Below, piece after piece: positions 1 to 64,000 of a stretch of 64,000 nt of DNA. The notes beneath the pieces are model-generated. The model was given only the letters and a program-made list of their open reading frames with translations. It did no database searches and was not told the origin of the DNA. The stretch's first letter is position 1. The number at the start of each line of letters is the position of its first letter. The DNA is from Bacteroidota bacterium (GTDB lineage Bacteria > Bacteroidota > Bacteroidia > Bacteroidales > JAGONC01): contig JAPLDP010000031.1 of the NCBI GenBank assembly GCA_026391695.1, forward strand, positions 1-64,000, given 5' to 3'. The translations under genes were made by a program, and so were the position numbers.

Positions 1-385
1 GCTTACCAATCCGACCAATACAGCACAGACGGCAACCTATACTGTAACACCTACTTCAGGGACTTGCGTGGGAGCAACCTTTACGGTAACGGTCACGGTG
101 AATCCAACCCCCTTCATTACTGATATGACGGCTGCTGTTTGTAATGGTGCGACCTTTACGGTAACTCCTGTTAATGTTACCAACGGAATAGTCCCGGCAG
201 GAACGACCTACAGCTGGCCTGCACCGGCAGTGACCGGAGGGATGACAGGCGGATCTGCAGGCAGCGGTGCATCAAATATCAGTGGAACGCTTACCAATCC
301 GACCAATACAGCACAGACGGCAACCTATACTGTAACACCTACTTCAGGGACTTGCGTGGGAGCAACCTTTACGGTAACGGTCAAC
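1..385 (+). repeat. 288-bp in-frame direct repeat inside the giant adhesin gene
   Basis: Bases 1-97 recur at 289-385, giving a period of 288 bp (96 codons, one PKD-like domain). The array starts at the window edge, so more copies probably lie to the left. It is recent domain duplication within the gene. Confidence 0.85.
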
Positions 386-3300
386 GTCAAACCTATCCCC
401 ACCCTGTCAAGCAGCCTCGACCCCCAGGTAGTTTGCAGCGGTGCTCCATTTTTCTATCATCCCACCAGTGAAACGCCGGGTACTGTCTTTACATGGACAA
501 GGGCTTCTGTTCCAGGCATAACTCCAAGTACAGGATCTGGCACCGGTGATATCAGTGAAACCCTGACAAACTCAGCAAATTTTTCCAGAACAGTTCATTA
601 CCTGATCACCCTGACTGCTAATGGTTGTGCTAATCCACAGGTTTATGACCTTGCTGTTACCATTAATCCTATCCCCAACTTTACGAGCAGCCTGACCCCT
701 CCGGGCATCTGCAGTGGCAGCCTTTTCAGTTATACGCCGTTAAGCAACGTAACCGGAGCAACATTTAACTGGAGCCGCGCATTAGTTGCCGGCATTGCTG
801 AACCAGCAAATTCCGGAACGGGCAATCCAAATGAAGTTCTGACCAACACAACCCCCTTACCGGTGACTGTAATCTACGCATATACCGTTTCTGCCAACGG
901 GTGTACCAATCCCTACACATTCAATGTGCAGGTCGTTGTCAAACCCATACCCGTATTGACCAGCAGCCTCACGCCTCCCGGAATATGCAGCGGCAATATA
1001 TTCAGTTATACACCGACAAGCAGTACACCGTTAACTATTTTTAGCTGGATTCGCGCCACCATTCCGGGAATCCAGGAACCAGGGACAAATGGCACAGGGA
1101 ATCCTAATGAACTACTTACAAACACTACTTCTAATCCTATCACTGTAATTTATGTTTATACATTAAGTGCATCGGGTTGCTCAAATCCAAATGCATACAA
1201 TGTTTCGGTGGTAGTAAGTCCGCTGCCTGTTTTAATAAGTGATCTCACCCCACCGGATATTTGCAGCGGGACACTTTTTAGTTATGATCCACAAAGTAAC
1301 GTTACGGGGACCACATTTCAATGGAGCCGTGCATCCGTTGGAGGCATATTACCGTTAGGAACAACCGGAACGGGCAATCCCAATGAAGTGCTGACAAATA
1401 CCACTGCACTCCCAATATCTGTAAGGTATGTCTACACGCTCACCGCCAGTGGTTGCCAGAATCCAACGACATTCAACGTTGACGTGATGGTGAATCCCAC
1501 ACCTGCGCTCTCCAGTAGTTTAACTCCTCCGGCAATATGCAGCGGCACTATTTTCAGTTATACCCCGACCAGTAACACACCTGGAACTACTTTTCAATGG
1601 AGCAGAGCTGTTGTGGCCGGGATCAGTAATCCAGCAGCCACAGGTTACGGTAATCCCAATGAAACCCTGTATAATACCACCAACTTGACCGTCAATGTGA
1701 CCTATGTATACACCTTGACTGCCAATGGTTGTACCAATGTTCAAAACGTGGTGGTGGGTGTGAAACCCACACCGACGGTCAATCCTGTCGCTAACCAGAC
1801 GTGGTGTCATGGCGCAGCTGTGCCGGTTACTACTCTGACAGGGCCTGTTTCAGGAACCACCTTTTCCTGGGTAAATAACAATACTTCCATTGGACTGGGT
1901 GCCAGCGGCACAGGCAACATACCTGCATTCACAGCCACAAACCTTACCGACGATCCCATCATTGCAACCATCACCATAACACCAACTGCCAACGGCTGTG
2001 GCGGGCCTACCTACTCATACACCATCACTGTATATCCACGCCCGGTGCTAACCAGCAGCCTTACTCCTCCGCCCATATGCAGTGGCACCGAATTCAGCTA
2101 TGAGCCCACCAGCAACGTTGTCAACACTGCATTTGCATGGAGCCGGGCCGCGGTAGCAGGCATTTCCAATTCAGCTGCTACCGGTACAGGTAATCCCCAT
2201 GAGATTCTGAACAATACTACCGTTCTTCCAGTTGTTGTAACCTATATCTATACATTGACTGCCAACGGGTGTACCAGCCCATCCACTTATGCCGTGGTGG
2301 TATCGGTAAATCCCAATCCGACACTCACGAGTACGTTAAATCCACAGCCAATCTGCAGCAATACAACATTTTCCTACATACCTACCAGTGGAACACCCGG
2401 AACAGTATTCAACTGGCACAGGCCGGCAGTTCCCGGCATAAGCAATGCAGAAGCATATGGGACAGGAAATCCCAATGAAATCCTGATCAATACTACTAAC
2501 TTACCGGTAAGTGTGACCTATATATATACTTTAACAGCCAATAACTGCTCTAATGTCCAGAATGTAACCGTCATTGTTAAACCGGTACCGACTGTTGATC
2601 CTGTTGCCGACCAGGAATATTGCAACGGAGATGCAGTCACGGAAACGATACTGACCAGTCCGGTTTCCGGAACAACTTTCGTCTGGACCAACAACAACAC
2701 CGCAATAGGATTAGGTGCAAGCGGCAGTGGTAATGTGCCGGCATTTATAGCAACAAATACCAGCCCTTCACCTATCCTGGCAACCATCACTATCATCCCG
2801 ACAGCTGCCAATTGTTCAGGCACTCCGATCACCTATACCATAACAGTATATCCCGCTGCTACTGTCAATGCCATCGCTGATCAGGTGTATTGTAATGTCG
2901 ATGCAGTTCCGGTGACTGTTGTTTCAGGCCCTATCGCAGGTACAACATTCACCTGGGCAAACGACAATACCGATATTGGTTTGCCGGCAAGCGGTTCGGG
3001 CGATGTTCCGGCATTTACTGCTACTAACAGCACCAATTCGTCTATACTGGCAACCATAACCATAACCCCTGCCTACGGCGGTTGTGATGGCATCCCGTTC
3101 AGCTACACCATTACTGTACATCCCTCGCCAAGTGTGAATCCTGTGGGCAATCAAACCTATTGCGAAGGTGTCACAGCTCCAGAAACAATTCTCACGGGAA
3201 CTGTTGCAGGAACGGTATTCAACTGGGTGAACAACAATACCGGGATCGGTCTTAGTGGAAGCGGCACCGGCAATATTCCTGCATTCACTGCAACCAACAG

Positions 3301-6300
3301 TACGCCAAATCCTATCATCGCCACCATTACCATAACTCCGACAGCGAACAACTGTACCGGTGCTTCCAATGCGTATACCATCACGGTAAATCCAACGCCT
3401 GAACTCAGCAGTTCCCTGAATCTTCCGGCTATCTGCAGTGAGTCACAATTCTACTACATAGCCACCAGCCTTACAAGTAACGTCGTTTTTACATGGCACC
3501 GGGCTGTCATGCCGGGTATCAGTAATCCGGAAGGCAACGGTACTAATACAATTGATGAAGTACTGGAAAACACAACCTACAGCCCCATTCCTGTTACTTA
3601 TCAGTTTACGCTGACTGCCAACGGCTGTACTAACGTACAGAATGTGGTAGTTGTTGTCGCGCCGATACCTACGATGACAAGTCCGCCACCTTCTCCAACC
3701 GTATGCAGTCAATCGCTGTTTTCCTATACACCCTCAGGCCCTGTTGCAGGAACCATCTTCGCGTGGACAAGAGGGGCTGTGGCGGGAATCCAGAATCCTG
3801 CAGCATCAGGAGTTGGAAGCATTAATGAAACGCTCATCAATACAACCACCAATTCCATCCCGGTTATATACGTCTATACATTATCAACCCCTGAGTGTAC
3901 AAATCCCGATCCGGTAAACATAGTTGTTGTCGTGATACCCGCACCGGTGGTCACTGTTTCCGCTTCAGAAACACAGGTTTGCCCTGGAGAATTGTTCGAC
4001 TTATTCTCCTCGTCAAACCTTGGTCCAACGAAACCTCCGGTACTCTTGTCTGAGAACTTTAATGCGGCTACAAATAACTGGACAACACAGAATAATTCAA
4101 CAGGAGGCACACCAGCCAATGCAGCCTGGACGCTTCGACCTGACGGGTATAATTACAATGGGGTGATTTTCCATTCTAATGATAACAGCCAGTTTTATTT
4201 ATCAAATAGTCAGGCTCAGGGTGGTGGAACAACAAGAACTTTTTTAATATCTCCGGCTATGAATACAGTTGGATATACTACCCTCCAACTTGATTTCTGG
4301 CATTACTATCGTGACAGGGGTAACAGTGATGATTTTGCATACATCGAAGTCTCAACAAATGGATCAACCTGGATTGTCAATACAACTTTTAATACTACAC
4401 GAGGTGCAGCAAATAATTTTCGACATGAAACGATAAATTTAAGTGCAGATATTAATAATCCGACGTTTTACATTCGTTTCAGATACACTGCAACAAATGA
4501 TTATTATTGGGCCATAGACAACGTAACCATTACCGGTACCTCTCCATTACCTTCCTGTGAATGGACATCAGACCCACCTAGATTTACGTCCACAGATATT
4601 AATCCCACAGGGGTTTCCCAGGCCCAGACTACTTCTTACATTGTAACTTATGTAGATACTCAGACCAACTGCCCTGGAAGTGATACAGTTACCGTTGTGA
4701 TGGCTCCAATACCGGATGCGAACATTACAGCTGATTACTGTTCAGTTCCGGGTAAAATTGTACTAACTGCGTACCCCTCCGGTTGTAGTTACCTCTGGAA
4801 CACAGGGGCCACCACTCAAGCCATTCAGGTAGATGAAGTGGGTATATATAGTGTCACTGTCACCAATACTGATGGTTGTTCATTGACAGCTTATATAAGT
4901 GTTGCTAATGAGCTTGTTACTGATGGTAATTTCACGAATTTTGTTGCTGCTGCTCCAAGTTTTTTTACGGAATATACTCAGAATCAGGCTTATTATAATC
5001 CTGCCGCACCTAATCCACAACTCACTGGCTTATGGCCGGAAGGATATTATGCAGTGAATACAAGTGCCTGGTATAATCCAGGCACAAATACAGGTTATCA
5101 CCCCGATTTTCATGGCAGGGATCATACCAACAATACTGTTGGACAGAGAAACTTCATGATGATAAATGGGAGTACTACCCTTATTGAAGATCCACCTGGA
5201 AGTGGTAATTGGAGACAGAGAATTATCTGGCAGCAAACAGTAAGTGTTGACCCCAATACTGATTATTATTTCAGTGCATGGGGGATGAACCTTAATCCTG
5301 TAGCTCCTGCTATTTTGCAATTTGAGGTAAATGGAACCCTTGTCGGTTCTATAGATGATCTTGATATCGCACCCAAACCGACATCAGAAGGCGAGGTGAA
5401 CCTGTCAAACTGGGTTCGTTTTTACAGCACTCCGTATTGGAATTCCGGTTCAGCAACGACTGCTGTTATCAGGATACGAAACCTAAATACAATACCAGGT
5501 GGAAATGATTTCGGACTTGACGATATTTCTTTTGGAACCCTATCACCTATTCCTTTAATTATTGATCCTTTGGCGAACAATGGCAATGATCTTTGTGAGG
5601 GGGATACCCTTTACCTGGACGCCAATATCGAAGGTGGACTGCCTCCTTTTAATTTTTCATGGACAGGGCCCGATGGATTTTTATCAAATCTTCCTAATTC
5701 CATAATTCCCCGTGTCACTATGGCAAATGCCGGTTGGTATTACCTTTCGGTTACGGATGGTTATGGATGTCCACCTTTTGTAGATAGTGCATTTTTAAGC
5801 ATCATACCTTCACCCACAGCAACCCTCAGTTCATCAGTCTCTGTATGTGTTGATGATCCGGAACCGATTGTCATATTTACTGGCGCTGATGGTACTGAAC
5901 CGTACACCTTTTTCTACACAGTGAATGGGGGACCGGAACTAGATACCACCACTACCTCCGGAAATTCTGTCAGCATATCTGTCCATACAGACACATCGGG
6001 AATATTTGTTTTTGCTTTGGTGAGGGTGATAGATCTGAATGGCTGTGACAGACCAGAAAACGATGTTTGTACGATAACCATCAGCGATTTACCCGACTGC
6101 CTGATCTCAGGCGCTGATTCATTATGCCCCAACACCTCCGGAAATATATTTAATGGGCCTGCTGGAATGGCTGGTTATTCCTGGAGTATTACAGGCAATG
6201 GAGCCATTGATCCTCCAACCAATGAAATAAATGTTACTGTTACAGCAGGTTCTGACTGTGACAGCACCTTCACATTAACTCTTACTGTTATTAATGATGA

Positions 6301-9300
6301 GGACTGTGACTCCACTTGTTCCATGGTCGTGCAGGTTCAGGATAATATGCCTCCTGCATGGACAACCTTAGCAGGAAGCCTCGATTGTATACTGCAATGC
6401 TCGGATGCGGCAGGATTGGCAAATGCACAAACTCTTGCACCATCAGCAACCGATAATTGCACAGTTTCCCTGACTCCTGTTAAGACAGCTGGGAGTTTTA
6501 TTCCCGACGGCTGCGCTCAAGCCGGCACCTATACCAACACATGGACTGTTTCAGATGCTTGCGGCAATCCGGTTACAACGCCATTTACCCAAATAATCAC
6601 CATTATTGACAATATAGCGCCGGTGTGGACTACACCTGCCGGAGCTTTGGATGTAACACTGGATTGCGGTGATGCAGCAGGTCTTGCCGCTGCCCAGGAG
6701 CTGATGCCGGTGGCAAGCGATAATTGCGATACTTCATTTGTTCCAATAAAAACTTCTGGTCTTTTCGAGCCAGGAGCATGTGCTTATTCAGGGATATACA
6801 CCAATACTTTTACAGTAAGTGACGACTGTGGAAATCCAAGCAGTATATATACCCAGGTGATCACCATCAACGACAATTCGAATCCTGTCATCACTTGTCC
6901 AAACAGCATCAGTATTGACTGTGATGAGTCCATTAATCCAACAAACACCGGAACAGCCATTGCTACGGATAACTGTGATCCTAACCCGGCCATTACTTAC
7001 AGCGATGTAACCATTCCTGGTTCATGCCCTGACTCATACACCATTCAGCGTACCTGGACTGCCACCGATACGTGCAGCAACTCCATCAGCTGCATGCAGG
7101 TGATTTCGATGCAGGATGTCACACCTCCGGTGTTGGTTGGTATACCAGCGGATACTACCGTATCATGCGATGCAATTCCTCCTGCGTCCACGGTTACAGC
7201 CACTGATAATTGCGATTTGTCGGTCACTGTTACTTTTTCCGAAACCAATAATGTTATAAATGGTTGCGGTACGATTACCCGCACATGGAGTGCTACCGAC
7301 GATTGCGGTAATCCCGCACATGCCAGCCAAATAATTACAGTGATTGACAATACCGCTCCCGTGCTTACCGGGGTTCCTGCTGATGTTACCGTATCATGCG
7401 ATGCAATACCTGATGTTCCTGTTGTTACGGTAACCGATAATTGCGATCCTACGGTAACCGTAATATTCGATGAAACTATTAATACGGTTGTGGGTGGATG
7501 CGGCGAGATCATCCGTACCTGGAGCGCTACTGACTACTGTGGTAATACTGTTTCTGATTCACAAACTATAACGGTAGAAGATACGGTAGCTCCCGTTTGG
7601 CTTACCTTGCCCGGCGAGCTGAATGTGACACTGCAATGCAATGATGAGATCAGCCTGGCTATAGCCCAGACATTGGAGCCTATTCCTTTTGATAACTGCG
7701 ATCCTGATGTTGACTCAGTGAAGATATCAGGGTCATTTGTTCCAGACAGTTGTCCCCAGGCCGGTATTTACACAAACACATGGACGGTTACAGACTATTG
7801 TGGCAATACGAGCGAAGTTTTCACCCAGGTGATCACAATTGTTGACAATACACCCCCGGTATGGGATCAAACTCCCAATTTTCTAAACCGCAACCTGGCG
7901 TGTGCAGATATTGCAGGTTTGAATGCAGCTTTGGCTCTTGCTCCCACAGTAACCGACAATTGCGGTATCACAATTACTATAAACCAGGTATCTGATGTCA
8001 CAATCCCTGGCAGTTGTTTAGGGACCTACTCACGGGTGAGAAAATGGACAGCCACTGATAACTGCGGTAATACCAATGCTATTCAATACACGCAAACCAT
8101 AACGGTTACTGATAATGTAGCTCCGGTTTGGGATCAGGTTGCCGGTGTTCTGGATGTATCTGTTGCCTGCGATGATTTTGATGCCCTGAATGCAGCGCTG
8201 GCCTTATCGCCAACAGCTACTGACGAATGCGGCTCCGGCGTTACCATCAGCCTGGAAACTGACAATATTACTCCCGGAGATTGCCTTGGAACCTATATAC
8301 GAGTGAGAACCTGGACAGCTTCCGATGATTGCGGAAATATCAACCCTCTTGTTTACACGCAAACCATCTCGGTAATTGATGATGAGGAACCAGTGTTTTA
8401 CAATATCCCGGTCGATGTTGCCATCAGTTGCGAAGATCCTCTGCCGGCTGTTCCGGACAATATCATAGCCTTTGACAACTGCAGTGATTATGTCACTGAC
8501 GATATTGTGTTTACAGAAAGCGCCCTTATTCCTGATCCCGGCTGCCCGAATGGCGGTACCATCACAAGAATATGGACCGTTGACGACGGCTGCGGGAACA
8601 CTGCAACTGCAACCCAGATCATTACCATTGATGACAATACTCCGACTGTTATCTCCTGTCCCGAAAATCTGAATATTATGGCAGATCCAGGCATGACCTA
8701 TGCCACGGTTACACTTCCTGCTCCGGTTTATTCTGACAATTGCACCCCAGGTGCAAGTATTTCCCTCTCCTGGACGATGAGTGCTCCCACTGCAGGTTCC
8801 GGCAGTGATACGATCCCTGTTCCATTCCAGTTCAATACCGGAACGACCACCGTAACCTATATTGCTACCGACGCTTGTGAAAATGCGGACACCTGTAGTT
8901 TTACGGTGACTGTGGCACCTAACGATCCGCCGGAAATTACTTGCCCGGGGACTATCACGCAAAATACTGATCCCAGCCTGTGCACCGCAGCTATAAGCCC
9001 CGGTTTCCCGACATTAGTTTCAGGAACGGAACCCATCACCTACACCTGGGTGATGACAGGCGCCACCACAGATTCGGGCAGCGGCCCAATTGTGCCGGAT
9101 CCCTATACCTTCTCCCAGGGGATGACAACCATCAGATGGATAGCCACCAATATAGCCGGAGCTGACACCTGCTATCAAATAATCAACGTCATTGATAACG
9201 TACCGCCAACCTTTACCATTACTTACACCACTGTAAGCTATTGTGCGAACAACATTGATTCAGCGCTTTACAATCCAAACCCAACACCTGGCATCATTCC

Positions 9301-9688
9301 TGAATATGATGATCTGACCTACGCACGGCCTGAATACTATTTATTCAGCGAAGGGGATACAATTTTTAACCTTGATCCGGTCATTAACAATTTTAGCGAT
9401 AACTGTTGTGCCGATGATGGCCTTATACTTCATTGGAGAATAGATTTTTCGCCAACGCCCGATCCGTCAACACAAGCACATCTGCCTATTACAAAACCAG
9501 CCATTGCCGATCAGACAGGTCAACCCTCTGAATATGGTGACATTGAATTCCCGGCTGATGGTGTGTATTTCACTGATATCGATCACTATTTATATTATCG
9601 GTTGGAAGATTGCAATGGCAATCTGTCAGCGGAGCAAATGGTGACAATTACTATCAAACCCAGACCGAATGTGGTCAAAACGCCATAA
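2..9688 (+). CDS. Giant PKD-like / HYR-repeat exported adhesin, 5' end outside the window
   Basis: The reading frame is open from the window edge (base 2) to a TAA at 9686-9688, so over 3200 residues of a larger protein are visible and the N-terminus is missing. The first about 1300 residues are tandem PKD-like domains of roughly 95-125 residues, with recurrent ICSG and YTLTANGC motifs. Two jelly-roll-like segments follow, at about 1325-1490 (DFWHYYRD, AIDNVTITG) and 1615-1820 (LDDISFG). From about 2050 to the end there are HYR-type domains with the signature TDNC, TWTATD and ITVxDNxxPV. The last residues (ITIKPRPNVVKTP) do not resemble a type A or type B T9SS sorting domain, which is odd for such an adhesin. 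The role is inferred to be surface adhesion or matrix. It heads a + strand cluster with a type B T9SS adhesin and porP/sprF. Domain type is confident; exact domain counts are not. Confidence 0.85.
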   Translation, partial: LTNPTNTAQTATYTVTPTSGTCVGATFTVTVTVNPTPFITDMTAAVCNGATFTVTPVNVTNGIVPAGTTYSWPAPAVTGGMTGGSAGSGASNISGTLTNPTNTAQTATYTVTPTSGTCVGATFTVTVNVKPIPTLSSSLDPQVVCSGAPFFYHPTSETPGTVFTWTRASVPGITPSTGSGTGDISETLTNSANFSRTVHYLITLTANGCANPQVYDLAVTINPIPNFTSSLTPPGICSGSLFSYTPLSNVTGATFNWSRALVAGIAEPANSGTGNPNEVLTNTTPLPVTVIYAYTVSANGCTNPYTFNVQVVVKPIPVLTSSLTPPGICSGNIFSYTPTSSTPLTIFSWIRATIPGIQEPGTNGTGNPNELLTNTTSNPITVIYVYTLSASGCSNPNAYNVSVVVSPLPVLISDLTPPDICSGTLFSYDPQSNVTGTTFQWSRASVGGILPLGTTGTGNPNEVLTNTTALPISVRYVYTLTASGCQNPTTFNVDVMVNPTPALSSSLTPPAICSGTIFSYTPTSNTPGTTFQWSRAVVAGISNPAATGYGNPNETLYNTTNLTVNVTYVYTLTANGCTNVQNVVVGVKPTPTVNPVANQTWCHGAAVPVTTLTGPVSGTTFSWVNNNTSIGLGASGTGNIPAFTATNLTDDPIIATITITPTANGCGGPTYSYTITVYPRPVLTSSLTPPPICSGTEFSYEPTSNVVNTAFAWSRAAVAGISNSAATGTGNPHEILNNTTVLPVVVTYIYTLTANGCTSPSTYAVVVSVNPNPTLTSTLNPQPICSNTTFSYIPTSGTPGTVFNWHRPAVPGISNAEAYGTGNPNEILINTTNLPVSVTYIYTLTANNCSNVQNVTVIVKPVPTVDPVADQEYCNGDAVTETILTSPVSGTTFVWTNNNTAIGLGASGSGNVPAFIATNTSPSPILATITIIPTAANCSGTPITYTITVYPAATVNAIADQVYCNVDAVPVTVVSGPIAGTTFTWANDNTDIGLPASGSGDVPAFTATNSTNSSILATITITPAYGGCDGIPFSYTITVHPSPSVNPVGNQTYCEGVTAPETILTGTVAGTVFNWVNNNTGIGLSGSGTGNIPAFTATNSTPNPIIATITITPTANNCTGASNAYTITVNPTPELSSSLNLPAICSESQFYYIATSLTSNVVFTWHRAVMPGISNPEGNGTNTIDEVLENTTYSPIPVTYQFTLTANGCTNVQNVVVVVAPIPTMTSPPPSPTVCSQSLFSYTPSGPVAGTIFAWTRGAVAGIQNPAASGVGSINETLINTTTNSIPVIYVYTLSTPECTNPDPVNIVVVVIPAPVVTVSASETQVCPGELFDLFSSSNLGPTKPPVLLSENFNAATNNWTTQNNSTGGTPANAAWTLRPDGYNYNGVIFHSNDNSQFYLSNSQAQGGGTTRTFLISPAMNTVGYTTLQLDFWHYYRDRGNSDDFAYIEVSTNGSTWIVNTTFNTTRGAANNFRHETINLSADINNPTFYIRFRYTATNDYYWAIDNVTITGTSPLPSCEWTSDPPRFTSTDINPTGVSQAQTTSYIVTYVDTQTNCPGSDTVTVVMAPIPDANITADYCSVPGKIVLTAYPSGCSYLWNTGATTQAIQVDEVGIYSVTVTNTDGCSLTAYISVANELVTDGNFTNFVAAAPSFFTEYTQNQAYYNPAAPNPQLTGLWPEGYYAVNTSAWYNPGTNTGYHPDFHGRDHTNNTVGQRNFMMINGSTTLIEDPPGSGNWRQRIIWQQTVSVDPNTDYYFSAWGMNLNPVAPAILQFEVNGTLVGSIDDLDIAPKPTSEGEVNLSNWVRFYSTPYWNSGSATTAVIRIRNLNTIPGGNDFGLDDISFGTLSPIPLIIDPLANNGNDLCEGDTLYLDANIEGGLPPFNFSWTGPDGFLSNLPNSIIPRVTMANAGWYYLSVTDGYGCPPFVDSAFLSIIPSPTATLSSSVSVCVDDPEPIVIFTGADGTEPYTFFYTVNGGPELDTTTTSGNSVSISVHTDTSGIFVFALVRVIDLNGCDRPENDVCTITISDLPDCLISGADSLCPNTSGNIFNGPAGMAGYSWSITGNGAIDPPTNEINVTVTAGSDCDSTFTLTLTVINDEDCDSTCSMVVQVQDNMPPAWTTLAGSLDCILQCSDAAGLANAQTLAPSATDNCTVSLTPVKTAGSFIPDGCAQAGTYTNTWTVSDACGNPVTTPFTQIITIIDNIAPVWTTPAGALDVTLDCGDAAGLAAAQELMPVASDNCDTSFVPIKTSGLFEPGACAYSGIYTNTFTVSDDCGNPSSIYTQVITINDNSNPVITCPNSISIDCDESINPTNTGTAIATDNCDPNPAITYSDVTIPGSCPDSYTIQRTWTATDTCSNSISCMQVISMQDVTPPVLVGIPADTTVSCDAIPPASTVTATDNCDLSVTVTFSETNNVINGCGTITRTWSATDDCGNPAHASQIITVIDNTAPVLTGVPADVTVSCDAIPDVPVVTVTDNCDPTVTVIFDETINTVVGGCGEIIRTWSATDYCGNTVSDSQTITVEDTVAPVWLTLPGELNVTLQCNDEISLAIAQTLEPIPFDNCDPDVDSVKISGSFVPDSCPQAGIYTNTWTVTDYCGNTSEVFTQVITIVDNTPPVWDQTPNFLNRNLACADIAGLNAALALAPTVTDNCGITITINQVSDVTIPGSCLGTYSRVRKWTATDNCGNTNAIQYTQTITVTDNVAPVWDQVAGVLDVSVACDDFDALNAALALSPTATDECGSGVTISLETDNITPGDCLGTYIRVRTWTASDDCGNINPLVYTQTISVIDDEEPVFYNIPVDVAISCEDPLPAVPDNIIAFDNCSDYVTDDIVFTESALIPDPGCPNGGTITRIWTVDDGCGNTATATQIITIDDNTPTVISCPENLNIMADPGMTYATVTLPAPVYSDNCTPGASISLSWTMSAPTAGSGSDTIPVPFQFNTGTTTVTYIATDACENADTCSFTVTVAPNDPPEITCPGTITQNTDPSLCTAAISPGFPTLVSGTEPITYTWVMTGATTDSGSGPIVPDPYTFSQGMTTIRWIATNIAGADTCYQIINVIDNVPPTFTITYTTVSYCANNIDSALYNPNPTPGIIPEYDDLTYARPEYYLFSEGDTIFNLDPVINNFSDNCCADDGLILHWRIDFSPTPDPSTQAHLPITKPAIADQTGQPSEYGDIEFPADGVYFTDIDHYLYYRLEDCNGNLSAEQMVTITIKPRPNVVKTP

Positions 9689-9988
9689 ACTATGAATCCT
9701 ATTATAAACTAAAACTATATGCCTATGAAACACACCTGGGTGCTGGTTTCCGCTCATATACAGTACCTTACGGGAATAGCGCTCAAAACAGAAAATCACT
9801 TAACATGAGTTATTCACATGTGTATCCATTAAAATTTATTGCCTATGAAAAAGGAAGAAAATGAAATCAACGACAGACACGGGGGGAAGTTTCGGATTGC
9901 TGAAACCCGAACCTCTTTCCCCTCTTTAATCTTTTAAATCAATCAAAAACAAATTTTTTTAATTCATTAAATTTAAAATCAATTAATT
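9689..9988. other. Intergenic spacer with no convincing gene
   Basis: About 300 bp between the giant adhesin stop and the next exported protein. Short open frames are present, such as one of 29 codons from 9720, but none has a recognisable signal peptide or ribosome binding site. The right half contains the terminator-like hairpin listed separately, then a very AT-rich stretch just before the next ATG. Confidence 0.5.
9881..9930 (+). terminator. Possible terminator or structured spacer
   Basis: A G-run at 9881-9886 can pair with the TTTCCCC at about 9916-9922, enclosing a smaller GTTTC/GAAAC hairpin, and the right side runs into a T-rich stretch. The geometry is imperfect, so this is a weak call. 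Confidence 0.3.
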
Positions 9989-11056
9989 ATGAAAAAGCAA
10001 TTTTTATTCATTCTGATACTGGCTTTATTAGCTGGTACTAGTCAAGTATTTGCTCAGGCCGTTGGAGGTTCACCACCTCAACCAATAAACTGCGCGGGTA
10101 CAGCTGCAAATCCTATCGCTGGTGTGCCATATGATTACTCGGCATTAATTAACCCTGCTCTTGGTAGCGCTTATTGGTATGCTACCAATTCGACCACTTT
10201 TATGACTGCTGGTGCCCGCCCTGCAGGTATCGAGTTGCTTGCTGGCGGAACTGTTGTTGAAGCTGCAACCAACTATATGGACCTTACCATTGGTGACGCA
10301 TCACCCACGACTACTAACATCACCTGGACTTCAGATGGTTTAGCAGCCAATACTCCTCCAACTGCAACTGATCCTCCTACTCTTTTTGTGGCTCTTGAAT
10401 ATGATGCACCAGCTGCTGGTTGTGCCAATAATGTCAAAGTGTACCCAATTCGTCCTATCAATGCATTTGTTGTTGATATTATGAATATGACACCCGGTGG
10501 AACTCAAACTCCTTCAGGATATGGTGTGGTAGAGACACAATGTTTCGCTGGTGTTCAGTCAGCTGTATGGCAGGCTGCTCCGGCACCTGATGGTAGCATT
10601 GTCTATGATTTTGGAACAAATGTTTTATACTATGAGGTAATTGCGGCCAATTTTACTGAATTATACACACCACAGTTCCAGATTTCGGGCCTCCAGGGAA
10701 ACCAAACAGCAGATTTAGACTGGGGTTATACCATTGGTACTTATGATCATAATGTAACCACTGGTTCGGGCAATGGAATATATGCCAGTCCAGATGTTCT
10801 TACTGATTTGACAAATACTTCTACTGGAGTATCAATTTATGTAAGGTTGACTATGCATAATGCTAATTGGGAAGGGTTGGCACAACTCCCTGTTGAACTG
10901 GCTGTTGATGCAGTAAATTCTGCTCTTCAGGATGATGTCAATAATGCAACCTGTCTTGTCAATACACCATTTGAGGATAATGCTGATCAAACTGTTGATC
11001 CGAGGCCAACTGTTACAGGAGTGGCTCCTAACACATTCCTCCCGGTTGCTCCTTAA
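9989..11056 (+). CDS. Exported protein of unknown function in the adhesin cluster
   Basis: A 355-residue protein with a clear Sec signal peptide (MKKQFLFILILALLAG...VFAQ, cleavage after about residue 22). The mature part is rich in Asn, Thr, Gly and Pro, looks beta-rich, and has a few cysteines (INCAG, AGCANN, ETQCF, ATCLV). No known domain was recognised and the C-terminus (PNTFLPVAP) is not a T9SS sorting domain. The ATG at 9989 follows an AT-rich leader without a strong Shine-Dalgarno, as is common in Bacteroidota. Position between the giant PKD/HYR protein and the type B T9SS protein suggests a role in the same surface structure, by context only. Confidence 0.75.
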   Translation: MKKQFLFILILALLAGTSQVFAQAVGGSPPQPINCAGTAANPIAGVPYDYSALINPALGSAYWYATNSTTFMTAGARPAGIELLAGGTVVEAATNYMDLTIGDASPTTTNITWTSDGLAANTPPTATDPPTLFVALEYDAPAAGCANNVKVYPIRPINAFVVDIMNMTPGGTQTPSGYGVVETQCFAGVQSAVWQAAPAPDGSIVYDFGTNVLYYEVIAANFTELYTPQFQISGLQGNQTADLDWGYTIGTYDHNVTTGSGNGIYASPDVLTDLTNTSTGVSIYVRLTMHNANWEGLAQLPVELAVDAVNSALQDDVNNATCLVNTPFEDNADQTVDPRPTVTGVAPNTFLPVAP

Positions 11057-11292
11057 CCTGCAGGTATGAGCAATGGGTAACGGGCACTGCTTTTTCATAA
11101 AAGGAAGGCAGGCTGTGGCATAGCCATAGCCGGGCTTCTGCTTGCAAAGGCAGGTTGAAAAAGCATGCATGTTGCTAATTGAAAATGAATACCATGCAGC
11201 TCAAGGGCAAACGACGACGAAAGCCATACTGGATCTCCATGAGGCTTTAGCGCCCGGACTTTCCGGGATGCACGTCATTGTTGTACCCGGGC

Positions 11293-11334
11293 TGAAGGAA
11301 TTATGAACGCCACCTGTGTGGCATAAATCCTTCA
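11293..11334. repeat. Interrupted palindrome
   Basis: TGAAGGA at 11293 pairs with TCCTTCA at 11328-11334, and an inner GCCAC (11309-11313) pairs with GTGGC (11318-11322) around a 4-base loop. There is no T-tract, so it is not an ordinary terminator. Confidence 0.6.
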
Positions 11335-11561
11335 GGTTATGGAAAACAAAGCCCTTCATCATACCCGATCGCCAAACCTGGCAACGGTATGTTTCTACTG
11401 CATACGGCAGAACGGCCGTATTATGTGTTTTTATGAGCGAAAGCGCGTGGGAACATTCAACATTCAATATTCAACATTGAACACTCAATCTTCATTTGAA
11501 TATTCAAAATGGAATTTTCATTACAATGTTCAATATTGAGTTGTACGCAAAACGCGGAATG

Positions 11562-11690
11562 CTAAACATTTAGATTATGTATGGATAACATCAAATATGG
11601 ACAAGGTTGCCGGGGAAGGCCGAGAGATTCGCTTTACCATGCGAATGGCCCGCCCGAGGATCCGTTGGACCATTGCAAAGGACCGCCAGG
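11562..11690 (+). repeat. 129-bp spacer repeat, copy 1
   Basis: About 92 percent identical by eye to 11928-12056. It contains a potential hairpin (GGCC...ATTCGC / GCGAAT GGCC) preserved in both copies. An open frame starts inside it at 11581 and encodes a peptide with the motif HANGPPEDPLDHCKGPPG. Confidence 0.75.
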
Positions 11691-11927
11691 CGATGTGCCT
11701 GAACGGGCAAATGGACCACCTCTCAATGCGTTAGGACGCGCTGGACCGGGAATTTTATATTCTTATTTCAGGGAACCTGCTGGCTGTTTAGCGAGCGGGA
11801 ATGCAAGAGGTATGCCCGGAAGGGAACGTTCAGCATTCAATGTTCAAGGGAATGAACCTGTTCATTTAAACAATCAATTATGAGCGGTTACGCGCAACAC
11901 GAAACGCAAAACGCGTAACACGAAACT

Positions 11928-12056
11928 CTAAACATTTAGATTATGTATGGATAATAGTAAATATGGACATGGGTGCCGGGGATGGCCAAGAGATTCGCTT
12001 TACCATGCGAATGGCCCGCCCGAGGATCCGCTGGACCATTGCAAAGGACCGCCAGG
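11928..12056 (+). repeat. 129-bp spacer repeat, copy 2
   Basis: Second copy of the element at 11562-11690, 366 bp downstream. The open frame inside it (from 11947) keeps HANGPPEDPLDHCKGPPG but diverges after the repeat ends. Differences between the copies are a mix of silent and replacement changes, so coding selection is not obvious. Confidence 0.75.
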
Positions 12057-12399
12057 TAAAGGTATGTGCCGGGCCGGACCGTGGGGATTTCACTCTGCCG
12101 TGAACATGACCTGTTGGCTGTATAGCGAACGGGAAGGGGTAGAGTGTGAGATGTAGTGAAGCTGATTCATTGTAGAATGAGCAATTAACAGTGAGTGATC
12201 AGTAATCAACAGTTAATAATTAATTGAATGATTACAATTGGATATTTGAGAAATAGTGCATGGGAAAAACCATTGACAGATTGGGGTGGAAGAGCTATGT
12301 CATGAAAAATACAAAACATTGAACAATCAACATTCAACTTTTAAGGGGGAAATGAGATTAGAAGTGAAAACATAATATAATAGATTATTTCAGGTACCG

Positions 12400-12434
12400 C
12401 TGCAACCTGCAACCTGCAACGTGCAACCTGAAAC
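12400..12434. repeat. ACCTGCA short tandem repeat
   Basis: Repeated units of the type (G)CAACCTG immediately upstream of the gene at 12459. A related tract lies at 32446-32479, upstream of another gene, so this is a dispersed spacer repeat. Confidence 0.6.
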
Positions 12435-12458
12435 ACATAACGAGTAACAAAAAGAAAT

Positions 12459-13157
12459 TTGAAGCTACTATTACATAAAATTCTTCGTTCGGCAGTGGCA
12501 GCTGCGTTGCTCCTGCTGTTGACGGCTCAGGCGATGGGCCAGACGGGGAATTTTGTGTACCAGGGTCAGACCACTGAACTGAGCGTGGTGCAGATGGAAG
12601 GAGACACCTATGTCTGGGAATTATATTCAGATGAGGACCTGACCATCAACTTTGCTACAGTTCCGGGCAACTGTCCCCCGGCAGAGGCGTATTTTGTGAG
12701 CGGCAATACAGGGCCTACCGTTACAGTGATGTGGCTGACCACAGGCATCTACTTCTTCAAGGTGACTGCTTATGATGCCGATAGCTGTACTAATAACTCA
12801 AAGATAGGAAAGATGGAAGTGCTTCCGGGCTATTCATATGGATCATTCCAGAACCCTGAGCCTATTTGCGAGAATGATACGGCCTCGCTTACTGTCGATA
12901 TCACCGGAGGAATAGGACCCTGGAGCATCACTTATACGGATGGAACCAACTCCTGGATGATTGATGACATCCATGAGACCCCGTACACGTTCGTACCGGA
13001 GGAAAATCCAGTAGTGACGACCACTTACTGGATAACATCGGTGACCAACGGAATAGGATTGATAACCGATATTCCTTCCGACCCGGTGATACTGATTGTA
13101 AATCCGAGGCCGGTTACGTCACCAATATATCGCTATGATCCGACGAGTAAAAAATAA
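12459..13157 (+). CDS. Small exported PKD-like protein in the adhesin cluster
   Basis: A 232-residue protein. There is no ATG ahead of the signal peptide; the TTG at 12459 opens a good one (KLLLHKILRSAVAAALLLLL then AMGQ), so a TTG start is likely. The mature part looks like two beta-sandwich PKD/Ig-like domains: TYVWELYSDEDL to KMEVLPG, then EPICENDTASLTVDITGG to DPVILIVNPRP. The C-terminus (RYDPTSKK) is not a sorting domain. The next gene begins 6 bp after its stop, so the two are almost certainly co-transcribed with the type B T9SS adhesin. It may be an accessory surface protein; no specific function is recognised. Confidence 0.75.
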   Translation: MKLLLHKILRSAVAAALLLLLTAQAMGQTGNFVYQGQTTELSVVQMEGDTYVWELYSDEDLTINFATVPGNCPPAEAYFVSGNTGPTVTVMWLTTGIYFFKVTAYDADSCTNNSKIGKMEVLPGYSYGSFQNPEPICENDTASLTVDITGGIGPWSITYTDGTNSWMIDDIHETPYTFVPEENPVVTTTYWITSVTNGIGLITDIPSDPVILIVNPRPVTSPIYRYDPTSKK

Positions 13158-13163
13158 AAGATA

Positions 13164-16100
13164 GTGAAACAAATCAGGTACATAGGATTGATCATTCTGC
13201 TGCTGGTTGCCGGCCGGCTGGCGGGCCAGGGTATTCCTGTGCTCGACACCGTATGCGCAGGTACCGACCGCTACTACCGTGTAGACGGTTCGGCAGGATC
13301 AACCTATACCTGGCTCCTCACCCTGCCGGGAGGCACTACCGATACATTACCATCTGATGCAGATACCCTTGCCATTGCCTGGAACTATAGCCCAGGCACC
13401 TACCTGATGCAGGTGATCCAGCATTCTGACTCGAGCTGCGATGCTATACCCGTTTATGGAGAGTTGATCATCCTTGAATCGCCGGATGTCTTTGCAGGCG
13501 ATAATGATCTGGTCTGCTCCGACAGCACCTATTACCTTGCAGGTTCATGGGCACAGAATATCAGCTCACTGTCATGGACCACCAGCGGCGACGGCATCTT
13601 TAATGATTCTACCCTGCTGCATCCCATTTACACACCGGGAAATAACGACATTTTAATCGGCAGTGTCGTTCTTACCCTTACCGGTGCGGGCATGGGCGCT
13701 GAAGGAGGATGCGAACCGGCCGTTTCGAATGTCACCCTTGCGATTCTCCAGGTTGAAATCAACATCTCAGCCCTGGTAAATGTATCCTGTTACGGGTATA
13801 ACGACGGATTTATACAGTTAGTTGCCTCGGGCGGTATCGAACCCTATACATACACACTGAACGGTGAATCCAACCAGACCGGCTTATTCGAAAATCTCTA
13901 TGCCGGTGACTACGGTTATACTGTATTCGACATCAATGGCTGTACGACCGGGGGCAATATTACCATTACCGAGCCACCGCCAATGGAGGCATTATATAGT
14001 TTCACCCCTGCTACCTGCAATGGGGGCAACAACGGAACGATAACGATCTTTGATGCCTCAGGTGGTTCCGGCACCTATGATTACAGCATAGATGGTACCA
14101 ATTGGCAGACCGCTGGCTTCTTCAATGGCCTGGCTCCCGGGATATACATTCCACAGATAAGAGATGCCATTGTCGTAAACTGTATCTCCATTATTGATAC
14201 TATTGATATTTCAGAGCCCGGAATGCTCAGTGCAACAGTCGATTATACTAATGTGACCTGTTTCAATGCGAATGACGGCACTATAACAGTCACTGATCCC
14301 GTCGGCGGCTCAGGCAGTTATGAATACAGTATTACCGGCTTCCCGTGGCAGTCATCGGGCCTCTTCACGGGACTTGCTCCTGCTTCTTATGAGGTTATAA
14401 TTCGCGACCTGAATGATCCAGATTGCGAAGTGGTGCTGGCCACCATCGACATCGTTGAACCTTTAGCACCTTTTGTCAGCGCAGGCGATGATGCTCAGAT
14501 CTGCTCTAATGAAACCTATACCCTTTCAGGAACCACAAACATGGGTGCTGTAGGGTGGTCGACAAACGGTACCGGTTCATTTGACGATACCACGCTGCTG
14601 GCAGCCACCTACACCCCCAGCGTTGAAGATATTGACTCCGGAATGGTGATGCTGACCCTGACTGCCTTTGCAGGAGGGGATTGTGAAAATATAAGCGACA
14701 CGATGGCACTGATCATCTGGAAACAGGTCACCGTTTTTGCAGGCAGCGATGCCTCCATCTGCGACGGCGACACCTACCAGGTACCCGATGCGGTCGCCAC
14801 CGACTATGCTGCATTATTATGGACACACGATGGAGCAGGGATCCTGACCGGAGATACCACGTTGACGCCCACCTATATACCGGACACAGGAGAAACCGGC
14901 CTTATCACACTCATATTGTTAGCCACTCCGATGGGTTCCGGAACATGTCCGGAAGTTCAGGATACCATGACCATCATCATTACAGGATCACCTATGGTCA
15001 ATGCAGGCGTTGATGCTCCGATCTGCTCAACCGATACCTACACCCTATCAGGCACTTCCAATATGACCTCTGTGCTGTGGACAACGAGTGGCACTGGTAC
15101 TTTCGATGATCAGACCTTGCTTAATGCAACCTATACATCCAGTACTGATGATATTAACGCCGGTCAGGTAATCCTTACCCTTACAGCCAATGGCAACGGA
15201 AATTGCGAACCTGCCAGCGATGAGATGGTGCTGACCATCTGGAAACAGGTCACCGTTTTTGCAGGCAGCGATGCCTCCATCTGCGAAGGCGACGCCTACC
15301 AGGTACCCGATGCGGTCGCCACCGACTATGCTGAATTATTATGGACACACGATGGAGCAGGGATCCTGACCGGAGATACCACGTTGACGCCCACCTATAT
15401 ACCGGACACAGGAGAAACCGGTCTTATCACACTCATATTGATGGCCACCCCGATGGGTTCCGGATGTCCGGAAGTTCAGGATACCATGACCATCATCATT
15501 ACAGGAGCACCTGTGGTCAATGCAGGCATCGATGGAGAGATATGCTCAACCGATACCTACACCCTATCAGGCACTTCCAATATGACCTCTGTGCTGTGGA
15601 CAACGAGTGGCACTGGCACCTTCGATGATCAGACCTTGCTTAATGCAACCTATACACCGGGTACTGATGATATTAACGCCGGTCAGGTAATCCTCACCCT
15701 TACAGCCAATGGCAACGGAAGTTGCGAACCTGCCAGCGATGAGATGATACTGACCATCTGGAAACAGGCCACCGTTTTTGCAGGCACCGATGCCTCCATC
15801 TGCGAAGGCGACGCCTACCAGGTGCCAGATGCCAGCGCCACCGACTATGCTGAATTATTATGGACACACGATGGAGCAGGGATCCTGACCAGAGATAACA
15901 CGTTGACGCCCACCTATATACCGGACACAGGAGAAACCGGTCTTATCACACTCATATTGATGGCCACCCCGATGGGTTCCGGATGTCTGGAAGTTCAGGA
16001 TACCATGACCATCATCATTACAGGATCACCTGTGGTCAATGCAGGCGTTGATGGAGAGATCTGCTCAACCGATACCTACACCCTATCAGGCACTTCCAAT

Positions 16101-18935
16101 ATGACCTCTGTGCTGTGGACAACGAGTGGCACTGGCACTTTCGATGATCAGACCTTGCTTAATGCAACCTATACACCCAGTACTGATGATATTAATGCTG
16201 GTCAGGTAATCCTTACCCTTACAGCCAATGGCAGCGGAAATTGCGAACCTGCCAGCGATGAGATGGTGCTGACCATCTGGGAAAAAGCTACTGCCTACGC
16301 CGGTAATGATGCCTCGATTTGTGAAGGAGACCTCTACCAGGTGCCCGATGCCAGCGCCACCGGATATGTATCCATAGAGTGGATCCACAACGGAGCAGGA
16401 ACCCTGACCAATGGAACAACCCTCTCGCCTATCTATACGCCAGCTCCCGGAGAAACCGGCCTGGTCACACTCATCATGACCGCGATTTCAGAAGGAGGCG
16501 GATTATGCCCGGATGCCATGGATTCGACGATGATAGAAATTACCGGGGTACCTATCTGCTCTGCCGGAAGCGACGACGAGATCTGTGAAACCGAAACATA
16601 TACCCTGTCAGGGATGGTAATCAATTCTTCCTCTGTCCTCTGGACTACAAGCGGTACAGGTGTTTTCGATAACGCAAACATTCTGGCTCCAACTTACACC
16701 CCGGGTCAGGAAGATGTCGCTGCAGGGCAGGTCACCCTTACCCTGACCGCATTTGGTAACGGAAGTTGCGGAGCTGTAAGCGATCAGATGGAACTGACTA
16801 TCGTTAAGCTGGCCGAGGTTTATGCAGGCTCCAATGACTCCGTGTGTGAAGGTGATAGTTTCCAGATACAGGGCGCTGCTGCCAGCAACTTTGTCAGTCT
16901 GTTATGGACACACAACGGGCTCGGAACTTTGACCGATGAGACCACCTTATCCCCGACCTATACACCCGGATCCGGAGAAACAGGCCTCATCACCTTGATC
17001 CTCAGTGCTATCTCATTACCACCCTGCGAGTCAATAAACGACACCATAATCCTGACAATCCTGCCACGGGTTGAGGTTGATGCCGGTGCGGATGCAACGG
17101 TCTGCGAGGGCGTAACTTATGTAATTCATGGCGCAACGGCAGTAAATTTCAGTGAATTGCGCTGGTCGACGAGTGGTACGGGATCTTTCAATGATTCTAC
17201 TATTATGAATCCAGAATACACACCAAGCATAGATGACATTTCATCCGGAGGCGTCACTCTGACCCTTACCGCTTTCGGTCTAGGCAACGATGGTACCTGT
17301 CCGCCGGCTGTTTCAGATCTGGTTATCTGCCTCAGTGTGCTGACGATAGACGCTACAGTCACCAACGCCTCCTGCCCGGGAACACCCGACGGATCCGTCA
17401 CCATGGCAGCAACCAACGGAAATGAGCCTTATGAGTATACTCTGAATGGAAATACTAACAATACCGGTTATTTCGCTGATATGCTTGCCGGTACCTATAA
17501 TTATCTTATCAGTGATGCAAACGGATGCAAAGCTCAGGGAATAGTGACAATCGGAATAACAGATGATCAGGCACCTGCAATTAACTGCCCGGCACCCGTT
17601 GTAACCAATACTGAACCTGGTGAATGCTTCTCTTTCAATCCTTTACTCGGATCACCTTCTTCTGTGACAGATAACTGCGGTATCGACACTGTTTTCAACA
17701 ACTTCCTTGCATTGTTCCCTGACGGTCAGGTCCCGGTCGGTTCCTGTACTATTACATGGACAGTCATTGATAATTACGGCAACTCAGCTACCTGTTCACA
17801 ATTGTTGTCGGTTATCGACAACGAGTATCCAGAAATCTCATGCCAGGACATCAATGGTCTCGCCGAACAGGGAGCATGCGAAGGATATGTTACTATACCT
17901 ACACCTGAAGTATCGGATAATTGCCAGATTGATAAGGTCACTAACAGTCAGAATGGCACCGGCGATGCCAGTGGAATCTATCCCGTAGGAACCAATACTG
18001 TAGTATGGTCGGTTTCGGATATCTATGGAAACACATCCACATGCCATTTCAGTGTAACTGTACAGAGTGACCCGGTGGCTGTGGATGACTATGCTTCCAC
18101 TCCTGATGAAGTGCCGGTGGATATTTATATTCTGGGTAACGATAAATATTGCGAGAGCGACAATGGATCAGCATCTGCAACTATTATCAGGGATCCGGAA
18201 CATGGTCTGGCGATAATGACTAATGCCATCAGTTTCTTAATTTACCAACCGGATAATGACTTTATTGGAATCGACAGCCTTGAATATGAACTATGCGATT
18301 ACACAGGTGAATGTGATACTGCAACTGTGTATATTACGGTATTTTACTATAACAGCCCACCTGTAGCTGTAATAGATTACGATTCAACGATCGTCAACAT
18401 TCCAAAAGTAGTCGCCGTACTCGCGAATGATTATGATCCGGATGGACAAATTATTGACTTTGAGCTGGTCACGCAGCCTATGCATGGGACATCCAGTAAG
18501 ATAATAGCAGACAGGGCGATTTTATACAGCCCCCTCGAGGATTTCATTGGTATCGACGAATTCTCTTATGCCATTTATGATGATGGTAATCCGTCATTAA
18601 GCAGTACGACAAAGGTCATCATGTACGTGCTTGATGAGGATGACTTTCCGGGACCTCCAATTATCATTTATAATGCATTGACTCCTAATGCTGATGGCAA
18701 GAACGATTTCTGGAAACTAAAAGGAATCGAACTATTCCCGGATAATCAAGTCATTATCATGGACAGATGGGGGACCATTATAGCAGAATTCGAACATTAT
18801 GATAATGCAACGGTGCGATGGGAAGGAAAAAACAAAGAAGGCTTCATGGTACCTAACGGAACCTATTACTATTTTATCTCACTATCAGATCATAGATTAT
18901 TTTACAAAGGATGGGTATTTCTATACCAGGATTAA
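13164..18935 (+). CDS. SprB-like T9SS type B adhesin with gliding-motility-type C-terminal domain
   Basis: A 1923-residue exported protein with a GTG start at 13164 and signal peptide (IGLIILLLVAGRLAGQ). After it come PKD-like segments, SprB-type repeats (VSCYGYNDG, YTLNG, YTVFDINGC), and then about eight alternating Ig/PKD-like domains with AGxDASICEGD and SGTGTFDDxTLL motifs, three pairs of which are near-identical at DNA level. HYR-like domains lie at about 1470-1635 and two cadherin/VCBS-like repeats (AVDDYASTPD, VLANDYDPDG) at about 1635-1830. It ends in a CHU_C/type B sorting domain, about 1837-1923 (NALTPNADGKNDFW, MDRWGTII, PNGTYYYFI). Such proteins cross the outer membrane by T9SS and typically pair with a PorP/SprF protein, which is the next gene, 42 bp downstream. 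The likely role is surface adhesion or gliding; the ligand is unknown. Confidence 0.88.
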   Translation: MKQIRYIGLIILLLVAGRLAGQGIPVLDTVCAGTDRYYRVDGSAGSTYTWLLTLPGGTTDTLPSDADTLAIAWNYSPGTYLMQVIQHSDSSCDAIPVYGELIILESPDVFAGDNDLVCSDSTYYLAGSWAQNISSLSWTTSGDGIFNDSTLLHPIYTPGNNDILIGSVVLTLTGAGMGAEGGCEPAVSNVTLAILQVEINISALVNVSCYGYNDGFIQLVASGGIEPYTYTLNGESNQTGLFENLYAGDYGYTVFDINGCTTGGNITITEPPPMEALYSFTPATCNGGNNGTITIFDASGGSGTYDYSIDGTNWQTAGFFNGLAPGIYIPQIRDAIVVNCISIIDTIDISEPGMLSATVDYTNVTCFNANDGTITVTDPVGGSGSYEYSITGFPWQSSGLFTGLAPASYEVIIRDLNDPDCEVVLATIDIVEPLAPFVSAGDDAQICSNETYTLSGTTNMGAVGWSTNGTGSFDDTTLLAATYTPSVEDIDSGMVMLTLTAFAGGDCENISDTMALIIWKQVTVFAGSDASICDGDTYQVPDAVATDYAALLWTHDGAGILTGDTTLTPTYIPDTGETGLITLILLATPMGSGTCPEVQDTMTIIITGSPMVNAGVDAPICSTDTYTLSGTSNMTSVLWTTSGTGTFDDQTLLNATYTSSTDDINAGQVILTLTANGNGNCEPASDEMVLTIWKQVTVFAGSDASICEGDAYQVPDAVATDYAELLWTHDGAGILTGDTTLTPTYIPDTGETGLITLILMATPMGSGCPEVQDTMTIIITGAPVVNAGIDGEICSTDTYTLSGTSNMTSVLWTTSGTGTFDDQTLLNATYTPGTDDINAGQVILTLTANGNGSCEPASDEMILTIWKQATVFAGTDASICEGDAYQVPDASATDYAELLWTHDGAGILTRDNTLTPTYIPDTGETGLITLILMATPMGSGCLEVQDTMTIIITGSPVVNAGVDGEICSTDTYTLSGTSNMTSVLWTTSGTGTFDDQTLLNATYTPSTDDINAGQVILTLTANGSGNCEPASDEMVLTIWEKATAYAGNDASICEGDLYQVPDASATGYVSIEWIHNGAGTLTNGTTLSPIYTPAPGETGLVTLIMTAISEGGGLCPDAMDSTMIEITGVPICSAGSDDEICETETYTLSGMVINSSSVLWTTSGTGVFDNANILAPTYTPGQEDVAAGQVTLTLTAFGNGSCGAVSDQMELTIVKLAEVYAGSNDSVCEGDSFQIQGAAASNFVSLLWTHNGLGTLTDETTLSPTYTPGSGETGLITLILSAISLPPCESINDTIILTILPRVEVDAGADATVCEGVTYVIHGATAVNFSELRWSTSGTGSFNDSTIMNPEYTPSIDDISSGGVTLTLTAFGLGNDGTCPPAVSDLVICLSVLTIDATVTNASCPGTPDGSVTMAATNGNEPYEYTLNGNTNNTGYFADMLAGTYNYLISDANGCKAQGIVTIGITDDQAPAINCPAPVVTNTEPGECFSFNPLLGSPSSVTDNCGIDTVFNNFLALFPDGQVPVGSCTITWTVIDNYGNSATCSQLLSVIDNEYPEISCQDINGLAEQGACEGYVTIPTPEVSDNCQIDKVTNSQNGTGDASGIYPVGTNTVVWSVSDIYGNTSTCHFSVTVQSDPVAVDDYASTPDEVPVDIYILGNDKYCESDNGSASATIIRDPEHGLAIMTNAISFLIYQPDNDFIGIDSLEYELCDYTGECDTATVYITVFYYNSPPVAVIDYDSTIVNIPKVVAVLANDYDPDGQIIDFELVTQPMHGTSSKIIADRAILYSPLEDFIGIDEFSYAIYDDGNPSLSSTTKVIMYVLDEDDFPGPPIIIYNALTPNADGKNDFWKLKGIELFPDNQVIIMDRWGTIIAEFEHYDNATVRWEGKNKEGFMVPNGTYYYFISLSDHRLFYKGWVFLYQD
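14721..16280 (+). repeat. Three near-identical 519-522 bp in-frame repeats
   Basis: Units begin at 14721, 15243 and 15762 (522, 519 and 519 bp; each encodes about 173 residues, a pair of Ig/PKD-like domains). They differ by only scattered substitutions and one 3-bp indel, while units on either side are diverged. This indicates recent amplification or gene conversion and is a likely site for copy-number variation or assembly collapse. Confidence 0.88.
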
Positions 18936-18977
18936 AAATGATAAAGAAACAACAAACAGTATATAAATCGAAGTCAT

Positions 18978-19901
18978 ATGAAAAAGCTACTATTACTTCA
19001 ACTGGCTCTGTTCCTTACAGTCATTGCTTTCGGTCAGAGGGATGCTTTTTACTACCAGTACTTGAACAATTACCATATCCTGAATCCTGCATTTACAGGA
19101 ACTCAGGAGAAGCTGACTTTTAACCTGACTGACCGGCATCAATGGGTAGGAGTGAGAGGTGCTCCCAATACAATTACTTTTGACTTCCAAACGGTTATTA
19201 AAAGTGAAAAAGTTGGCATTGGAGGGTATATCTATACCGACCGGTTGGGTCCGGCCTTAGATTTCGGTCTATTTACGACCTATGCTTACATCCTTGAAAT
19301 GCCTGATGCAAGGTTATCGTTCGGATTGCAATTCGGTTTTAAGCAAACTGTAATTGACTGGGACAGATTACAGATGGAAGATATGGATGATTGGTACCTG
19401 CTCGAACAGCCACAGCCCAGGATCATGCCCGATGCAGATTTTGGAATTTATTACTACAAGGAAAAATTCTTTGCAGGATTCTCCACCAAACACCTTTTTG
19501 AAAAATATTTTGCTGATTGGACCAAGATTAACACAAATTTACCATTGCTGCTTAATCAAAATATGTACCTGTATATCGGAGGATTTATCAATATAAGAAA
19601 GGAATTTATATACAAGCCATCTATATTGATTAAATATGTTGATGATGGCAGTTGGGGGTTTGATGCCAATTCCTGCCTAATGGTTTACAATCTCTTCTGG
19701 ATAGGGATTTCTTACCGGTCAAATCATAACTCTTTTGTTTTTATGACAGATATAAAAGTGAATTCAAAGCTTAGAATCGGATATTCATATGACACGTATC
19801 TTAGTGATATTCAACATTATAGCATCGGAACACATGAAATCAGGATCAGCTATGATGCCCAGCAATTACAGAAAAGGAGATACAGACGTTTATATTATTA
19901 A
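18978..19901 (+). CDS. PorP/SprF-family type IX secretion membrane protein
   Basis: A 307-residue outer-membrane protein with a signal peptide (MKKLLLLQLALFLTVIAFGQ) followed by the family signature YYQYLNNYHILNPAFTG and a beta-strand-rich body typical of PorP/SprF (HQWVGVRGAP, GIGGYIYTDRLGP, GFSTKHLFEKYF, LRIGYSYDTYL). Members of the family, such as SprF of Flavobacterium johnsoniae, are needed to localise the adjacent type B cargo. Here the gene lies directly after the CHU_C adhesin and is very probably in the same operon. The ATG at 18978 gives a normal signal peptide. A truncated second member of the family lies 330 bp downstream. Confidence 0.9.
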   Translation: MKKLLLLQLALFLTVIAFGQRDAFYYQYLNNYHILNPAFTGTQEKLTFNLTDRHQWVGVRGAPNTITFDFQTVIKSEKVGIGGYIYTDRLGPALDFGLFTTYAYILEMPDARLSFGLQFGFKQTVIDWDRLQMEDMDDWYLLEQPQPRIMPDADFGIYYYKEKFFAGFSTKHLFEKYFADWTKINTNLPLLLNQNMYLYIGGFINIRKEFIYKPSILIKYVDDGSWGFDANSCLMVYNLFWIGISYRSNHNSFVFMTDIKVNSKLRIGYSYDTYLSDIQHYSIGTHEIRISYDAQQLQKRRYRRLYY

Positions 19902-19917
19902 TGTTGGATATTTTTAT

Positions 19918-20148
19918 TTACATTATCAGATTTTCATTGAAACCAACATTATAGATCGTAAGTACTGTATCTGGGTAATACAAAACAGTATCTCCTCCCT
20001 GGGTGCGATTCATAACCTTGATGCTGTCGAGTTGAACATAGGAAGCACTGTCAATAGTCGAGAAGGTTAATTCAATTGTTGGACGTTGACCAAATGCCGT
20101 CATAGATGCAATGGAAAGGATTAAAAGAAGAGTGATTTTGATTTTCAT
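19918..20148 (-). pseudogene. Truncated exported protein, N-terminal fragment of a FISUMP/T9SS-type gene
   Basis: A 76-residue open frame on the opposite strand to its neighbours. It has a signal peptide (MKIKITLLLILSIASMTAFGQ) and the motif YVQLDSIKVMNRTQGGDT, nearly identical to residues 35-52 of the FISUMP protein at 61440-62768. In that full-length gene the motif is followed by a YPNP sorting domain and the FISUMP domain. Here the frame stops after VGFNENLIM, next to the 3' end of porP, so everything downstream is missing. Upstream on the same strand a sequence like TTTTGG-N-TATTTTAG could be its old promoter. It is probably a remnant left by rearrangement; a functional micro-protein is less likely. 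Confidence 0.65.
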
Positions 20149-20230
20149 AATCTTTGGGTTGATGATGAAATATTCAGCCTTCTAAAATACGAAGACTTAA
20201 AGCCAAAAGCAAGTACTATTTTGAGGTATA

Positions 20231-20674
20231 GGTGATGACTTTTTTGTGGGATTATCTTCAAAACACTTGTTTGATAGGGCTTTTGCAGAAACAGGTTCAG
20301 AAAATAGTACTAACTTCAGTTCACTAGGATATCATTTTTATACCTATATCGGAGGATATATTCGCTTCGGAAAAAATGTCATTTATAAATCTTCAATACT
20401 GGTTAAATATGTTGATAAAGGAACGTTCAGCTTTGATTTCAATTCAGCCGTCATGCTGAAAAATCTGATATGGGTCGGAGTATCTTTTAAATCAGCTACG
20501 AATTCTGTGGTCATTACTACAGAACTTAAATTGAATTCTAAATATCGGTTAGGTTATTCATACGACTCATATCTGGGTGATGTCAGGGCATATAATATCG
20601 GATCGCACGAAATCAAGATATCCTATGAGGTCGATTTATACAAGAGAAGAAATTCTTTCCCGTTGAGTTTCTGA
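20231..20674 (+). pseudogene. 5'-truncated PorP/SprF remnant
   Basis: The encoded 140-odd residues match the second half of the intact PorP/SprF protein at 18978-19901. GDDFFVGLSSKHLFDRAF corresponds to the region around residue 160 there, and YRLGYSYDSYLGD and YNIGSHEIKISYE match its C-terminus. There is no ATG or signal peptide, and an in-frame TGA at 20222 precedes the start of homology. The beta-barrel N-half is therefore lost. The break abuts the inverted FISUMP-type fragment, suggesting that one rearrangement produced both. The surviving frame has no internal stop, so decay may be recent. Confidence 0.75.
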
Positions 20675-20699
20675 CAGAAAGTAAAATGACTTATGACGT

Positions 20700-20791
20700 T
20701 GGCGGAGAAAGAGGGATTCGAACCCCCGGACCCACATAAGCAGGTCAACTGATTTCGAGTCAGTCCCGTTCGACCACTCCGGCATTTCTCC
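20700..20791 (-). tRNA. tRNA-Ser (anticodon CGA)
   Basis: The reverse strand folds as a class II tRNA. The acceptor GGAGAAA (20785-20791) pairs with TTTCTCC (20704-20710), the anticodon loop reads CTCGAAA within an ACTGA/TCAGT stem, there is a long variable arm, and the T-loop is GGTTCGAATCC. The CCA end is encoded (20700-20702). It reads UCG serine codons. Confidence 0.95.
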
Positions 20792-20807
20792 GCAACAAAA
20801 GTATGAA

Positions 20808-20995
20808 AATATGATGGATCTCTAAGTCTTATTAAAGAGAAATTCACTTGAGACCATAGAATTCTCCATTAACCTAATGCTTTAGGTATTTGAAGTTTGT
20901 CATTTGGAATTTATTTGGATTTTGGTGCTTGTAATTTGGAATTCATTTGGGATTTGGTGCTTGTAATTTGGAATTTAAATAAACACCATATCCTC
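20808..20995. repeat. Dispersed TTGGAATTT spacer repeat, copy A
   Basis: Related to 29370-29558. The left part shares GATGGATCTC-AAG-CTTATTA and GGTATTTGAA blocks, the middle is TTTGGRATTTG units, and the last 40 bp (20956-20995) are identical to 29519-29558. In the other copy that identical block contains the stop and the last six codons of pyrI, so this copy carries a stray piece of pyrI 3' end. No gene is seen between here and 21091. Confidence 0.75.
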
Positions 20996-21091
20996 TGTCT
21001 TGACAGGTGCATTAGTTAATAGTGATATAAGATTCCAAACACTGTCTAATGTAATGTTCTATCCGGTTTTTTGAACCAATTGGAATTGGTG

Positions 21092-24000
21092 TTAATTGAT
21101 AATCATTTTTTTTGCGTAGCTTTTTCCTCCGCTTGTAAATTTAAAAATATAAACTCCGGCATTATAATCTCTTACGTCGAGCTGAAAGCTCTGAATATTT
21201 ATAGGTACAACATTTTTGACAGAATTACCTTCTAAAGAAAAAATCTCAAGTTGTATTTCGTCATCGATTTTGTCTTTGAAGTAAATAGTTAAATAATTTT
21301 TTGCAGGATTAGGAAAAAGGTGTATTAAACCAAAAGGACTTTCATTCTCTTTAATGTTTAATAAAAATGCCTCCTTGATTTTTGACAAACCATTAGTGAT
21401 AAACTTTCCGTTATAGTTCGGTAAATCTTTATCATAACTTGGGAAAAGACAGAATTCTTCACCTGTTGAAGGACGATAAATCTTAAAATTCATTGTTTCA
21501 TTTTCATAAAATCCATCTTGGACTTCTGAAGTTGGATCATTACCATAAACAGTCATAGCAATATTCTGTGTTTTTTCCAGTAGCATAAACGAGCCACCAC
21601 AAATACCTGATTGTGTGAAACATCCGATGACGTCATCCGTTTTAAGCTCAGCTATTACTGCTTTACTAACGGCTATGATATGTGAATTTGGGGTGGGGGT
21701 TACTTTATACAAATTGAAACCCGAAAAATGTTCAGATTCAGAATCACAAATTGACTTGAATTGAGAGCTATCCGGATAAATAATTAAGCAATTATAAGAA
21801 GTGTGAATCATGTATGACTTTCCGGATTTTAGATATTGTAATGAATAGATATTTTGGCCTGGCCAGTATATTTTATTTCCCGCAATTTCTTTTACAATAG
21901 TCAAAGTATCACCTAAACTACTTAAAATATCTGTCTGCATAGTTGAAACATTACCTTGACTAAGAACAGGTAAAATATACCACCCTCCCGGGAGATGGAC
22001 GGTTTTATCCGATACCGTATTACCAATCATTACAAGCTGAATAGTGCTAGTTACATTTATTTTATAACCTGTCTGTGAATCCCAATAGATAATGGTATTA
22101 ATGCCTTGGCTTGGCCAATAAACATGAGCCATATCCATTAAAATTACTAAGTTTGAAACCACTGATGAAAAAATATTCACAAGCAGGTTGTCATTTGGTT
22201 GAATATAACTGGAGATACCGCTCCATCCTGCAGAAATATCTATTAATTGATAATTCTCAGGATCAAGAATGTCCAATTGTCCATTTTCACTTGCATACAG
22301 GATATTCTCCGAATTTTGATCTCCAAGAATTGTATTTTGAAGGTTCAAAGAATAGGTTTCCGCGTGATCAGTGTTTACCATAAATCTACAATATGCAATT
22401 GATCCGGAATTACCAAGAAACTTCTTTTGTTGCATCGAATAGGCAAAAATCCTCAGATGAGTTGAATCAATCAAGAATGAATAAATGGAATGGTTCTGTG
22501 CCCGGTTAGTCAAAGTTGCGGAACCTGGTATGTAAGATAATATATCCGGAAACTGAAGATCAAACTGGAAACCAACAAATTCATCGTAATTATCTGTACT
22601 CATCTTGATCTGGATTTCACCTGTAAAATTGGCTATTGCATCTTCAACGATAAGATAATTAGGATGGAAGGAATATCCGGTTAGATTAACGATATATGGG
22701 TACTCATCAGGATCATTACTGAAAATTTTCATCTGCCCCTGGTCGGAACCCTTGGTGGAATTGTGAAAATACAAGGGAATAGTAGTACTGTCATTAATAA
22801 GAACATTAACAGAGAACGTCATATCCGTGTAAAAATGATTGTTTGAGAACTGAATGCTCGTGATCGTTAGTGTATCCGAACCAACATTATACACGGTTAA
22901 GAAGGAAGAGGTTGTATCCATTACTGACACATCTTCAAAGTTCAGACTGCCGGATGAATGGATATCGGGGGCAGCAATTTCAAGTGTGCCATTGTAAAAG
23001 GCCGAGATACAATTTTGTCCGTAGATATCCCCAATCAATACATTCTCCAGGTTAAGGCCATAGTAACCGCCCAGTCCGTACACATCAAAACCCAATGATA
23101 ACACGTCTCCGTCATCTCCGCTGAACGTCTGATTGTCCTGCGAATAGGCCACGACTCTCAATACATGGGCTGATACCATGTTTGCAGAAACCGTATGGTT
23201 GGCCTTGCGTGGGGAAAGTGCCGCCGAATTGGATATATAGGTCAGCGGAGATGGCAAGCACAGATCGAATTGAAATCCGACAAACGGTTCCATGTTGTTA
23301 ATGGAAAAATTCAGCGTTACCTGTTTGCCGGAGTAGCCAAAGACATTGCCCGTATGTATCTCATTGACCGGAAAAGCGTAAGCTGTGAGGGTAATGGCGG
23401 AAGATGGTTCATCTGGGTCATTTGAAGTGATGGTCATTTGTTGCGTATAATTTCCCTTGATCACCGATAGGAACCGGACGGTGACATCACTGCTTTGTCC
23501 TCCCTGGATTGTAAAAGAAGAGGATCCAGCCACGAAAAAGTAGGGACTGTCAAACGTGATGTTTTGAATTGACAGATCTTGGTTGCCCGTATTATATATG
23601 GTTAATATCCTGTCGGTGCTGTCGGTTAAGGGTATTGCATCGAAATCGATGGCATCCGCAGTAAAGGTAATATCCGGGCACTGAATGTCAAGGATTCCCT
23701 GTATGGCCCCGGTGAGAATATTGGTGGAACCGGCACCTCCAATTACCGGATTTTGAAAGCTTAAGGTATATGATCCGGGATCATAACCGGTATGAAATTG
23801 GAAGGTGACAATCGTCCCTGTATCACCGGAAAAAGGTGTGTTTGTGAGCGAATACCCGAATATCCGTAATTTTCTGTCAGGGAAAAGAGTATCCTGTAAA
23901 ACATGATCCATTACCCTGTTCGGATTCAATTGGGCAGAGGAGGCCACATAGGTATATTCCTCAGGCAACAGCATTTCAAACTGGAACGCCACAAAGTCAT

Positions 24001-24157
24001 CGTCGTTGGTGATCTTCACCTGGATGGTTACATTTTGGTTTGGACCGGTTGTCGTGGATACAAACTCCATAACATTATCACCATGCGATATCATGGGAAT
24101 AATCCAAAGACATAAAACTATCTTTATAGCTGCTGAAGGATGTATATATTTCTTCAT
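21092..24157 (-). CDS. Triple-cohesin T9SS type A surface protein (scaffoldin-like)
   Basis: About 1021 residues from the ATG at 24157. That start gives a signal peptide (MKKYIHPSAAIKIVLCLWII) and lies 11 bp after the upstream gene; the frame extends further upstream but overlaps that gene. Three cohesin-like domains carry the repeated pattern (F)VAFQFEMLLP / FVGFQFDLCLP, LRIFGYSLTN / LRVVAYSQDN and GDTGTIVTF. The first two are followed by choice-of-anchor-D type segments (LTIYNTGNQDL, ITSNDPDEP). A domain with two AHVYWPSQGINTI / KIYWPGQNIYSL motifs comes next, then a type A sorting domain (HLFPNPAKNYLTIYF ... KKMIIN). It is exported and surface anchored by T9SS. In cellulosomes cohesins bind dockerins, and the operon's first gene encodes a dockerin; binding here is inference. 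Confidence 0.8.
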   Translation of the reverse strand: MKKYIHPSAAIKIVLCLWIIPMISHGDNVMEFVSTTTGPNQNVTIQVKITNDDDFVAFQFEMLLPEEYTYVASSAQLNPNRVMDHVLQDTLFPDRKLRIFGYSLTNTPFSGDTGTIVTFQFHTGYDPGSYTLSFQNPVIGGAGSTNILTGAIQGILDIQCPDITFTADAIDFDAIPLTDSTDRILTIYNTGNQDLSIQNITFDSPYFFVAGSSSFTIQGGQSSDVTVRFLSVIKGNYTQQMTITSNDPDEPSSAITLTAYAFPVNEIHTGNVFGYSGKQVTLNFSINNMEPFVGFQFDLCLPSPLTYISNSAALSPRKANHTVSANMVSAHVLRVVAYSQDNQTFSGDDGDVLSLGFDVYGLGGYYGLNLENVLIGDIYGQNCISAFYNGTLEIAAPDIHSSGSLNFEDVSVMDTTSSFLTVYNVGSDTLTITSIQFSNNHFYTDMTFSVNVLINDSTTIPLYFHNSTKGSDQGQMKIFSNDPDEYPYIVNLTGYSFHPNYLIVEDAIANFTGEIQIKMSTDNYDEFVGFQFDLQFPDILSYIPGSATLTNRAQNHSIYSFLIDSTHLRIFAYSMQQKKFLGNSGSIAYCRFMVNTDHAETYSLNLQNTILGDQNSENILYASENGQLDILDPENYQLIDISAGWSGISSYIQPNDNLLVNIFSSVVSNLVILMDMAHVYWPSQGINTIIYWDSQTGYKINVTSTIQLVMIGNTVSDKTVHLPGGWYILPVLSQGNVSTMQTDILSSLGDTLTIVKEIAGNKIYWPGQNIYSLQYLKSGKSYMIHTSYNCLIIYPDSSQFKSICDSESEHFSGFNLYKVTPTPNSHIIAVSKAVIAELKTDDVIGCFTQSGICGGSFMLLEKTQNIAMTVYGNDPTSEVQDGFYENETMNFKIYRPSTGEEFCLFPSYDKDLPNYNGKFITNGLSKIKEAFLLNIKENESPFGLIHLFPNPAKNYLTIYFKDKIDDEIQLEIFSLEGNSVKNVVPINIQSFQLDVRDYNAGVYIFKFTSGGKSYAKKMIIN

Positions 24158-24168
24158 GCGGGGAAATA

Positions 24169-24975
24169 TTATTTTATCACAATGATTTTTTTTGAATTTG
24201 TTGTAAACTGTTGGCTTTCTGATTGTAATACTAACCGGTATGAATATATGCCGTTCCGGGAGCAAATTCGCCGGAGTAGTGATTTATTTAACTCTAACTC
24301 ATGCTTGCCAGAATATAATGACCCGATTTCATAAATTCCGGCATATCTTCCTTCAATAGTTAGGAATTCCAAACGCACAGTTGCAGCTTCCTTCAGGACT
24401 AGCTCCAGGATCGTAGGATCATTCAATGGATTGGGATATAGATCAAAGAGTACTGCTGTGCCATGATTTAATTCCTCCACTGAAGAAGATTCAAGGAAGA
24501 TCATACCGTTTTCAATGGAAGTGAGGATATTGGCAGAATTGGTATCTCCGATAATGCAATCAAAAAGTTCCATCGGGTATGTTCCCGGTGTGCCTCCGGT
24601 GAGCAATTGAAACCTTACAATAATTCCTGAGTCCCCATGGAACAATGCATTGCTAAGAGAATAGGAAAATAGTCTTAACCGGTTTGTTGTTACTTGGGAT
24701 GCATTCAGCACATGATCGGCTTTACGGTCTGTCAGTTGAGCTGATTTATCAACATAAACACAAACAGAGGGAAAGATCAGGTCGCACTGGAAGGAAATAA
24801 AGGGATCATCATTCTTTATTTCAATCTCAACCGAGACAGTATCATGCGTTAAACCACTTACATCGCGAACGAGCAAGATATTCTCGGCATATAGTTCCAT
24901 TGTCATTAAAATGACCAGGATGATTAGAATAATCTTTGCAATGTGATGATATGGTTGTTTCATGCTGTCGATCAT
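24169..24975 (-). CDS. Single-cohesin T9SS type A surface protein
   Basis: A 268-residue protein with a signal peptide (KIILIILVILMTMELYAEN), one cohesin-like domain at about 33-155 (ISFQCDLIFPSVCVYV, LRLFSYSLSN, GDSGIIVRFQLL, IIGDTNSANIL) and a type A sorting domain (FDLYPNPLNDPTILEL ... KKIIVIK). The cohesin resembles each of the three in the next gene, so the two genes are paralogous. The ATG at 24975 is used here; an ATG at 24963 (MKQPYHH) is also possible. It lies 92 bp after the protease gene and 11 bp before the triple-cohesin gene, so the three form one operon. It could present one docking site on the cell surface. Confidence 0.8.
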   Translation of the reverse strand: MIDSMKQPYHHIAKIILIILVILMTMELYAENILLVRDVSGLTHDTVSVEIEIKNDDPFISFQCDLIFPSVCVYVDKSAQLTDRKADHVLNASQVTTNRLRLFSYSLSNALFHGDSGIIVRFQLLTGGTPGTYPMELFDCIIGDTNSANILTSIENGMIFLESSSVEELNHGTAVLFDLYPNPLNDPTILELVLKEAATVRLEFLTIEGRYAGIYEIGSLYSGKHELELNKSLLRRICSRNGIYSYRLVLQSESQQFTTNSKKIIVIK

Positions 24976-24977
24976 TT

Positions 24978-25045
24978 CTTTGCGTCCTTTGCGCTCCCTC
25001 TGCGCCCTTTGCGGTTATTTTTTTACTGCAGAGGACGTAAAGGGG
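24978..25045. repeat. Degenerate GCAAAGGnCGCAGAGG repeat
   Basis: Imperfect tandem units of the type GCAAAGGGCGCAGAGG (read on the - strand), between the protease gene and the single-cohesin gene. The last unit supplies the AAAGGA just upstream of the 24975 start. It is a spacer repeat without a coding role. Confidence 0.6.
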
Positions 25046-25067
25046 CACAGAGGTGAATTCCTGATAT

Positions 25068-28000
25068 CTACTTAATCAATATCATTTTTCTGTTTTGTCT
25101 GATGAATTCGCCTTTCTTGTCAACCGGCACTGCCTCCAGCCGGCAAAAGTAAATCCCGGAAGAAAGCGCAGTGTTGTCATTTATTTTACCATCCCACACC
25201 ACTTCATACGTTCCGGCCTGTTGCTGCTCCTGAACGAGTGTCGAGATAAGCTGGCCGTTTATGGCATAGATCTTTACCTCCACAAAAGCCGGTTCGTGCA
25301 GTTGGTAACTGATGTGCGTATTTCCGCTGAAGGGATTCGGATATACGACCATCCTGAATTCCCCGGGCACTGCTATGATTTCGCCTCCTTTCAGGATCGG
25401 CACATAAGTGCCATTAATATCCCCTCCAACAACCTCTCCAAACCGAAGGTCGCTTCCGGAGGATGCCATCCGGAAAATATCCAGGATGCCTCCGGGTATC
25501 TGTCTGGGAACAAAGCTGTAAATGATACCGAATATTCTGTTCTCTTGTTTCACATAAGCAAACTCATATCCTTCCAGGTTCAGGAACAGGACAACATCAT
25601 CAAGGTTCTCACCTAAAAGTTCAAACTGAAACGCGGCCACCTGTCCTTCGCTCTGCAGCCGGATAGATTGTTCTTTAAAATAAATATAGGCGGGTTTGGT
25701 TTGTGCATACAGGTAATTCTTTGACCCGGCTTTTCCTCCTGTGAGGATTTGAACCACACCGATGATGTCGAGTACATCGATCTGGTCGTCATAGTTCACA
25801 TCGGCCGCATCAAACAGGAACGGCTGTGGATTCTGGTTGAGCATATAGGCCACGATGGTGGTGATGTCCAGCACATTCACTGCCATGTCACCGTTCGCAT
25901 CGCCGTTGGCCGCGCTGAACGGTGTAGCCTGCACTTTTTTTGAATAATCACTTTCCGCCAGGTCGGTCCCCACTATTCTGTATAAATAATAGTAGGTAGT
26001 GTCGGGTATGACGTTATAATCCGTAAACAGGGTATCGGTGATCAGGCTGGTGTTGATCGGTAGTGTATCTGAAAAGGTGATATCGGTGACCTTATAAAAC
26101 CGGTACAGGTTATAACCCAAGGCATCTTCGGTGCTTGCCGGCGGCCATTCCAGGTCAACCTTGCCGATACCGGGTGTGGCAATAAACTCGATAGAGGCCG
26201 ACCCCGCTGCCTGGATCACGAACTGGAAACGTTCGTTCTCAACCGGTATTTCCCAGTTGGCCGTATCCCTGGCATCGCTCACACGGATCGTATTGATGCC
26301 GTCGCCTGTTTCCAGCCCGATGTTATACCATGCAGTCCAGATACTGGAATCAGCACTCCATAAGGTTGAGTTTGCGACAAGATGCTGTGTAAAAGGTTCC
26401 CTGACACCAAAGGTAAGAAACGGAGTGTACAGTGTGTCCATGGCCTTGTTGAAATACACATCAAATCTGGCCCAGCCTGCACCCAATGGGTCCAGGTGTT
26501 CATCCTGAGGATCGATACCATTGACCTCGACCTTCCAGACATGCCCGTGACATGAATCAGAAGGAGCCGTTAAATAAGGAGAGTAAATAACCTCACATAA
26601 TGTAGCATCATCGTAAAAATCATAGATCTTTTCTGAAATATGGACAGAATCAGCGGTCCCCCAATACAGGTTTTGAACAGTATCATAATAACCACCAGGG
26701 GCTCGACAAGCAATGTCTGGATATCTGTCAAGTATCGATGATTTGTATAAGACGGCTTGTAATGAAATACAGGTAAAGCGTGATAACACACAATTTTCCA
26801 CTCTCGTACCTGGATTTACAAACATAAGAAAACTATTCACAGTAACACTTACATTATCAAACACACAATTCGAAAATTGACACGGAACACCTCGATCAAA
26901 CCAATTCATGCCGGTACAGTTAATGAAAAAGCAATGACTAAAGTTAATTCCACAAAAATTAAAACATCCATACCATCCTGACGTTAAATTAAACCTCGAG
27001 TGCGAAATATTACCATCCTGGTTGCTTATATTAGCCGACATAAAATCAGTATATGTCATTCTGAAATCGACATACGACATATCTAATGTTCCCCGATAGG
27101 ATCCGCTGACAATATCATTTCCGGAAATATGAATAATGCTATCTTCGGTTCCATGTGCGATGATTTTCCCATCATTTACAATCTTACTCACTAAATCAAG
27201 ATAGGTGCCCGGAAGTATCTTTAAAACGCCCGAAGGTGTCAATCTGAAACTACCTGTAATTATCCATAATTTGTCGGGTGTAAGCGTGAGGGTGTCAGAA
27301 ATGTTGCCGGATATTTCTTCTCCATTAAATACCTCAATAAAAACAGATTCTGTTAAGGTATCAGATGAATTGATGGCGCCAATAAGAAATTGAAAAGCGA
27401 TTTGTCTTTTATGCACTACATTGGGCTTGATATATACTTCAAAGGGATCGGATTGGTTGGTTAAGGTAGCATAGCTCGACATGTCACCGATAAAACCCGT
27501 ACTGTCGGTTATCATTGCAACCGCGGTATCCTCAAAAGGACCCAATCTCATTTTGCACCATACACTGTCGGCATATCCTCCGGCATTTTTTACGCTGATC
27601 CATATCCGGATGGTTTCTCCTGCATCTGCTATACCATCATTATCACAACCGGGCAATGTATCAATGATTGTTTTATTTATATAATAGAAATCCGGTGGCG
27701 GTTCCGGCATATTCATGCTGTTGGCAATGTTCAGGATATTCCCGGAAGCCCCCTGGATCAACCGCATGAATATCTGTTCATTTGTGAATGCCGGGTGCTG
27801 GCTTTTGATCAGGGCCACTGCTCCCGCAACAATCGGACTTGCCATTGAAGTCCCGTTCAGGTAATGGTATCCTCCGTTGGGAAATGTGCTATAAATTGAT
27901 ACACCCGGTGCAGTGATTTCATAATTGTATCCTTCCGGGTGAGTAGACACTACAGGTCCACTCTTGTCTTTATTGGAAAATTCTGCCAGTTTCCCGGATG

Positions 28001-29105
28001 AAGAAGATGCCATCACTCCCATTACCCAGGAATAGGCTGCAGGATACATATTAGCACAGATAATACTGTCATAACATATACACATCGCGTCATTGCCGGC
28101 AGCTGCCACAATAAAAGCAGAGTTATATGCCACTTCCAGGGCTGATTTCAGGGTAAGGGATTCACCATAACTGCCTAGGCTTAAGTTGATCACAGTAGCC
28201 CCGTTATTCCGGGCATAATTTACTCCGGCAGCAACATGGTCAGCCGTGCCGTACCCTGAACTCTGCAGTACCTTGATGGGCATGATCTGTGCATTCCAGG
28301 CCACCCCGGCAATACCAGTTCCGTTATTGCCTTTGGCTGCTGCGATGCCGGCCACATGGGTACCATGACCGTTATCATCGTTGGGATTGTTTTCGATGTT
28401 CACAAAGTCCCAGCCCCGGATATCATCCACAAAACCATTCATATCGTCATCAATGCCATTGCCAGGCACCTCATCCCAGTTGGTCCAGATGTTTGGTGTC
28501 AGGTCAGGATGATCCCAGTCCACACCGGTATCAATGATGCCGATGACCTGGGTTGTATCACAGGTTGTGGAATCCCATGCAGCAGGGGCATTTACCGCTG
28601 CCAAATACCATTGTTCAGAGTATAAGGGATCATTGGGTGTTAACTGGGGAGGCGCCATCATAGTGTAATAATAGTAGTTTGGTTCAGCAAAATCCACAGC
28701 CGGATCTTTGGAAAGCAAAGAGTCCAGCAATCTAATATCTGTCTGAGGATCAAACTTCAGCTTGTAGATATTAAAAAGCTGGGGCATCTCCTTCACCTGC
28801 CCGTTGAAAGTAGTGATAAACTGCCGCCCGTTCCGTTTTTGTTCGCCGCGAAAAACTTTTTCAATCCCTTCGGACCGGTAGTCCTGAAGGAGTCGGTCGA
28901 CAGAGGCAACTCCCACCTGAACGACATTTTGTTTTGTATGGGCCTGGATGAGCACATCATCCTTGAATTTCACCAACAATTCACCTGGCGCATAATCCGG
29001 ATTGTAAGGATCCAGGTACTGCCAGTTCATGAAACCTGTGGGGTGCTGGGAATATACTACCCAGCTCAGAAGCATGGCTGAGAGCAAAAGAGTAATAGTT
29101 TTCAT
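25068..29105 (-). CDS. Subtilisin-like (S8) protease with dockerin and T9SS type A tail
   Basis: A 1345-residue exported serine protease. It has a signal peptide (MKTITLLLSAMLLSWVVYSQ) and an N-terminal propeptide-like region at about 40-145 (PGELLVKFKDDV). The S8 catalytic domain at about 165-460 has the triad Asp192 (IDTGVDWDHPDL), His247 (NGHGTHVAG) and Ser420 (GTSMASP), with oxyanion Asn338 (AAAGN). A beta-helix-like stretch lies at about 630-800 and an Ig/fn3-like segment follows. A type I dockerin at about 1068-1124 has two calcium-loop repeats (GDANGDMAVNVLDIT and DVNYDDQIDVLDIIG), and a type A sorting domain starts at about 1252 (VVYPNPFSGNTHISY). All catalytic residues are present. 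It is first in an operon with two cohesin proteins. It probably degrades extracellular protein; the substrate is unknown. Confidence 0.9.
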   Translation of the reverse strand: MKTITLLLSAMLLSWVVYSQHPTGFMNWQYLDPYNPDYAPGELLVKFKDDVLIQAHTKQNVVQVGVASVDRLLQDYRSEGIEKVFRGEQKRNGRQFITTFNGQVKEMPQLFNIYKLKFDPQTDIRLLDSLLSKDPAVDFAEPNYYYYTMMAPPQLTPNDPLYSEQWYLAAVNAPAAWDSTTCDTTQVIGIIDTGVDWDHPDLTPNIWTNWDEVPGNGIDDDMNGFVDDIRGWDFVNIENNPNDDNGHGTHVAGIAAAKGNNGTGIAGVAWNAQIMPIKVLQSSGYGTADHVAAGVNYARNNGATVINLSLGSYGESLTLKSALEVAYNSAFIVAAAGNDAMCICYDSIICANMYPAAYSWVMGVMASSSSGKLAEFSNKDKSGPVVSTHPEGYNYEITAPGVSIYSTFPNGGYHYLNGTSMASPIVAGAVALIKSQHPAFTNEQIFMRLIQGASGNILNIANSMNMPEPPPDFYYINKTIIDTLPGCDNDGIADAGETIRIWISVKNAGGYADSVWCKMRLGPFEDTAVAMITDSTGFIGDMSSYATLTNQSDPFEVYIKPNVVHKRQIAFQFLIGAINSSDTLTESVFIEVFNGEEISGNISDTLTLTPDKLWIITGSFRLTPSGVLKILPGTYLDLVSKIVNDGKIIAHGTEDSIIHISGNDIVSGSYRGTLDMSYVDFRMTYTDFMSANISNQDGNISHSRFNLTSGWYGCFNFCGINFSHCFFINCTGMNWFDRGVPCQFSNCVFDNVSVTVNSFLMFVNPGTRVENCVLSRFTCISLQAVLYKSSILDRYPDIACRAPGGYYDTVQNLYWGTADSVHISEKIYDFYDDATLCEVIYSPYLTAPSDSCHGHVWKVEVNGIDPQDEHLDPLGAGWARFDVYFNKAMDTLYTPFLTFGVREPFTQHLVANSTLWSADSSIWTAWYNIGLETGDGINTIRVSDARDTANWEIPVENERFQFVIQAAGSASIEFIATPGIGKVDLEWPPASTEDALGYNLYRFYKVTDITFSDTLPINTSLITDTLFTDYNVIPDTTYYYLYRIVGTDLAESDYSKKVQATPFSAANGDANGDMAVNVLDITTIVAYMLNQNPQPFLFDAADVNYDDQIDVLDIIGVVQILTGGKAGSKNYLYAQTKPAYIYFKEQSIRLQSEGQVAAFQFELLGENLDDVVLFLNLEGYEFAYVKQENRIFGIIYSFVPRQIPGGILDIFRMASSGSDLRFGEVVGGDINGTYVPILKGGEIIAVPGEFRMVVYPNPFSGNTHISYQLHEPAFVEVKIYAINGQLISTLVQEQQQAGTYEVVWDGKINDNTALSSGIYFCRLEAVPVDKKGEFIRQNRKMILIK

Positions 29106-29369
29106 AAGGATAATATATTAAATGTTCTGCAATAGCGTTGTTTCATCATTGGGTAGCGCTCTTTTCGAGAAAAATAATTATCCGGCAGAAATATAAAAAA
29201 CAATGGTTTATAGTAAATTTCAAACCACTAAAGGTATATAATATATATTAAAAGAGTCAAGATCTAACCTGAATTATTTTAAATTTTCAACCAGAGTTGG
29301 AATAATTTGGGAGAAGGTTTAAGGTGGGAAATATTGTGCAGCTATTTGCCGGAGCTATGGCATCCATGA
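29106..29369. other. Spacer upstream of the protease operon
   Basis: AT-rich DNA with no gene. It should contain the promoter of the - strand protease operon, but no clear TTTG/TAnnTTTG pair was found on that strand. The rest of the gap, to the end of pyrI, is filled by the dispersed repeat at 29370-29558. Confidence 0.4.
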
Positions 29370-29558
29370 AAATAAGATGGATCTCAAAGCCTTATTACAT
29401 ATAAATTCAATAAAGTATCAAAGAATCCCACCTTACTTAATGTTTCAGGTATTTGAACTTTGGGATTTGTGATTTATTTGGGATTTGGTGCTTGGGATTT
29501 GGAATTTATTTAAAATGTGGTGCTTGTAATTTGGAATTTAAATAAACACCATATCCTC
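29370..29558. repeat. Dispersed TTGGAATTT spacer repeat, copy B (overlaps pyrI end)
   Basis: Second copy of the element at 20808-20995. Its 40-bp identical block (29519-29558) runs 21 bp into pyrI, covering the stop codon and the codons for EDMVFI. The unit TTTGGGATTTG also recurs at 45700-45805 in front of the four-helix-bundle gene. Confidence 0.75.
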
Positions 29559-30005
29559 CCGCTCTGTGATCTTTTCACAATAGCGACACTGCAACTTAAG
29601 GTCCTTTTTATCAATCACATGAAACCTGGTTGGAATCCTTTCATGATTGGTGATACAGTTCGGATTGAAGCATTTTACAATCTGGTAAATTTCATCAGGT
29701 ATCTCGACTTTAGTCTTTTCATGGACATGATAATCCTTGATTACAATAAATGTGGCAGTCGGCGCAACAAGGGCTATTTTATTGATTTCTTCCATCTTGA
29801 AGTATTTACCCGCAACTTTGATAATCCCTTTTTTTCCATACTTCTTGCTGTCGAGGTTGGTACCGAATAGAATCTGATTTTCATAGTTTTCCAGATGTAA
29901 CAGCTTCAACACCTGGAACAGACTTTTAGCAGCAATATGATCGATGACAGTGCCATTCTCAATGGCCGATACCTGTAATTCTTTTCTGGGTTCTTTGGTT
30001 TCCAT
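29538..30005 (-). CDS. pyrI: Aspartate carbamoyltransferase regulatory subunit
   Basis: A 155-residue PyrI, normal for the family (E. coli about 153). The allosteric N-domain is followed by a zinc domain with four cysteines in the classic spacing: C112-x4-C117 and C140-x2-C143 (CFNPNC, CRYC). It binds the nucleotide effectors and holds the catalytic trimers together in the ATCase holoenzyme of pyrimidine synthesis. Its ATG shares one base with the stop of pyrB (TAATG at 30003-30007), implying translational coupling. The last codons and stop lie in a dispersed repeat. Confidence 0.96.
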   Translation of the reverse strand: METKEPRKELQVSAIENGTVIDHIAAKSLFQVLKLLHLENYENQILFGTNLDSKKYGKKGIIKVAGKYFKMEEINKIALVAPTATFIVIKDYHVHEKTKVEIPDEIYQIVKCFNPNCITNHERIPTRFHVIDKKDLKLQCRYCEKITEREDMVFI

Positions 30006-30913
30006 TATTTTACTCCGAGTATTGAGGTTAATAATGCTTGACGGACATATACGCCATTCTCAACCTGGTCGAAATAATAAGCCTGTGATGTGTCATCCAC
30101 ATCCTCGCTGATTTCAGTAACACGCGGCAGGGGATGGAGTATTTTGAGGTTTTTCCTGGTTTGCCTGAGCATCTCGGCTTTCAGATTGTAAACATGTTTT
30201 ACACGCTCATATTCGATCGGATCGGCAAATCTTTCCTGTTGGATGCGGGTCATATAGATGACATCAACAACTCGTATTACTTCATCGAGCTCTGTAAATT
30301 CATGAAATTTCAGGTCGTGGCCCGTAATATAATCCTTGAAAATACCCGGAAGCTTCAGCTCTTCAGGTGCAACAAAATAGAATGTGGCATTGAAATGGCT
30401 AAGTGCAATAACCAATGAATGAACAGTCCGACCATATTTGAGATCCCCGACAAATGCAATGCTGATGTTATCCAGCCTGCCCTGTGTTTTACGAATGGAA
30501 TACAAATCCAAAAGGCATTGTGTGGGATGCTGGTTGGCGCCATCGCCGGCATTGATTATGGGCACCGGAGATACTTCGCTGGCAAAGCGGGCACTTCCTT
30601 CCTTTGGATGCCGCATCACTATAAGATCAACATAACGACTAACAGTCAGTATGGTATCTTTAAGTGATTCACCTTTTGATACACTGGTCGATGAAGAATC
30701 CGAAAATCCGATAACCTTGCCCCCCAGCCGCGAGATAGCGCTTTCGAAACTCAACCTGGTTCGCGTTGAAGGCTCGAAGAAGAGCGTCGCCACAACGTAA
30801 CCGCTGAGAAGATTTTGAATGGGCTTTTTCTCAAACTTTTCTGCCAGATCAAGGATTCGGATGTACTCTTCCTTGGTGAAATCAGTGATGGAAACCAGGC
30901 TCCGATTTTTCAT
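30005..30913 (-). CDS. pyrB: Aspartate carbamoyltransferase catalytic subunit
   Basis: A 302-residue PyrB, which joins carbamoyl phosphate and aspartate to carbamoyl aspartate, the committed step of pyrimidine synthesis. The carbamoyl-phosphate motif [12 protein letters not shown], the loop SKGESLKDT, and the C-terminal HPLPRVTEI motif are all present. Length matches the family and pyrI follows directly, so a class B (PyrB/PyrI) holoenzyme is expected. No pyr attenuator or PyrR site was recognised upstream; a possible -7 box lies at 31027-31034. Confidence 0.97.
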
Positions 30914-31026
30914 AGGATCATTGGAAGTTAATAAAATGTACAGGATTTCTTTGGAAAACCATTGCTTTAAATTGCTGATAATTAAGAATAATGCAATTAG
31001 CTTTCTCCTATATCTTTAATAATCTT

Positions 31027-31034
31027 CAAAAGTA
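31027..31034 (-). promoter_or_regulatory. pyrB: Possible -7 box for pyrB-pyrI
   Basis: On the - strand this reads TACTTTTG, fitting the Bacteroidota -7 consensus TAnnTTTG, about 114 bases before the pyrB start. No TTTG at the -33 position was found, so the call is weak. Confidence 0.3.
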
Positions 31035-31085
31035 TTGCAAAAAGGAGGTAAGAAGACGTGATGTTAATATTTATTGAAAAAATGA

Positions 31086-32429
31086 TTACTTCCCGATCTT
31101 ATGCTTTTTAATGAAAGCTTTAAGTATATCTGTCAGGTTTGGATCACCAATCTCCTGCAGATTATAATATACCCTGGTATTGGGTTTGGTGATCTTTACA
31201 ATCCTTCTCAGATCGATGGGAGTGGCTACAATGACTGAGTCGCATTCTGTCTTTTTTATGGTGGCTTCCAGGTCCTTGATCTGCTGTTTGCCATAGCCCA
31301 TTGCCGGCAGCAAGTGTCCGATGTTCGGATAAATAGAAAATGTTTCGGCCAGTTTCCCGACGATGAAAGGTCTGGGATCAACACATTCAGCTGCACCGTA
31401 TTTGCGCGCGGCGACAATACCGGCGCCTATTTTCATTTCTCCATGGGTCAGTGTCGGGCCATCTTCAATAACCAGAACACGTTTCCCTCTGATGACAGAA
31501 GGATCGTCGACCTTGATTGGTGATGCAGCGTCAATGACCACAGCCTTTGGATTAACCCTGGCGATGTTTTCCCTTACTACCTGGATTCCATCCGGACAGG
31601 CACTGTCCATCTTATTGATGATCACCACGTCCGACATCCGTAGGTTGACTTCGCCGGGATAATAATTCACCTCCGTACCCGGACGGTGAGGATCAACTAC
31701 TGTTATTGACAAGTCCGGTTTGTAAAACGAAAAATCATTGTTGCCCCCATCCCAAAGGATAACGTCGCATCCCTTTGGATCTTTCTCAGCTTCGCGCAGA
31801 ATGGCTTCATAGTCAACTCCTGCATAAATGACATTTCCTCTGACAACATGGGGTTCATACTCTTCCATCTCTTCAATGGTGCACTTGTGCTTCACCATGT
31901 CGGCAAGGGTGGCAAACCGCTGCACTTTTTGTTTTTCGAGGTCACCATATGGCATTGGATGTCGTATAGCCACAACTTTTAATCCTTGTTCCATCAGCAG
32001 CTCAATGATCCGGCGGGAGGTCTGGCTCTTGCCGCAACCTGTACGTGTCGCACACACCGCAATCACCGGCTTTGTGCTTTTGACCATGGTGTCTTTTGGC
32101 CCCAACAGCATAAAGTTTGCTCCCGCTGCATTAACAATGGCACTCAGTCCCATAACCCTTGCATAAGGTACATCGCTGTAAGCAAAAACACAATCATCCA
32201 CCTTCAGTTTTTTGATCAGATCAGGCAATTCTGCCTCAGCTAATATTGGAATTCCTTTTGGATACTGTTTTTTTCCTGCAAGACTTGCAGGATACTTCCG
32301 CCCGTCAATATCAGGGATCTGCGCAGCAGTGAATGCAACAACGTTATAGCCCTCGTTGTTCCTGAAATAGGTGTTGAAATTGTGGAAATCTCTTCCGGCA
32401 GCGCCGATGATGATGACATTCTTTTTCAT
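31086..32429 (-). CDS. P-loop protein of the cyclic 2,3-diphosphoglycerate synthetase-like family (COG2403 type)
   Basis: A 447-residue soluble protein. An N-terminal Rossmann-like segment (NVIIIGAAGRDFHNFN) is followed by a P-loop at about 125-136 (CATRTGCGKSQTSRR). Further motifs are HPMPYGDL, ILWDGGNNDFSFYKPDLS, VDPHRPG, VIINKMDSA and VIEDGPTLTHG. These match the family named after the archaeal enzyme that forms cyclic 2,3-diphosphoglycerate from 2,3-diphosphoglycerate and ATP. Bacterial members are usually uncharacterised and sometimes listed only as predicted GTPases. The gene lies between the double lyase gene and pyrB, all on the - strand, with gaps of 157 and 172 bp. Family assignment is fairly sure; the reaction is not. 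Confidence 0.75.
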   Translation of the reverse strand: MKKNVIIIGAAGRDFHNFNTYFRNNEGYNVVAFTAAQIPDIDGRKYPASLAGKKQYPKGIPILAEAELPDLIKKLKVDDCVFAYSDVPYARVMGLSAIVNAAGANFMLLGPKDTMVKSTKPVIAVCATRTGCGKSQTSRRIIELLMEQGLKVVAIRHPMPYGDLEKQKVQRFATLADMVKHKCTIEEMEEYEPHVVRGNVIYAGVDYEAILREAEKDPKGCDVILWDGGNNDFSFYKPDLSITVVDPHRPGTEVNYYPGEVNLRMSDVVIINKMDSACPDGIQVVRENIARVNPKAVVIDAASPIKVDDPSVIRGKRVLVIEDGPTLTHGEMKIGAGIVAARKYGAAECVDPRPFIVGKLAETFSIYPNIGHLLPAMGYGKQQIKDLEATIKKTECDSVIVATPIDLRRIVKITKPNTRVYYNLQEIGDPNLTDILKAFIKKHKIGK

Positions 32430-32445
32430 ATAAATTTTATTTTAT

Positions 32446-32479
32446 GACCTGCGACCTGCAACCTGTGACCTGCAACCTC
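32446..32479. repeat. GACCTGCAACCT tandem repeat
   Basis: Four imperfect units of GACCTGCAACCT type just upstream of the gene ending at 32429. It is related to the tract at 12400-12434. Confidence 0.6.
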
Positions 32480-32586
32480 TATTGTTATCCCACTGACGAT
32501 AGAATTCACTCTGCAAAGGTAAATTTTTAAAATTCCTGAGCAAATTTCGAAAATTTTTTCTTTAAGTAAACAAGATGAACCAGGGG

Positions 32587-35256
32587 TTAAACCTCCTCAA
32601 ACCGCCCCTGGAAAAATCGGAGTTTATCCGGCTCGTAGGTGAGACGGAGACCTTTTAAAGTATGCCGATTTTTATAAAGATTTATTATCCCTTCAGCGAC
32701 AGCTTTCATATGATCACGTGTGTAGACACGGCGTGGTATGGTTAAACGAACCAGTTCCAGGGCAGGCCGGTAATTCTGCCCCGTTGCAGGATTGCGTCCT
32801 TTACTGACGTTCCCACGTTCCATAGCTCTCACTCCCGTTTCAATAAATATTTCCGCCGCCAGCCTTTGAGCAGGGAACTGGTCCTGATCGATGTGTGAAA
32901 GAAACTGCCGGGCATCCACAAATATGGCATGACCTCCCCACGGAAGAACTATCGGAACACCTGCCTCCTGAAGAAGTTTCCCCAAATAAGCTGTCTGTTC
33001 TATACGGGAGTTTATGTATCTGTCATCAACCATTTCTCTGAGACCCTGGGCATGAGCTGCCATATCGCCTGCAGAAGTGCCCCCACTGCAATAAGTGCCT
33101 TCAAAAATCTGGAGCATTCGCTGACCTTGTCTGTACCAGGCTTCATTATCCTTGAACAAAAGACTTCCTGAAAGATTACTGAGCATATCCTTTTTACTTG
33201 ATATGGTAGCGCCATCGCCATAGCTGAACATTTCAAGAAGTATGTCTGCAACAGGCACATTGCGGTACACCGGATCTTTCCTCTGGATGAAACAGGCATT
33301 TTCGGCACAACGTGTTGCATCAAAAAATACAGGAATATGCCGGGGCTTACAATATTTGTAAACCTCTTTGATGTTATTCATCGACACAGGCTGACCCCCG
33401 GCCATATTTACATTAAACTCAAATGAAACATAAGATATCTTTTTCCCTTCTTTGGTGGCCTTTTCATATAGCGAGCTGAGTTTTTCCAGATCGATATTCC
33501 CTTTCCATTGAAATTCCGACGATGCTTTATGTGCTTCATCCACAATGACATCCACGAATGTTCCCCCAGCCAGCTCCTGGTGTTGTTTTGTCGTGGTGAA
33601 GTACATATTGCCAGGCACATAATCCCCAGGTTTGATGAACATTTGCGACATGATATGTTCGGCAGCACGCCCCTGATGAGTCAAAATGATATATTTGTAA
33701 CCATATATCTTTTGTGAAGTTTCGACGATTTCGCCGTATGAATCCGGTGTCGCCGGCGTCTCCTTTGCTTTATAATAAGCTATCCACTGGTCAACACTCA
33801 TAGCACTTGTTCCTGAGTCGGTGAGAAAATCGATGGTCACATCTTCTGATTTCAGTAGAAATGTATTATAGCCGGCTTCAATCATCGATTTATGACGGTA
33901 TTCCCGGCTGTTCATGCCGACATGCTCAATGGAATGGATGATATAATGTTCACAGGTGAAGTCATAGGCAGTAAGTTCAGGTACAAGCCATTCAAAGTGG
34001 GCTTCGGAATGAAATACCGGCTCATTTACCAGTTCAAGAGGCGTGATCTGTCCCTTTTGCTCATATAAATTAACAATAGCATCGCCGATTTGCTCAATCT
34101 GGCTATTCATTAACGCACGGCGTGGGATGAGTACAGGCAATAAATGCCTCCTTTGATATTTGCCTTCCAGATGCGCTCGAATGCCTGAAGTGAGATACAA
34201 AGCAGCCGATAATGTATGTGCTGAATCGATATCAGGATGAGAAACGAATTTCTCCGAATTCAGATAAACGCCATTGAATCCCCTGGTGAATGGTACTTTA
34301 CCCTTCTCAAGTACTCCGGCAAGTACCGACACCTGGTAATCGATCCAGTCGGCATGAAGAAAATCAGTCATTTCCCTAAGCCCTGTGGCCACGACCTCCA
34401 TAGTCCTTCCGGCCATTCCGCCATACGTATGAAGCCCTTCGAATACGACAACAAGATTCTGATATTTTTCATAATCTTCCTCAATGTCAGTAGCTAAGAA
34501 GCCGCCGACATTGCTCATGGCATCCTGACCTGCATCAAAAAGCAAGGTATGGCAATAGCCGGCTATTTCTTTTATCAGTTCGCTGATAGTCTTGTTTTTA
34601 TAAAACTCATCATGCCGGAGGATATAATATGCCGATTCGGCAATACAGGAGGCTTCAAGGATGAGTTTTGTATGATAAGTTTCCGCAGTTTTTTTTATGG
34701 TAGCCAGATTTTTAATAGAGATAGGACGATAACCTTCTCCTTGAAGGTCAATATATATGAATGCAACATGACCCTTATTCTGCTCTAAAAAACCGGTTAG
34801 TTTTTTTACATCAATATTTCCGGGATACATACGATTTTCATCATAAAGGAGCTGAAAACATTTGCCGCCAAAAGCCTGAGCACTATCAAATGGAACTGTA
34901 GTATTGCCGGCTATTATTTTTTTGTCTGAAATATGGGCAGAACAGAGCAGTTTAAAACCCCCGAAGAGATTGTGTATGGGACAAATATGCCGTATGCCGG
35001 TCACATCCTTGACTGCGTCATTTAATTTGTAGAAATTTCTGGCTCCTGCATAAGCCTCATCTCCAACAAAAAGATTACCTACCTGTTCCTGGCTCATAGC
35101 AGAACTGCCCTGTGTAACCATGTCGAAAGCAACATGTCCGGCCGGCAATAATCCTACATTATTATTAACACCCCTTAAAAGTTTTTTTCTCTCGGATAAA
35201 CTCTTGAATTGAATGTTCCTTATAGATTTTATTTTATAGGGTTCATGTTTTATCAT
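32587..35256 (-). CDS. Fused double tryptophanase / tyrosine phenol-lyase family protein with degenerate N-half
   Basis: An 889-residue protein made of two beta-eliminating-lyase domains (about 1-415 and 430-889); normal members are about 460 residues. These PLP enzymes cleave tryptophan or tyrosine to indole or phenol, pyruvate and ammonia. The C-half has the PLP lysine motif SSKKD (K689), FFDATRCAENA (D646, R649), THQGRAAE (526-533) and RLTIPRR. It lacks the GDEAYAG-NFY block, replaced by AKETPATPDSYGE. The N-half has GDEAYAGARNFY (Y69) but lost the others: Q244 replaces the PLP lysine (DAGQDAM), LEASCIAESA replaces DATR, and IHNLFGGF replaces the QGR motif. There is no frameshift and the two halves are in one continuous frame. 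The start at 35256 follows AAAGGGGAAAT. Substrate (Trp or Tyr) cannot be told. Confidence 0.88.
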   Translation of the reverse strand: MIKHEPYKIKSIRNIQFKSLSERKKLLRGVNNNVGLLPAGHVAFDMVTQGSSAMSQEQVGNLFVGDEAYAGARNFYKLNDAVKDVTGIRHICPIHNLFGGFKLLCSAHISDKKIIAGNTTVPFDSAQAFGGKCFQLLYDENRMYPGNIDVKKLTGFLEQNKGHVAFIYIDLQGEGYRPISIKNLATIKKTAETYHTKLILEASCIAESAYYILRHDEFYKNKTISELIKEIAGYCHTLLFDAGQDAMSNVGGFLATDIEEDYEKYQNLVVVFEGLHTYGGMAGRTMEVVATGLREMTDFLHADWIDYQVSVLAGVLEKGKVPFTRGFNGVYLNSEKFVSHPDIDSAHTLSAALYLTSGIRAHLEGKYQRRHLLPVLIPRRALMNSQIEQIGDAIVNLYEQKGQITPLELVNEPVFHSEAHFEWLVPELTAYDFTCEHYIIHSIEHVGMNSREYRHKSMIEAGYNTFLLKSEDVTIDFLTDSGTSAMSVDQWIAYYKAKETPATPDSYGEIVETSQKIYGYKYIILTHQGRAAEHIMSQMFIKPGDYVPGNMYFTTTKQHQELAGGTFVDVIVDEAHKASSEFQWKGNIDLEKLSSLYEKATKEGKKISYVSFEFNVNMAGGQPVSMNNIKEVYKYCKPRHIPVFFDATRCAENACFIQRKDPVYRNVPVADILLEMFSYGDGATISSKKDMLSNLSGSLLFKDNEAWYRQGQRMLQIFEGTYCSGGTSAGDMAAHAQGLREMVDDRYINSRIEQTAYLGKLLQEAGVPIVLPWGGHAIFVDARQFLSHIDQDQFPAQRLAAEIFIETGVRAMERGNVSKGRNPATGQNYRPALELVRLTIPRRVYTRDHMKAVAEGIINLYKNRHTLKGLRLTYEPDKLRFFQGRFEEV

Positions 35257-35372
35257 ATTTCCCCTTTCGCTCTTAGTTGTTATAATTAGCTGTTTGATAA
35301 TATTTTGTAATTAATTTTCCCGAAGAAGTCAATCAAAATGAAGCGTTATATTGTGGATGTGCAAGCATTTGA

Positions 35373-35401
35373 CAAATGTATAAAAATATGGTAAAACCAA
35401 A
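35373..35401 (-). promoter_or_regulatory. Candidate promoter of the double lyase gene
   Basis: On the - strand TTTG (35398-35401) is followed after 17 bases by TACATTTG (35373-35380), matching the -7 consensus TAnnTTTG. The spacing is slightly short. It would give a leader of about 110 nt before the start at 35256. Confidence 0.4.
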
Positions 35402-35478
35402 TAATTATACAGTGTTTTATTGTTAATATTTTAACAACACAGATACGAAATTTTATTGATCATCGCAATAGTAAATAG

Positions 35479-35533
35479 CCCAGGACTTCAGTCCTGGGAA
35501 AAAAGAAGTGAAATAAATAATGGGCTTTAGCCC
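35479..35533. repeat. Two short spacer hairpins
   Basis: CCCAGGACTTCAGTCCTGGG (35479-35498) is a perfect palindrome and GGGCTTTAGCCC (35522-35533) is a second one. This paired form looks like a dispersed spacer element; no T-tract follows. Confidence 0.6.
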
Positions 35534-35611
35534 GAAATCTTGATTTCCCTCATCACAATGGACTCAGCATAATCTAAAATCTTCTAATTTTGCTTTATCA
35601 ATATTATACTA

Positions 35612-37408
35612 ATGATCGTACAATTATTGACCGAAAAAACCTGTCAGGCAGTAAAATTCTTATATAAAAAAAATATGGATCCTGAAACTATCCTTGTTCA
35701 GAAAACCAACAGGGAATTTGATGGTGATCTCACCATCGTTGTTTTTCCTTTTTCAAAAATAGCTGGCAAACAGCCACAGATTATCGGCGAAGAAATCGGT
35801 ACATGCCTGAAAAATAGCATATCACAAATTAAGTCATTCAACGTCATTAAAGGATTCCTCAATCTGGTTATCGAGGATTGGTATTGGAAGGAATTCTTCA
35901 TAAATTATGTTCATGATGAAAACTATGGTATTCAGGCCATAAGTGATACTCAACCTGTTGTCATTGAGTATTCATCGCCAAACACTAACAAACCTTTGCA
36001 CCTGGGACATATCCGAAACAATCTTCTTGGAAATTCCCTCTCAAGGATTGTGAAAGCCAATGGCAGAAAAGTGGTGAAGGTCAACCTGGTCAATGATCGT
36101 GGTATACATGTGTGTAAGTCGATGCTTGCCTGGACAAAATGGGGCAGGGGAGAAACGCCGGAATCCACCGGTATGAAAAGCGATCATCTCATCGGCAAAT
36201 ACTATGTCCTCTTTGAGAAAAAATACAGGGAGCAGATTCAAGGAATGATGGATGAAGGGATGACCGAAGATGAGGCAATGAAAAAAGCCCCACTCATACT
36301 CGAAGCACAGCAATTGCTCAGGAAATGGGAAGACAGGGATACAGAAACCTTTGCTGTCTGGAAAATGATGAATGATTGGGCTTATGAAGGATTTAACGAG
36401 ACCTACAGGAGGCTGGGTGTCGATTTTGACAAAATTTATTATGAGTCGGAAACTTATCTTCTTGGTAAGAAGATGGTCGGGGAGGGGCTGAAAAACGGCG
36501 TCATGTTTAAAAAAGAGGATGGATCCGTATGGATTGACCTGACATCCGACGGACTGGATGAAAAAGTATTGCAGCGTGCTGACGGCACTTCAGTTTATGT
36601 GACACAGGACCTTGGAACAGCTCAGTTACGATATGATGAGTTTCAGCCGCAGAAGCTTATTTATGTCGTGGGAAATGAACAGATCTATCATTTTAATGTG
36701 CTGAAGCTGATCCTGAAGAAGCTCGGCAGACCATGGGCCAATGATATTCTTCATCTTTCATACGGCATGGTTGAACTACCGCAGGGTAAAATGAAGTCGA
36801 GGGAAGGAACGGTGGTGGATGCCGATGACCTGATGGATGAAATGATGAGGACGGCAAAAGAGACCACCGAAAAATTGGGAAAGGTGGAAGGATTATCGCA
36901 AGATGAGGCATTTAACTTGAACCGCATGGTCAGTCTGGCTGCATTAAAATATTTTATCCTTAAAGTCGACCCGATGAAGACCATGCTTTTCAATCCGCAG
37001 GAATCCATCGATTTTAACGGCAATACAGGTCCTTTCATTCAGTATACCCATGCACGTATTAAATCATTAATACGCAAGGCTGCAGCCGAAAATGCATATT
37101 CACCTGTTGCATCTGACAAGATGGACATGGCGTTTGATTTGATAACCAAGGAACGTTCATTAATCAAAATATTGCATGATTTTCCTGCTGTCCTGAAGGA
37201 AGCTGGTGATTCACTTAGCCCAGCCATACTGGCTAACTATATCTATGAGCTGGCGAAGGAATTCAATCAGTTTTACCAGGAGTATCCCATTCTAAAAGCT
37301 GACAGTATAGTGGTGTCGGCATTCAGAATTGAGCTGTCAGGTTTTATCGGTAACGTGATAAAAACAGCGATGGATCTCTTGGGTATCGAAGTACCTGAAA
37401 GGATGTAA
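35612..37408 (+). CDS. argS: Arginyl-tRNA synthetase
   Basis: A 598-residue class I aminoacyl-tRNA synthetase that charges tRNA-Arg. The HIGH motif appears as HLGH (130-133, in NKPLHLGHIRNN) and the KMSKS loop as KMKSR (393-397, in LPQGKMKSREGT). The N-terminal Arg-tRNA-synthetase domain (NREFDGDLTIVVFPF) and the C-terminal DALR anticodon-binding domain (FIQYTHARIKSL, ANYIYELAKEFNQFYQ) are present. Length is normal. It is monocistronic, with a hairpin terminator 13 bp after the stop. Confidence 0.97.
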   Translation: MIVQLLTEKTCQAVKFLYKKNMDPETILVQKTNREFDGDLTIVVFPFSKIAGKQPQIIGEEIGTCLKNSISQIKSFNVIKGFLNLVIEDWYWKEFFINYVHDENYGIQAISDTQPVVIEYSSPNTNKPLHLGHIRNNLLGNSLSRIVKANGRKVVKVNLVNDRGIHVCKSMLAWTKWGRGETPESTGMKSDHLIGKYYVLFEKKYREQIQGMMDEGMTEDEAMKKAPLILEAQQLLRKWEDRDTETFAVWKMMNDWAYEGFNETYRRLGVDFDKIYYESETYLLGKKMVGEGLKNGVMFKKEDGSVWIDLTSDGLDEKVLQRADGTSVYVTQDLGTAQLRYDEFQPQKLIYVVGNEQIYHFNVLKLILKKLGRPWANDILHLSYGMVELPQGKMKSREGTVVDADDLMDEMMRTAKETTEKLGKVEGLSQDEAFNLNRMVSLAALKYFILKVDPMKTMLFNPQESIDFNGNTGPFIQYTHARIKSLIRKAAAENAYSPVASDKMDMAFDLITKERSLIKILHDFPAVLKEAGDSLSPAILANYIYELAKEFNQFYQEYPILKADSIVVSAFRIELSGFIGNVIKTAMDLLGIEVPERM

Positions 37409-37420
37409 GGTTTTTCAATA

Positions 37421-37450
37421 AAAAAGGGGGCGATGGCCCCCTCTTCTTTT
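37421..37450. terminator. Rho-independent terminator, possibly bidirectional
   Basis: GGGGG (37426-37430) pairs with CCCCC (37437-37441), with A-rich sequence on the left and a T-rich tract (TCTTCTTTT) on the right. It sits between the converging argS and the Asp-box gene and can serve both. Confidence 0.8.
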
Positions 37451-37463
37451 CTTCTAACGAAGA

Positions 37464-40400
37464 TTAATGTACTGTAAGTTTCCTGGTTATCACCCCATCG
37501 GTCGTTTGTACCTGGACAAAATAAATGCCTGGTTCAAATGATGCCGTGTTAACGCGCAGGATCTCGTTGCTGTTGATGTTCTCGTTACTGTAAACCACCT
37601 GCCCGATGTTGTTCATCATCTTCACAGATTTGATTGCAGTTGTGAACTCTAAGTTTACAAAACCTCTTACAGGATTTGGATAGATTGTCACATACCTGTT
37701 GGCAAGTTCATCAATGCCAACAGTGATATTCACCTCGCCGCAAACCTGTTCTGACAGGCAAATGCCATTATAAACGGCTTCTACGCAATATTCATATAAG
37801 CCATTCGGCAGTCCTGAATCATTATAAAAGGTTTCTGTTATCGGCGCTTCATTCAGAAGGTCACCATTGCGATAGATGTTAAATCCCGTGAGGCTTCTGT
37901 CGAGAGGATTGAAGACAGTGTTATCTGCCGGGCGCATGTTTCCCAATACAGGAATGCTCCCAGAAGAATTTGTAATGGCAACAGCCGCAACCGGAACAAT
38001 CGGTATAGCAGCAGCATCCGTATAGCCAACCCATCCCTGGATATTCCAGTTGATATTTATACCATAAGTCGAAAAAATAGAAACCCAGGTAGTGCCATTG
38101 AAGAGCATGTCACCAAACCCAACAACGGCAGGCCCTGCATCACAACCGGCAGGATAATCCCCTGCAGGTTGGATACACTCATAACCGATCCATAATTCCT
38201 GTGTGATGTCAATAGGAACAGGGGCGGTCAGCGTGATTTCATTCCATTCGTCGAAAACAAGAGTCGGGCAAGGCTGTGACAGTAATTCAGTGCCGGCATT
38301 GACACCACTCCAGACTTTCAGTGTATAGGTTGTATTATAACCTCTTGGGAAAAAGGCTATCTTGGTCAGGAACATGTCGTCGAAGTCTACCAGATTTTCA
38401 GGAGCAAAGCGTGCCGCCACAAGGAAAGTGGCAGCAGTGGTATTGCCGATGCCGTCATAATTTGCACCGTCGTCCCAGTGTATCCACTGTGGAATACCTC
38501 CCGGCTGCAGCCATGTCACAGCAACATCAGGACTTCCCGGTTCATTGCTCACAACAAGGTCATTCACCGGATCAAGGAAGACAACCTCTGCTGTTGCAGG
38601 TAACGTTGGCATGGATTCGCCACCGGAATAAACCGCAGTCACCTCATAAGTATAAGTACCAAGGGCAAGATCAGGATCGGTATAGAACAGATCGGTGACA
38701 GGGTCGCCATTGATCTGGCTACCATCCCTGTAAATATTATATCCGATAGGATCTTCGCGGAAGGATTTGTTTTCAATCGGCTTCACATCGTTGATGGAAG
38801 TACCGCTACCTGTCCTATTTATGTTAGTAAAAGTTTCGGCATTCACCTGTACGGGTTCAAACGGGCTACCGGCCAGCTCTTCAATAGAACCGTCAGCATA
38901 TTGAACTATAGCACGTTCAAGATAGGCCTCAGTCCATGGGGACCATGTCAAACCTGTTTCATCAAAATCCCATGACCGGCCATTATTCAGGTTGGCATCA
39001 AATCCAATGAATGTGGTGGCATTTATGGAACCGAAACCGACAACAAAATCATCCGAAAAAGTGATATTTTGTGCTGACAGGTCAACCGTCACCCAATCAT
39101 CAGCAACTCCATCAACAAGTTGAGTATAGATAATATCCGTTCCTGGTTCTGTACCTGCCCATTCGAATAAATTACAGTTAAAGGTATTATCACCCGCCTC
39201 GAGAATGGTATAGTACTTCACCGCGAGGAGTTGGCAAGGACCCTGAGGCGACATGTGCGTCGACATAGTATATCCAATCCACTGGTATCCGTTAGTGGCC
39301 ACATTATTATCATAGATCAGCTCTTCGGTCTGGCCACCACCTCCTGGAGCCTGCCATGTAAGGTTGATATCATAACAGTCCACAATTGCCTCCAGGTTTG
39401 TTGGCGGATCATAAGGTGATGGCTCAACAGTTAAAGTAACAGGAACTGTGATTTCCGGAGTATCCGGATCATTGCTTGCAACAAGCAAGCTTGCATTATA
39501 TGTACCTTCCGTCAATTCACTGGCATCAAAGGTGATCGTGATGTTATTTTCTCCACCTGGGGGTATAGTTCCTGGGTTGATACCAACCTGCAGCCAGTTA
39601 AATACCGGAGTGCCTGTCAGCTTAGCTCTGATGTTCCAGTTCCTATCAAGGTCCGGATTAGCGGAAAGGTGATACCAGGCAGCACCAGTATACATCCAGT
39701 CGCCATTCGGATTATGAGGGCCAGCATCCATCCCGGGAATAGCAAGCTCAATATCGGTTTGTGTAAATTCCCATGCTACCCAGAGATCTACACCACTTAT
39801 CCAAACGGGATCAGTGAGTTCAATGGTTGTAAAAACACCAGGAACAGGCGTAAATTCTTGAATATGCAATAAATCTCCGGGTCCATTGGCATCGCCCATA
39901 TCATAAATTCTTAAAAAGTACTGGGTGTTGGGATTAATATCAATATTAAAAGCAAAGATATCAACAGAAGTGAGTTCCATACCTGCATAGGGCAAAATCA
40001 TTGAGGCGGGGAACATAGCGGCGACCTGAGCAGTAACCGGAGGAGTGATGAAATAAATACCACCAGCATTAACACCGTCATAATGTAAAATGACTTCATC
40101 ATCTGTTGATTGTGGAGTTTCTGCATCGGTCTTTTGAATTACTGCTGTGACATCTGGATAGTCATTCGAACTTAATGTTACCGTTCCAAGAGGTCCGCCT
40201 GTATAGATATACATACCGCCTGCACTTCTGTCATGCGATTTTTCTCCAATCTGAGAACGGTTTATCTGATTACCTTCATAGACGACATAAATAGTGTAAT
40301 CGAGAACATCGTTCCCAATATTCTGAATATTAAGTATATCTGTTGCCGTTTCACCTTGGGTTACTACAGGATTAAAGCTGTCGGGACTCACAGCAATATC

Positions 40401-41417
40401 CGGTACAGCATATGCCCATGTTCCAGCTAATCCTGTTTCGTCATCGAACCATGCCATAGCCTGGAAAGGATAACCGGCTGTAAGTGTGGTCCATGCGTAG
40501 CCGCCATCGCGTGTGTAGGAAATGCCTGACTGGTTAACAGCAGAAGACGATGACACATAGGTGTTTTCAGTGCCGGGGACATAAGCAAACCATCTGCTAT
40601 ACATATTACCGGTAACTGTCACACTTGTCCATGTCGTTCCGCCGTCGGTGGTCACATTCAACACCGGCTCAATGCCAAGGTCAAGATATGATCTGTAAGC
40701 GATGCCGTTCTGAGCATCTTTAAATTTGCAGTCAACAACCACAGTTGCGCCAAAAGCAGTAAGAGCGGCTGTCCAGGTGTATCCCTTGTCCGGTGAGCGG
40801 AATACCCTGCCTTTATTGGTGCCGAACCATATGATATCACCGACGGCGTCATAGTTGCCGGTAATGCCATACTCATCAGCAGAAGACGGTGGCGGAATGT
40901 TTGCTGATGGAACCCTGGTCCATGATTCCCCGCGATCGGTGGTCGTATATATTTCATAATAGCCACCAATGGGGTCTCCCACTGCGCAACCATCGTTATC
41001 ATTGAAAAAGTGAATCACATCCGCAAAAGACGTCCCGCCGAAAGCTGTTCCTTTTTTAACCCATGTAACACCTCCATTCTCTGTTTTGTAACATCCCTGC
41101 GTAGCGCCTGTATTAAATGCAGCCCAGCAGGTCATTGCATCTATAGCAAAAAGTTGTGAAAGGCCTGTTCCTGCATTAAAGTAACCTTGTGTCCATGTTG
41201 TACCGCCATCGGTCGATCTTGTATACTCGTCAATAAGAGCACCGGTACTATTGACTGCTGAAGCCCAGAGTGCGGTAGGATCGTTCATGCCGACGGATAT
41301 CTGGGCAATGCCTCTTCCTGCATCCAGATCCGAATTCACCTGGATCCAGTCAGTCTGTGCTAAGCTCCATAAACCTGTGGCCATCAAAGCTGTAATAAGA
41401 AGTAGTTTTTTCATCAT
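37464..41417 (-). CDS. Asp-box (BNR/sortilin-like) T9SS type A exported protein
   Basis: About 1317 residues. The start is placed at 41417 (MMKKLLLITALMATGLWSLAQ, a normal signal peptide); the frame extends to 41510 but that part overlaps a -7-like box. The N-terminal third has six Asp boxes (STDGGTTW, TENGGVTW, TTDRGESW, SPDKGYTW, TTDGGTTW, TRDGGYAW), typical of BNR/photosystem-assembly-like propellers. After it come an Ig-like anchor domain (IASNDPDTPEITV type), jelly-roll-like segments and two fn3/haemagglutinin-like units (GYNIYRDGSQING, GFNIYRNGDLLNE). It ends in a type A sorting domain (VTIYPNPVRGFVNLEF ... KLTVH). It is probably a surface or secreted glycan- or protein-binding protein. 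No sialidase catalytic residues were identified. Confidence 0.85.
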   Translation of the reverse strand: MMKKLLLITALMATGLWSLAQTDWIQVNSDLDAGRGIAQISVGMNDPTALWASAVNSTGALIDEYTRSTDGGTTWTQGYFNAGTGLSQLFAIDAMTCWAAFNTGATQGCYKTENGGVTWVKKGTAFGGTSFADVIHFFNDNDGCAVGDPIGGYYEIYTTTDRGESWTRVPSANIPPPSSADEYGITGNYDAVGDIIWFGTNKGRVFRSPDKGYTWTAALTAFGATVVVDCKFKDAQNGIAYRSYLDLGIEPVLNVTTDGGTTWTSVTVTGNMYSRWFAYVPGTENTYVSSSSAVNQSGISYTRDGGYAWTTLTAGYPFQAMAWFDDETGLAGTWAYAVPDIAVSPDSFNPVVTQGETATDILNIQNIGNDVLDYTIYVVYEGNQINRSQIGEKSHDRSAGGMYIYTGGPLGTVTLSSNDYPDVTAVIQKTDAETPQSTDDEVILHYDGVNAGGIYFITPPVTAQVAAMFPASMILPYAGMELTSVDIFAFNIDINPNTQYFLRIYDMGDANGPGDLLHIQEFTPVPGVFTTIELTDPVWISGVDLWVAWEFTQTDIELAIPGMDAGPHNPNGDWMYTGAAWYHLSANPDLDRNWNIRAKLTGTPVFNWLQVGINPGTIPPGGENNITITFDASELTEGTYNASLLVASNDPDTPEITVPVTLTVEPSPYDPPTNLEAIVDCYDINLTWQAPGGGGQTEELIYDNNVATNGYQWIGYTMSTHMSPQGPCQLLAVKYYTILEAGDNTFNCNLFEWAGTEPGTDIIYTQLVDGVADDWVTVDLSAQNITFSDDFVVGFGSINATTFIGFDANLNNGRSWDFDETGLTWSPWTEAYLERAIVQYADGSIEELAGSPFEPVQVNAETFTNINRTGSGTSINDVKPIENKSFREDPIGYNIYRDGSQINGDPVTDLFYTDPDLALGTYTYEVTAVYSGGESMPTLPATAEVVFLDPVNDLVVSNEPGSPDVAVTWLQPGGIPQWIHWDDGANYDGIGNTTAATFLVAARFAPENLVDFDDMFLTKIAFFPRGYNTTYTLKVWSGVNAGTELLSQPCPTLVFDEWNEITLTAPVPIDITQELWIGYECIQPAGDYPAGCDAGPAVVGFGDMLFNGTTWVSIFSTYGININWNIQGWVGYTDAAAIPIVPVAAVAITNSSGSIPVLGNMRPADNTVFNPLDRSLTGFNIYRNGDLLNEAPITETFYNDSGLPNGLYEYCVEAVYNGICLSEQVCGEVNITVGIDELANRYVTIYPNPVRGFVNLEFTTAIKSVKMMNNIGQVVYSNENINSNEILRVNTASFEPGIYFVQVQTTDGVITRKLTVH

Positions 41418-41458
41418 AATGATTTTTTTTAGGTTAAACAATTTGATATTGAATGTTA

Positions 41459-41466
41459 CAAATATA
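41459..41466 (-). promoter_or_regulatory. Possible -7 box of the Asp-box gene
   Basis: On the - strand it reads TATATTTG, a full match to TAnnTTTG, 42 bases before the start at 41417. No -33 TTTG was found at the right distance. It supports the shorter start for the gene. Confidence 0.4.
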
Positions 41467-41527
41467 ATTGAAAAAATAAAGTTAATGTAGAGCGATAATA
41501 AAAACTTCATTTTTTTATTTATATTGA

Positions 41528-41577
41528 CCTCACCCCCCGTCCCCCTCTCCTCCAGGAGAGGGGGTGAAGGGGTGAGG
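41528..41577. repeat. Long GC-rich hairpin CCTCACCCC / GGGGTGAGG
   Basis: CCTCACCCC...CCCCCTCTCC is followed by TCCA and then GGAGAGGGGG...GGGGTGAGG, making a near-perfect 20-bp stem. It lies between two same-strand genes, and the base composition differs sharply from its surroundings. It looks like a dispersed extragenic palindrome; it could also end transcription. Confidence 0.7.
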
Positions 41578-41676
41578 TGGTTTGGTCAATTCCCACTCAA
41601 CTTGCCGCGAAAAAGGGATCCAGGGATTACACTTGGGTACTCACCCATTATTAATTTCGTCGGTTAACAGTGATTG

Positions 41677-41725
41677 GAAATCTAAAATCTAAAATTTAAA
41701 ATGTAGATTTTAGATTTTAAATTTC
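41677..41725. repeat. AT-rich inverted repeat of CTAAAAT units
   Basis: GAAATCTAAAATCTAAAAT faces its complement ATTTTAGATTTTAAATTTC across a short centre, within 25 bp of the 3' end of the dipeptidase gene. It may act as terminator or be a spacer repeat. Confidence 0.6.
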
Positions 41726-41747
41726 ACATTTACAATTGTATCCGGTG

Positions 41748-43235
41748 CTATTCCTGATATTCCTTCCATGTTTTTTGTGCTGATTCAGAAGTGTATTCGG
41801 TAAGTTTTTTTCTCAGCGCATCAGGATTGTTCTGATATTTAAATATGAGGTTTTGTTCGAAACGGGATTGGGCATTTATGTATTGATTTTCAATGGCAGC
41901 TCGCTTCTTTTTTTCCTTTTTGATAAGGCCGACATAATTCTGATCAACAGCTTCCATGTGTTTGACAAAAGTCCAGAAGGCAAGTGAATCAGTCCGGTCA
42001 TAAAGATTGACAGGAGCGTTAAAATGTTCTTTTACAGCTGAAACATAATCGCCACGGAAATAGCCTTTTGGAGATTCACTGATACCATTGTACCAGGGAA
42101 TAAAGGGATGAACACAGGGCCGGAAGGGTGAAATCCACAGAACACAGCCAAAGGCGGCAGGCATATACCCCCGGAGTTGGGCTACGAAACCGTATTGTGT
42201 ATGTGAAGCGCAAACAGCAGGGGAGCCGGCAAGATGGGGGCTTCCTGTTGTATAATTTTTGGAGAGGTCGTACTCGGTGCCTTCATTATGATCCCTGAGA
42301 ATTGACATGAGAATCTGCAGTGTCACCTTTTCCTTTGGCAGGAATGCAAATGGAAAGTCATCATCAATAGCGTATTGTTCCAGGGAAAAGGCGTTAACGC
42401 CACGCCACATCCTGGCAATATTGACGATATGCTCAAGAGAGCCTTGTGCAGCATAGGCCTTTCTGAAGTTGAATTTACCGTCTTTTTGAGGATCGTACCA
42501 GCCTCTTTGCATAGCATAGTCTATTATATCCTTTGAACCAAGATAATTCAAGGTATCGGTCAGGTTCACTCCGGTGATGGTATAATAATTAGGTATGACA
42601 GCTACCTTATCATCCGGGATACGCTGTGCTACCCAGTGTTTGCCGTTGACAACCGCCAGCATCCAGGCTTCATTCGGATCAGCAATACAATATGTACGTC
42701 CTGAATCCGTATAACCTAAGTCTTCAATCAGCTTGCCGGCTATTTTAACAGCTTCTCTGGCACTTTTTGACCTTTCTGCCATGAGAACCCTGAGTGTATA
42801 CCCGATACCACCCCTGGATATGATGGATTTATCTTCACGCGACTGGCAGACATCCGAGGCGATAGTCACGCCATATTCATTCATAAAGCAATCCGAAGAT
42901 TCCATTCCGGGCATCTCAAGCCATAGATACGCATTAGTTTCAGCTATTTGAGAGATGTTTAAGCCTGGTTCCCTGTTGACCAGTTCATCCGGCTTGTGTG
43001 TTAACCGGGGTACTTTATATATATTGACGATCTGTGTGCCATAATCGTCCTCATTATGGGCGAAAAGAACTGAACCATCAGCGGATGCAGTTTTCCCGAC
43101 AAGGATAGAAAAACAATTAAAGGACTCTTCCAGGTGGGTTTGAGAGAAAACCCGTGTGAAGAAAAATAATATAAGGAAAATGAAGGCTGTTTTCCGCAGA
43201 GAACAGGAAAGTCGCCGATATTTATGAGAATTCAT
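41748..43235 (-). CDS. Peptidase family C69 dipeptidase, exported
   Basis: About 495 residues from the ATG at 43235 (MNSHKYRR); a GTG at 43250 is also in frame. An uncleaved or cleaved signal segment (TAFIFLILFFFTRVFSQ) is followed by the C69 signature with the nucleophile Cys41: FNCFSILVGKTASADGS and FAHNEDD. Family members are Ntn-type hydrolases that cut dipeptides, often with the cysteine near the mature N-terminus, and this layout fits that. Further motifs are GIGYTLRVLMAERSKSAREA and YCIADPNEAWMLAVVNGKHWVAQRIPDD. It starts only 21 bp after the 3' end of tRNA-Arg on the same strand and may be read from the tRNA promoter. It probably hydrolyses peptides in the periplasm. Confidence 0.88.
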   Translation of the reverse strand: MNSHKYRRLSCSLRKTAFIFLILFFFTRVFSQTHLEESFNCFSILVGKTASADGSVLFAHNEDDYGTQIVNIYKVPRLTHKPDELVNREPGLNISQIAETNAYLWLEMPGMESSDCFMNEYGVTIASDVCQSREDKSIISRGGIGYTLRVLMAERSKSAREAVKIAGKLIEDLGYTDSGRTYCIADPNEAWMLAVVNGKHWVAQRIPDDKVAVIPNYYTITGVNLTDTLNYLGSKDIIDYAMQRGWYDPQKDGKFNFRKAYAAQGSLEHIVNIARMWRGVNAFSLEQYAIDDDFPFAFLPKEKVTLQILMSILRDHNEGTEYDLSKNYTTGSPHLAGSPAVCASHTQYGFVAQLRGYMPAAFGCVLWISPFRPCVHPFIPWYNGISESPKGYFRGDYVSAVKEHFNAPVNLYDRTDSLAFWTFVKHMEAVDQNYVGLIKKEKKKRAAIENQYINAQSRFEQNLIFKYQNNPDALRKKLTEYTSESAQKTWKEYQE

Positions 43236-43256
43236 AGTATAAAAAAACACCCATTT

Positions 43257-43333
43257 TGGTGATCCCGGCAGGACTCGAACCTGCGACCCGCAGCTTAGAA
43301 GGCTGCTGCTCTATCCAGCTGAGCTACGAGACC
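43257..43333 (-). tRNA. tRNA-Arg (anticodon UCU)
   Basis: On the - strand the acceptor GGTCTCG pairs with CGGGATC (two G-U pairs), the D-arm is AGCTCAGCTGGATAGAGC, the anticodon loop is CTTCTAA, and the T-arm is GCAGGTTCGAGTCCTGC. CCA is encoded at 43257-43259. It reads AGA codons. Confidence 0.95.
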
Positions 43334-43444
43334 ATTGATGATGTGATTGGGATGCAAAGATAATTAAATTTTGATCGATGCGAATGGCTGGAAGCGGAGA
43401 ATCCCATAGTATGACTTAAAACTGTAATTTTGTCTTTTGATATG

Positions 43445-43525
43445 GAACGCTGAGGATCGCTGATATACCGGATTCCCGCTGATTTATTGATCCGCGATAA
43501 TCCGTATCATCTGCGTTCTATTTAT
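43445..43525. repeat. GATCCGCGATAATCCG-type spacer repeat
   Basis: Imperfect units such as GAACGCTGAGGATCGCTGAT, GATTCCCGCTGATTTATTGA and GATCCGCGATAATCCGTATC, ending in ATCTGCGTTCT just before rlmN. It is non-coding. A TAnnTTTG-like box (43425-43432) lies to its left without a -33 partner. Confidence 0.5.
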
Positions 43526-43539
43526 TGCCAATCAGTGCC

Positions 43540-44580
43540 ATGGTATTTAAAGATAAATTGTTCGGACTTAAAAGGGATGAGCTTGAAAAATTGGTTTTGG
43601 AGCTTGGATGTCCGCAATTTTATGGACGGCAGATTGCTGAATGGCTTTATAAAAGCAATATCCGTACGATCGATGAAATGACCAACCTGTCAAAATCGGC
43701 CAGAGCTTTGTTAAATGATAAATATGACTTGGGCATATATAATCCGGAAAATGTCCAGACATCCGCTGATGGTACCAAAAAATACCTCTTTCCAGCGCAC
43801 CAGGGTATGTTTGTCGAAACAGCTTACATACCCGAAGTAAACCGCGCAACAGTGTGCATTTCTTCACAGATTGGCTGTAAAATGGGTTGCCGGTTCTGCA
43901 TGACCGGCCAGCAGGGCTTTCAGGGACAGCTGACTGCAGGAGAGATTCTCAACCAGTTGAGGAGCCTGCCCGAAAAAGACACAATCACTAATGTTGTTTA
44001 CATGGGAATGGGCGAGCCGTTTGACAACCTGATAAATGTTCTTGACAGCTTAGAGATACTCACAGCAGACTGGGGTTTTGGCATGAGTTCCAAACGTATT
44101 ACCGTTTCAACAATTGGCATCATACCCGGAATGAAGGAATTTCTGGAGAAAAGTAAATGCCACCTGGCTGTCAGCCTGCATTCACCATTTGAGGAGGAAA
44201 GAAAAGATCTGATGCCTGTTGGAAAGATGTATCCCCTGCACCAGATTCTTGACACCATACGCTCCTTCAATTTGGGACGTCAGCGCAGGATTTCTTTTGA
44301 GTACATCCTGTTTAAGGATTTGAATGATACGGTAAGCCATGTGAAGGAATTAGCCAGGTTACTCAATGGTATCCACTGCCGGATAAACCTGATCAGATAC
44401 CATCCAATACCTGGAATCTCTTTGCAACCATCAGATGATGTCACCATCATCAAATTCGAGAATGCCCTCAAATCAAAGGGGATACGAACCACATTGAGAG
44501 CCTCACGCGGACAGGATATTTTTGCGGCATGTGGTCTATTATCAACTAAGGAGCTTTTGAGGCAAAATCAGAGGGAATAG
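43540..44580 (+). CDS. rlmN: 23S rRNA (adenine-2503-C2) methyltransferase
   Basis: A 346-residue radical-SAM enzyme that methylates C2 of A2503 in 23S rRNA and of A37 in some tRNAs. The radical-SAM cluster motif is C113-x3-C117-x2-C120 (CKMGCRFCMTG) and the methyl-carrying cysteine is probably C331 (FAACGLL). Family motifs VYMGMGEPFDN, ITVSTIGIIPGM, LAVSLHSP and RINLIRYHPIPG are present. The ATG at 43540 is chosen over an in-frame TTG at 43525. It stands alone on the + strand between tRNA-Arg and a - strand TPR gene. Confidence 0.96.
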   Translation: MVFKDKLFGLKRDELEKLVLELGCPQFYGRQIAEWLYKSNIRTIDEMTNLSKSARALLNDKYDLGIYNPENVQTSADGTKKYLFPAHQGMFVETAYIPEVNRATVCISSQIGCKMGCRFCMTGQQGFQGQLTAGEILNQLRSLPEKDTITNVVYMGMGEPFDNLINVLDSLEILTADWGFGMSSKRITVSTIGIIPGMKEFLEKSKCHLAVSLHSPFEEERKDLMPVGKMYPLHQILDTIRSFNLGRQRRISFEYILFKDLNDTVSHVKELARLLNGIHCRINLIRYHPIPGISLQPSDDVTIIKFENALKSKGIRTTLRASRGQDIFAACGLLSTKELLRQNQRE

Positions 44581-44615
44581 AATCCCATACTGTTTTTTAC
44601 AGACTGTTAATCCTT

Positions 44616-45242
44616 TCATTTACAGTATTTTGATATTGCTTCCCCGGATTGGGCATAGCCCAATTCCAATGCCTTTTGAAAGTCGGCACACGCACTTGCT
44701 ATTAAATCCGGCATTTTTGTCGATATCTTGGCCATTCCTCTATTGAAGTAAACAATGCCATATGTAGGATTTAATTCAATTGATTTTGTATAGTCTTGGA
44801 TAGCTCCCTGTAAATCAGATAATTGGTATTTGCATACACCCCTGTTAACATACGCATGGGCAAAATCGGGCATTAATTCTATCGCTTTGTCATAATCCTG
44901 GATTGCCCCCTGTAAATCCGAAGATCCAAATTTACAAACAGCCCGGTTATAGTAGGCCATCCCATAATCCGGTTTAAGTTCGATAGCTCTGTTCAGATCC
45001 TTTAATGCGCCATCACGATCGGATAATTTAAACTTGCATAAGCCCATCCCATTATAAGCTATCTCATTATTCTGATCCATTTTCATAACTTCCTGGTATA
45101 AAGCCATAGCCCCTTGATAATCTTTCTGATTTACCTTCTCACCGGCTTTTTCCAGTAATGCCGTCGCTTGATTTGCTTTATTCTTACAGCCGTAACCTGC
45201 AATTAATGCAAGAACTATTAAAGAGAGAATGATATATTTCAT
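44616..45242 (-). CDS. TPR-repeat lipoprotein
   Basis: 208 residues from the ATG at 45242. The frame runs further upstream, but that part is AT-rich and has no homology. A lipoprotein-type signal (MKYIILSLIVLALIAGYGC, acylated Cys19) is followed by about five tetratricopeptide repeats, three of them nearly identical (YGMAYYNRAVCKFGSSDL, FAHAYVNRGVCKYQLSDL, YGIVYFNRGMA). TPRs mediate protein-protein contacts; this one would sit on a membrane facing the periplasm. It ends 35 bp from rlmN, converging with it. No specific partner is evident. A -7-like box (TAACTTTG on the - strand) lies at 45308-45315. Confidence 0.85.
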   Translation of the reverse strand: MKYIILSLIVLALIAGYGCKNKANQATALLEKAGEKVNQKDYQGAMALYQEVMKMDQNNEIAYNGMGLCKFKLSDRDGALKDLNRAIELKPDYGMAYYNRAVCKFGSSDLQGAIQDYDKAIELMPDFAHAYVNRGVCKYQLSDLQGAIQDYTKSIELNPTYGIVYFNRGMAKISTKMPDLIASACADFQKALELGYAQSGEAISKYCK

Positions 45243-45510
45243 AACTATAATGAATAAATGGAACGATTGAAATGATAAATATTTGTTTTCCGATTCTATT
45301 TTCTGGACAAAGTTATAAGTTCTTCGAAGAATATAAGTATAAACGTTAAAAATAATAAGAAATTTCATTAATCGTTTCATCGACTTTAATTGGAAATCCT
45401 GCACTATTTATAGTTATTACAATGCGAATGCCCAGTTGTTATACATCTGTAAAATATATTGAAAAAGTTTGCTGCACTAATTATAATTCATAATTTTGCA
45501 AGCCTTTCAT

Positions 45511-45599
<89 letters not shown>

Positions 45600-45603
45600 G
45601 ACA

Positions 45604-45636
45604 TGGGTGTGGGTGTGGGTGTGGGTGTGGGTGTGA
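45604..45636 (+). repeat. GTGGGT microsatellite
   Basis: About five tandem GTGGGT units right after tRNA-Ser. The complementary tract (CACACCCACA type) lies at 46165-46196, just before tRNA-Pro, so the two flank the four-helix-bundle gene as an inverted pair. Confidence 0.85.
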
Positions 45637-45699
45637 GGAAGGGGATGGGTGATGGGTGTTGGGTGTTGAGTGCTGGATGTTGGGGATTGAGTGCTGGAT

Positions 45700-45805
45700 G
45701 TTGGGGATTGGAATTTGTAACTTGGAGTTTGGAATTTGTTTGGGATTTATGATTTGGGATTTGGGATTTGTTTGGAATTTGGTTTTTTGGAATTTGGAAT
45801 TTCTT
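45700..45805 (+). repeat. TTTGGGATTTG repeat tract
   Basis: Imperfect units such as TTTGGAATTTG and TTTGGGATTTG leading up to the start of the four-helix-bundle gene. The same unit makes up the middle of the elements at 20808-20995 and 29370-29558. Confidence 0.7.
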
Positions 45806-45810
45806 CTGGT

Positions 45811-46161
45811 ATGTTTGATTTTGAAAAATTAGATGTTTATCAGGTAGTTAAGGATCAAAATATAAAGCTCTTGACGTTTTTGGACAAGACTAAGAATATT
45901 GATTTATATATAATTGACCAGTTGAAGAGAGCATCCTTGAGCATTCTGTTGAATCTGGCTGAAGGTACAGGACGAATGACGGTGAATGATAAGAAACATT
46001 TTTATACTATTGCCAGAGGATCTGTTTTTGAATGTGTAGCGATACTGGATGTTCTGCATTCTATGAATAAGATTGAGGATGGATTTTACAACGATATGTA
46101 CAACGGTTATGAGCATTGCTCCAAGATGCTCCTGGCCATGTACCGCAGCATGAATAAATAA
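45811..46161 (+). CDS. Four-helix-bundle protein (S23 / 23S rRNA intervening-sequence protein family)
   Basis: A 116-residue protein starting at the ATG 45811 (MFDFEKLDVYQVVKDQN). It has the family pattern of an N-terminal FEKLDVYQ, a middle LYIIDQLKRASLSILLNLAEGTGR and a C-terminal YEHCSKMLLAMYRSMNK, all helical. The family is found inside 23S rRNA intervening sequences and as free copies in Bacteroidota, and is related to the Avd accessory protein of diversity-generating retroelements; its function is poorly known. Here it sits alone between tRNA-Ser and tRNA-Pro, preceded by a TTTGGGATTTG tract and flanked by inverted GTGGGT microsatellites. No reverse transcriptase or rRNA gene is nearby. 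Confidence 0.88.
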   Translation: MFDFEKLDVYQVVKDQNIKLLTFLDKTKNIDLYIIDQLKRASLSILLNLAEGTGRMTVNDKKHFYTIARGSVFECVAILDVLHSMNKIEDGFYNDMYNGYEHCSKMLLAMYRSMNK

Positions 46162-46164
46162 GGT

Positions 46165-46196
46165 CACACCCACACCCACACTCACACCCACACCCA
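46165..46196 (+). repeat. CACACCCACA microsatellite, inverted partner of 45604-45636
   Basis: Tandem CACCCA units between the four-helix-bundle gene and tRNA-Pro. They are the reverse complement of the GTGGGT tract. Confidence 0.85.
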
Positions 46197-46200
46197 TGTC

Positions 46201-46275
46201 CGGGGTATAGCGTAGTCCGGTTATCGCGCCTGCTTTGGGAGCAGGAGGTCGCAGGTTCGAATCCTGCTACCCCGA
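46201..46275 (+). tRNA. tRNA-Pro (anticodon UGG)
   Basis: CGGGGTA (46201-46207) pairs with TACCCCG (46268-46274). The anticodon loop TTTGGGA sits in a CCTGC/GCAGG stem and the T-arm is GCAGGTTCGAATCCTGC. CCA is not encoded (CAA follows). It reads CCA and related proline codons. A terminator-like hairpin follows within 10 bp. Confidence 0.95.
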
Positions 46276-46404
46276 CAATACAAAAGCCTTGCACAAAGTG
46301 CAGGGCTTTTTTGTTTTTGAACCTGAAGCAAATTAATTTGCACTTAGCGGTGAAAAAACAAAAAAGTTCCTTCTGAGCGAAGCGAAGAAAGGCTTTTGTA
46401 TTGT
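46275..46404. repeat. Nested inverted-repeat element abutting tRNA-Pro
   Basis: The outer arms are a perfect 16-bp inverted repeat (46275-46290 ACAATACAAAAGCCTT and 46389-46404). An inner pair is CTTTTTTGTTTTT (from about 46306) and AAAAACAAAAAAG (near 46352-46364). The centre is the palindrome GCAAATTAATTTGC. A short direct repeat of the tRNA 3' part (AATCCTGCTACCC, 46260-46272) recurs at 46433-46445, past the element. This looks like a small non-autonomous element or a structured trailer. Confidence 0.65.
46282..46312 (+). terminator. Rho-independent terminator after tRNA-Pro
   Basis: GCCTTGCAC pairs with GTGCAGGGC around AAA, with one mismatch, and is followed directly by TTTTTT. It ends the tRNA-Pro transcript and lies within the inverted-repeat element. 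Confidence 0.8.
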
Positions 46405-46481
46405 TTTCTCCAAATTCAGGATCACCGGAGGTAATCCTGCTACCCAGCAAAAGATAAAAGCCTCATAACATTTACATTATC

Positions 46482-46676
46482 CTATTGGCTTTTTACAAAC
46501 CGATGAAAGGCAAAAAAAGGAAAAGAAAAAATTTCTTTAGCAGAAACGCGATCGGTATTTGTCTTTTTCTATCTTTACTCACTAAAAAGTTTGTTTGAAA
46601 GTTTTGTCACCTCAAAGACAACGAATATCAATGAGAAAATAAACTTATCCACTTTTATATGAATAATTCAGGTTAA
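46482..46676 (+). repeat. Shared 200-bp leader element, copy 1
   Basis: About 80 percent identical by eye to 49874-50074, including CTATTGGCTTTTTNCAAACC, GATCGGT, TATCTTTACTCA, CACCTCAAAGA, GAATATCAATGAGA and AATTCAGGTTAA. It lies just upstream of the T9SS gene at 46697. The -33 TTTG seen in copy 2 is not conserved here, although the -7-like TATCTTTAC is. Confidence 0.75.
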
Positions 46677-46696
46677 CTCACTAAACTAAATACACT

Positions 46697-49615
46697 ATGA
46701 AAAAAGCGTTTTTACTTTTTCTGGTCATTGGTGTGCCAATTTCTCTTATGGCCCAATTGCAGCGGACCCTACCTGTTAATATTCAGACACCCCCGCAACC
46801 GGATCTTCAGCAAAAGGAAACCCTGGCATCAGTGAAGGGAACTGTCGCACAGGATTTTGAAACTTTTACCGATTTTAGCCTGGTCTTCAGCCCCTGGTCG
46901 ACAACAGATGTTGACGGCTCGACTACTTATGGTATAACAGACGTTACATTTCTTCATTCAGGTGAAGCGATGTCATTCATTGTATTCAATCCGGCGTCAA
47001 CGACCCCTTCACTCGCAGGGGATCAGGCCTTGCAGCCTCATGGAGGAAATAAATTTGCCGCTTGTTTTGCATCGACCTCTCCGCCGAATAATGACTGGAT
47101 CATTTCTCCGCAAATCCAACTCGGCTCAAACGGCACTCTTAAATTCTGGGTCAAATCGTATACCTCAGAATGGGGGCTGGAAAGATATAAAGTGGGGGTG
47201 TCGACTACAAATCCTAATCCGGGTAGTTTTACGTTCATCAGTGGGGGAGCATATCTCGAAGCGCCTGCCACAGCCTGGGAGCAAAAGGATTTCGATCTAT
47301 CTGCTTATAACGGGATGCAAATTTATATCGGCATTCAATGTGTATCCGATAATGCATTTATTTTTATGCTGGATGACATTGAAATTACCTCAGGAGGAGG
47401 GGGTGGCACCGCAACTTTGACCGGTATGGTTACAGATGCTATTAACGGCAATCCTATTCCAAATGCATTGGTGTCTGTCGGCGGATTAAGTGATTTAACT
47501 GATGCAAGCGGTAATTATACCATTACCAACATCCCGGCAGGTGTCCTGAATGCCAATTTCACCGCAACACCTACGAGTGGAAACGCTCCTCTGGCAGTAC
47601 AGTTCACCGATCTGTCAGCGGAAGGGACGCATACGGTAACAGCTTCTGCCACCGGTTACACAAATTACACGAACAGCCAGGTAGTCATCCCGGAAGGCGG
47701 CACACTTGAGTTACAAATTTCCCTTTCACCCACCCTCGCAACGGGTCAGTACCGGTTTGTGCTGACCTGGGGAGAGTCTCCAACTGACCTGGATTCGCAT
47801 TTGAAAACACCATCCATAGAAGGATCTACTTATCACATTTATTATAATTACAAGGGTTCTGCCGATAGTCCGCCTTATGCTATCCTCGATATTGATGATG
47901 TTACGAGTTTTGGTCCTGAAACCACGACTATATATGACCTTTATCCCGGGGAGTATCACTATTATATTTACAATTATTCCGGAAGTCCTGAAATAATCAC
48001 ATCCAGCGCTGTGGTACAGATATTTGATGATAACGGCCTGTTGCATACCCTGCAGGTTCCGACGACAGGAACCGGACGGTATTGGGACATTTGCACCATG
48101 AACGGATCGAACGGGAATATCAGCATCATCAATCAGATTACTGAAACGGAACCCGGCGGTCTTCCATACTTGACACCTGATCAATTAAAGAAAAAGCCTC
48201 TTCCGGCCGGCAGGAATATCGTTTCCTGGAACTGGAATTTCGGGGATGGAGGAAGCAGCACAGTGCAAAATCCTTCTCACACTTATGCTGCCAATGGATC
48301 CTATTCCGTCAGCCTGACCGTATCGGACGGGGTGAACAATAAGACAGAAACCAAAAATGCTTTTATAACAGTAGGAGGGGGGGGTACCTCAACTTTGACC
48401 GGTATGGTTACGGATGCCATAAATGGCAATCCTATTCCAAATGCACTGGTTTCAGTCGCCGGATTAAGTGATTTAACTGATGCTAACGGTAATTATACCA
48501 TCACAAATATCCCGGCAGGTGTCCTGAATGCCAATTTTACCGCGACACCAACGAATGGAAATGCTCCCCTGGCAGTACAGTTCACCGATCTTTCAGCTGA
48601 AGGAACTCACACGGTAACAGCTTCTGCCACCGGTTACACAAATTACACGAACAGCCAGGTAGTCATCCCGGAGAGCGGCACCCTTGAGTTACAAATTGCG
48701 CTTTCACCGACCCTCGCGACGGGTCAGTACCGGTTTGTGCTGACATGGGGAGAATCGCCGACTGACTTGGATTCACATTTGAAAACACCATCCATTGAAG
48801 GATCTACTTACCACATTTATTATAATAACAAGGGTTCTGCCGATAGTCCGCCTTATGCTATCCTTGATATTGATGATGTTACGAGTTTTGGTCCTGAAAC
48901 CACGACTATATATGACCTTTATCCCGGGGAGTACCACTATTATATTTACAATTTTTCCGGAAGTCCTGAAATAACCACATCCAGCGCTGTGGTACAGATA
49001 TTTGATGATAACGGCCTGTTGCATACCCTGCAGGTTCCGACAACAGGAACCGGACTGTATTGGGACATTTGCACCATGAACGGATCGAATGGGAATATCA
49101 GCATCATCAATCAGATCACTGAAATAGAACCCGGCGGTCTTCCATACTTGACGCCTGATCAATTAAAGAAAAAGCCCATTCCGGCCGACAGGAATATCGT
49201 TTCCTGGAACTGGAATTTCGGGGATGGCGGAAGCAGCACAGTGCAAAATCCTTCTCACACTTATGCTGCCAATGGATCCTATTCCGTCAGCCTAACCGTA
49301 TCCGACGGAGTGAACAACAAGACAGAAACCAAAAATGCTTATATCATTGTTGGACCTTATGGTGTGGATGAAGCAGCATGGGAAAAGGATATCAGCATAT
49401 ACCCAAATCCGGCTAAGGATCAGTTGCATATAAGTTCGGGTATCCGTATCGAATCTGTTGCCCTTTTCGATATAAACGGACAGCAGAAAATGTGGACAGA
49501 TGACTGTGGCAATAATTATTCCGTCAACCTGAGCAGTTTTCAGGATGGTACTTATATACTCCGGATCATAACTGAAAAAGGTAGTGTTCAGAGGAAGCTG
49601 AACATCCAAAGATAA
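46697..49615 (+). CDS. T9SS type A exported protein with two repeats of interleaved CarboxypepD_reg, PKD and DUF2135-like domains
   Basis: 972 residues with a signal peptide (MKKAFLLFLVIGVPISLMAQ). Residues about 50-235 form a cleaved-adhesin-like jelly roll (NDWIISPQIQLG, FMLDDIEIT). Two near-identical 326-residue modules follow. In each, a carboxypeptidase-regulatory-like domain (TGMVTDAINGNPIPNA ... YTITNIPAG) is interrupted by 25 residues that look like the start of a PKD domain (ANFTATPT-GNAPLAVQFTD, 286-310). It then resumes (VTASATGYTNYTNSQ), a YfaP/DUF2135-like domain follows (RFVLTWGESPTDLDSHL, from 353), and then the rest of the PKD domain (SWNWNFGDGG ... HTYAANGSYSVSLTVSD, from 506). 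The C-terminus is a type A sorting domain (ISIYPNPAKDQLHIS). It is a surface or secreted protein; the ligand is unknown. Confidence 0.85.
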   Translation: MKKAFLLFLVIGVPISLMAQLQRTLPVNIQTPPQPDLQQKETLASVKGTVAQDFETFTDFSLVFSPWSTTDVDGSTTYGITDVTFLHSGEAMSFIVFNPASTTPSLAGDQALQPHGGNKFAACFASTSPPNNDWIISPQIQLGSNGTLKFWVKSYTSEWGLERYKVGVSTTNPNPGSFTFISGGAYLEAPATAWEQKDFDLSAYNGMQIYIGIQCVSDNAFIFMLDDIEITSGGGGGTATLTGMVTDAINGNPIPNALVSVGGLSDLTDASGNYTITNIPAGVLNANFTATPTSGNAPLAVQFTDLSAEGTHTVTASATGYTNYTNSQVVIPEGGTLELQISLSPTLATGQYRFVLTWGESPTDLDSHLKTPSIEGSTYHIYYNYKGSADSPPYAILDIDDVTSFGPETTTIYDLYPGEYHYYIYNYSGSPEIITSSAVVQIFDDNGLLHTLQVPTTGTGRYWDICTMNGSNGNISIINQITETEPGGLPYLTPDQLKKKPLPAGRNIVSWNWNFGDGGSSTVQNPSHTYAANGSYSVSLTVSDGVNNKTETKNAFITVGGGGTSTLTGMVTDAINGNPIPNALVSVAGLSDLTDANGNYTITNIPAGVLNANFTATPTNGNAPLAVQFTDLSAEGTHTVTASATGYTNYTNSQVVIPESGTLELQIALSPTLATGQYRFVLTWGESPTDLDSHLKTPSIEGSTYHIYYNNKGSADSPPYAILDIDDVTSFGPETTTIYDLYPGEYHYYIYNFSGSPEITTSSAVVQIFDDNGLLHTLQVPTTGTGLYWDICTMNGSNGNISIINQITEIEPGGLPYLTPDQLKKKPIPADRNIVSWNWNFGDGGSSTVQNPSHTYAANGSYSVSLTVSDGVNNKTETKNAYIIVGPYGVDEAAWEKDISIYPNPAKDQLHISSGIRIESVALFDINGQQKMWTDDCGNNYSVNLSSFQDGTYILRIITEKGSVQRKLNIQR
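47414..49345 (+). repeat. Two near-identical 978-bp in-frame modules
   Basis: Unit 1 runs from 47414 to 48391 and unit 2 from 48392 to about 49345, a period of exactly 326 codons. Few replacements separate them, so the duplication is recent or kept alike by gene conversion. Confidence 0.9.
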
Positions 49616-49873
49616 AGGTATCAAATTCGGGTTTGCTACGCTTATAGGAACACTTGCCTGGTCCCCAGACAATTGGGTGAATACTCCGCTGCTCTGCGGC
49701 GGAATTTGGGTCCAGGGTGCCGCTGGAGCGGCATTTCGCAGAGCTCAACTTGCCTGGGGTTCATTCCTGTGATTTACTAAGTTCAACTATTAGCCTATCT
49801 TGCTCCCCGAAAAGAGTATAAAAAAAAATATCATTCTTGTTTGCCTGTGATAACCCGGCTATTGAAAAAACCT
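49616..49873. other. Spacer with two short palindromes
   Basis: No gene was seen. TCCGCTGCTCTGCGGCGGA (about 49688-49706) and GCCGCTGGAGCGGC (about 49720-49733) are hairpins in a GC-richer stretch, and CTTGCCTGG occurs on both sides of them. It looks like a dispersed spacer repeat. Confidence 0.5.
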
Positions 49874-50074
49874 AATTCTATTGGCTTTTTGCAAACCGGA
49901 GAAAGGTCGAAAAGGGTAGTAGGAAAATTTCTATTGCAGAAATTTGATCGGTCTTTGGCTTTTTTGTATCTTTACTCATGAAAAAATTTGTTCGAAAGTT
50001 TAATCACCTCAAAGATTATGAATATCAATGAGATAACAGACTTTTCCACTTTTTTTATGAACAATTCAGGTTAA
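49874..50074 (+). repeat. Shared 200-bp leader element, copy 2
   Basis: Partner of 46482-46676. It precedes the RHS gene and contains a good promoter (49943-49975). The part downstream of the promoter, which would be transcribed, is as well conserved as the promoter itself. Confidence 0.75.
49943..49975 (+). promoter_or_regulatory. Bacteroidota-type promoter of the RHS gene
   Basis: TTTG (49943-49946), 20 bases, then TATCTTTAC (49967-49975). This fits TTTG-N19/21-TAnnTTTG well apart from the final base. It implies a 5' leader of about 215 nt before the start at 50199. Confidence 0.65.
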
Positions 50075-50198
50075 TATTAGTATTGATTTCCAGAAACAAA
50101 TATCGTATATTTATCAAAAAGATCATTTACTCTATAGATATATGTGAAACTTCTTTATATTAATGATGTATTTTCAAACCACCAATAAAAGTCGCATC

Positions 50199-53100
50199 AT
50201 GAAAACAAAAAGTAAGAATCTATGTACATCCATTTTTATAGTGCTTCAAATTTCGCTTGGTATTTTCACTGGTTCAGCGTTGGCACTTGAATACACAAAA
50301 CCTAATGAAGCTGGCCCATGGAACGAGACTTTTGTCAATTCTTATACCGGAAACTTTTTTTATTCAAAAACCTTACTGACATTGCCTGGAAGGGGCATTT
50401 CACTGGATTTGACCTTATATTATAATAGCGGCCGGACACAACGTGACTGGGGTTTTGGTCATGGGTGGTCATTTACTTATAATCTGCTGTATTACTATTC
50501 GGATAACAACTCCATTATTATCGAACGTGCTGATGGCCGTAAAGATGAGTATATTATCGCAGGAAAAGGATTTATCCCGCCAAAGGGTATTCATGACGAA
50601 TTGACAGAGTATGAACCCGGAAAATTTGTTTTGACAAACAAATACGGTCTTAAATATTATTTTGATGACGATACGCATAAAAAAATCACCAGCATTGAAG
50701 ACAGAAATGGAAATACGGTTAACTTTTCTTATGATAACGGGAAGCTTAATAGCATTTCTGATCCCTCGGGCCGACAAATAAATATGGTTTGGCTGGAAGG
50801 CCATTTGATCCAGATTGTCGACCCAAATGCATCTCTCAACAGGATCGTTTCACTGAACTATGACGATTACTCCAATCTGATTTCGATCATTGACCCGGCA
50901 GGCAATGAAATTGTATATGATTATGGTGAGTGGAGTGAGATAATTGGCATTACAAATGCCTCCCAGAACTCAATCAGCATTATTTATAATGAAGCTAAAG
51001 CTGTATCTGAAATCAAATGCGACGCGACAAACTTTCATCAGGCATTTATTTATAACAGTCAGAATTACACAACTGAAGTGACCAATTACAATTCTTATGG
51101 GGATAGAATCAAACTATACAAATTTGACCAGGAAGGAAGAGTAACTCAAATCCAATTTCCTATTGGAAATCCAATTTCTTATTCCTGGGATAATGAAAAT
51201 AATATTATTACTTATGCTGATGCCTTGGGAAATATCACTTACTTATCGTATGATGATAAAGGCAATCTCTTGTCCATTATCGATCCAGCCGGATTCACAT
51301 CCATTTTTACCTATGATGATCAATTCAGTCAGATTACCAGTTATACCGATCAAAATGGCAACCTTACCTCACTGAGTTATGACCTGCATGGAAACTTGCA
51401 AGGTATGACCGATGCGTTGGGAAACACAATATCTTTTACTGTTGACAGCTACGGCAACAGAAATGGTTATACAAATAGAAATGGTAATGTTACCACTTAT
51501 AACTATAATATCTCTGGTGATTTGATTAATGAAACTGATCCCCTTGGAAATAGCATTATTAATAATTTCGATGCGATAGGGAATTTGCTGAGTTCAACTG
51601 ATAAAAACTGCAATTTGACTTCCAATAATTACGATGCATTGAACCGGTTGATTTCCAGAACGGATCCTGCAGGTCATACGATATCATATGTTTATGATGC
51701 TGTTGGGAATATAATATCCGAAACCAACGAAAATGGTTACACATTTTCCTATGAATACGATGCACTTCACCGGATTACGAAAGTTACGGATGCATTAGGC
51801 GGCATTGCCCAACGGGCATATGACGAATGCGGTAACCTCATCTCAGAAACTGATGCAAATGGCCATACCATAACATTTGCATATAACCTGATGAATCAGA
51901 TGACCTCCATGACCGATCCACTGGGTTTCTCAGAAACGTACACTTTCGACGCCAATGGCAATAGGACAGGGGTCACCGATAAAAATGGCAATCAAACGGA
52001 CTATAATTATGATAATGTGAACAGATTGGTCGGGATTATTGATCCTTCAGGCTTTACCGATCTTTTTTCATACGACCCGTTTGGCAACAGGGTAAGTCAT
52101 GTCAACAGGAATGGCTGTGAAACCATTTACACATTTGATGCCCTGAACCGGTTGTCAGGTGTTAAGGATCCCAATGACTTTTCAATTCAGTATACCTATG
52201 ATCCGGAAGGAAATATAATTTCATCCACCGACAAGCTGAACAACATAACCACTTTTATATATGATGCGATGAGCCGCTTGGTCAGTATCAGCGACCCGCT
52301 TGCATTTACTGAGCTTTACACGTATGATCCAAATGGTAATGTGATTGACTTTCAGGATAAAAATGGCAACTCAGTCACTTACGGCTATGACCAAATGGAC
52401 AAGATGGTTGCTATCGGGTATCCACTGGGCTATACAGAATCCTTTTCATTTGATCCACTGGGTAACATGATTAGTAAAACCGACAGGAACGGAAATACCA
52501 CACATTTTGAATTCGATGCATTGAACCGGATCATTCTTAAGACAGATCCATTAGATCATTTTCTATCTTTTACCTATGATGCAGTTGGCAACAACTTAGC
52601 CTATTCCGACAAGAATGGGCATACAACTCAATATCAATATGATGAGGTAAACAGGATGATCATAAAAACCGATCCACAGGGTCACAGTGAAACACTCAGT
52701 TATAATCCGTCGGGGAAAGTTACCGGCTATACCGATAAAAATGGGTTTACTACAACTTATGCTTATGACTGCTGTGAACTCATAAGTAAAACATCACCTC
52801 TTGGATACACTGAATATTATTCATATGATCCAGAAGGAAATTTAACATCTTTAACGGATCGAAATGGAATTTCAACTGGTTATGCCTATGACTGCCTTAA
52901 CAGACTCACTTCGAAGACCAATGCTTTGGGAAATAGTTATACCAATGTATATGATCCGGCAGGGAATAAGACCGCATCTATTGATCCCAACGACCATACA
53001 ACCCAATATACTTTTGACCCGCTGCGCAGGTTGGACAAGATAATTACACCGATGGGCAATACGACACAATTCAATTATGATGGCGTTGGAAATTTGACTC

Positions 53101-55088
53101 AAAAAACAGATGCAAATGGAAATGTGGTTACCTACCAGTATGATCAGTTGAATAATTTGATACTGAGATCATACCCCGAAGGCAATTCAATCGCGTATAC
53201 TTATGATCCGGCAGGAAATCCGCTCCAATTAACGCATAATGGCGGACTATATGATGTGACCACCAATACGTATGATGCAATGAACCAGTTGGTTTCAAAC
53301 CAGATGGATTATGGTGGATTGTTCACGAAATCGACAGGATATTCTTATGATAATGAAGGTAAACGTACCCAGATGAATTCAGGTGGTTTGACTACGACTT
53401 GGCAATATGATGGTGATGACCGTTTAGTTAAAATTACCGACCCTTTTGGAGAATCTACCTCATTTGAGTATGATAATGCCGGCAGGAGAACCAAGCTCAC
53501 TTATAATAATGGGGTTTACACTGATTATGTTTACGACAATTCAGATAATCTGTCGGACTTAGCTCAATATAAGTCCAATGGCGAACTGATAATGGGATTC
53601 GCTTACAATTATGACTATACAGGAAACCGTATAATTATGACAGAACGATATAATACCGGCACATTCACAACCAATTATTTGTATAGTCCGCTGAACAGTC
53701 TTATTACCGTTGCAACATCATGGGGCGATTCCTATCAGTACACTTATGATCCCGCCGGAAACCGGACATCAGCGGTGACAAATGGTGTAACAACCCAATA
53801 TACTTACGATGCCGATGACAGGATGCTTTCAGCTGGAAATGCCGGTTATTCCTATGATAATAATGGCAATATGGTTCTCATGACTGATTATATAAGTACC
53901 ACAAACTATTTTTATAACGCCGAAAACCGGTTGGTGAAAGTCATTATTCTTCCCAATAACCAGATTGTCACCTATCAATATTCTGCAAACGGTGAACGAA
54001 TAAGCAAGACCTCTAGCCCGACCGATTACTTTAATTTTAATTGCCATTACTGTCCTGTTTGTTGTAATTATTATTGTGATATATCCGAAGGGTATGATGA
54101 TTCAGGAAATGTCAAGTCTGTCTTTACACAGGGTCAGCAGCATGATGAACACCTCAGCGTGATGATGAATGATTCTTCATTTTATTATTTATCGGATGGT
54201 TTGGGCTCAATCAGGGCACTTATTGACGAACAGGCCAATGTGGTTCAATCCTATGAGTATGATCCCTTTGGTGTCATTACCTATGAGTTTGGCAAGATGG
54301 AAAATGCTTACAGGTTCACGGGCAGGGAGTATGAAGATGAATTCTCACAATATTATTACCGTGCCCGTTACTATGATCCTGCGTCAGGCAGGTTTACCTC
54401 AAGGGATCCTAAACCGATTGAAGATATGATAGGCTGCCAGGGCAGAACGGATAATCTGCCCCGGATTTGTGGATCCTCCTGTGAAATGGCCCCGCCGGTG
54501 CATGATATAACGGTTGCTGAAGCTGAAATGAACCAGTATGTTTATGTGGATAATAATCCGGTTAACTGGGTTGATCCTTCCGGAAAAGAGACTGCCCAGA
54601 ATGAGGGTTGTTCTCCGGTTGGTGCTGAAGTAAAGAAATCGGTTTGCCGTCCGGGTAAAGGTGATGAACCCTTTTATAACTGCGATACAAAAAACCTGAA
54701 ACATAAAAAAATTATGCACGAATCATACATAGAGGTTAATCTGGGTGCTGAATATCAAGGAGTTTCAGTAGGCGTGACAACCGGCTATAAAGAAGGTGAG
54801 GAAGAAGAAACCGAAATAAAACCATGCACCGCCACTAGATTCTGCTATGAAGTATCATGTGTTTGTGAATTTGACCAAGGAAAAACCCGTTCAAGGAGGT
54901 TGAAAGAAGTCGGTAGCAGAATTTTCAGTGGTAATCCTTTAACCCTGCTTCTTTCACCAAGTCCATTAGATATATATGTATACTCATGGCAATGCAGTGC
55001 AACAGGAGGTGGTGGTTGGATAGAGGCACCACTCCCATGCGATAAACCTGAATGCAAATGTTGTACTGAATGCCTGGAAAAAAAATAA
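50199..55088 (+). CDS. Exported RHS/YD-repeat protein with cysteine-rich C-terminal tail
   Basis: 1629 residues from the ATG at 50199, which gives a signal peptide (LCTSIFIVLQISLGIFTGSALA); an ATG at 50163 is also in frame. The N-domain resembles DUF6531 (YTGNFFYSKTLLTLPGRG, DWGFGHGWSF). About 45 YD-type repeats follow (NRLxSxTDPLGNxxxYxYD), then the RHS core motif (YEYDPFGVITYEF ... RARYYDPASGRFTSRDP) near 1370-1410. RHS proteins form a shell around a variable C-terminal domain, often a toxin. Here the tail of roughly 180 residues is cysteine rich and not recognised as a toxin. A cluster CHYCPVCCNYYC (C1282 to C1293) is inserted just before the core. No immunity gene follows and there is no T9SS tail on this protein. 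Confidence 0.88.
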   Translation: MKTKSKNLCTSIFIVLQISLGIFTGSALALEYTKPNEAGPWNETFVNSYTGNFFYSKTLLTLPGRGISLDLTLYYNSGRTQRDWGFGHGWSFTYNLLYYYSDNNSIIIERADGRKDEYIIAGKGFIPPKGIHDELTEYEPGKFVLTNKYGLKYYFDDDTHKKITSIEDRNGNTVNFSYDNGKLNSISDPSGRQINMVWLEGHLIQIVDPNASLNRIVSLNYDDYSNLISIIDPAGNEIVYDYGEWSEIIGITNASQNSISIIYNEAKAVSEIKCDATNFHQAFIYNSQNYTTEVTNYNSYGDRIKLYKFDQEGRVTQIQFPIGNPISYSWDNENNIITYADALGNITYLSYDDKGNLLSIIDPAGFTSIFTYDDQFSQITSYTDQNGNLTSLSYDLHGNLQGMTDALGNTISFTVDSYGNRNGYTNRNGNVTTYNYNISGDLINETDPLGNSIINNFDAIGNLLSSTDKNCNLTSNNYDALNRLISRTDPAGHTISYVYDAVGNIISETNENGYTFSYEYDALHRITKVTDALGGIAQRAYDECGNLISETDANGHTITFAYNLMNQMTSMTDPLGFSETYTFDANGNRTGVTDKNGNQTDYNYDNVNRLVGIIDPSGFTDLFSYDPFGNRVSHVNRNGCETIYTFDALNRLSGVKDPNDFSIQYTYDPEGNIISSTDKLNNITTFIYDAMSRLVSISDPLAFTELYTYDPNGNVIDFQDKNGNSVTYGYDQMDKMVAIGYPLGYTESFSFDPLGNMISKTDRNGNTTHFEFDALNRIILKTDPLDHFLSFTYDAVGNNLAYSDKNGHTTQYQYDEVNRMIIKTDPQGHSETLSYNPSGKVTGYTDKNGFTTTYAYDCCELISKTSPLGYTEYYSYDPEGNLTSLTDRNGISTGYAYDCLNRLTSKTNALGNSYTNVYDPAGNKTASIDPNDHTTQYTFDPLRRLDKIITPMGNTTQFNYDGVGNLTQKTDANGNVVTYQYDQLNNLILRSYPEGNSIAYTYDPAGNPLQLTHNGGLYDVTTNTYDAMNQLVSNQMDYGGLFTKSTGYSYDNEGKRTQMNSGGLTTTWQYDGDDRLVKITDPFGESTSFEYDNAGRRTKLTYNNGVYTDYVYDNSDNLSDLAQYKSNGELIMGFAYNYDYTGNRIIMTERYNTGTFTTNYLYSPLNSLITVATSWGDSYQYTYDPAGNRTSAVTNGVTTQYTYDADDRMLSAGNAGYSYDNNGNMVLMTDYISTTNYFYNAENRLVKVIILPNNQIVTYQYSANGERISKTSSPTDYFNFNCHYCPVCCNYYCDISEGYDDSGNVKSVFTQGQQHDEHLSVMMNDSSFYYLSDGLGSIRALIDEQANVVQSYEYDPFGVITYEFGKMENAYRFTGREYEDEFSQYYYRARYYDPASGRFTSRDPKPIEDMIGCQGRTDNLPRICGSSCEMAPPVHDITVAEAEMNQYVYVDNNPVNWVDPSGKETAQNEGCSPVGAEVKKSVCRPGKGDEPFYNCDTKNLKHKKIMHESYIEVNLGAEYQGVSVGVTTGYKEGEEEETEIKPCTATRFCYEVSCVCEFDQGKTRSRRLKEVGSRIFSGNPLTLLLSPSPLDIYVYSWQCSATGGGGWIEAPLPCDKPECKCCTECLEKK

Positions 55089-55111
55089 TAACTTAATAAA
55101 TGACTATACTT

Positions 55112-55118
55112 AGGAGGT
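55112..55118 (+). promoter_or_regulatory. Unusually strong Shine-Dalgarno (AGGAGGT)
   Basis: AGGAGGT ends 6 bases before the ATG at 55125. Most genes in the window have no such motif, as expected for Bacteroidota. Confidence 0.75.
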
Positions 55119-55124
55119 TCTGAA

Positions 55125-55556
55125 ATGAAAAAATCTGGATTAATAATTTGGGTCATAACCGTATTTATAAATTTGCTTAGTACTCCTTCCTTTGGTCAGT
55201 TTTTCATCGCTGGTGGTTATCAGAATGGAGAATTAGGCAGCGGAGGGGATGAAACACTGGACGTTATTTATCTTGAAGATAAAGGTGACATGATCACGTT
55301 TTATCCCAATCCTTTTCATGCAATCAACAGAATAGATATATCACTTAATAGAAGCCATAGCGTTTCAATCTTTATATTTGACCTCAATTCCAGGAAAATT
55401 AAAATTATAGTTTCACAAACAAGGATGGAACAGGGGATCAGAACTTTCAAGTGGGATGGATCTGATGAAAATGGAAACGCCGTGGCCCCAGGAACCTACC
55501 TCTATCAGTTTATCATTGATAACCATTCTTATTTTAAGAAGATCATAAGATTATAA
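55125..55556 (+). CDS. Small exported protein consisting almost only of a T9SS type A sorting domain
   Basis: 143 residues: a signal peptide (IIWVITVFINLLSTPSFGQ), about 30 linker residues, then a complete type A / FlgD-like sorting domain (ITFYPNPFHAINRIDI, KWDGSDENGNAVAPGTYLY, KKIIRL). It has no room for an effector domain. It starts 36 bp after the RHS stop and has a strong Shine-Dalgarno. A hairpin terminator directly follows, so RHS and this gene form a two-gene operon. It might escort or anchor the RHS protein, which lacks its own sorting domain; that is inference. It could also be a truncated cargo. Confidence 0.8.
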   Translation: MKKSGLIIWVITVFINLLSTPSFGQFFIAGGYQNGELGSGGDETLDVIYLEDKGDMITFYPNPFHAINRIDISLNRSHSVSIFIFDLNSRKIKIIVSQTRMEQGIRTFKWDGSDENGNAVAPGTYLYQFIIDNHSYFKKIIRL

Positions 55557-55581
55557 GAAAAAGGGATGTCATCCCTTTTTC
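55557..55581 (+). terminator. Rho-independent terminator of the RHS operon
   Basis: GAAAAAGGGAT pairs with ATCCCTTTTTC around a 3-base centre (perfect 11-bp stem) and ends in a T-run. It starts right after the stop codon. Confidence 0.9.
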
Positions 55582-55686
55582 CAGAAAAAGATAGGGTAGG
55601 AGATTGCGTTATTGGCAATTGAAATTTTCACTATATTTCCGGCATCTTAGCAAAATGTTTTTTCAATCATTTTAAAATGATTTTTG

Positions 55687-56742
55687 ATGAAAAAATCTGT
55701 TGTCTTATACATTCTTGCCGGTCTCCTGATTGCCTTCGCAATTTTCAAGATCATCAATAATAAAAAGGAAAGCCAGTCGATGACCACCAAGCCGGTTGCT
55801 GTGGTTCTTCCTGCCGAAGGACATATCGTGCGTGATACTTCGGTCAATTACGAGTTGAATACCGTAGGTACCATACGTGCCTTTGAAACAGTCGATATCG
55901 GGAGCGAGATCAGCAAGAGGCTGGTATCCATTAACTTTGAGGAGGGAAGCACTGTGAGTGAAGGGACTTTGCTCTTCAAACTCGATGATGCCGACCTGAA
56001 AGCACAACTTGAAAAACTGTCCATACAGGAAGAACTGGCTCAGCAGAACGAAGAAAGGAGCAAAGCTCTCCTGGCAAAGGGTGGCATAAGCCAGCAGACC
56101 TACGATGAAGAGCTGAACACATTAAAAACCCTGCAGGCTGAAATACAGATAATTCATGTCGACCTGGACAAAACCGAGATACAAGCACCATTCTCCGGAA
56201 AGATAGGGCTGCGTACTGTCAGCGAAGGAGCATACATCACCCCGGGATTAGTCCTGACGACACTTCAGGATATTCATAAAGTAAAGGTCGATTTCTCGGT
56301 ACCTGAACGTTATGCCGGCAGTATCAGGGAAGGGCAGAAGGTTACCTTTACCATCCCTGGCAGTCCACGGTTTTTTGATGCCATCATCCTTGCCATTCAG
56401 CCAAATGTGGATGTAACAACAAGGAACCTTCAGATCAGGGCAGTAGCAGAAAACACCGGACGATTGCTCTTCCCGGGCTCTTCAGTCAAGGTTTTCCTGA
56501 ACTTTGGCGAGAGCGGCAAGACGTTGTTCATACCATCACAATGCCTGATGCCATCACTAAAAGGATATAGCGTATTTGTCGTTAAAAATAAAATAGCACA
56601 GTTGAATACGGTAAAAACCGGAATTCGTACAAAAGAGAGCGTCCAGATCACAGAGGGGATTAGTATGGGTGACACCCTTGTCATGACCAACCTGCTGAGG
56701 ATCAGACCTGGTTTTAAAGTAAAGATTACAAAAATCAACTAA
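55687..56742 (+). CDS. RND efflux periplasmic adaptor (membrane fusion protein)
   Basis: 351 residues from the ATG at 55687. An N-terminal membrane anchor (SVVLYILAGLLIAFAIFKII) is followed by the barrel-sandwich/lipoyl halves (GTIRAFETVDIGSEISKRL and IQAPFSGKIGLRTVSEGAYI). A helical hairpin lies at about 95-155 (LEKLSIQEELAQQNEERSKA). The beta-barrel domain (VDFSVPERYAGSIREGQKV) and membrane-proximal domain complete the fold. It links the inner-membrane pump encoded next (1 bp gap) to the outer-membrane channel. The substrate is unknown. Confidence 0.93.
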   Translation: MKKSVVLYILAGLLIAFAIFKIINNKKESQSMTTKPVAVVLPAEGHIVRDTSVNYELNTVGTIRAFETVDIGSEISKRLVSINFEEGSTVSEGTLLFKLDDADLKAQLEKLSIQEELAQQNEERSKALLAKGGISQQTYDEELNTLKTLQAEIQIIHVDLDKTEIQAPFSGKIGLRTVSEGAYITPGLVLTTLQDIHKVKVDFSVPERYAGSIREGQKVTFTIPGSPRFFDAIILAIQPNVDVTTRNLQIRAVAENTGRLLFPGSSVKVFLNFGESGKTLFIPSQCLMPSLKGYSVFVVKNKIAQLNTVKTGIRTKESVQITEGISMGDTLVMTNLLRIRPGFKVKITKIN

Positions 56743-56743
56743 A

Positions 56744-59700
56744 ATGAGCCTTTCATCTGTCAGCATAAACCGTCCTATTCTGCCTATCGTCTTTGCCATA
56801 CTGTTGGTCATTTTTGGTGTTGTGGGATTTGTTTCACTTGGCGACCGTGAGTATCCCGATATAGACCCACCCATAGTCAATGTGACCACTATCTATACCG
56901 GTGCAAATGCTGAGGTCATCCAGACGCAGATAACTGAGGTACTTGAAGAAGCTATTTCCGGCATTGAAGGAGTAAGGGTGATTTCATCCCAGTCGACCGA
57001 GCAATCCAGCATGATCACCGTCGAGTTTAACCTCGGTGAAGACCTTGAACGTGCCACCAACGATGTTCGCGACAAGGTATCCAAGTCGATCCGGTTCTTA
57101 CCCAAAGACGTCGACCCACCCATTGTTGAAAAGCTCGATGCCAATGCCAATCCCATCATCTTTATGGTTGTCGAAAGCCGTACACGGGATATCCTGGAAG
57201 TGAATGATGTTGTCGACAGGTTAATTAAAGACCGACTTCAGACAATTCCTGAAATTGCTGGCACGAAGATTTTTGGTGAAAAGAGATATGCGATGCGATT
57301 ATGGATCGATCCAGATAAACTTTCATCCCATGGATTAACCTCTCTCGATGTCCAGCAGGCCGTATCACGTGAAAATATCGAGTTGCCTTCCGGAAGAATT
57401 GAAGGTGACAATTCCGAGCTGAGTATACGTACGCTTGGCCTCCTGACCTCTGCTGATGAATTCAATAATCTGATCATCAAGCAGGATAACGGAGAGATCA
57501 TCCGTTTCAGCGACATCGGCTATGCCACACTTGGCGCCGAGAATGAGAGAACCATCTTCAAAACAAACCTTTATCCGGCCATCGCCATCGGCGTTGTTCC
57601 TCAGCCTGGTGCTAATTCGATTGCTATCGCCGATGAATTCTATAAAAGAATGGAACAGGTCAAAAAGGAACTCCCGCCGGATTACAGCATGGAGATAGGA
57701 TTTGATTTTACCACCTTTGAACGGAATGCCGTCAGGGAGGTCAAGGAAACCATGCTGCTTGCATTCTTCCTCGTTGTCATGATCATCTTCTTTTTCCTGC
57801 GCGACTGGCGTTCAACGGTGATACCTGTGGTAGCTATACCTATTTCCATTATCGGCACATTTTTTATCATGTTCCTTACAGGAATCACAATAAATGTACT
57901 CACCCTTATCGGGATGATCCTCGCCATTGGACTGGTGTGTGATGATGCTATCATTGTCCTTGAGATCATTTATTCAAAGGTCGATATGGGTTTGTCACCA
58001 ATAAAAGCCGCACACCAGGGCATACAGGAGATATTCTTCGCGGTTATTTCAACAACTATAACACTGGCTGTGGTGTTCCTGCCGATTATGTTCTTGCAGG
58101 GGCTGACAGGTCGGCTTTTCCGTGAGTTTGCCATCGTCGTGGCAGGATCGGTACTGATATCTGGATTTGTTGCACTTACCTTGTCACCGATGATGGGATC
58201 ACGCATACTCAAGTACCAGCGACACCTCAACGTCAACTGGTTTTTCCGCATCACTGAACCTTTCTTCCTGGATCTTAACCACCATTACCGTTATTCGCTT
58301 GCTGCCTTTATAAAACACCGGTGGCTGGTGTTTCCCATTTTTATTGTGATTCTCGGAATGGTCATTCTGCTGGGACGATCACTGCACTCGGAACTTGCAC
58401 CGTATGAAGACCGTTCGAACATACGTATCCCGACACTGGCGCCCGAAGGATGCTCGTATGAATATATGGAGAAATACATGGATGAACTCAGTCAGTACGT
58501 CACGGATTCTATACCCGAATCGATAAGGAACTTCAGCCTGATTGCTCCCAGCCTGACGGTTCTTGATGCACCGAATAAAGGACAGGAGCTTTTCTATTTA
58601 TGTGATCCTTCTGAACGTAAACGGACGCAGGAGCAAATCTTCCGGAAGGTTTCAAACGACCTGCAGATGATAACGGGGATTAGCGCCTTTCCTTATGAGC
58701 CACCAACCATCGGCAGCCGTTTCGGAGGCCAGGCCCTTCAATATGTGATACTGACTTCAAGCTTCGATTCACTTAAGCGGGTGCTGCCACTTTTTCTTGA
58801 AGAAGCCCGTAAAAGTCCCATACTGCGTTTTGTCGACGCAAATCTCAAAGTCAACAAACCGGAAATACGGCTCACCATTGACCGTGAAAGAGCCGCACAG
58901 CTGGGCGTTTCAGTGGCAGATGTGGCCAGGACACTGCAATTGGCCTTAAGCGGACAGCGTTTCGATTACTTTTACATGAATGGCAAGCAATACCAGATTA
59001 TTGGCCAGGTGATGCGTGAGAACAGGGATTCACCTGAAGATCTTAAAGCTCTGTATGTAAGAAATACAGCCGGGGAGCTGATATCCCTTGAAAACCTTAT
59101 CAACTGGGAAGAGGGCATCAATCCTTCCACCATTTTCTCGTACGACAGGTACCTTTCGACAACAATATCGGCAGGTACGGTGGAGGGCACAACACTTGGT
59201 GATGGCATCAGCGAAATGGACAGGATAGCAGATAAAGTCCTTCCGTCGACGTTCCGGACGGCGCTTGCAGGCCAGGCCCGCGATTACCAGGAGAGCTCAT
59301 CAAGTCTGGTCTATGTTTTTATCCTCGCCCTGATCCTCATTTACCTGATCCTTGCCGCCCAGTTTGACAGTTGGGTCGATCCGCTGGTTATCCTGATAAC
59401 CGTGCCGCTGGCACTATTTGGCGCACTGTTGGCACTATGGTTTTTAGATCAAACCCTCAATATTTTCAGCGAGATAGGCATCATCATGCTGATAGGACTG
59501 GTGACAAAAAATGGCATCCTGATCGTGGAATTTGCTAATCAACGGAAAAAAAGAGGTTCCGGCAAACACGAAGCTGTACAGAAAGCCGCGACAGCACGCT
59601 TACGCCCAATCTTGATGACAGCCTCAGCCACCATTTTGGGAATTCTTCCTATCGCCCTGTCGCTGGGTTCTACTTCGGGAAGCAGACGATCGATGGGCGT

Positions 59701-59824
59701 GGCTGTGGTTGGAGGAATGATATTCGCTACATTCTTCTCACTGTATTTTGTTCCGGCTTTTTATACATATTTATCGCGCGAGAAAGTGAAACCTGTTAAA
59801 ACTAACGAAAAAAAACATGATTGA
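56744..59824 (+). CDS. RND efflux pump, hydrophobe/amphiphile (HAE1, AcrB) type
   Basis: 1026 residues, typical length for the family, with twelve expected membrane helices and two large periplasmic loops. The proton-relay pair is present as Asp400-Asp401 in the fourth helix (GLVCDDAIIVLEIIY). Other family motifs are NRPILPIVFAILLVIFGVVG at the start, GDREYPDIDPP, VRDKVSKSIRFLPKDVDPP, and GLVTKNGILIVEFANQ with ATARLRPILMTA near the end. It exports toxic compounds from the periplasm or inner membrane by proton antiport. It is the middle gene of a three-gene operon: it starts 1 bp after the adaptor and overlaps the channel gene by 8 bp. Confidence 0.96.
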   Translation: MSLSSVSINRPILPIVFAILLVIFGVVGFVSLGDREYPDIDPPIVNVTTIYTGANAEVIQTQITEVLEEAISGIEGVRVISSQSTEQSSMITVEFNLGEDLERATNDVRDKVSKSIRFLPKDVDPPIVEKLDANANPIIFMVVESRTRDILEVNDVVDRLIKDRLQTIPEIAGTKIFGEKRYAMRLWIDPDKLSSHGLTSLDVQQAVSRENIELPSGRIEGDNSELSIRTLGLLTSADEFNNLIIKQDNGEIIRFSDIGYATLGAENERTIFKTNLYPAIAIGVVPQPGANSIAIADEFYKRMEQVKKELPPDYSMEIGFDFTTFERNAVREVKETMLLAFFLVVMIIFFFLRDWRSTVIPVVAIPISIIGTFFIMFLTGITINVLTLIGMILAIGLVCDDAIIVLEIIYSKVDMGLSPIKAAHQGIQEIFFAVISTTITLAVVFLPIMFLQGLTGRLFREFAIVVAGSVLISGFVALTLSPMMGSRILKYQRHLNVNWFFRITEPFFLDLNHHYRYSLAAFIKHRWLVFPIFIVILGMVILLGRSLHSELAPYEDRSNIRIPTLAPEGCSYEYMEKYMDELSQYVTDSIPESIRNFSLIAPSLTVLDAPNKGQELFYLCDPSERKRTQEQIFRKVSNDLQMITGISAFPYEPPTIGSRFGGQALQYVILTSSFDSLKRVLPLFLEEARKSPILRFVDANLKVNKPEIRLTIDRERAAQLGVSVADVARTLQLALSGQRFDYFYMNGKQYQIIGQVMRENRDSPEDLKALYVRNTAGELISLENLINWEEGINPSTIFSYDRYLSTTISAGTVEGTTLGDGISEMDRIADKVLPSTFRTALAGQARDYQESSSSLVYVFILALILIYLILAAQFDSWVDPLVILITVPLALFGALLALWFLDQTLNIFSEIGIIMLIGLVTKNGILIVEFANQRKKRGSGKHEAVQKAATARLRPILMTASATILGILPIALSLGSTSGSRRSMGVAVVGGMIFATFFSLYFVPAFYTYLSREKVKPVKTNEKKHD

Positions 59825-61157
59825 TCATCTCATCAAAATAGGCTTTCTTATGATAAAACAGGCCATTCTAATTGTATCGGCATTTCTGGTACTTCATTAC
59901 AATGGCACTTGCCAGGACGTCATGAGCATGAATGATGCCATCAGGATAGGTCTTGAGAACAACTATGGCGTTTTAATAGCCCGTAATGAATCGCAGATTG
60001 CCGCTAATAATGTGACATGGGGAAATGCCGGTCTTTTGCCTTCGGTAAATATTAATGCAGCGTATGATAAAGCCATTAGCTCAGCAGATATCAAAGTTGT
60101 CTCCGGAACTGAGTTGCAGGACACTAAAGCCCAAACGGATTGGATCAACGCAGGCGTAAACCTGAAATGGACACTGTTCGATGGATTGAACATGTTCATC
60201 AGATATGACAGACTTAAGAAGATGCACGATATGGGCGAGGTGGAATTCAGAAAAGCAGTTGAAAACACGATGGCGAACATTATCATCACCTATTTTGATA
60301 TTGTTCAACAGCAAATGGTCAAGCGTGTCCTCGAAGAACAGGTAGCCCTCTCACAGGAACGTGTAAATATAGCTGAAACAAGAAAAAGCGTTGGGTCCGG
60401 TTCTGAGCTGGATCTGCTTCAGGCGCAGGTTGACCTTAATGGTGATGCATCTGCGCTGTTTAACCAGAACACCAGCCTTGCAAATGCCAAGACCGGTTTG
60501 AATGAATTGCTTTCGAGGGACGCAAGCCTTGATTTCCGGGTGATCGACACAGTCATCCTTGGCCCTCAGCTGGCGCTGGATACATTGCGAAAGTATACGT
60601 TGCAACATAACAAGGATCTATTGCTTCTTTCCATGCAAAAGGATGCTGCGCTGCTTGATATGAAATCATTCAAGGCAGAACGGCTTCCGGTGATCAATTT
60701 CAATTCCGGCTATAATTTTCTCAGGAATGAAACACAGGCTTCCTTTATCCAATACAACCGGCAGCTTGGCCCGCATTTTGGCATTTCAGCCGATTTCAAT
60801 CTTTTTGATGGTTTTAACCAGCACCGTAAGGTTCAGAATGCTCAGATCGCATTTTTAAATTCCGAGCTTCAGGTCCAGCAGACCTGGAACCAGCTGGATG
60901 CTTATCTCATCAGACTTAATAATGATTATCAGAATGATCTGCAGCTCATCGGATTTGAGAGCGAGAACCTGAAGCTGGCAATAAAGAACATGGACATTGC
61001 CAAAGAAAGTTATTCGATAGGGACCATTTCACCGATTCAACTGAGGGAGGTTCAGAAAAATCTCATGTCGGCAAACAACCGGCTGATCTATGCTCTGTAT
61101 AAAGCAAAGGTGAAGGAAACGGAGCTGTTGCTATTAAGCGGGCAATTGGTGAAATAA
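59817..61157 (+). CDS. TolC-family outer-membrane efflux channel
   Basis: 446 residues from the ATG at 59817, overlapping the pump gene by 8 bp. An ATG at 59850 (MIKQAILIVSAFLVL) would give a tidier signal peptide. It has two OEP repeats with long amphipathic helices and family motifs AIRIGLENNYGVLIARNE, VGSGSELDLLQAQVDL, FNLFDGFNQHRKV and YSIGTISPIQLREVQKNL. It trimerises into a tunnel through the outer membrane and completes the efflux system with the two upstream genes. Confidence 0.94.
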   Translation: MIDHLIKIGFLMIKQAILIVSAFLVLHYNGTCQDVMSMNDAIRIGLENNYGVLIARNESQIAANNVTWGNAGLLPSVNINAAYDKAISSADIKVVSGTELQDTKAQTDWINAGVNLKWTLFDGLNMFIRYDRLKKMHDMGEVEFRKAVENTMANIIITYFDIVQQQMVKRVLEEQVALSQERVNIAETRKSVGSGSELDLLQAQVDLNGDASALFNQNTSLANAKTGLNELLSRDASLDFRVIDTVILGPQLALDTLRKYTLQHNKDLLLLSMQKDAALLDMKSFKAERLPVINFNSGYNFLRNETQASFIQYNRQLGPHFGISADFNLFDGFNQHRKVQNAQIAFLNSELQVQQTWNQLDAYLIRLNNDYQNDLQLIGFESENLKLAIKNMDIAKESYSIGTISPIQLREVQKNLMSANNRLIYALYKAKVKETELLLLSGQLVK

Positions 61158-61184
61158 GTTTACACGAATGGACAGGTTGCCATG

Positions 61185-61254
61185 CCGGCCTTTAGCTGGC
61201 GCGCGTTTCCGAACGCGTGCCTGGTATCAGCGCGTTTGAAACGCGCAATCCGGC
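61185..61254. repeat. GC-rich spacer palindromes after the efflux operon
   Basis: CCGG...CCGG flanks two GCGCGTTT/AAACGCGC-type inverted segments. The GC content is much higher than in the surroundings. It is 28 bp past the channel stop and may help end transcription, but there is no T-tract. Confidence 0.6.
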
Positions 61255-61378
61255 TATTCCATTGTTGTTTTGTAATTGAAAAAGGTACAAACCGCTTTCC
61301 ATATCCTTATTCTCAATTTCAACCGCCATATTTCTAATCAGTTCCCTTGAGGCCCATTATTAATTAAACTGAAATTTA

Positions 61379-61412
61379 TTTGACCTCAAAAGCTGTTCTT
61401 TTGTATCTTTAT
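61379..61412 (+). promoter_or_regulatory. Bacteroidota-type promoter of the FISUMP gene
   Basis: TTTG (61379-61382), 21 bases, then TATCTTTAT (61404-61412), close to TTTG-N19/21-TAnnTTTG. It lies 28 bp before the ATG at 61440 and so argues against a start further upstream. Confidence 0.65.
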
Positions 61413-61439
61413 ATTTTCAAGCTATCTAATTTGTTATCC

Positions 61440-62768
61440 ATGAGAAAATTAGCATTACTTTTCAGTCTGGCTTCCCTCATCAGCCTCACACTTGCCCAGA
61501 ATCAAACAATCAAATTGACCTTCACAGGTGTTAACAACACTACTTATGTCCAGCTCGACAGCATCAAAGTGATGAACCGAACCCAGGGTGGTGATACGGT
61601 TTTGTATTGGCCTGATACAGTACTCGTGTTGAATTATGTGGGCATCAACGAAAATCCGGTCATGTTCAATGGTTTCAGGATGATGCAGAACTATCCAAAT
61701 CCTGCCCTTGATCAGACTACGATCAGCATCTACGTCCCTGAACGGGATAACGTGAACTTGAGGATTACAGATATACTTGGGCGGCAACTCCTCACCACGG
61801 AGAGATTACTGGATAAAGGATATCATTCCTTCAGGTTTCTCCCGGGAAACGAGGAACTCTATTTTTTCACAGCTTCCTGGAGAGGGGTTAATCAGTACAT
61901 TAAGATCCTCTCCACAGTGACTGGTTCAGAGCGGGATTGCAAGCTTGAATACTCAGGAAGCCTTGGTACTACTTCAGTGCCATTAAAAAGTATTGCAGCT
62001 GACCGGGACTTTACATTTACTCCGGGTGATGAGCTGCTTTATATAGGGTATATAGATACTTTGGAATCCGGAAGGATTGATAAACCTGAGACCAGTCAAA
62101 CATACACCTTCCAGTTTGCCATCAACATCCCCTGCCCGGGAATTCCGACGGTTGAATACGAAGGCCAGGTATATAATACCATACAGATATTCAGCCAATG
62201 CTGGCTGAAGGAAAATTTGAATGTTGGGACAATAATTCCCGGTTCACAAGAAATGACCAGTAATGGAATAATTGAGAAATACTGTTATAATAATCAAGAG
62301 GATAGCTGTGAGGTTTATGGTGGGCTTTACCTGTGGAAAGAATCGATGCAGTACTCGTTCGATGAAGGTGCGCAGGGTATTTGTCCGACAGGTTGGCATC
62401 TTCCGACAGATGATGCATGGAAAATTCTGGAAGGGAATGTTGATAGCTATTATGAAGTTGGGGATCCAGTATGGGATGGCTGGATGGACAGAGGATTTGA
62501 TGTTGGTCAGAATCTAAAATCACAAAACGGCTGGGATGATAACGGCAACGGAACTGATCTTTATGGTTTCACTGCTCTTCCAGGTGGTATTCGTTGGCCC
62601 ACTACTGGATCTTTTGACCATCTGGGTATTAGTTGCAATTTTTGGTCGTCAACACCACCTGGTGTGAGTGCATTGTTTCGTTATCTTTCCTACTCTAAAT
62701 CAACTGTGTTCAGATATGATATTGGGTGGTCTAATGGGCTATCAGTCCGCTGCCTCAAAGACGACTAA
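61440..62768 (+). CDS. FISUMP-domain exported protein with an internal T9SS-type sorting motif
   Basis: 442 residues from the ATG at 61440 (MRKLALLFSLASLISLTLAQ signal peptide); a promoter upstream excludes the longer frame. Residues about 20-65 carry YVQLDSIKVMNRTQGGDT. Residues about 78-165 look like a type A sorting domain (MMQNYPNPALDQTTISIY, LRITDILGRQLL), and the C-terminal 210 or so form a FISUMP domain (VYNTIQIFSQCWLKENLNVG, ICPTGWHLPTDDAW, GFTALPGGIR, FWSSTPPG, SVRCLKDD). A sorting domain is normally at the extreme C-terminus, so its position here is unusual. It is exported; the FISUMP domain's role is not established. A truncated relative lies at 19918-20148. Confidence 0.85.
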   Translation: MRKLALLFSLASLISLTLAQNQTIKLTFTGVNNTTYVQLDSIKVMNRTQGGDTVLYWPDTVLVLNYVGINENPVMFNGFRMMQNYPNPALDQTTISIYVPERDNVNLRITDILGRQLLTTERLLDKGYHSFRFLPGNEELYFFTASWRGVNQYIKILSTVTGSERDCKLEYSGSLGTTSVPLKSIAADRDFTFTPGDELLYIGYIDTLESGRIDKPETSQTYTFQFAINIPCPGIPTVEYEGQVYNTIQIFSQCWLKENLNVGTIIPGSQEMTSNGIIEKYCYNNQEDSCEVYGGLYLWKESMQYSFDEGAQGICPTGWHLPTDDAWKILEGNVDSYYEVGDPVWDGWMDRGFDVGQNLKSQNGWDDNGNGTDLYGFTALPGGIRWPTTGSFDHLGISCNFWSSTPPGVSALFRYLSYSKSTVFRYDIGWSNGLSVRCLKDD

Positions 62769-62778
62769 TCCTATATTA

Positions 62779-62800
62779 CTCACCTGTGCCACCAGGTGAG
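62779..62800. terminator. Hairpin after the FISUMP gene
   Basis: CTCACCTG pairs with CAGGTGAG around a 6-base loop, 10 bp after the stop. There is no T-run, so it may be a weak terminator or only a stabilising hairpin. Confidence 0.5.
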
Positions 62801-63024
62801 GGTCATGTCAGGTGCCATAATTATTTTCTATAATGGCTAAACTTGAACGATATATATTCAGCCAAAAGTGGACTAATTCAGGAGTAGATTAAGGGTTTGT
62901 CCGGATTTGGCAGAAGACATTCAGTGCTTGCCACCCCGGTGATGTACCTGTTTGAAGCAGAATCGTGTGAAATCGTTACTCTACCTAATTCAATGACTGA
63001 ATTGTCCGCAGCTATGAAATAAGT

Positions 63025-63696
63025 TTATTCTTTGGTTTTTCCCAAAAAGAATACAAAACTGAACCTCATGCCAAAAGCCCCGACTACTATCCTGTCGTTA
63101 TCCTCATTATCTTTTTTGTTCTTCATCGTATTGGAATTATATCCGAGCATAATATCAAACGACGCCTTATTTCCGATAGGAAGTGCAACCCCGAGTCCCC
63201 CACCATAGGTATTGTTGCTCATTTTACTATCCCAATTTTCATCATAGCCCTCTTCATTATATTTAGCAATCCCGAAATAAGAATAGCCTTCCAGGAAGGG
63301 CTTAACTTTCTTTGTGGGAAAATAATACCTGACAAATGGACCTGCACTGAATATGGTGTAGGTGTCTTTGTGCTTTGAATCACCGTATTTTTCGCTCCAC
63401 CTGCTTAAATTGAGGTCAAGACCGGCTACAAAATTATTTACTAAGAAATACCCATACCTTGGTGACAAGTTGAAGGCGGTGATTTTATCAGATTCTGGAT
63501 CTTCATTGTTATCACTTTTGTATTTGATATTAGCAAAACCAAAGCTCATGAAGTCAGGACCAGTCCCAACAACATTGAGCCCAAGCCCAATCCTGGAGGA
63601 AACGCCTACCAGCATTTTGCCTTTTTCGGTCTGGGCATTTGTTAATGATGGAAAGATGAAGCAAATCGCTACGATACATAAAATTACTTTTTTCAT
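63025..63696 (-). CDS. Outer-membrane beta-barrel protein
   Basis: 223 residues from the ATG at 63696 (MKKVILCIVAICFIFPSLTNAQ signal peptide); an upstream in-frame ATG at 63777 lacks support. The mature protein is a run of alternating amphipathic strands (FNLSPRYGYFLVNNFVAGLDLNL-like region, FSAGPFVRYYFP, YGGGLGVALPIG, SFDIMLGYN), ending in an aromatic strand (GMRFSFVFFLG) as in OmpA/OprF-like barrels of Bacteroidota. It is probably a small porin-like or structural barrel; no specific function is recognised. It is monocistronic and converges with the FISUMP gene. Confidence 0.82.
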   Translation of the reverse strand: MKKVILCIVAICFIFPSLTNAQTEKGKMLVGVSSRIGLGLNVVGTGPDFMSFGFANIKYKSDNNEDPESDKITAFNLSPRYGYFLVNNFVAGLDLNLSRWSEKYGDSKHKDTYTIFSAGPFVRYYFPTKKVKPFLEGYSYFGIAKYNEEGYDENWDSKMSNNTYGGGLGVALPIGNKASFDIMLGYNSNTMKNKKDNEDNDRIVVGAFGMRFSFVFFLGKTKE

Positions 63697-64000
63697 GGTA
63701 GTAAAGGTTTTAATTACCATCCCTGTAAAGGACGGCGTTGTTAATAAAATATCGAAAAAATTGCAATGAACTGGCATATCAAAAGCAATTTAGAATGCTA
63801 TAAATATATAAAGAAAAATTTAGAAAATGCAAATCTTCAGCTAATAATGGACATATTCAAGAATAAATAAATGCCTGTTTTACCATACCCATTACCTCCT
63901 TTTTTGCATGATCACCGAACAGTAGTACCTGATATCAACTTTTCTAAATGACGCATGATTTGCTTATATACAACATAACCAGCGGGCATTCCTGAGGACG
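63697..64000. other. AT-rich right end of the window, no gene seen
   Basis: Contains the upstream region of the beta-barrel gene. No clear promoter pair, RNA gene or open frame with support was found up to the window edge. Confidence 0.5.

Follow-up and report, generated by a model that had tools for sequence, protein, structure and literature searches.

A Tandemly Duplicated Small ORF, Probably Protein-coding, in the Spacer of a Type IX Secretion Adhesin Cluster

Organization of the locus

The window, which is the whole 64,000-nucleotide stretch of Bacteroidota DNA analysed here, carries near its start a cluster of genes on the forward strand. A 3206-aa surface protein with PKD and HYR domain matches is encoded at 68-9688, upstream of a 355-aa gene at 9989-11056 that has a sub-threshold match to a lipoprotein site. 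A spacer follows at 11057-12458, which agrees with the 1.4-kb gap within a surface-protein cluster reported by the initial annotation of this DNA. Beyond the spacer are a 232-aa gene at 12459-13157, with sub-threshold matches to PKD and SprB repeats, a 1923-aa protein with SprB repeats and type B sorting by the type IX secretion system (T9SS) at 13164-18935, assigned by domain matches, and a PorP/SprF family protein at 18978-19901, assigned by family match. The 355-aa and 232-aa genes serve as syntenic anchors for the spacer. With PKD/HYR/SprB-repeat proteins and PorP/SprF as its flanking genes, the locus resembles the SprB/PorP-SprF adhesin clusters of the T9SS, and its gene content points to a Bacteroidota host. 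Past the full PorP/SprF gene, a 142-aa ORF at 20246-20674 matches only the C-terminal part of PorP/SprF and is a partial copy.

Several features lie in the spacer besides the repeats that are the main subject of this report. Shortly 3' of the 355-aa gene, at 11087-11097, GCTTTTTCA is followed by a GC-rich hairpin when the sequence is read by eye; the same arrangement is found in seven of nine other spacers viewed, with one extra T in L068. A conserved element at 11191-11346 (+) contains an 18-aa ORF at 11194-11250 (MQLKGKRRRKPYWISMRL) followed by a hairpin formed by CTGAAGGA and TCCTTCAG. The element is kept in the corresponding spacers of L064 (1641-1799; 78% identity, E 2.5e-28) and L070 (1823-1988; 73%), and partly in G003. 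Its short ORF reads MQLKGKRRRKPYWISMRL or MQLRGRRRRKPFWRTMRL, and is 20 aa long in L070 (MQLKGRHKRRRTPSWIPMRL); these 18- to 20-aa ORFs are Arg-rich, and CGACGACGA is kept in three of the four rows. The hairpin has 8 base pairs, seven of which are unchanged across all four rows. The element could be an attenuator-like leader, its codon counts being too few to decide whether the short ORF is coding. A simple intergenic repeat of the CAACCTGCAACCTGCAACG type at 12398-12434 accounts for 25 of the 33 places in the genome that the spacer matches, and simple repeats related to this type sit ahead of both repeat copies.

The repeat pair

The spacer contains a direct repeat of 146 nt (D1), with copy 1 at 11545-11690 (+) and copy 2 at 11911-12056 (+). 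The two copies are 90% identical over this length and start 366 nt apart. Within them, a 129-nt core (11562-11690 and 11928-12056) is 94% identical by BLAST, with eight mismatches per 129 nt. The spacing is thus as first described, and the identity of about 92% given at that time was slightly low. Chance can be ruled out for the core match, given an E value of 2.3e-51 for copy 2 in a BLAST search of the organism's own genome.

Only two copies were found in the 3.6-Mb assembly, whether by DNA search or by protein search; a third protein match, at E 0.65, was set aside as chance. The hundreds of copies unrelated to this cluster, which had been named as a refuting finding, are therefore not present, and with a copy number of two a dispersed, MITE-like mobile repeat was rejected. 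Searches of phages (with DNA), plasmids (with the 37-aa core), viral contigs (with the 69-aa ORF) and genome contigs gave no match. The window repeat is also absent by DNA search from 59 relatives.

The similarity between the copies extends beyond the core and fades, as the initial annotation had noted. Upstream, 47 of 93 positions agree in an AT-rich segment and 10 of 17 directly before the core; the core segment itself agrees at 123 of 134, and is followed by a 33-nt gap in copy 2. Past the gap the agreement is 24 of 48, then 24 of 31, then 12 of 28. The middle of these three segments surrounds a stretch of resumed similarity, 11775-11801 (+) downstream of copy 1 and its partner 12109-12135 (+) downstream of copy 2, which is 89% identical over 27 nt, with a one-base frame offset between the copies. 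The repeat core is the best-kept part of a tandem duplication of about 370 bp.

Coding signal in u1 and u2

Each copy contains the start of a small ORF. The first, u1, lies at 11581-11883 (+), starts with ATG and encodes 100 aa beginning MDNIKYGQGCRGRPRDSLYHANGPPEDPLDHCKGPPG; the second, u2, lies at 11947-12156 (+), also starts with ATG and encodes 69 aa beginning MDNSKYGHGCRGWPRDSLYHANGPPEDPLDHCKGPPGKGMCRAGP. The shared open frame HANGPPEDPLDHCKGPPG that had been noticed earlier is the same in both copies and falls within u1 and u2. The comparison of synonymous and nonsynonymous changes between copies, which had been proposed as a check, favours synonymous sites in one frame. In the ORF frame there are six synonymous and three nonsynonymous changes (pS 0.247, pN 0.035), whereas the best alternative, an antisense frame that contains a stop, gives 3.5 synonymous and 4.5 nonsynonymous, and the remaining frames give 0-2 synonymous and 7-8 nonsynonymous. 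When the same nine changes were placed randomly, 122 of 20,000 trials reached as many synonymous changes.

The two ORFs also differ by a unit that respects the frame. Copy 1 alone has an extra 33 nt at 11691-11723 (+), seen in the alignment as 11 codons that make up one GPP repeat step. GPP occurs in u1 at residues 23, 34 and 45, an 11-residue step, and the difference in length between the two copies is exactly 33 nt, in frame, or one 11-residue G-P-P step. The small protein would lengthen or shorten in frame by a step of the form xGPPxDPLxHx.

Another explanation is that the copies are two small non-coding RNAs, or form a structured cis-acting RNA, and that the open frame is incidental; small RNAs were among the options first listed. 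The hairpin that suggested them was confirmed at 11618-11652 (+) in copy 1 and 11984-12018 (+) in copy 2: ATTCGC pairs with GCGAAT and is closed by GGCC/GGCC, with a 5-nt bulge between the stem parts, and the 35-nt piece folds alone at -13.1 and -13.6 kcal/mol. That the hairpin is unchanged in both copies, that the adjoining hairpin-bearing element at 11191-11346 is kept at other loci, and that the best-kept block of the G224 and G694 spacers, described below, is free of codon constraint in the ORF frame are all points in favour of an RNA. However, the fold stability of the copies is unremarkable against shuffles (z of -0.31 and -1.00), Rfam gave no match for 9600-13000 up to an E of 1, the changes between the window copies track codon positions, and the hairpin lies within a coding frame and was not seen by eye in the L064 homolog. 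These results weaken the small-RNA option, to which we give little credence. Scans of promoters and terminators gave one promoter site versus 3.4 in shuffles, and two terminator sites versus 1.7.

Alternatively, the pair could be a tandem duplication that is decaying within a spacer rich in repeats, without present function, and whose core is alike through recent copying or conversion. The spacer does contain simple dispersed repeats, and divergence is much greater in the flanks than in the core. Past the 33-nt gap, the one-base offset puts the copies in different frames, and such frame offsets near the ends of the window copies suggest decay. In this terminal region either version may be the ancestral one: the frame of u2 shows fewer amino-acid changes, and that of u1 reads ARGMP, which by eye is like L070. 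The bias of the changes to synonymous sites and the recurrence of the ORF class in this spacer across six families both count against decay, which is an unlikely explanation, if less so than an RNA.

Protein coding is the best reading of the pair because the changes fit one frame, the fold is no stronger than that of shuffles and the 33 nt correspond to an 11-residue step. Sequence comparison points to u1 and u2 as a tandemly duplicated gene that very likely encodes a small, probably disordered, Gly/Pro/Arg-rich protein belonging to a fast-evolving class of spacer ORFs.

A class of small ORFs at the same place in other genomes

Homologs of the 355-aa protein were used to locate corresponding spacers. 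Among 295 genomes of the order, the organism's own included, 11 gave a total of 13 matches, and four more came from 3 of 80 further genomes (80 of 96 newly drawn genomes were searched), for 17 loci including the window. Fourteen of these entered a motif test; L067, L072 and L122 were excluded, as the 232-aa homolog lies within about 240 nt; of these three, L122 had its ORFs read. The test looked for ORFs of at least 50 aa with an NKHGP-type motif (N[KR]HGP) or a CRGRP-type motif (R[GA][RW][PS]) in the first 22 residues. Twelve of the 14 spacers have such an ORF, compared with a mean of 0.09 and a maximum of 1 in shuffles, for a motif set that was picked after reading the ORFs. With N[KR]HGP alone, 7 of 14 spacers are positive and the shuffled maximum is 0.

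The 12 positive loci span six families (f1, f6, f49, f73, f100 and f119). Spacer length is at least about 795 nt at the 11 positive loci that have both anchors; at the twelfth, L070, the 232-aa homolog was not found within the fetched stretch. The ORF is missing at L073 and L121, where the spacer measures 441 and 518 nt, respectively. A small ORF was predicted for two new G702 loci, and the prediction failed at both: one has a 518-nt spacer and the other is almost without a spacer. From the last small ORF to the start of the 232-aa gene is 302 nt in the window, and about 24 to 690 nt across the loci. The u1/u2 locus is one member of a small-ORF class that is hypervariable and is tied to the adhesin clusters of the T9SS.

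Two side observations concern the ORFs themselves. At L069, the small ORF at 1648-2034, in the same spacer position, contains eight-codon tandem repeats (PRDGTERK/PRDGTEGM). In 11 of 14 small ORFs the start codon is preceded, at no more than 20 nt, by another ATG in a different frame, with 4.2 expected from the local background; the arrangement is often ATGnATG or ATGAATTGATG, as at 11577-11583 and 11943-11949.

NKHGP was rejected as a genome-wide marker. It was found in 52 of 393 genomes, but a reversed control was also present in many of the genomes listed, and most of the 37 NKHGP loci that were read proved to be out of frame or short. The motif is informative only within syntenic spacers. 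Three places outside such spacers, L114-L116 in G122 and G751, were dropped, since no 355-aa or 232-aa homolog was found in the fetched stretch.

Homology and constraint among the spacer ORFs

Homology could be traced most clearly between u1 and L064, a spacer at the same position in a different family. The Smith-Waterman score is 51, reached by none of 200 shuffles, and the alignment begins at Met in both sequences (M.NIK...CRGR...GPPG...ALGR). At the DNA level, 2 of 300 shuffles matched the score of u2 against L064 and 8 of 300 that of u1. Among 12 other spacers, L064 (0/200) and L069 (2/200) alone resemble u1, although the L069 likeness could be chance, given 24 comparisons; the other ten were not significant. 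What the 12 ORFs share is position and motif, and from these a common descent of all 12 is plausible. L070 is placed by motif only, as its DNA comparison fell short of significance (55 and 50 of 500 shuffles). Taken whole, the G003 spacer does not clearly match the peptides of the window (25 and 5 of 100 shuffles; 34 and 7 of 200); by eye, a GGGAGAGGTATGTCC-like motif is common to both.

The peptide-gene option of the initial annotation is thus supported by the codon pattern, by the syntenic ORF of a different family that is homologous to u1, and by the motif-bearing ORFs at 12 of 14 loci; of the other options listed with it, which were a small RNA and an unclassified repeat, the former is weakened.

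Constraint was also measured among orthologs in other genomes. Over the first 43 codons of the G755 and G224 orthologs there are 13 synonymous and 10 nonsynonymous changes (pS 0.424, pN 0.102), with an antisense frame that has one stop close behind at 11.5 and 10.5. When the entire 531-nt block of G224/G755 is counted, pN/pS in the ORF frame is 0.76, no better than in three other frames at 0.69-0.80. A 126-nt block is the best-kept part of the G224 and G694 spacers (L065 and L112), 83% identical and gapless, and in the ORF frame it has 4.5 synonymous and 16.5 nonsynonymous changes, a ratio of 1.11. Because this block is without codon constraint, something besides protein sequence may hold it. 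In these g8 orthologs the ORF may end earlier, or the 3' block may be held otherwise, perhaps as RNA or DNA sequence.

Wider searches did not extend the family. The 37-aa core gave five weak matches in 294 other genomes of the order (E 0.0044-0.09), judged to be chance on reading. Profile A3 gave five weak matches in the phylum besides the window (E 3.3e-4 to 0.0092), judged to be chance for 395 genomes; the best of these, L035, bears some likeness by eye. Profile A7, in 393 genomes, recovered its own training rows and two matches at E of about 0.005. The strong G253 and G161 matches are therefore not independent.

Possible roles of the small ORFs

Searches of Pfam, PHROGs, NCBIfam and PDB sequences found no domain in the small ORFs, so that family libraries give them no name. 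AlphaFold2 modelling (3 sequences) shows no fold, with a mean pLDDT of 42.5, which fits both a disordered protein that acts in trans and an ORF that acts in cis by pausing the ribosome. For the former, the product itself would be the function: disordered, fast-evolving proteins that might, for example, bind nucleic acid, associate with the envelope or act as chaperone-like partners of the adhesins. Codon-level constraint, seen when the window copies are compared and again in the first codons of the G755/G224 ORF, is in keeping with such a role, as are the composition of 13 ORFs (11% Arg, 10% Gly and 8.5% Pro) and the fact that no match outside adhesin clusters was accepted. The lack of a library domain counts against it, as does the fact that little is kept beyond short motifs, and reading the 13 ORF sequences by eye shows no evident N-terminal secretion signal or membrane segment. 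A trans-acting protein is a serious possibility that nonetheless falls short of probable; it and a cis-pausing ORF are about equally likely.

Tandem short ORFs with Cys and Gly/Pro also bring to mind a pair of RiPP-like precursor peptides, in which Cys-containing sequences with GPPG repeats would be processed to a modified product. Yet no modifying enzyme was found with Pfam and/or NCBIfam among 12 neighbouring window proteins, a scan that reached to 35.3 kb with the exception of a 1345-aa ORF at 25068-29105, and by eye the NKHGP-type ORFs do not preserve the positions of Cys. We consider this explanation very improbable.

The case for cis action comes from motif content. PPG and PPE are strong targets of EF-P. 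PPG occurs 10 times in 13 small ORFs totalling 1,843 aa and 10 times in 57 long ORFs of the same loci totalling 37,152 aa, so that it is about 20-fold denser in the small ORFs. RAGP occurs five times in the small ORFs and not at all in the long ones. These counts omit the L070 ORF and treat related rows separately; the long ORFs comprise every ATG-started stretch of 250 aa or more in the six frames of the window and 13 loci, spurious ones included, apart from any with NKHGP in the first 20 residues. Shuffling within each ORF reached the observed count of PPG in 0 of 2000 trials and that of RAPP-like motifs in 2 of 2000.

The RAGP carriers are u1 (residues 53-56 of 100), u2 (42-45 of 69), L065 (39-42 of 188), L113 (39-42 of 187) and L112 (46-49 of 311); the motif is missing from the other 8 of 13 ORFs, and in no carrier is it near the C-terminus. 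Since u1 and u2 are related, as are the three g8 orthologs, the motif represents about two or three independent events.

RAPP-like motifs are reported to stall ribosomes and to be avoided in bacterial proteomes (PMC12992588). An example is YwcI, a 100-aa peptide with RAGP at residues 88-91 that is encoded upstream of sacT and arrests translation (PMC10987492). Such motifs are reported from small upstream ORFs (PMC12992588, PMC10987492). The enrichment of PPG and RAGP, together with stalling by such motifs elsewhere, leads us to propose, with low confidence, that the small ORFs are cis-acting stalling leaders. PPG/PPE and RAGP, 39-56 residues from the start, would make ribosomes pause, and the pause would tune transcription-translation coupling, or the translation of the genes that follow in the cluster and encode exported proteins.

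Counting against a stalling leader are the lack of a signal by eye, the variable distance to the next gene, the frame-shifted copies and the failed G702 prediction. That translation of the small ORF is itself its function may be considered a doubtful but credible idea. Taken together, the explanation as a duplicated small-protein gene and pausing leader is tentative, a shade firmer than that idea by itself. More speculative, and on balance unlikely, is a general cis-acting pausing module in T9SS adhesin clusters, in which signal-less, hypervariable ORFs that change by in-frame 11-residue steps and by tandem duplication would set the amount of adhesin.

Comparison with known systems and significance

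Among known systems, the closest are the RAPP-like arrest peptides, such as SecM (RAGP), ApcA (RAPG), ApdA/ApdP (RAPP) and YwcI (RAGP). These are reported to be small proteins that contain an RAGP or PP motif and whose genes precede others, and to have a patchy distribution (PMC10987492, PMC12992588); the spacer ORFs are like them in these respects. Unlike the arrest peptides, the spacer ORFs have no apparent localisation signal, carry RAGP in 5 of 13 cases and away from the C-terminus, and neighbour adhesin genes rather than secA, secDF or yidC. In being dense in PPG they are also like the EF-P-dependent polyproline (PPG, PPE) pause sites of leaders, but such motifs occur in ordinary proteins as well. 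No literature on a small-ORF class in the spacers of T9SS adhesin clusters was found among open-licence papers.

Small genes in the long spacers of adhesin clusters are easily missed. The class described here is constant in position but not in sequence, and is rich in motifs that the long proteins of the same loci lack. It offers a way to ask directly if, in bacteria that use type IX secretion, exported surface proteins are regulated by stalling peptides.

Follow-up and report, generated by a model that had tools for sequence, protein, structure and literature searches.

Adjoining dockerin-protease and cohesin genes in a Bacteroidota genome: a candidate surface docking cassette built around peptidases

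Described cohesin-dockerin systems and the present locus

In other bacteria, dockerins are known from cellulose-digesting enzymes. Ca. Stygibacter (Cloacimonadota) has a putative cellulosome-like complex with an inferred use on polypeptides (PMC8542988), and the cellulosome of C. thermocellum includes an S8 protease with a double dockerin (reviewed in PMC12484212). According to a 2026 paper, all cellulosome systems described so far belong to Firmicutes; the paper calls the co-occurrence of cohesins and dockerins in 78 Bacteroidetes metagenome-assembled genomes (MAGs) surprising, leaving it for later study (PMC12997984). The role of dockerins in rumen Bacteroidetes is described as "not defined yet" (PMC7480376).

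Within the window, the whole 64,000-nt stretch of DNA that was analysed, three adjoining genes (P1 to P3) encode an S8 protease with a dockerin, a single-cohesin protein and a three-cohesin protein. Their closest precedents are the Ca. Stygibacter scaffoldin with its S8/C25-dockerin enzymes and the clostridial cellulosomes. The idea of a peptidase docking system is not wholly new, since peptidase-dockerins and a T9SS-tailed scaffoldin are already inferred for Ca. Stygibacter, where S8/S53 and C25 peptidases likewise bear C-terminal dockerins and the scaffoldin has a T9SS tail (PMC8542988). That organism nevertheless belongs to another phylum, its 3,755-aa scaffoldin bears CBM2/CBM3, its dockerins are also found with GH18 and GH57, and the accessible text describes no gene pair of S8-dockerin and coh-HYDIN-coh-HYDIN-coh type (PMC8542988). 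Clostridial cellulosomes share with this locus the type I dockerin, the cohesin fold and an S8 protease as dockerin partner of cell-bound scaffoldins, but they differ in their mainly glycosidase cargo, Gram-positive anchoring and CBM-bearing scaffoldin; the S8 protease is an accessory in C. thermocellum, whereas here it is the sole protein with a dockerin above the cut-off (PMC12484212). The Limousia mucinolysome is likewise a cohesin-dockerin complex with some peptidase-dockerins, yet it comes from Bacillota and carries mainly CAZymes (PMC12997984). The orphan dockerins of rumen Bacteroidetes also lie in Bacteroidia genomes, but on GHs, DUFs and CBMs, with no partner cohesin reported (PMC7480376). 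P3, with its three cohesins, resembles a cellulosomal scaffoldin in having several; the cargo is not mainly glycoside hydrolases, and a Pfam search of P2 and P3 at E 1 found no CBM family. With neither GH cargo nor a CBM at this locus, we rejected its identification as a cellulosome.

Modules of the three proteins

P1 (25068-29105, 1345 aa), P2 (24169-24975, 268 aa) and P3 (21092-24157) lie on the minus strand, separated by gaps of 92 and 11 bp. This arrangement, given in the initial annotation, agrees with the open reading frame calls when P3 begins at its best start, ATG 24157 (MKKYIHP...); a longer mechanical reading frame from TTG 24265 would overlap P2. That annotation had also read the genes as encoding an S8 protease with a two-loop type I dockerin, a one-cohesin protein and a three-cohesin protein, a reading upheld by the Dockerin_1 match, the cohesin family profile and the predicted fold of P2. 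The signal peptide that it assigned to each protein is a judgement by eye. Its account had overlooked the two HYDIN Ig modules of P3, a cohesin-fold module (X) in P1, and some 300 residues before the P3 tail, which match no known family.

P1, recognised by its reading frame, its Pfam/NCBIfam matches and an architecture common to many relatives, consists in order of a signal peptide (by eye), a prodomain, the S8 domain, a beta-rich middle, an FN3-like stretch, the dockerin, X and a T9SS type A tail. The Peptidase_S8 domain (27747-28553, aa 185-453; PF00082, E 9.7e-55) has the D/H/S triad and oxyanion N in place (D192, H247, N338 and S420), residues that are invariant in an alignment of 70/70 S8-dockerin proteins, and by these sequence features P1 is an S8 peptidase whose catalytic triad is complete. 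A pseudoprotease reading was discarded: a strict regular expression had found no His in 51 of 72 S8 proteins (HGTHCAG), while alignment recovered it in 70/70. The type I dockerin (25734-25904, aa 1068-1124), placed here by the initial annotation too, is the only one in the genome above the cut-off; Dockerin_1 (PF00404) matches residues 1068-1114 with E 3.7e-6 and 27.5 bits against a threshold of 22.9. Both of its loops, DANGDMAVNVLD and DVNYDDQIDVLD, have the calcium-ligand pattern and VL at positions 10-11 (recognition pairs were also tallied), and its predicted fold matches CaDoc0917 (6kg9, Z 10.6). Between dockerin and tail lies X (25362-25697, aa 1137-1248), a divergent module of cohesin fold: solved cohesins are structural matches to its AF2 model (Z 12.3), and a profile seeded on it iterates into the cohesin family.

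The P2 cohesin module (24487-24888) was modelled by AF2 with a pLDDT of 97.9, and the model superimposes on 6kgc_A with Z 18.8 and an rmsd of 1.5 Å over 131 residues; among the structure matches listed, 50/50 are cohesin entries. On this predicted structure, the module is a cohesin with a nine-stranded jelly-roll. In P3, cohesin 1 (23678-24082), HYDIN/choice-anchor-D Ig module 1 (23369-23677; PF22544 E 2.7e-17, NF012200 E 6e-21, and its own profile), cohesin 2 (22970-23371), HYDIN Ig module 2 (22664-22969; Pfam and its own profile) and cohesin 3 (22262-22666) follow one another, the three cohesins being identified as such by the family profile. The earlier description of the four cohesins as closely alike was generous, as the P3 modules are 33-38% identical to that of P2. 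Q34, R55 and H59 (numbered as in the P2 model) are among the most conserved residues at all three P3 positions; when conservation was compared sheet by sheet, the presumed binding face stood out in COH3, slightly in COH1 and not in COH2, so that no general pattern emerged.

Standard annotation misses this cohesin family, which falls mostly below the Pfam cut-off. Of the four cohesins here, PF00963 sees only cohesin 3 of P3, at 20.8 bits against a cut-off of 24.1 (E 8.6e-4); it has no match in P2, and even at E 0.1 it matches only 20 of 47 family members. Searched against the PDB, the P2 sequence alone gave a chance match only, and a family profile was needed, which ranked solved cohesins first (5n5p, E 9.2e-6). 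Since fold and profile-to-PDB searches identify these modules as cohesins, it is the Pfam model that misses this branch, and the cohesin assignment of the initial annotation stands despite sub-threshold Pfam scores. Cohesins on a further contig (C95) were set aside as partners, this being a separate locus with different scoring and a partial dockerin only.

The type A T9SS tails that had been assigned to all three proteins exceed the cut-offs in P1 (25071-25346, aa 1254-1345; PF18962 E 2.6e-7, TIGR04183 33.6 bits) and P3 (21098-21319; PF18962 E 7.1e-14, TIGR04183 39.5 bits), the TIGR04183 cut-off being 23 bits, and these two proteins are predicted T9SS type A cargo. For P2 the assignment is weaker: no curated Pfam/NCBIfam model passes, and the tail-like region (24232-24441) was matched at E < 1e-3 only by a profile iterated from the P1 tail. 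The region has the same position in P2 orthologues, which adjoin P3 orthologues in G217/L199, L201, L202, L203 and L214.

Linkage of dockerin and cohesin genes

Among 295 genomes of the order, the cohesin family is present in 20, and dockerins occur in all 20 of these versus 61 of the 275 genomes without the family (Fisher p = 9e-13, although genomes are not independent); at the genus level, all 14 cohesin-carrying genera have dockerins (p = 1e-7). The presence of a dockerin does not have to mean that this partner is there as well, given the 61 dockerin genomes in which no cohesin of this family was detected. Of the 20 cohesin genomes, 17 have a dockerin gene immediately before a cohesin gene, and the same order is seen in 7/7 other genomes taken from a phylum-wide cohesin search. 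Where a cohesin genome has exactly one dockerin at this detection threshold (seven cases), it is found in the adjoining gene or in the cohesin protein itself. Where the sequence continues for at least 600 bp past an S8-dockerin gene (66 cases), the next gene encodes a cohesin in 57 and another S8-dockerin in 3; loci L199-L278 were found with a dockerin-X alignment from mainly S8-linked seeds, which biases the S8 share but involved no selection for neighbouring cohesins. The linkage spans families and classes of Bacteroidota, and the pair of S8-dockerin and coh-HYDIN-coh-HYDIN-coh genes occurs in dozens of Bacteroidales MAGs, a cultured Prevotella (Prevotella sp. P6B1, L276), Ignavibacteriaceae and KSB1. 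This recurring gene pair in Bacteroidota and neighbouring lineages suggests surface docking built around protein-digesting rather than cellulose-digesting enzymes. The cohesin family is a candidate partner for at least some of the dockerins reported from Bacteroidetes.

Proposed docking at the cell surface

We consider it likely that the locus is a surface docking cassette, T9SS-exported and probably calcium-dependent, by which peptidases are brought together on the outside of the cell, with binding, calcium dependence, location and substrate all inferred. The protease-centred scaffold first raised as a possibility in the initial annotation has gained support from the modules, co-occurrence, linkage, S8 residues and peptidase cargo. 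Because of their C-terminal signals and the presence of SprA in the genome (found in 8/8 genomes tested, this one included), P1, P2 and P3 would be exported by the type IX secretion system and kept at the outer surface. The P1 dockerin, whose fold probably holds two calcium ions, would plug into the cohesins of P3 and P2, and P3, its three cohesins spaced by Ig modules, could act as a small scaffold collecting several protease copies. Peptidases gathered at one cell site would then break down protein for uptake. The earlier caution that each protein has its own anchor signal still applies: with a T9SS tail on each, docking would join separately exported proteins, and the scaffold would not be needed for surface display. 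If the proposal is true, Bacteroidota use cohesin-dockerin assembly for proteolysis at their surface, with the T9SS surface in place of the Gram-positive wall, and such assembly offers new orthogonal plug-and-socket pairs; the three-gene form is compact enough for the pairing to be testable.

The P1 dockerin might be masked by X or contested between X and the other cohesins, and it is unlikely, though conceivable, that dockerin and X bind within one chain as a capping or stabilising dyad, leaving the P2 and P3 cohesins for surface adhesion or for recruiting another partner. X does have a cohesin fold and comes immediately after the dockerin in cassette proteins. The two-module model reaches a pTM of 0.84 despite a low-confidence linker, hinting at a defined relative placement, and in a partial mirror-tree test, too weak to be given weight, the dockerin distances correlated best with X after control (0.39); the values for the cohesins, 0.17-0.29, were barely above those of HYDIN controls, 0.14-0.15. 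X nevertheless lacks the R55/H59 pair kept in the P3 cohesins, the linkage includes proteins that end in the dockerin, without X, and such a dyad leaves unexplained why cohesin genes always occur in dockerin genomes, adjoining dockerin genes. We find it quite improbable that the modules have lost their pairing and serve as adhesion or spacer domains, their linkage reflecting descent from one T9SS surface operon. Other surface proteins do contain cohesin-like modules that have no scaffold role, and contig C95 has further cohesin-domain proteins with no good dockerin nearby; against this, both calcium loops are intact, the dockerin has diverged less than any other cassette module compared (mean distance 0.25), and its linkage to cohesin persists with quite different cargo before the dockerin. 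Head-to-tail protease fibres, in which each P1 dockerin binds the X of the next P1 and P2 and P3 form ends or branch points, are very improbable given a divergent and short X, even though P1 has both a dockerin and a cohesin-fold module and relative G052 has adaptor-like COH-doc proteins.

The window holds a minimal form of the proposed docking cassette, with one dockerin and four cohesins, and relatives carry larger forms of 36-55 dockerins with scaffolds of 5-10 cohesins, where a P3-type scaffold would collect a mixture of peptidases. Two relatives have 39-55 dockerins; peptidases make up most of the enzymes recognised among their dockerin proteins, alongside one GH18. Since most dockerin proteins in many-dockerin relatives end in the dockerin without a T9SS tail (33/52 in G052, 28/37 in G007), the dockerin could stand in for an export or anchor signal, and we regard as rather doubtful, but worth stating, that cargo is exported or held together with a tailed cohesin scaffold to which it binds, even within the cell envelope; if so, the phylum has a peptidase-based system whose docking step belongs to secretion itself. 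The proteins extending past the dockerin in these relatives mostly have an X module and a T9SS tail.

Modules of the three-gene cassette

P1 (25068-29105), P2 (24169-24975) and P3 (21092-24157, best start 24157) are consecutive minus-strand genes, 92 and 11 bp apart. They are flanked upstream, at a distance of about 430 bp, by a pyrB/pyrI-like pair and downstream by an opposite-strand gene. Open reading frames and domain matches agree with the initial annotation of an S8 protease with a dockerin beside one-cohesin and three-cohesin proteins. P1 (1345 aa) has Peptidase_S8 at residues 185-453 (E 9.7e-55), Dockerin_1 at residues 1068-1114 (27.5 bits against a cut-off of 22.9) and a C-terminal type A tail of the type IX secretion system (T9SS) matching a curated model. 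P2 (268 aa) contains one cohesin, and P3 contains three (COH1-3) with two HYDIN/choice-anchor-D Ig modules between them (PF22544, E 2.7e-17) and a T9SS tail, preceded by about 300 aa lacking any family match. Signal peptides of all three proteins were assessed by eye only.

The reading of the four repeats as cohesins fared differently by method: the Pfam cohesin model detected one of the four, under its cut-off, whereas family profile-to-PDB comparison and the P2 fold upheld it. An iterated profile, by which COH1-3 were assigned, found 80 same-family modules in stretches fetched from eight genomes; its best PDB match was the cellulosomal cohesin 5n5p (E 9.2e-6), and weaker matches were mostly cohesins too. 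Only 20 of 47 family members matched PF00963 even at E 0.1. Fold prediction covered the P2 module (AlphaFold2, alignment with 46 relatives, pLDDT 97.9), which by Foldseek and VIA-align best matched 6kgc_A (Z 18.8, rmsd 1.5 A over 131 residues), with cohesin entries throughout the best 50 listed. The P2 and P3 cohesins are a divergent cohesin branch, mostly overlooked by standard annotation.

Both calcium loops of the P1 dockerin, DANGDMAVNVLD and DVNYDDQIDVLD, are intact. In clostridial dockerins, specificity is set by the residue pair at loop positions 10-11; this pair is V-L in both P1 loops, in nearly all counted loops of G001 and G062 and the majority of those of G003 and G004 (G-handles denote genomes of the same order). 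The loops of G002, a genome possibly outside our 295-genome sample, have S-W or A-W there, and no cohesin of the window's family was found in it, the best P2 matches being confined to the tail region. Directly C-terminal to the P1 dockerin is the X module (residues 1137-1248, about 112 aa). Because a profile seeded with it converged into the cohesin family and its model matches solved cohesins (Z up to 12.3), it is predicted to be the cassette's fifth, divergent cohesin-fold module. It has retained the conserved strand-3 Q, but the R..H pair that the P3 cohesins conserve is missing. Residues 6-68 of the dockerin-X model matched solved dockerins (Z 10.6 and 9.8), and its pTM of 0.84 hints that the two modules may be held in fixed relative placement.

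Gene linkage and co-occurrence

The cohesin family occurs in 20 and Dockerin_1 in 81 of 295 genomes of the order. Dockerins were present in 20/20 cohesin genomes versus 61/275 others (Fisher p 9e-13) and, at genus level, in 14/14 with cohesin versus 49/170 without (p 1e-7), p-values that overstate independence given the genomes' shared ancestry. In all seven cohesin genomes with a single dockerin at E 1e-4 (G000, G025, G124, G141, G187, G243 and G292), it lies in the gene adjoining the cohesin gene or within the cohesin protein; in G124, a profile built for this analysis detects one in both. The window's genome, with P1's as its one above-cut-off dockerin, is a minimal case of the putative docking system.

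By hand count, a dockerin gene is directly upstream of a cohesin gene in 17 of 20 genomes; G138 and G292 combine both modules within one protein, and G253 was not judged because its contig ends there. A phylum-wide cohesin search added eight genomes, and in all seven of these that were fetched a dockerin gene, four times an S8 protease, directly precedes the cohesin gene. The full P1-P2-P3 order is retained in G217 and, among named MAGs, at loci L199 (probably the same genome as G217), L202, L203, L214 and L201, in the last of which the contig ends within P1.

Scanning named genomes for the dockerin-X region, with no cohesin neighbour required, gave 80 loci, whose S8 share is biased since the seed alignment was mainly S8-linked. 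Carriers include Bacteroidaceae, Prevotella sp. P6B1 (a record without a MAG label), Paludibacteraceae, Muribaculaceae, Prolixibacteraceae, Ignavibacteriaceae, Melioribacter and KSB1. Downstream sequence of at least 600 bp was available for 66 S8-dockerin genes: the next gene was a cohesin in 57 and another S8-dockerin in three; six had neither within 400 bp, and in two of these (L222 and L267) a cohesin gene begins 600-660 bp further on. The active-site D, H, N and S are present in 70/70 aligned S8-dockerin sequences.

Dockerin cargo in relatives and known systems

Two relatives (loci L078, L152, L157, L090 and L077) are rich in dockerins (at E 0.01, 39 in G007 and 55 in G052) and have scaffolds whose cohesin counts are 5, 8 and at least 10. 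Among the matches listed for 45 G052 dockerin proteins were peptidases C25 (4), M14 (3), S8 (3), C10 (1) and M28 (1), a peptidyl-arginine deiminase, a PNGase F-like domain and one GH18; one half of these proteins has five more single-member families beyond those listed. Among 36 G007 dockerin proteins were C25 (7), C10 (2), S8 (2), M14 (1) and a deiminase; glycoside hydrolase families gave no match at E 1e-10. Most dockerin proteins of both genomes had no enzyme-family match; from these tallies, the putative docking system is peptidase-rich, not cellulosomal, in both cases examined. G052 also encodes cohesin-dockerin adaptor-like proteins of about 245 aa, and six successive dockerin-X-tail genes ahead of a large scaffold.

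The dockerin is the protein end in 33/52 cases in G052 and 28/37 in G007; in the remainder it is mostly followed by about 190-220 aa of X and T9SS tail, and a few proteins have an N-terminal dockerin, then other domains. T9SS tails occur on 15 (G052) and 8 (G007) dockerin proteins, and a speculative idea is that the dockerin could stand in for the export signal in proteins lacking the tail. Many proteins of G001, G003 and G004 have a near-N-terminal dockerin, an unusual position, and end by eye in a stretch like FISUMP (Fibrobacter succinogenes major domain; PF09603, confirmed in three G052 dockerin proteins only).

Peptidase-dockerins and a T9SS-tailed scaffoldin have been inferred for Ca. 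Stygibacter of the Cloacimonadota (PMC8542988), and a C. thermocellum S8 protease with a double dockerin has been reviewed (PMC12484212). Bacteroidetes genomes have been described as without cellulosomal components (PMC5831590), rumen dockerins as of undefined role (PMC7480376), and the co-presence of cohesins and dockerins in Bacteroidetes MAGs as surprising and unexplored (a 2026 paper, PMC12997984); Bacteroidota are absent from the available text portions of a 2024 survey of cellulosome bacteria (PMC11557425). No description of an S8-dockerin/cohesin gene pair was found in the open-access literature; priority is uncertain.

A candidate docking scheme and neighbouring loci

Module identity, intact active-site residues, linkage and co-occurrence support a scheme in which P1, P2 and P3 would be exported via T9SS, as suggested by the tails and by SprA (in 8/8 genomes tested), the P1 dockerin, probably folded with calcium, would dock to the cohesins of P3 and P2, and several P1 copies would be gathered on one anchored scaffold. 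We infer binding, calcium dependence, surface location, stoichiometry and substrate. A partial mirror-tree, though weak, gave the expected direction for one cohesin (dockerin versus COH2 0.29, versus HYDIN 0.14-0.15).

A second cohesin locus in the same genome (L012, contig C95, 1-15756) encodes large repeat proteins with PF00963 above cut-off, two of them T9SS-tailed, and a 1874-aa protein with a partial, sub-threshold dockerin match in its C-terminal part, then a cohesin-like stretch. Elsewhere in the window, an SprB-repeat protein with a CHU_C signal (type B T9SS cargo) is followed by a PorP/SprF gene and a PorP/SprF fragment (13164-20674, plus strand); the fragment (20246-20674) covers profile positions 154-273 only and is perhaps a broken copy. 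At 32587-35256 (minus strand), an 889-aa protein matches the beta-eliminating lyase domain PF01212 over two stretches in tandem and is roughly double the usual length. At 50163-55088 (plus strand), a 1641-aa RHS-repeat protein has DUF6531 at its N-terminus.
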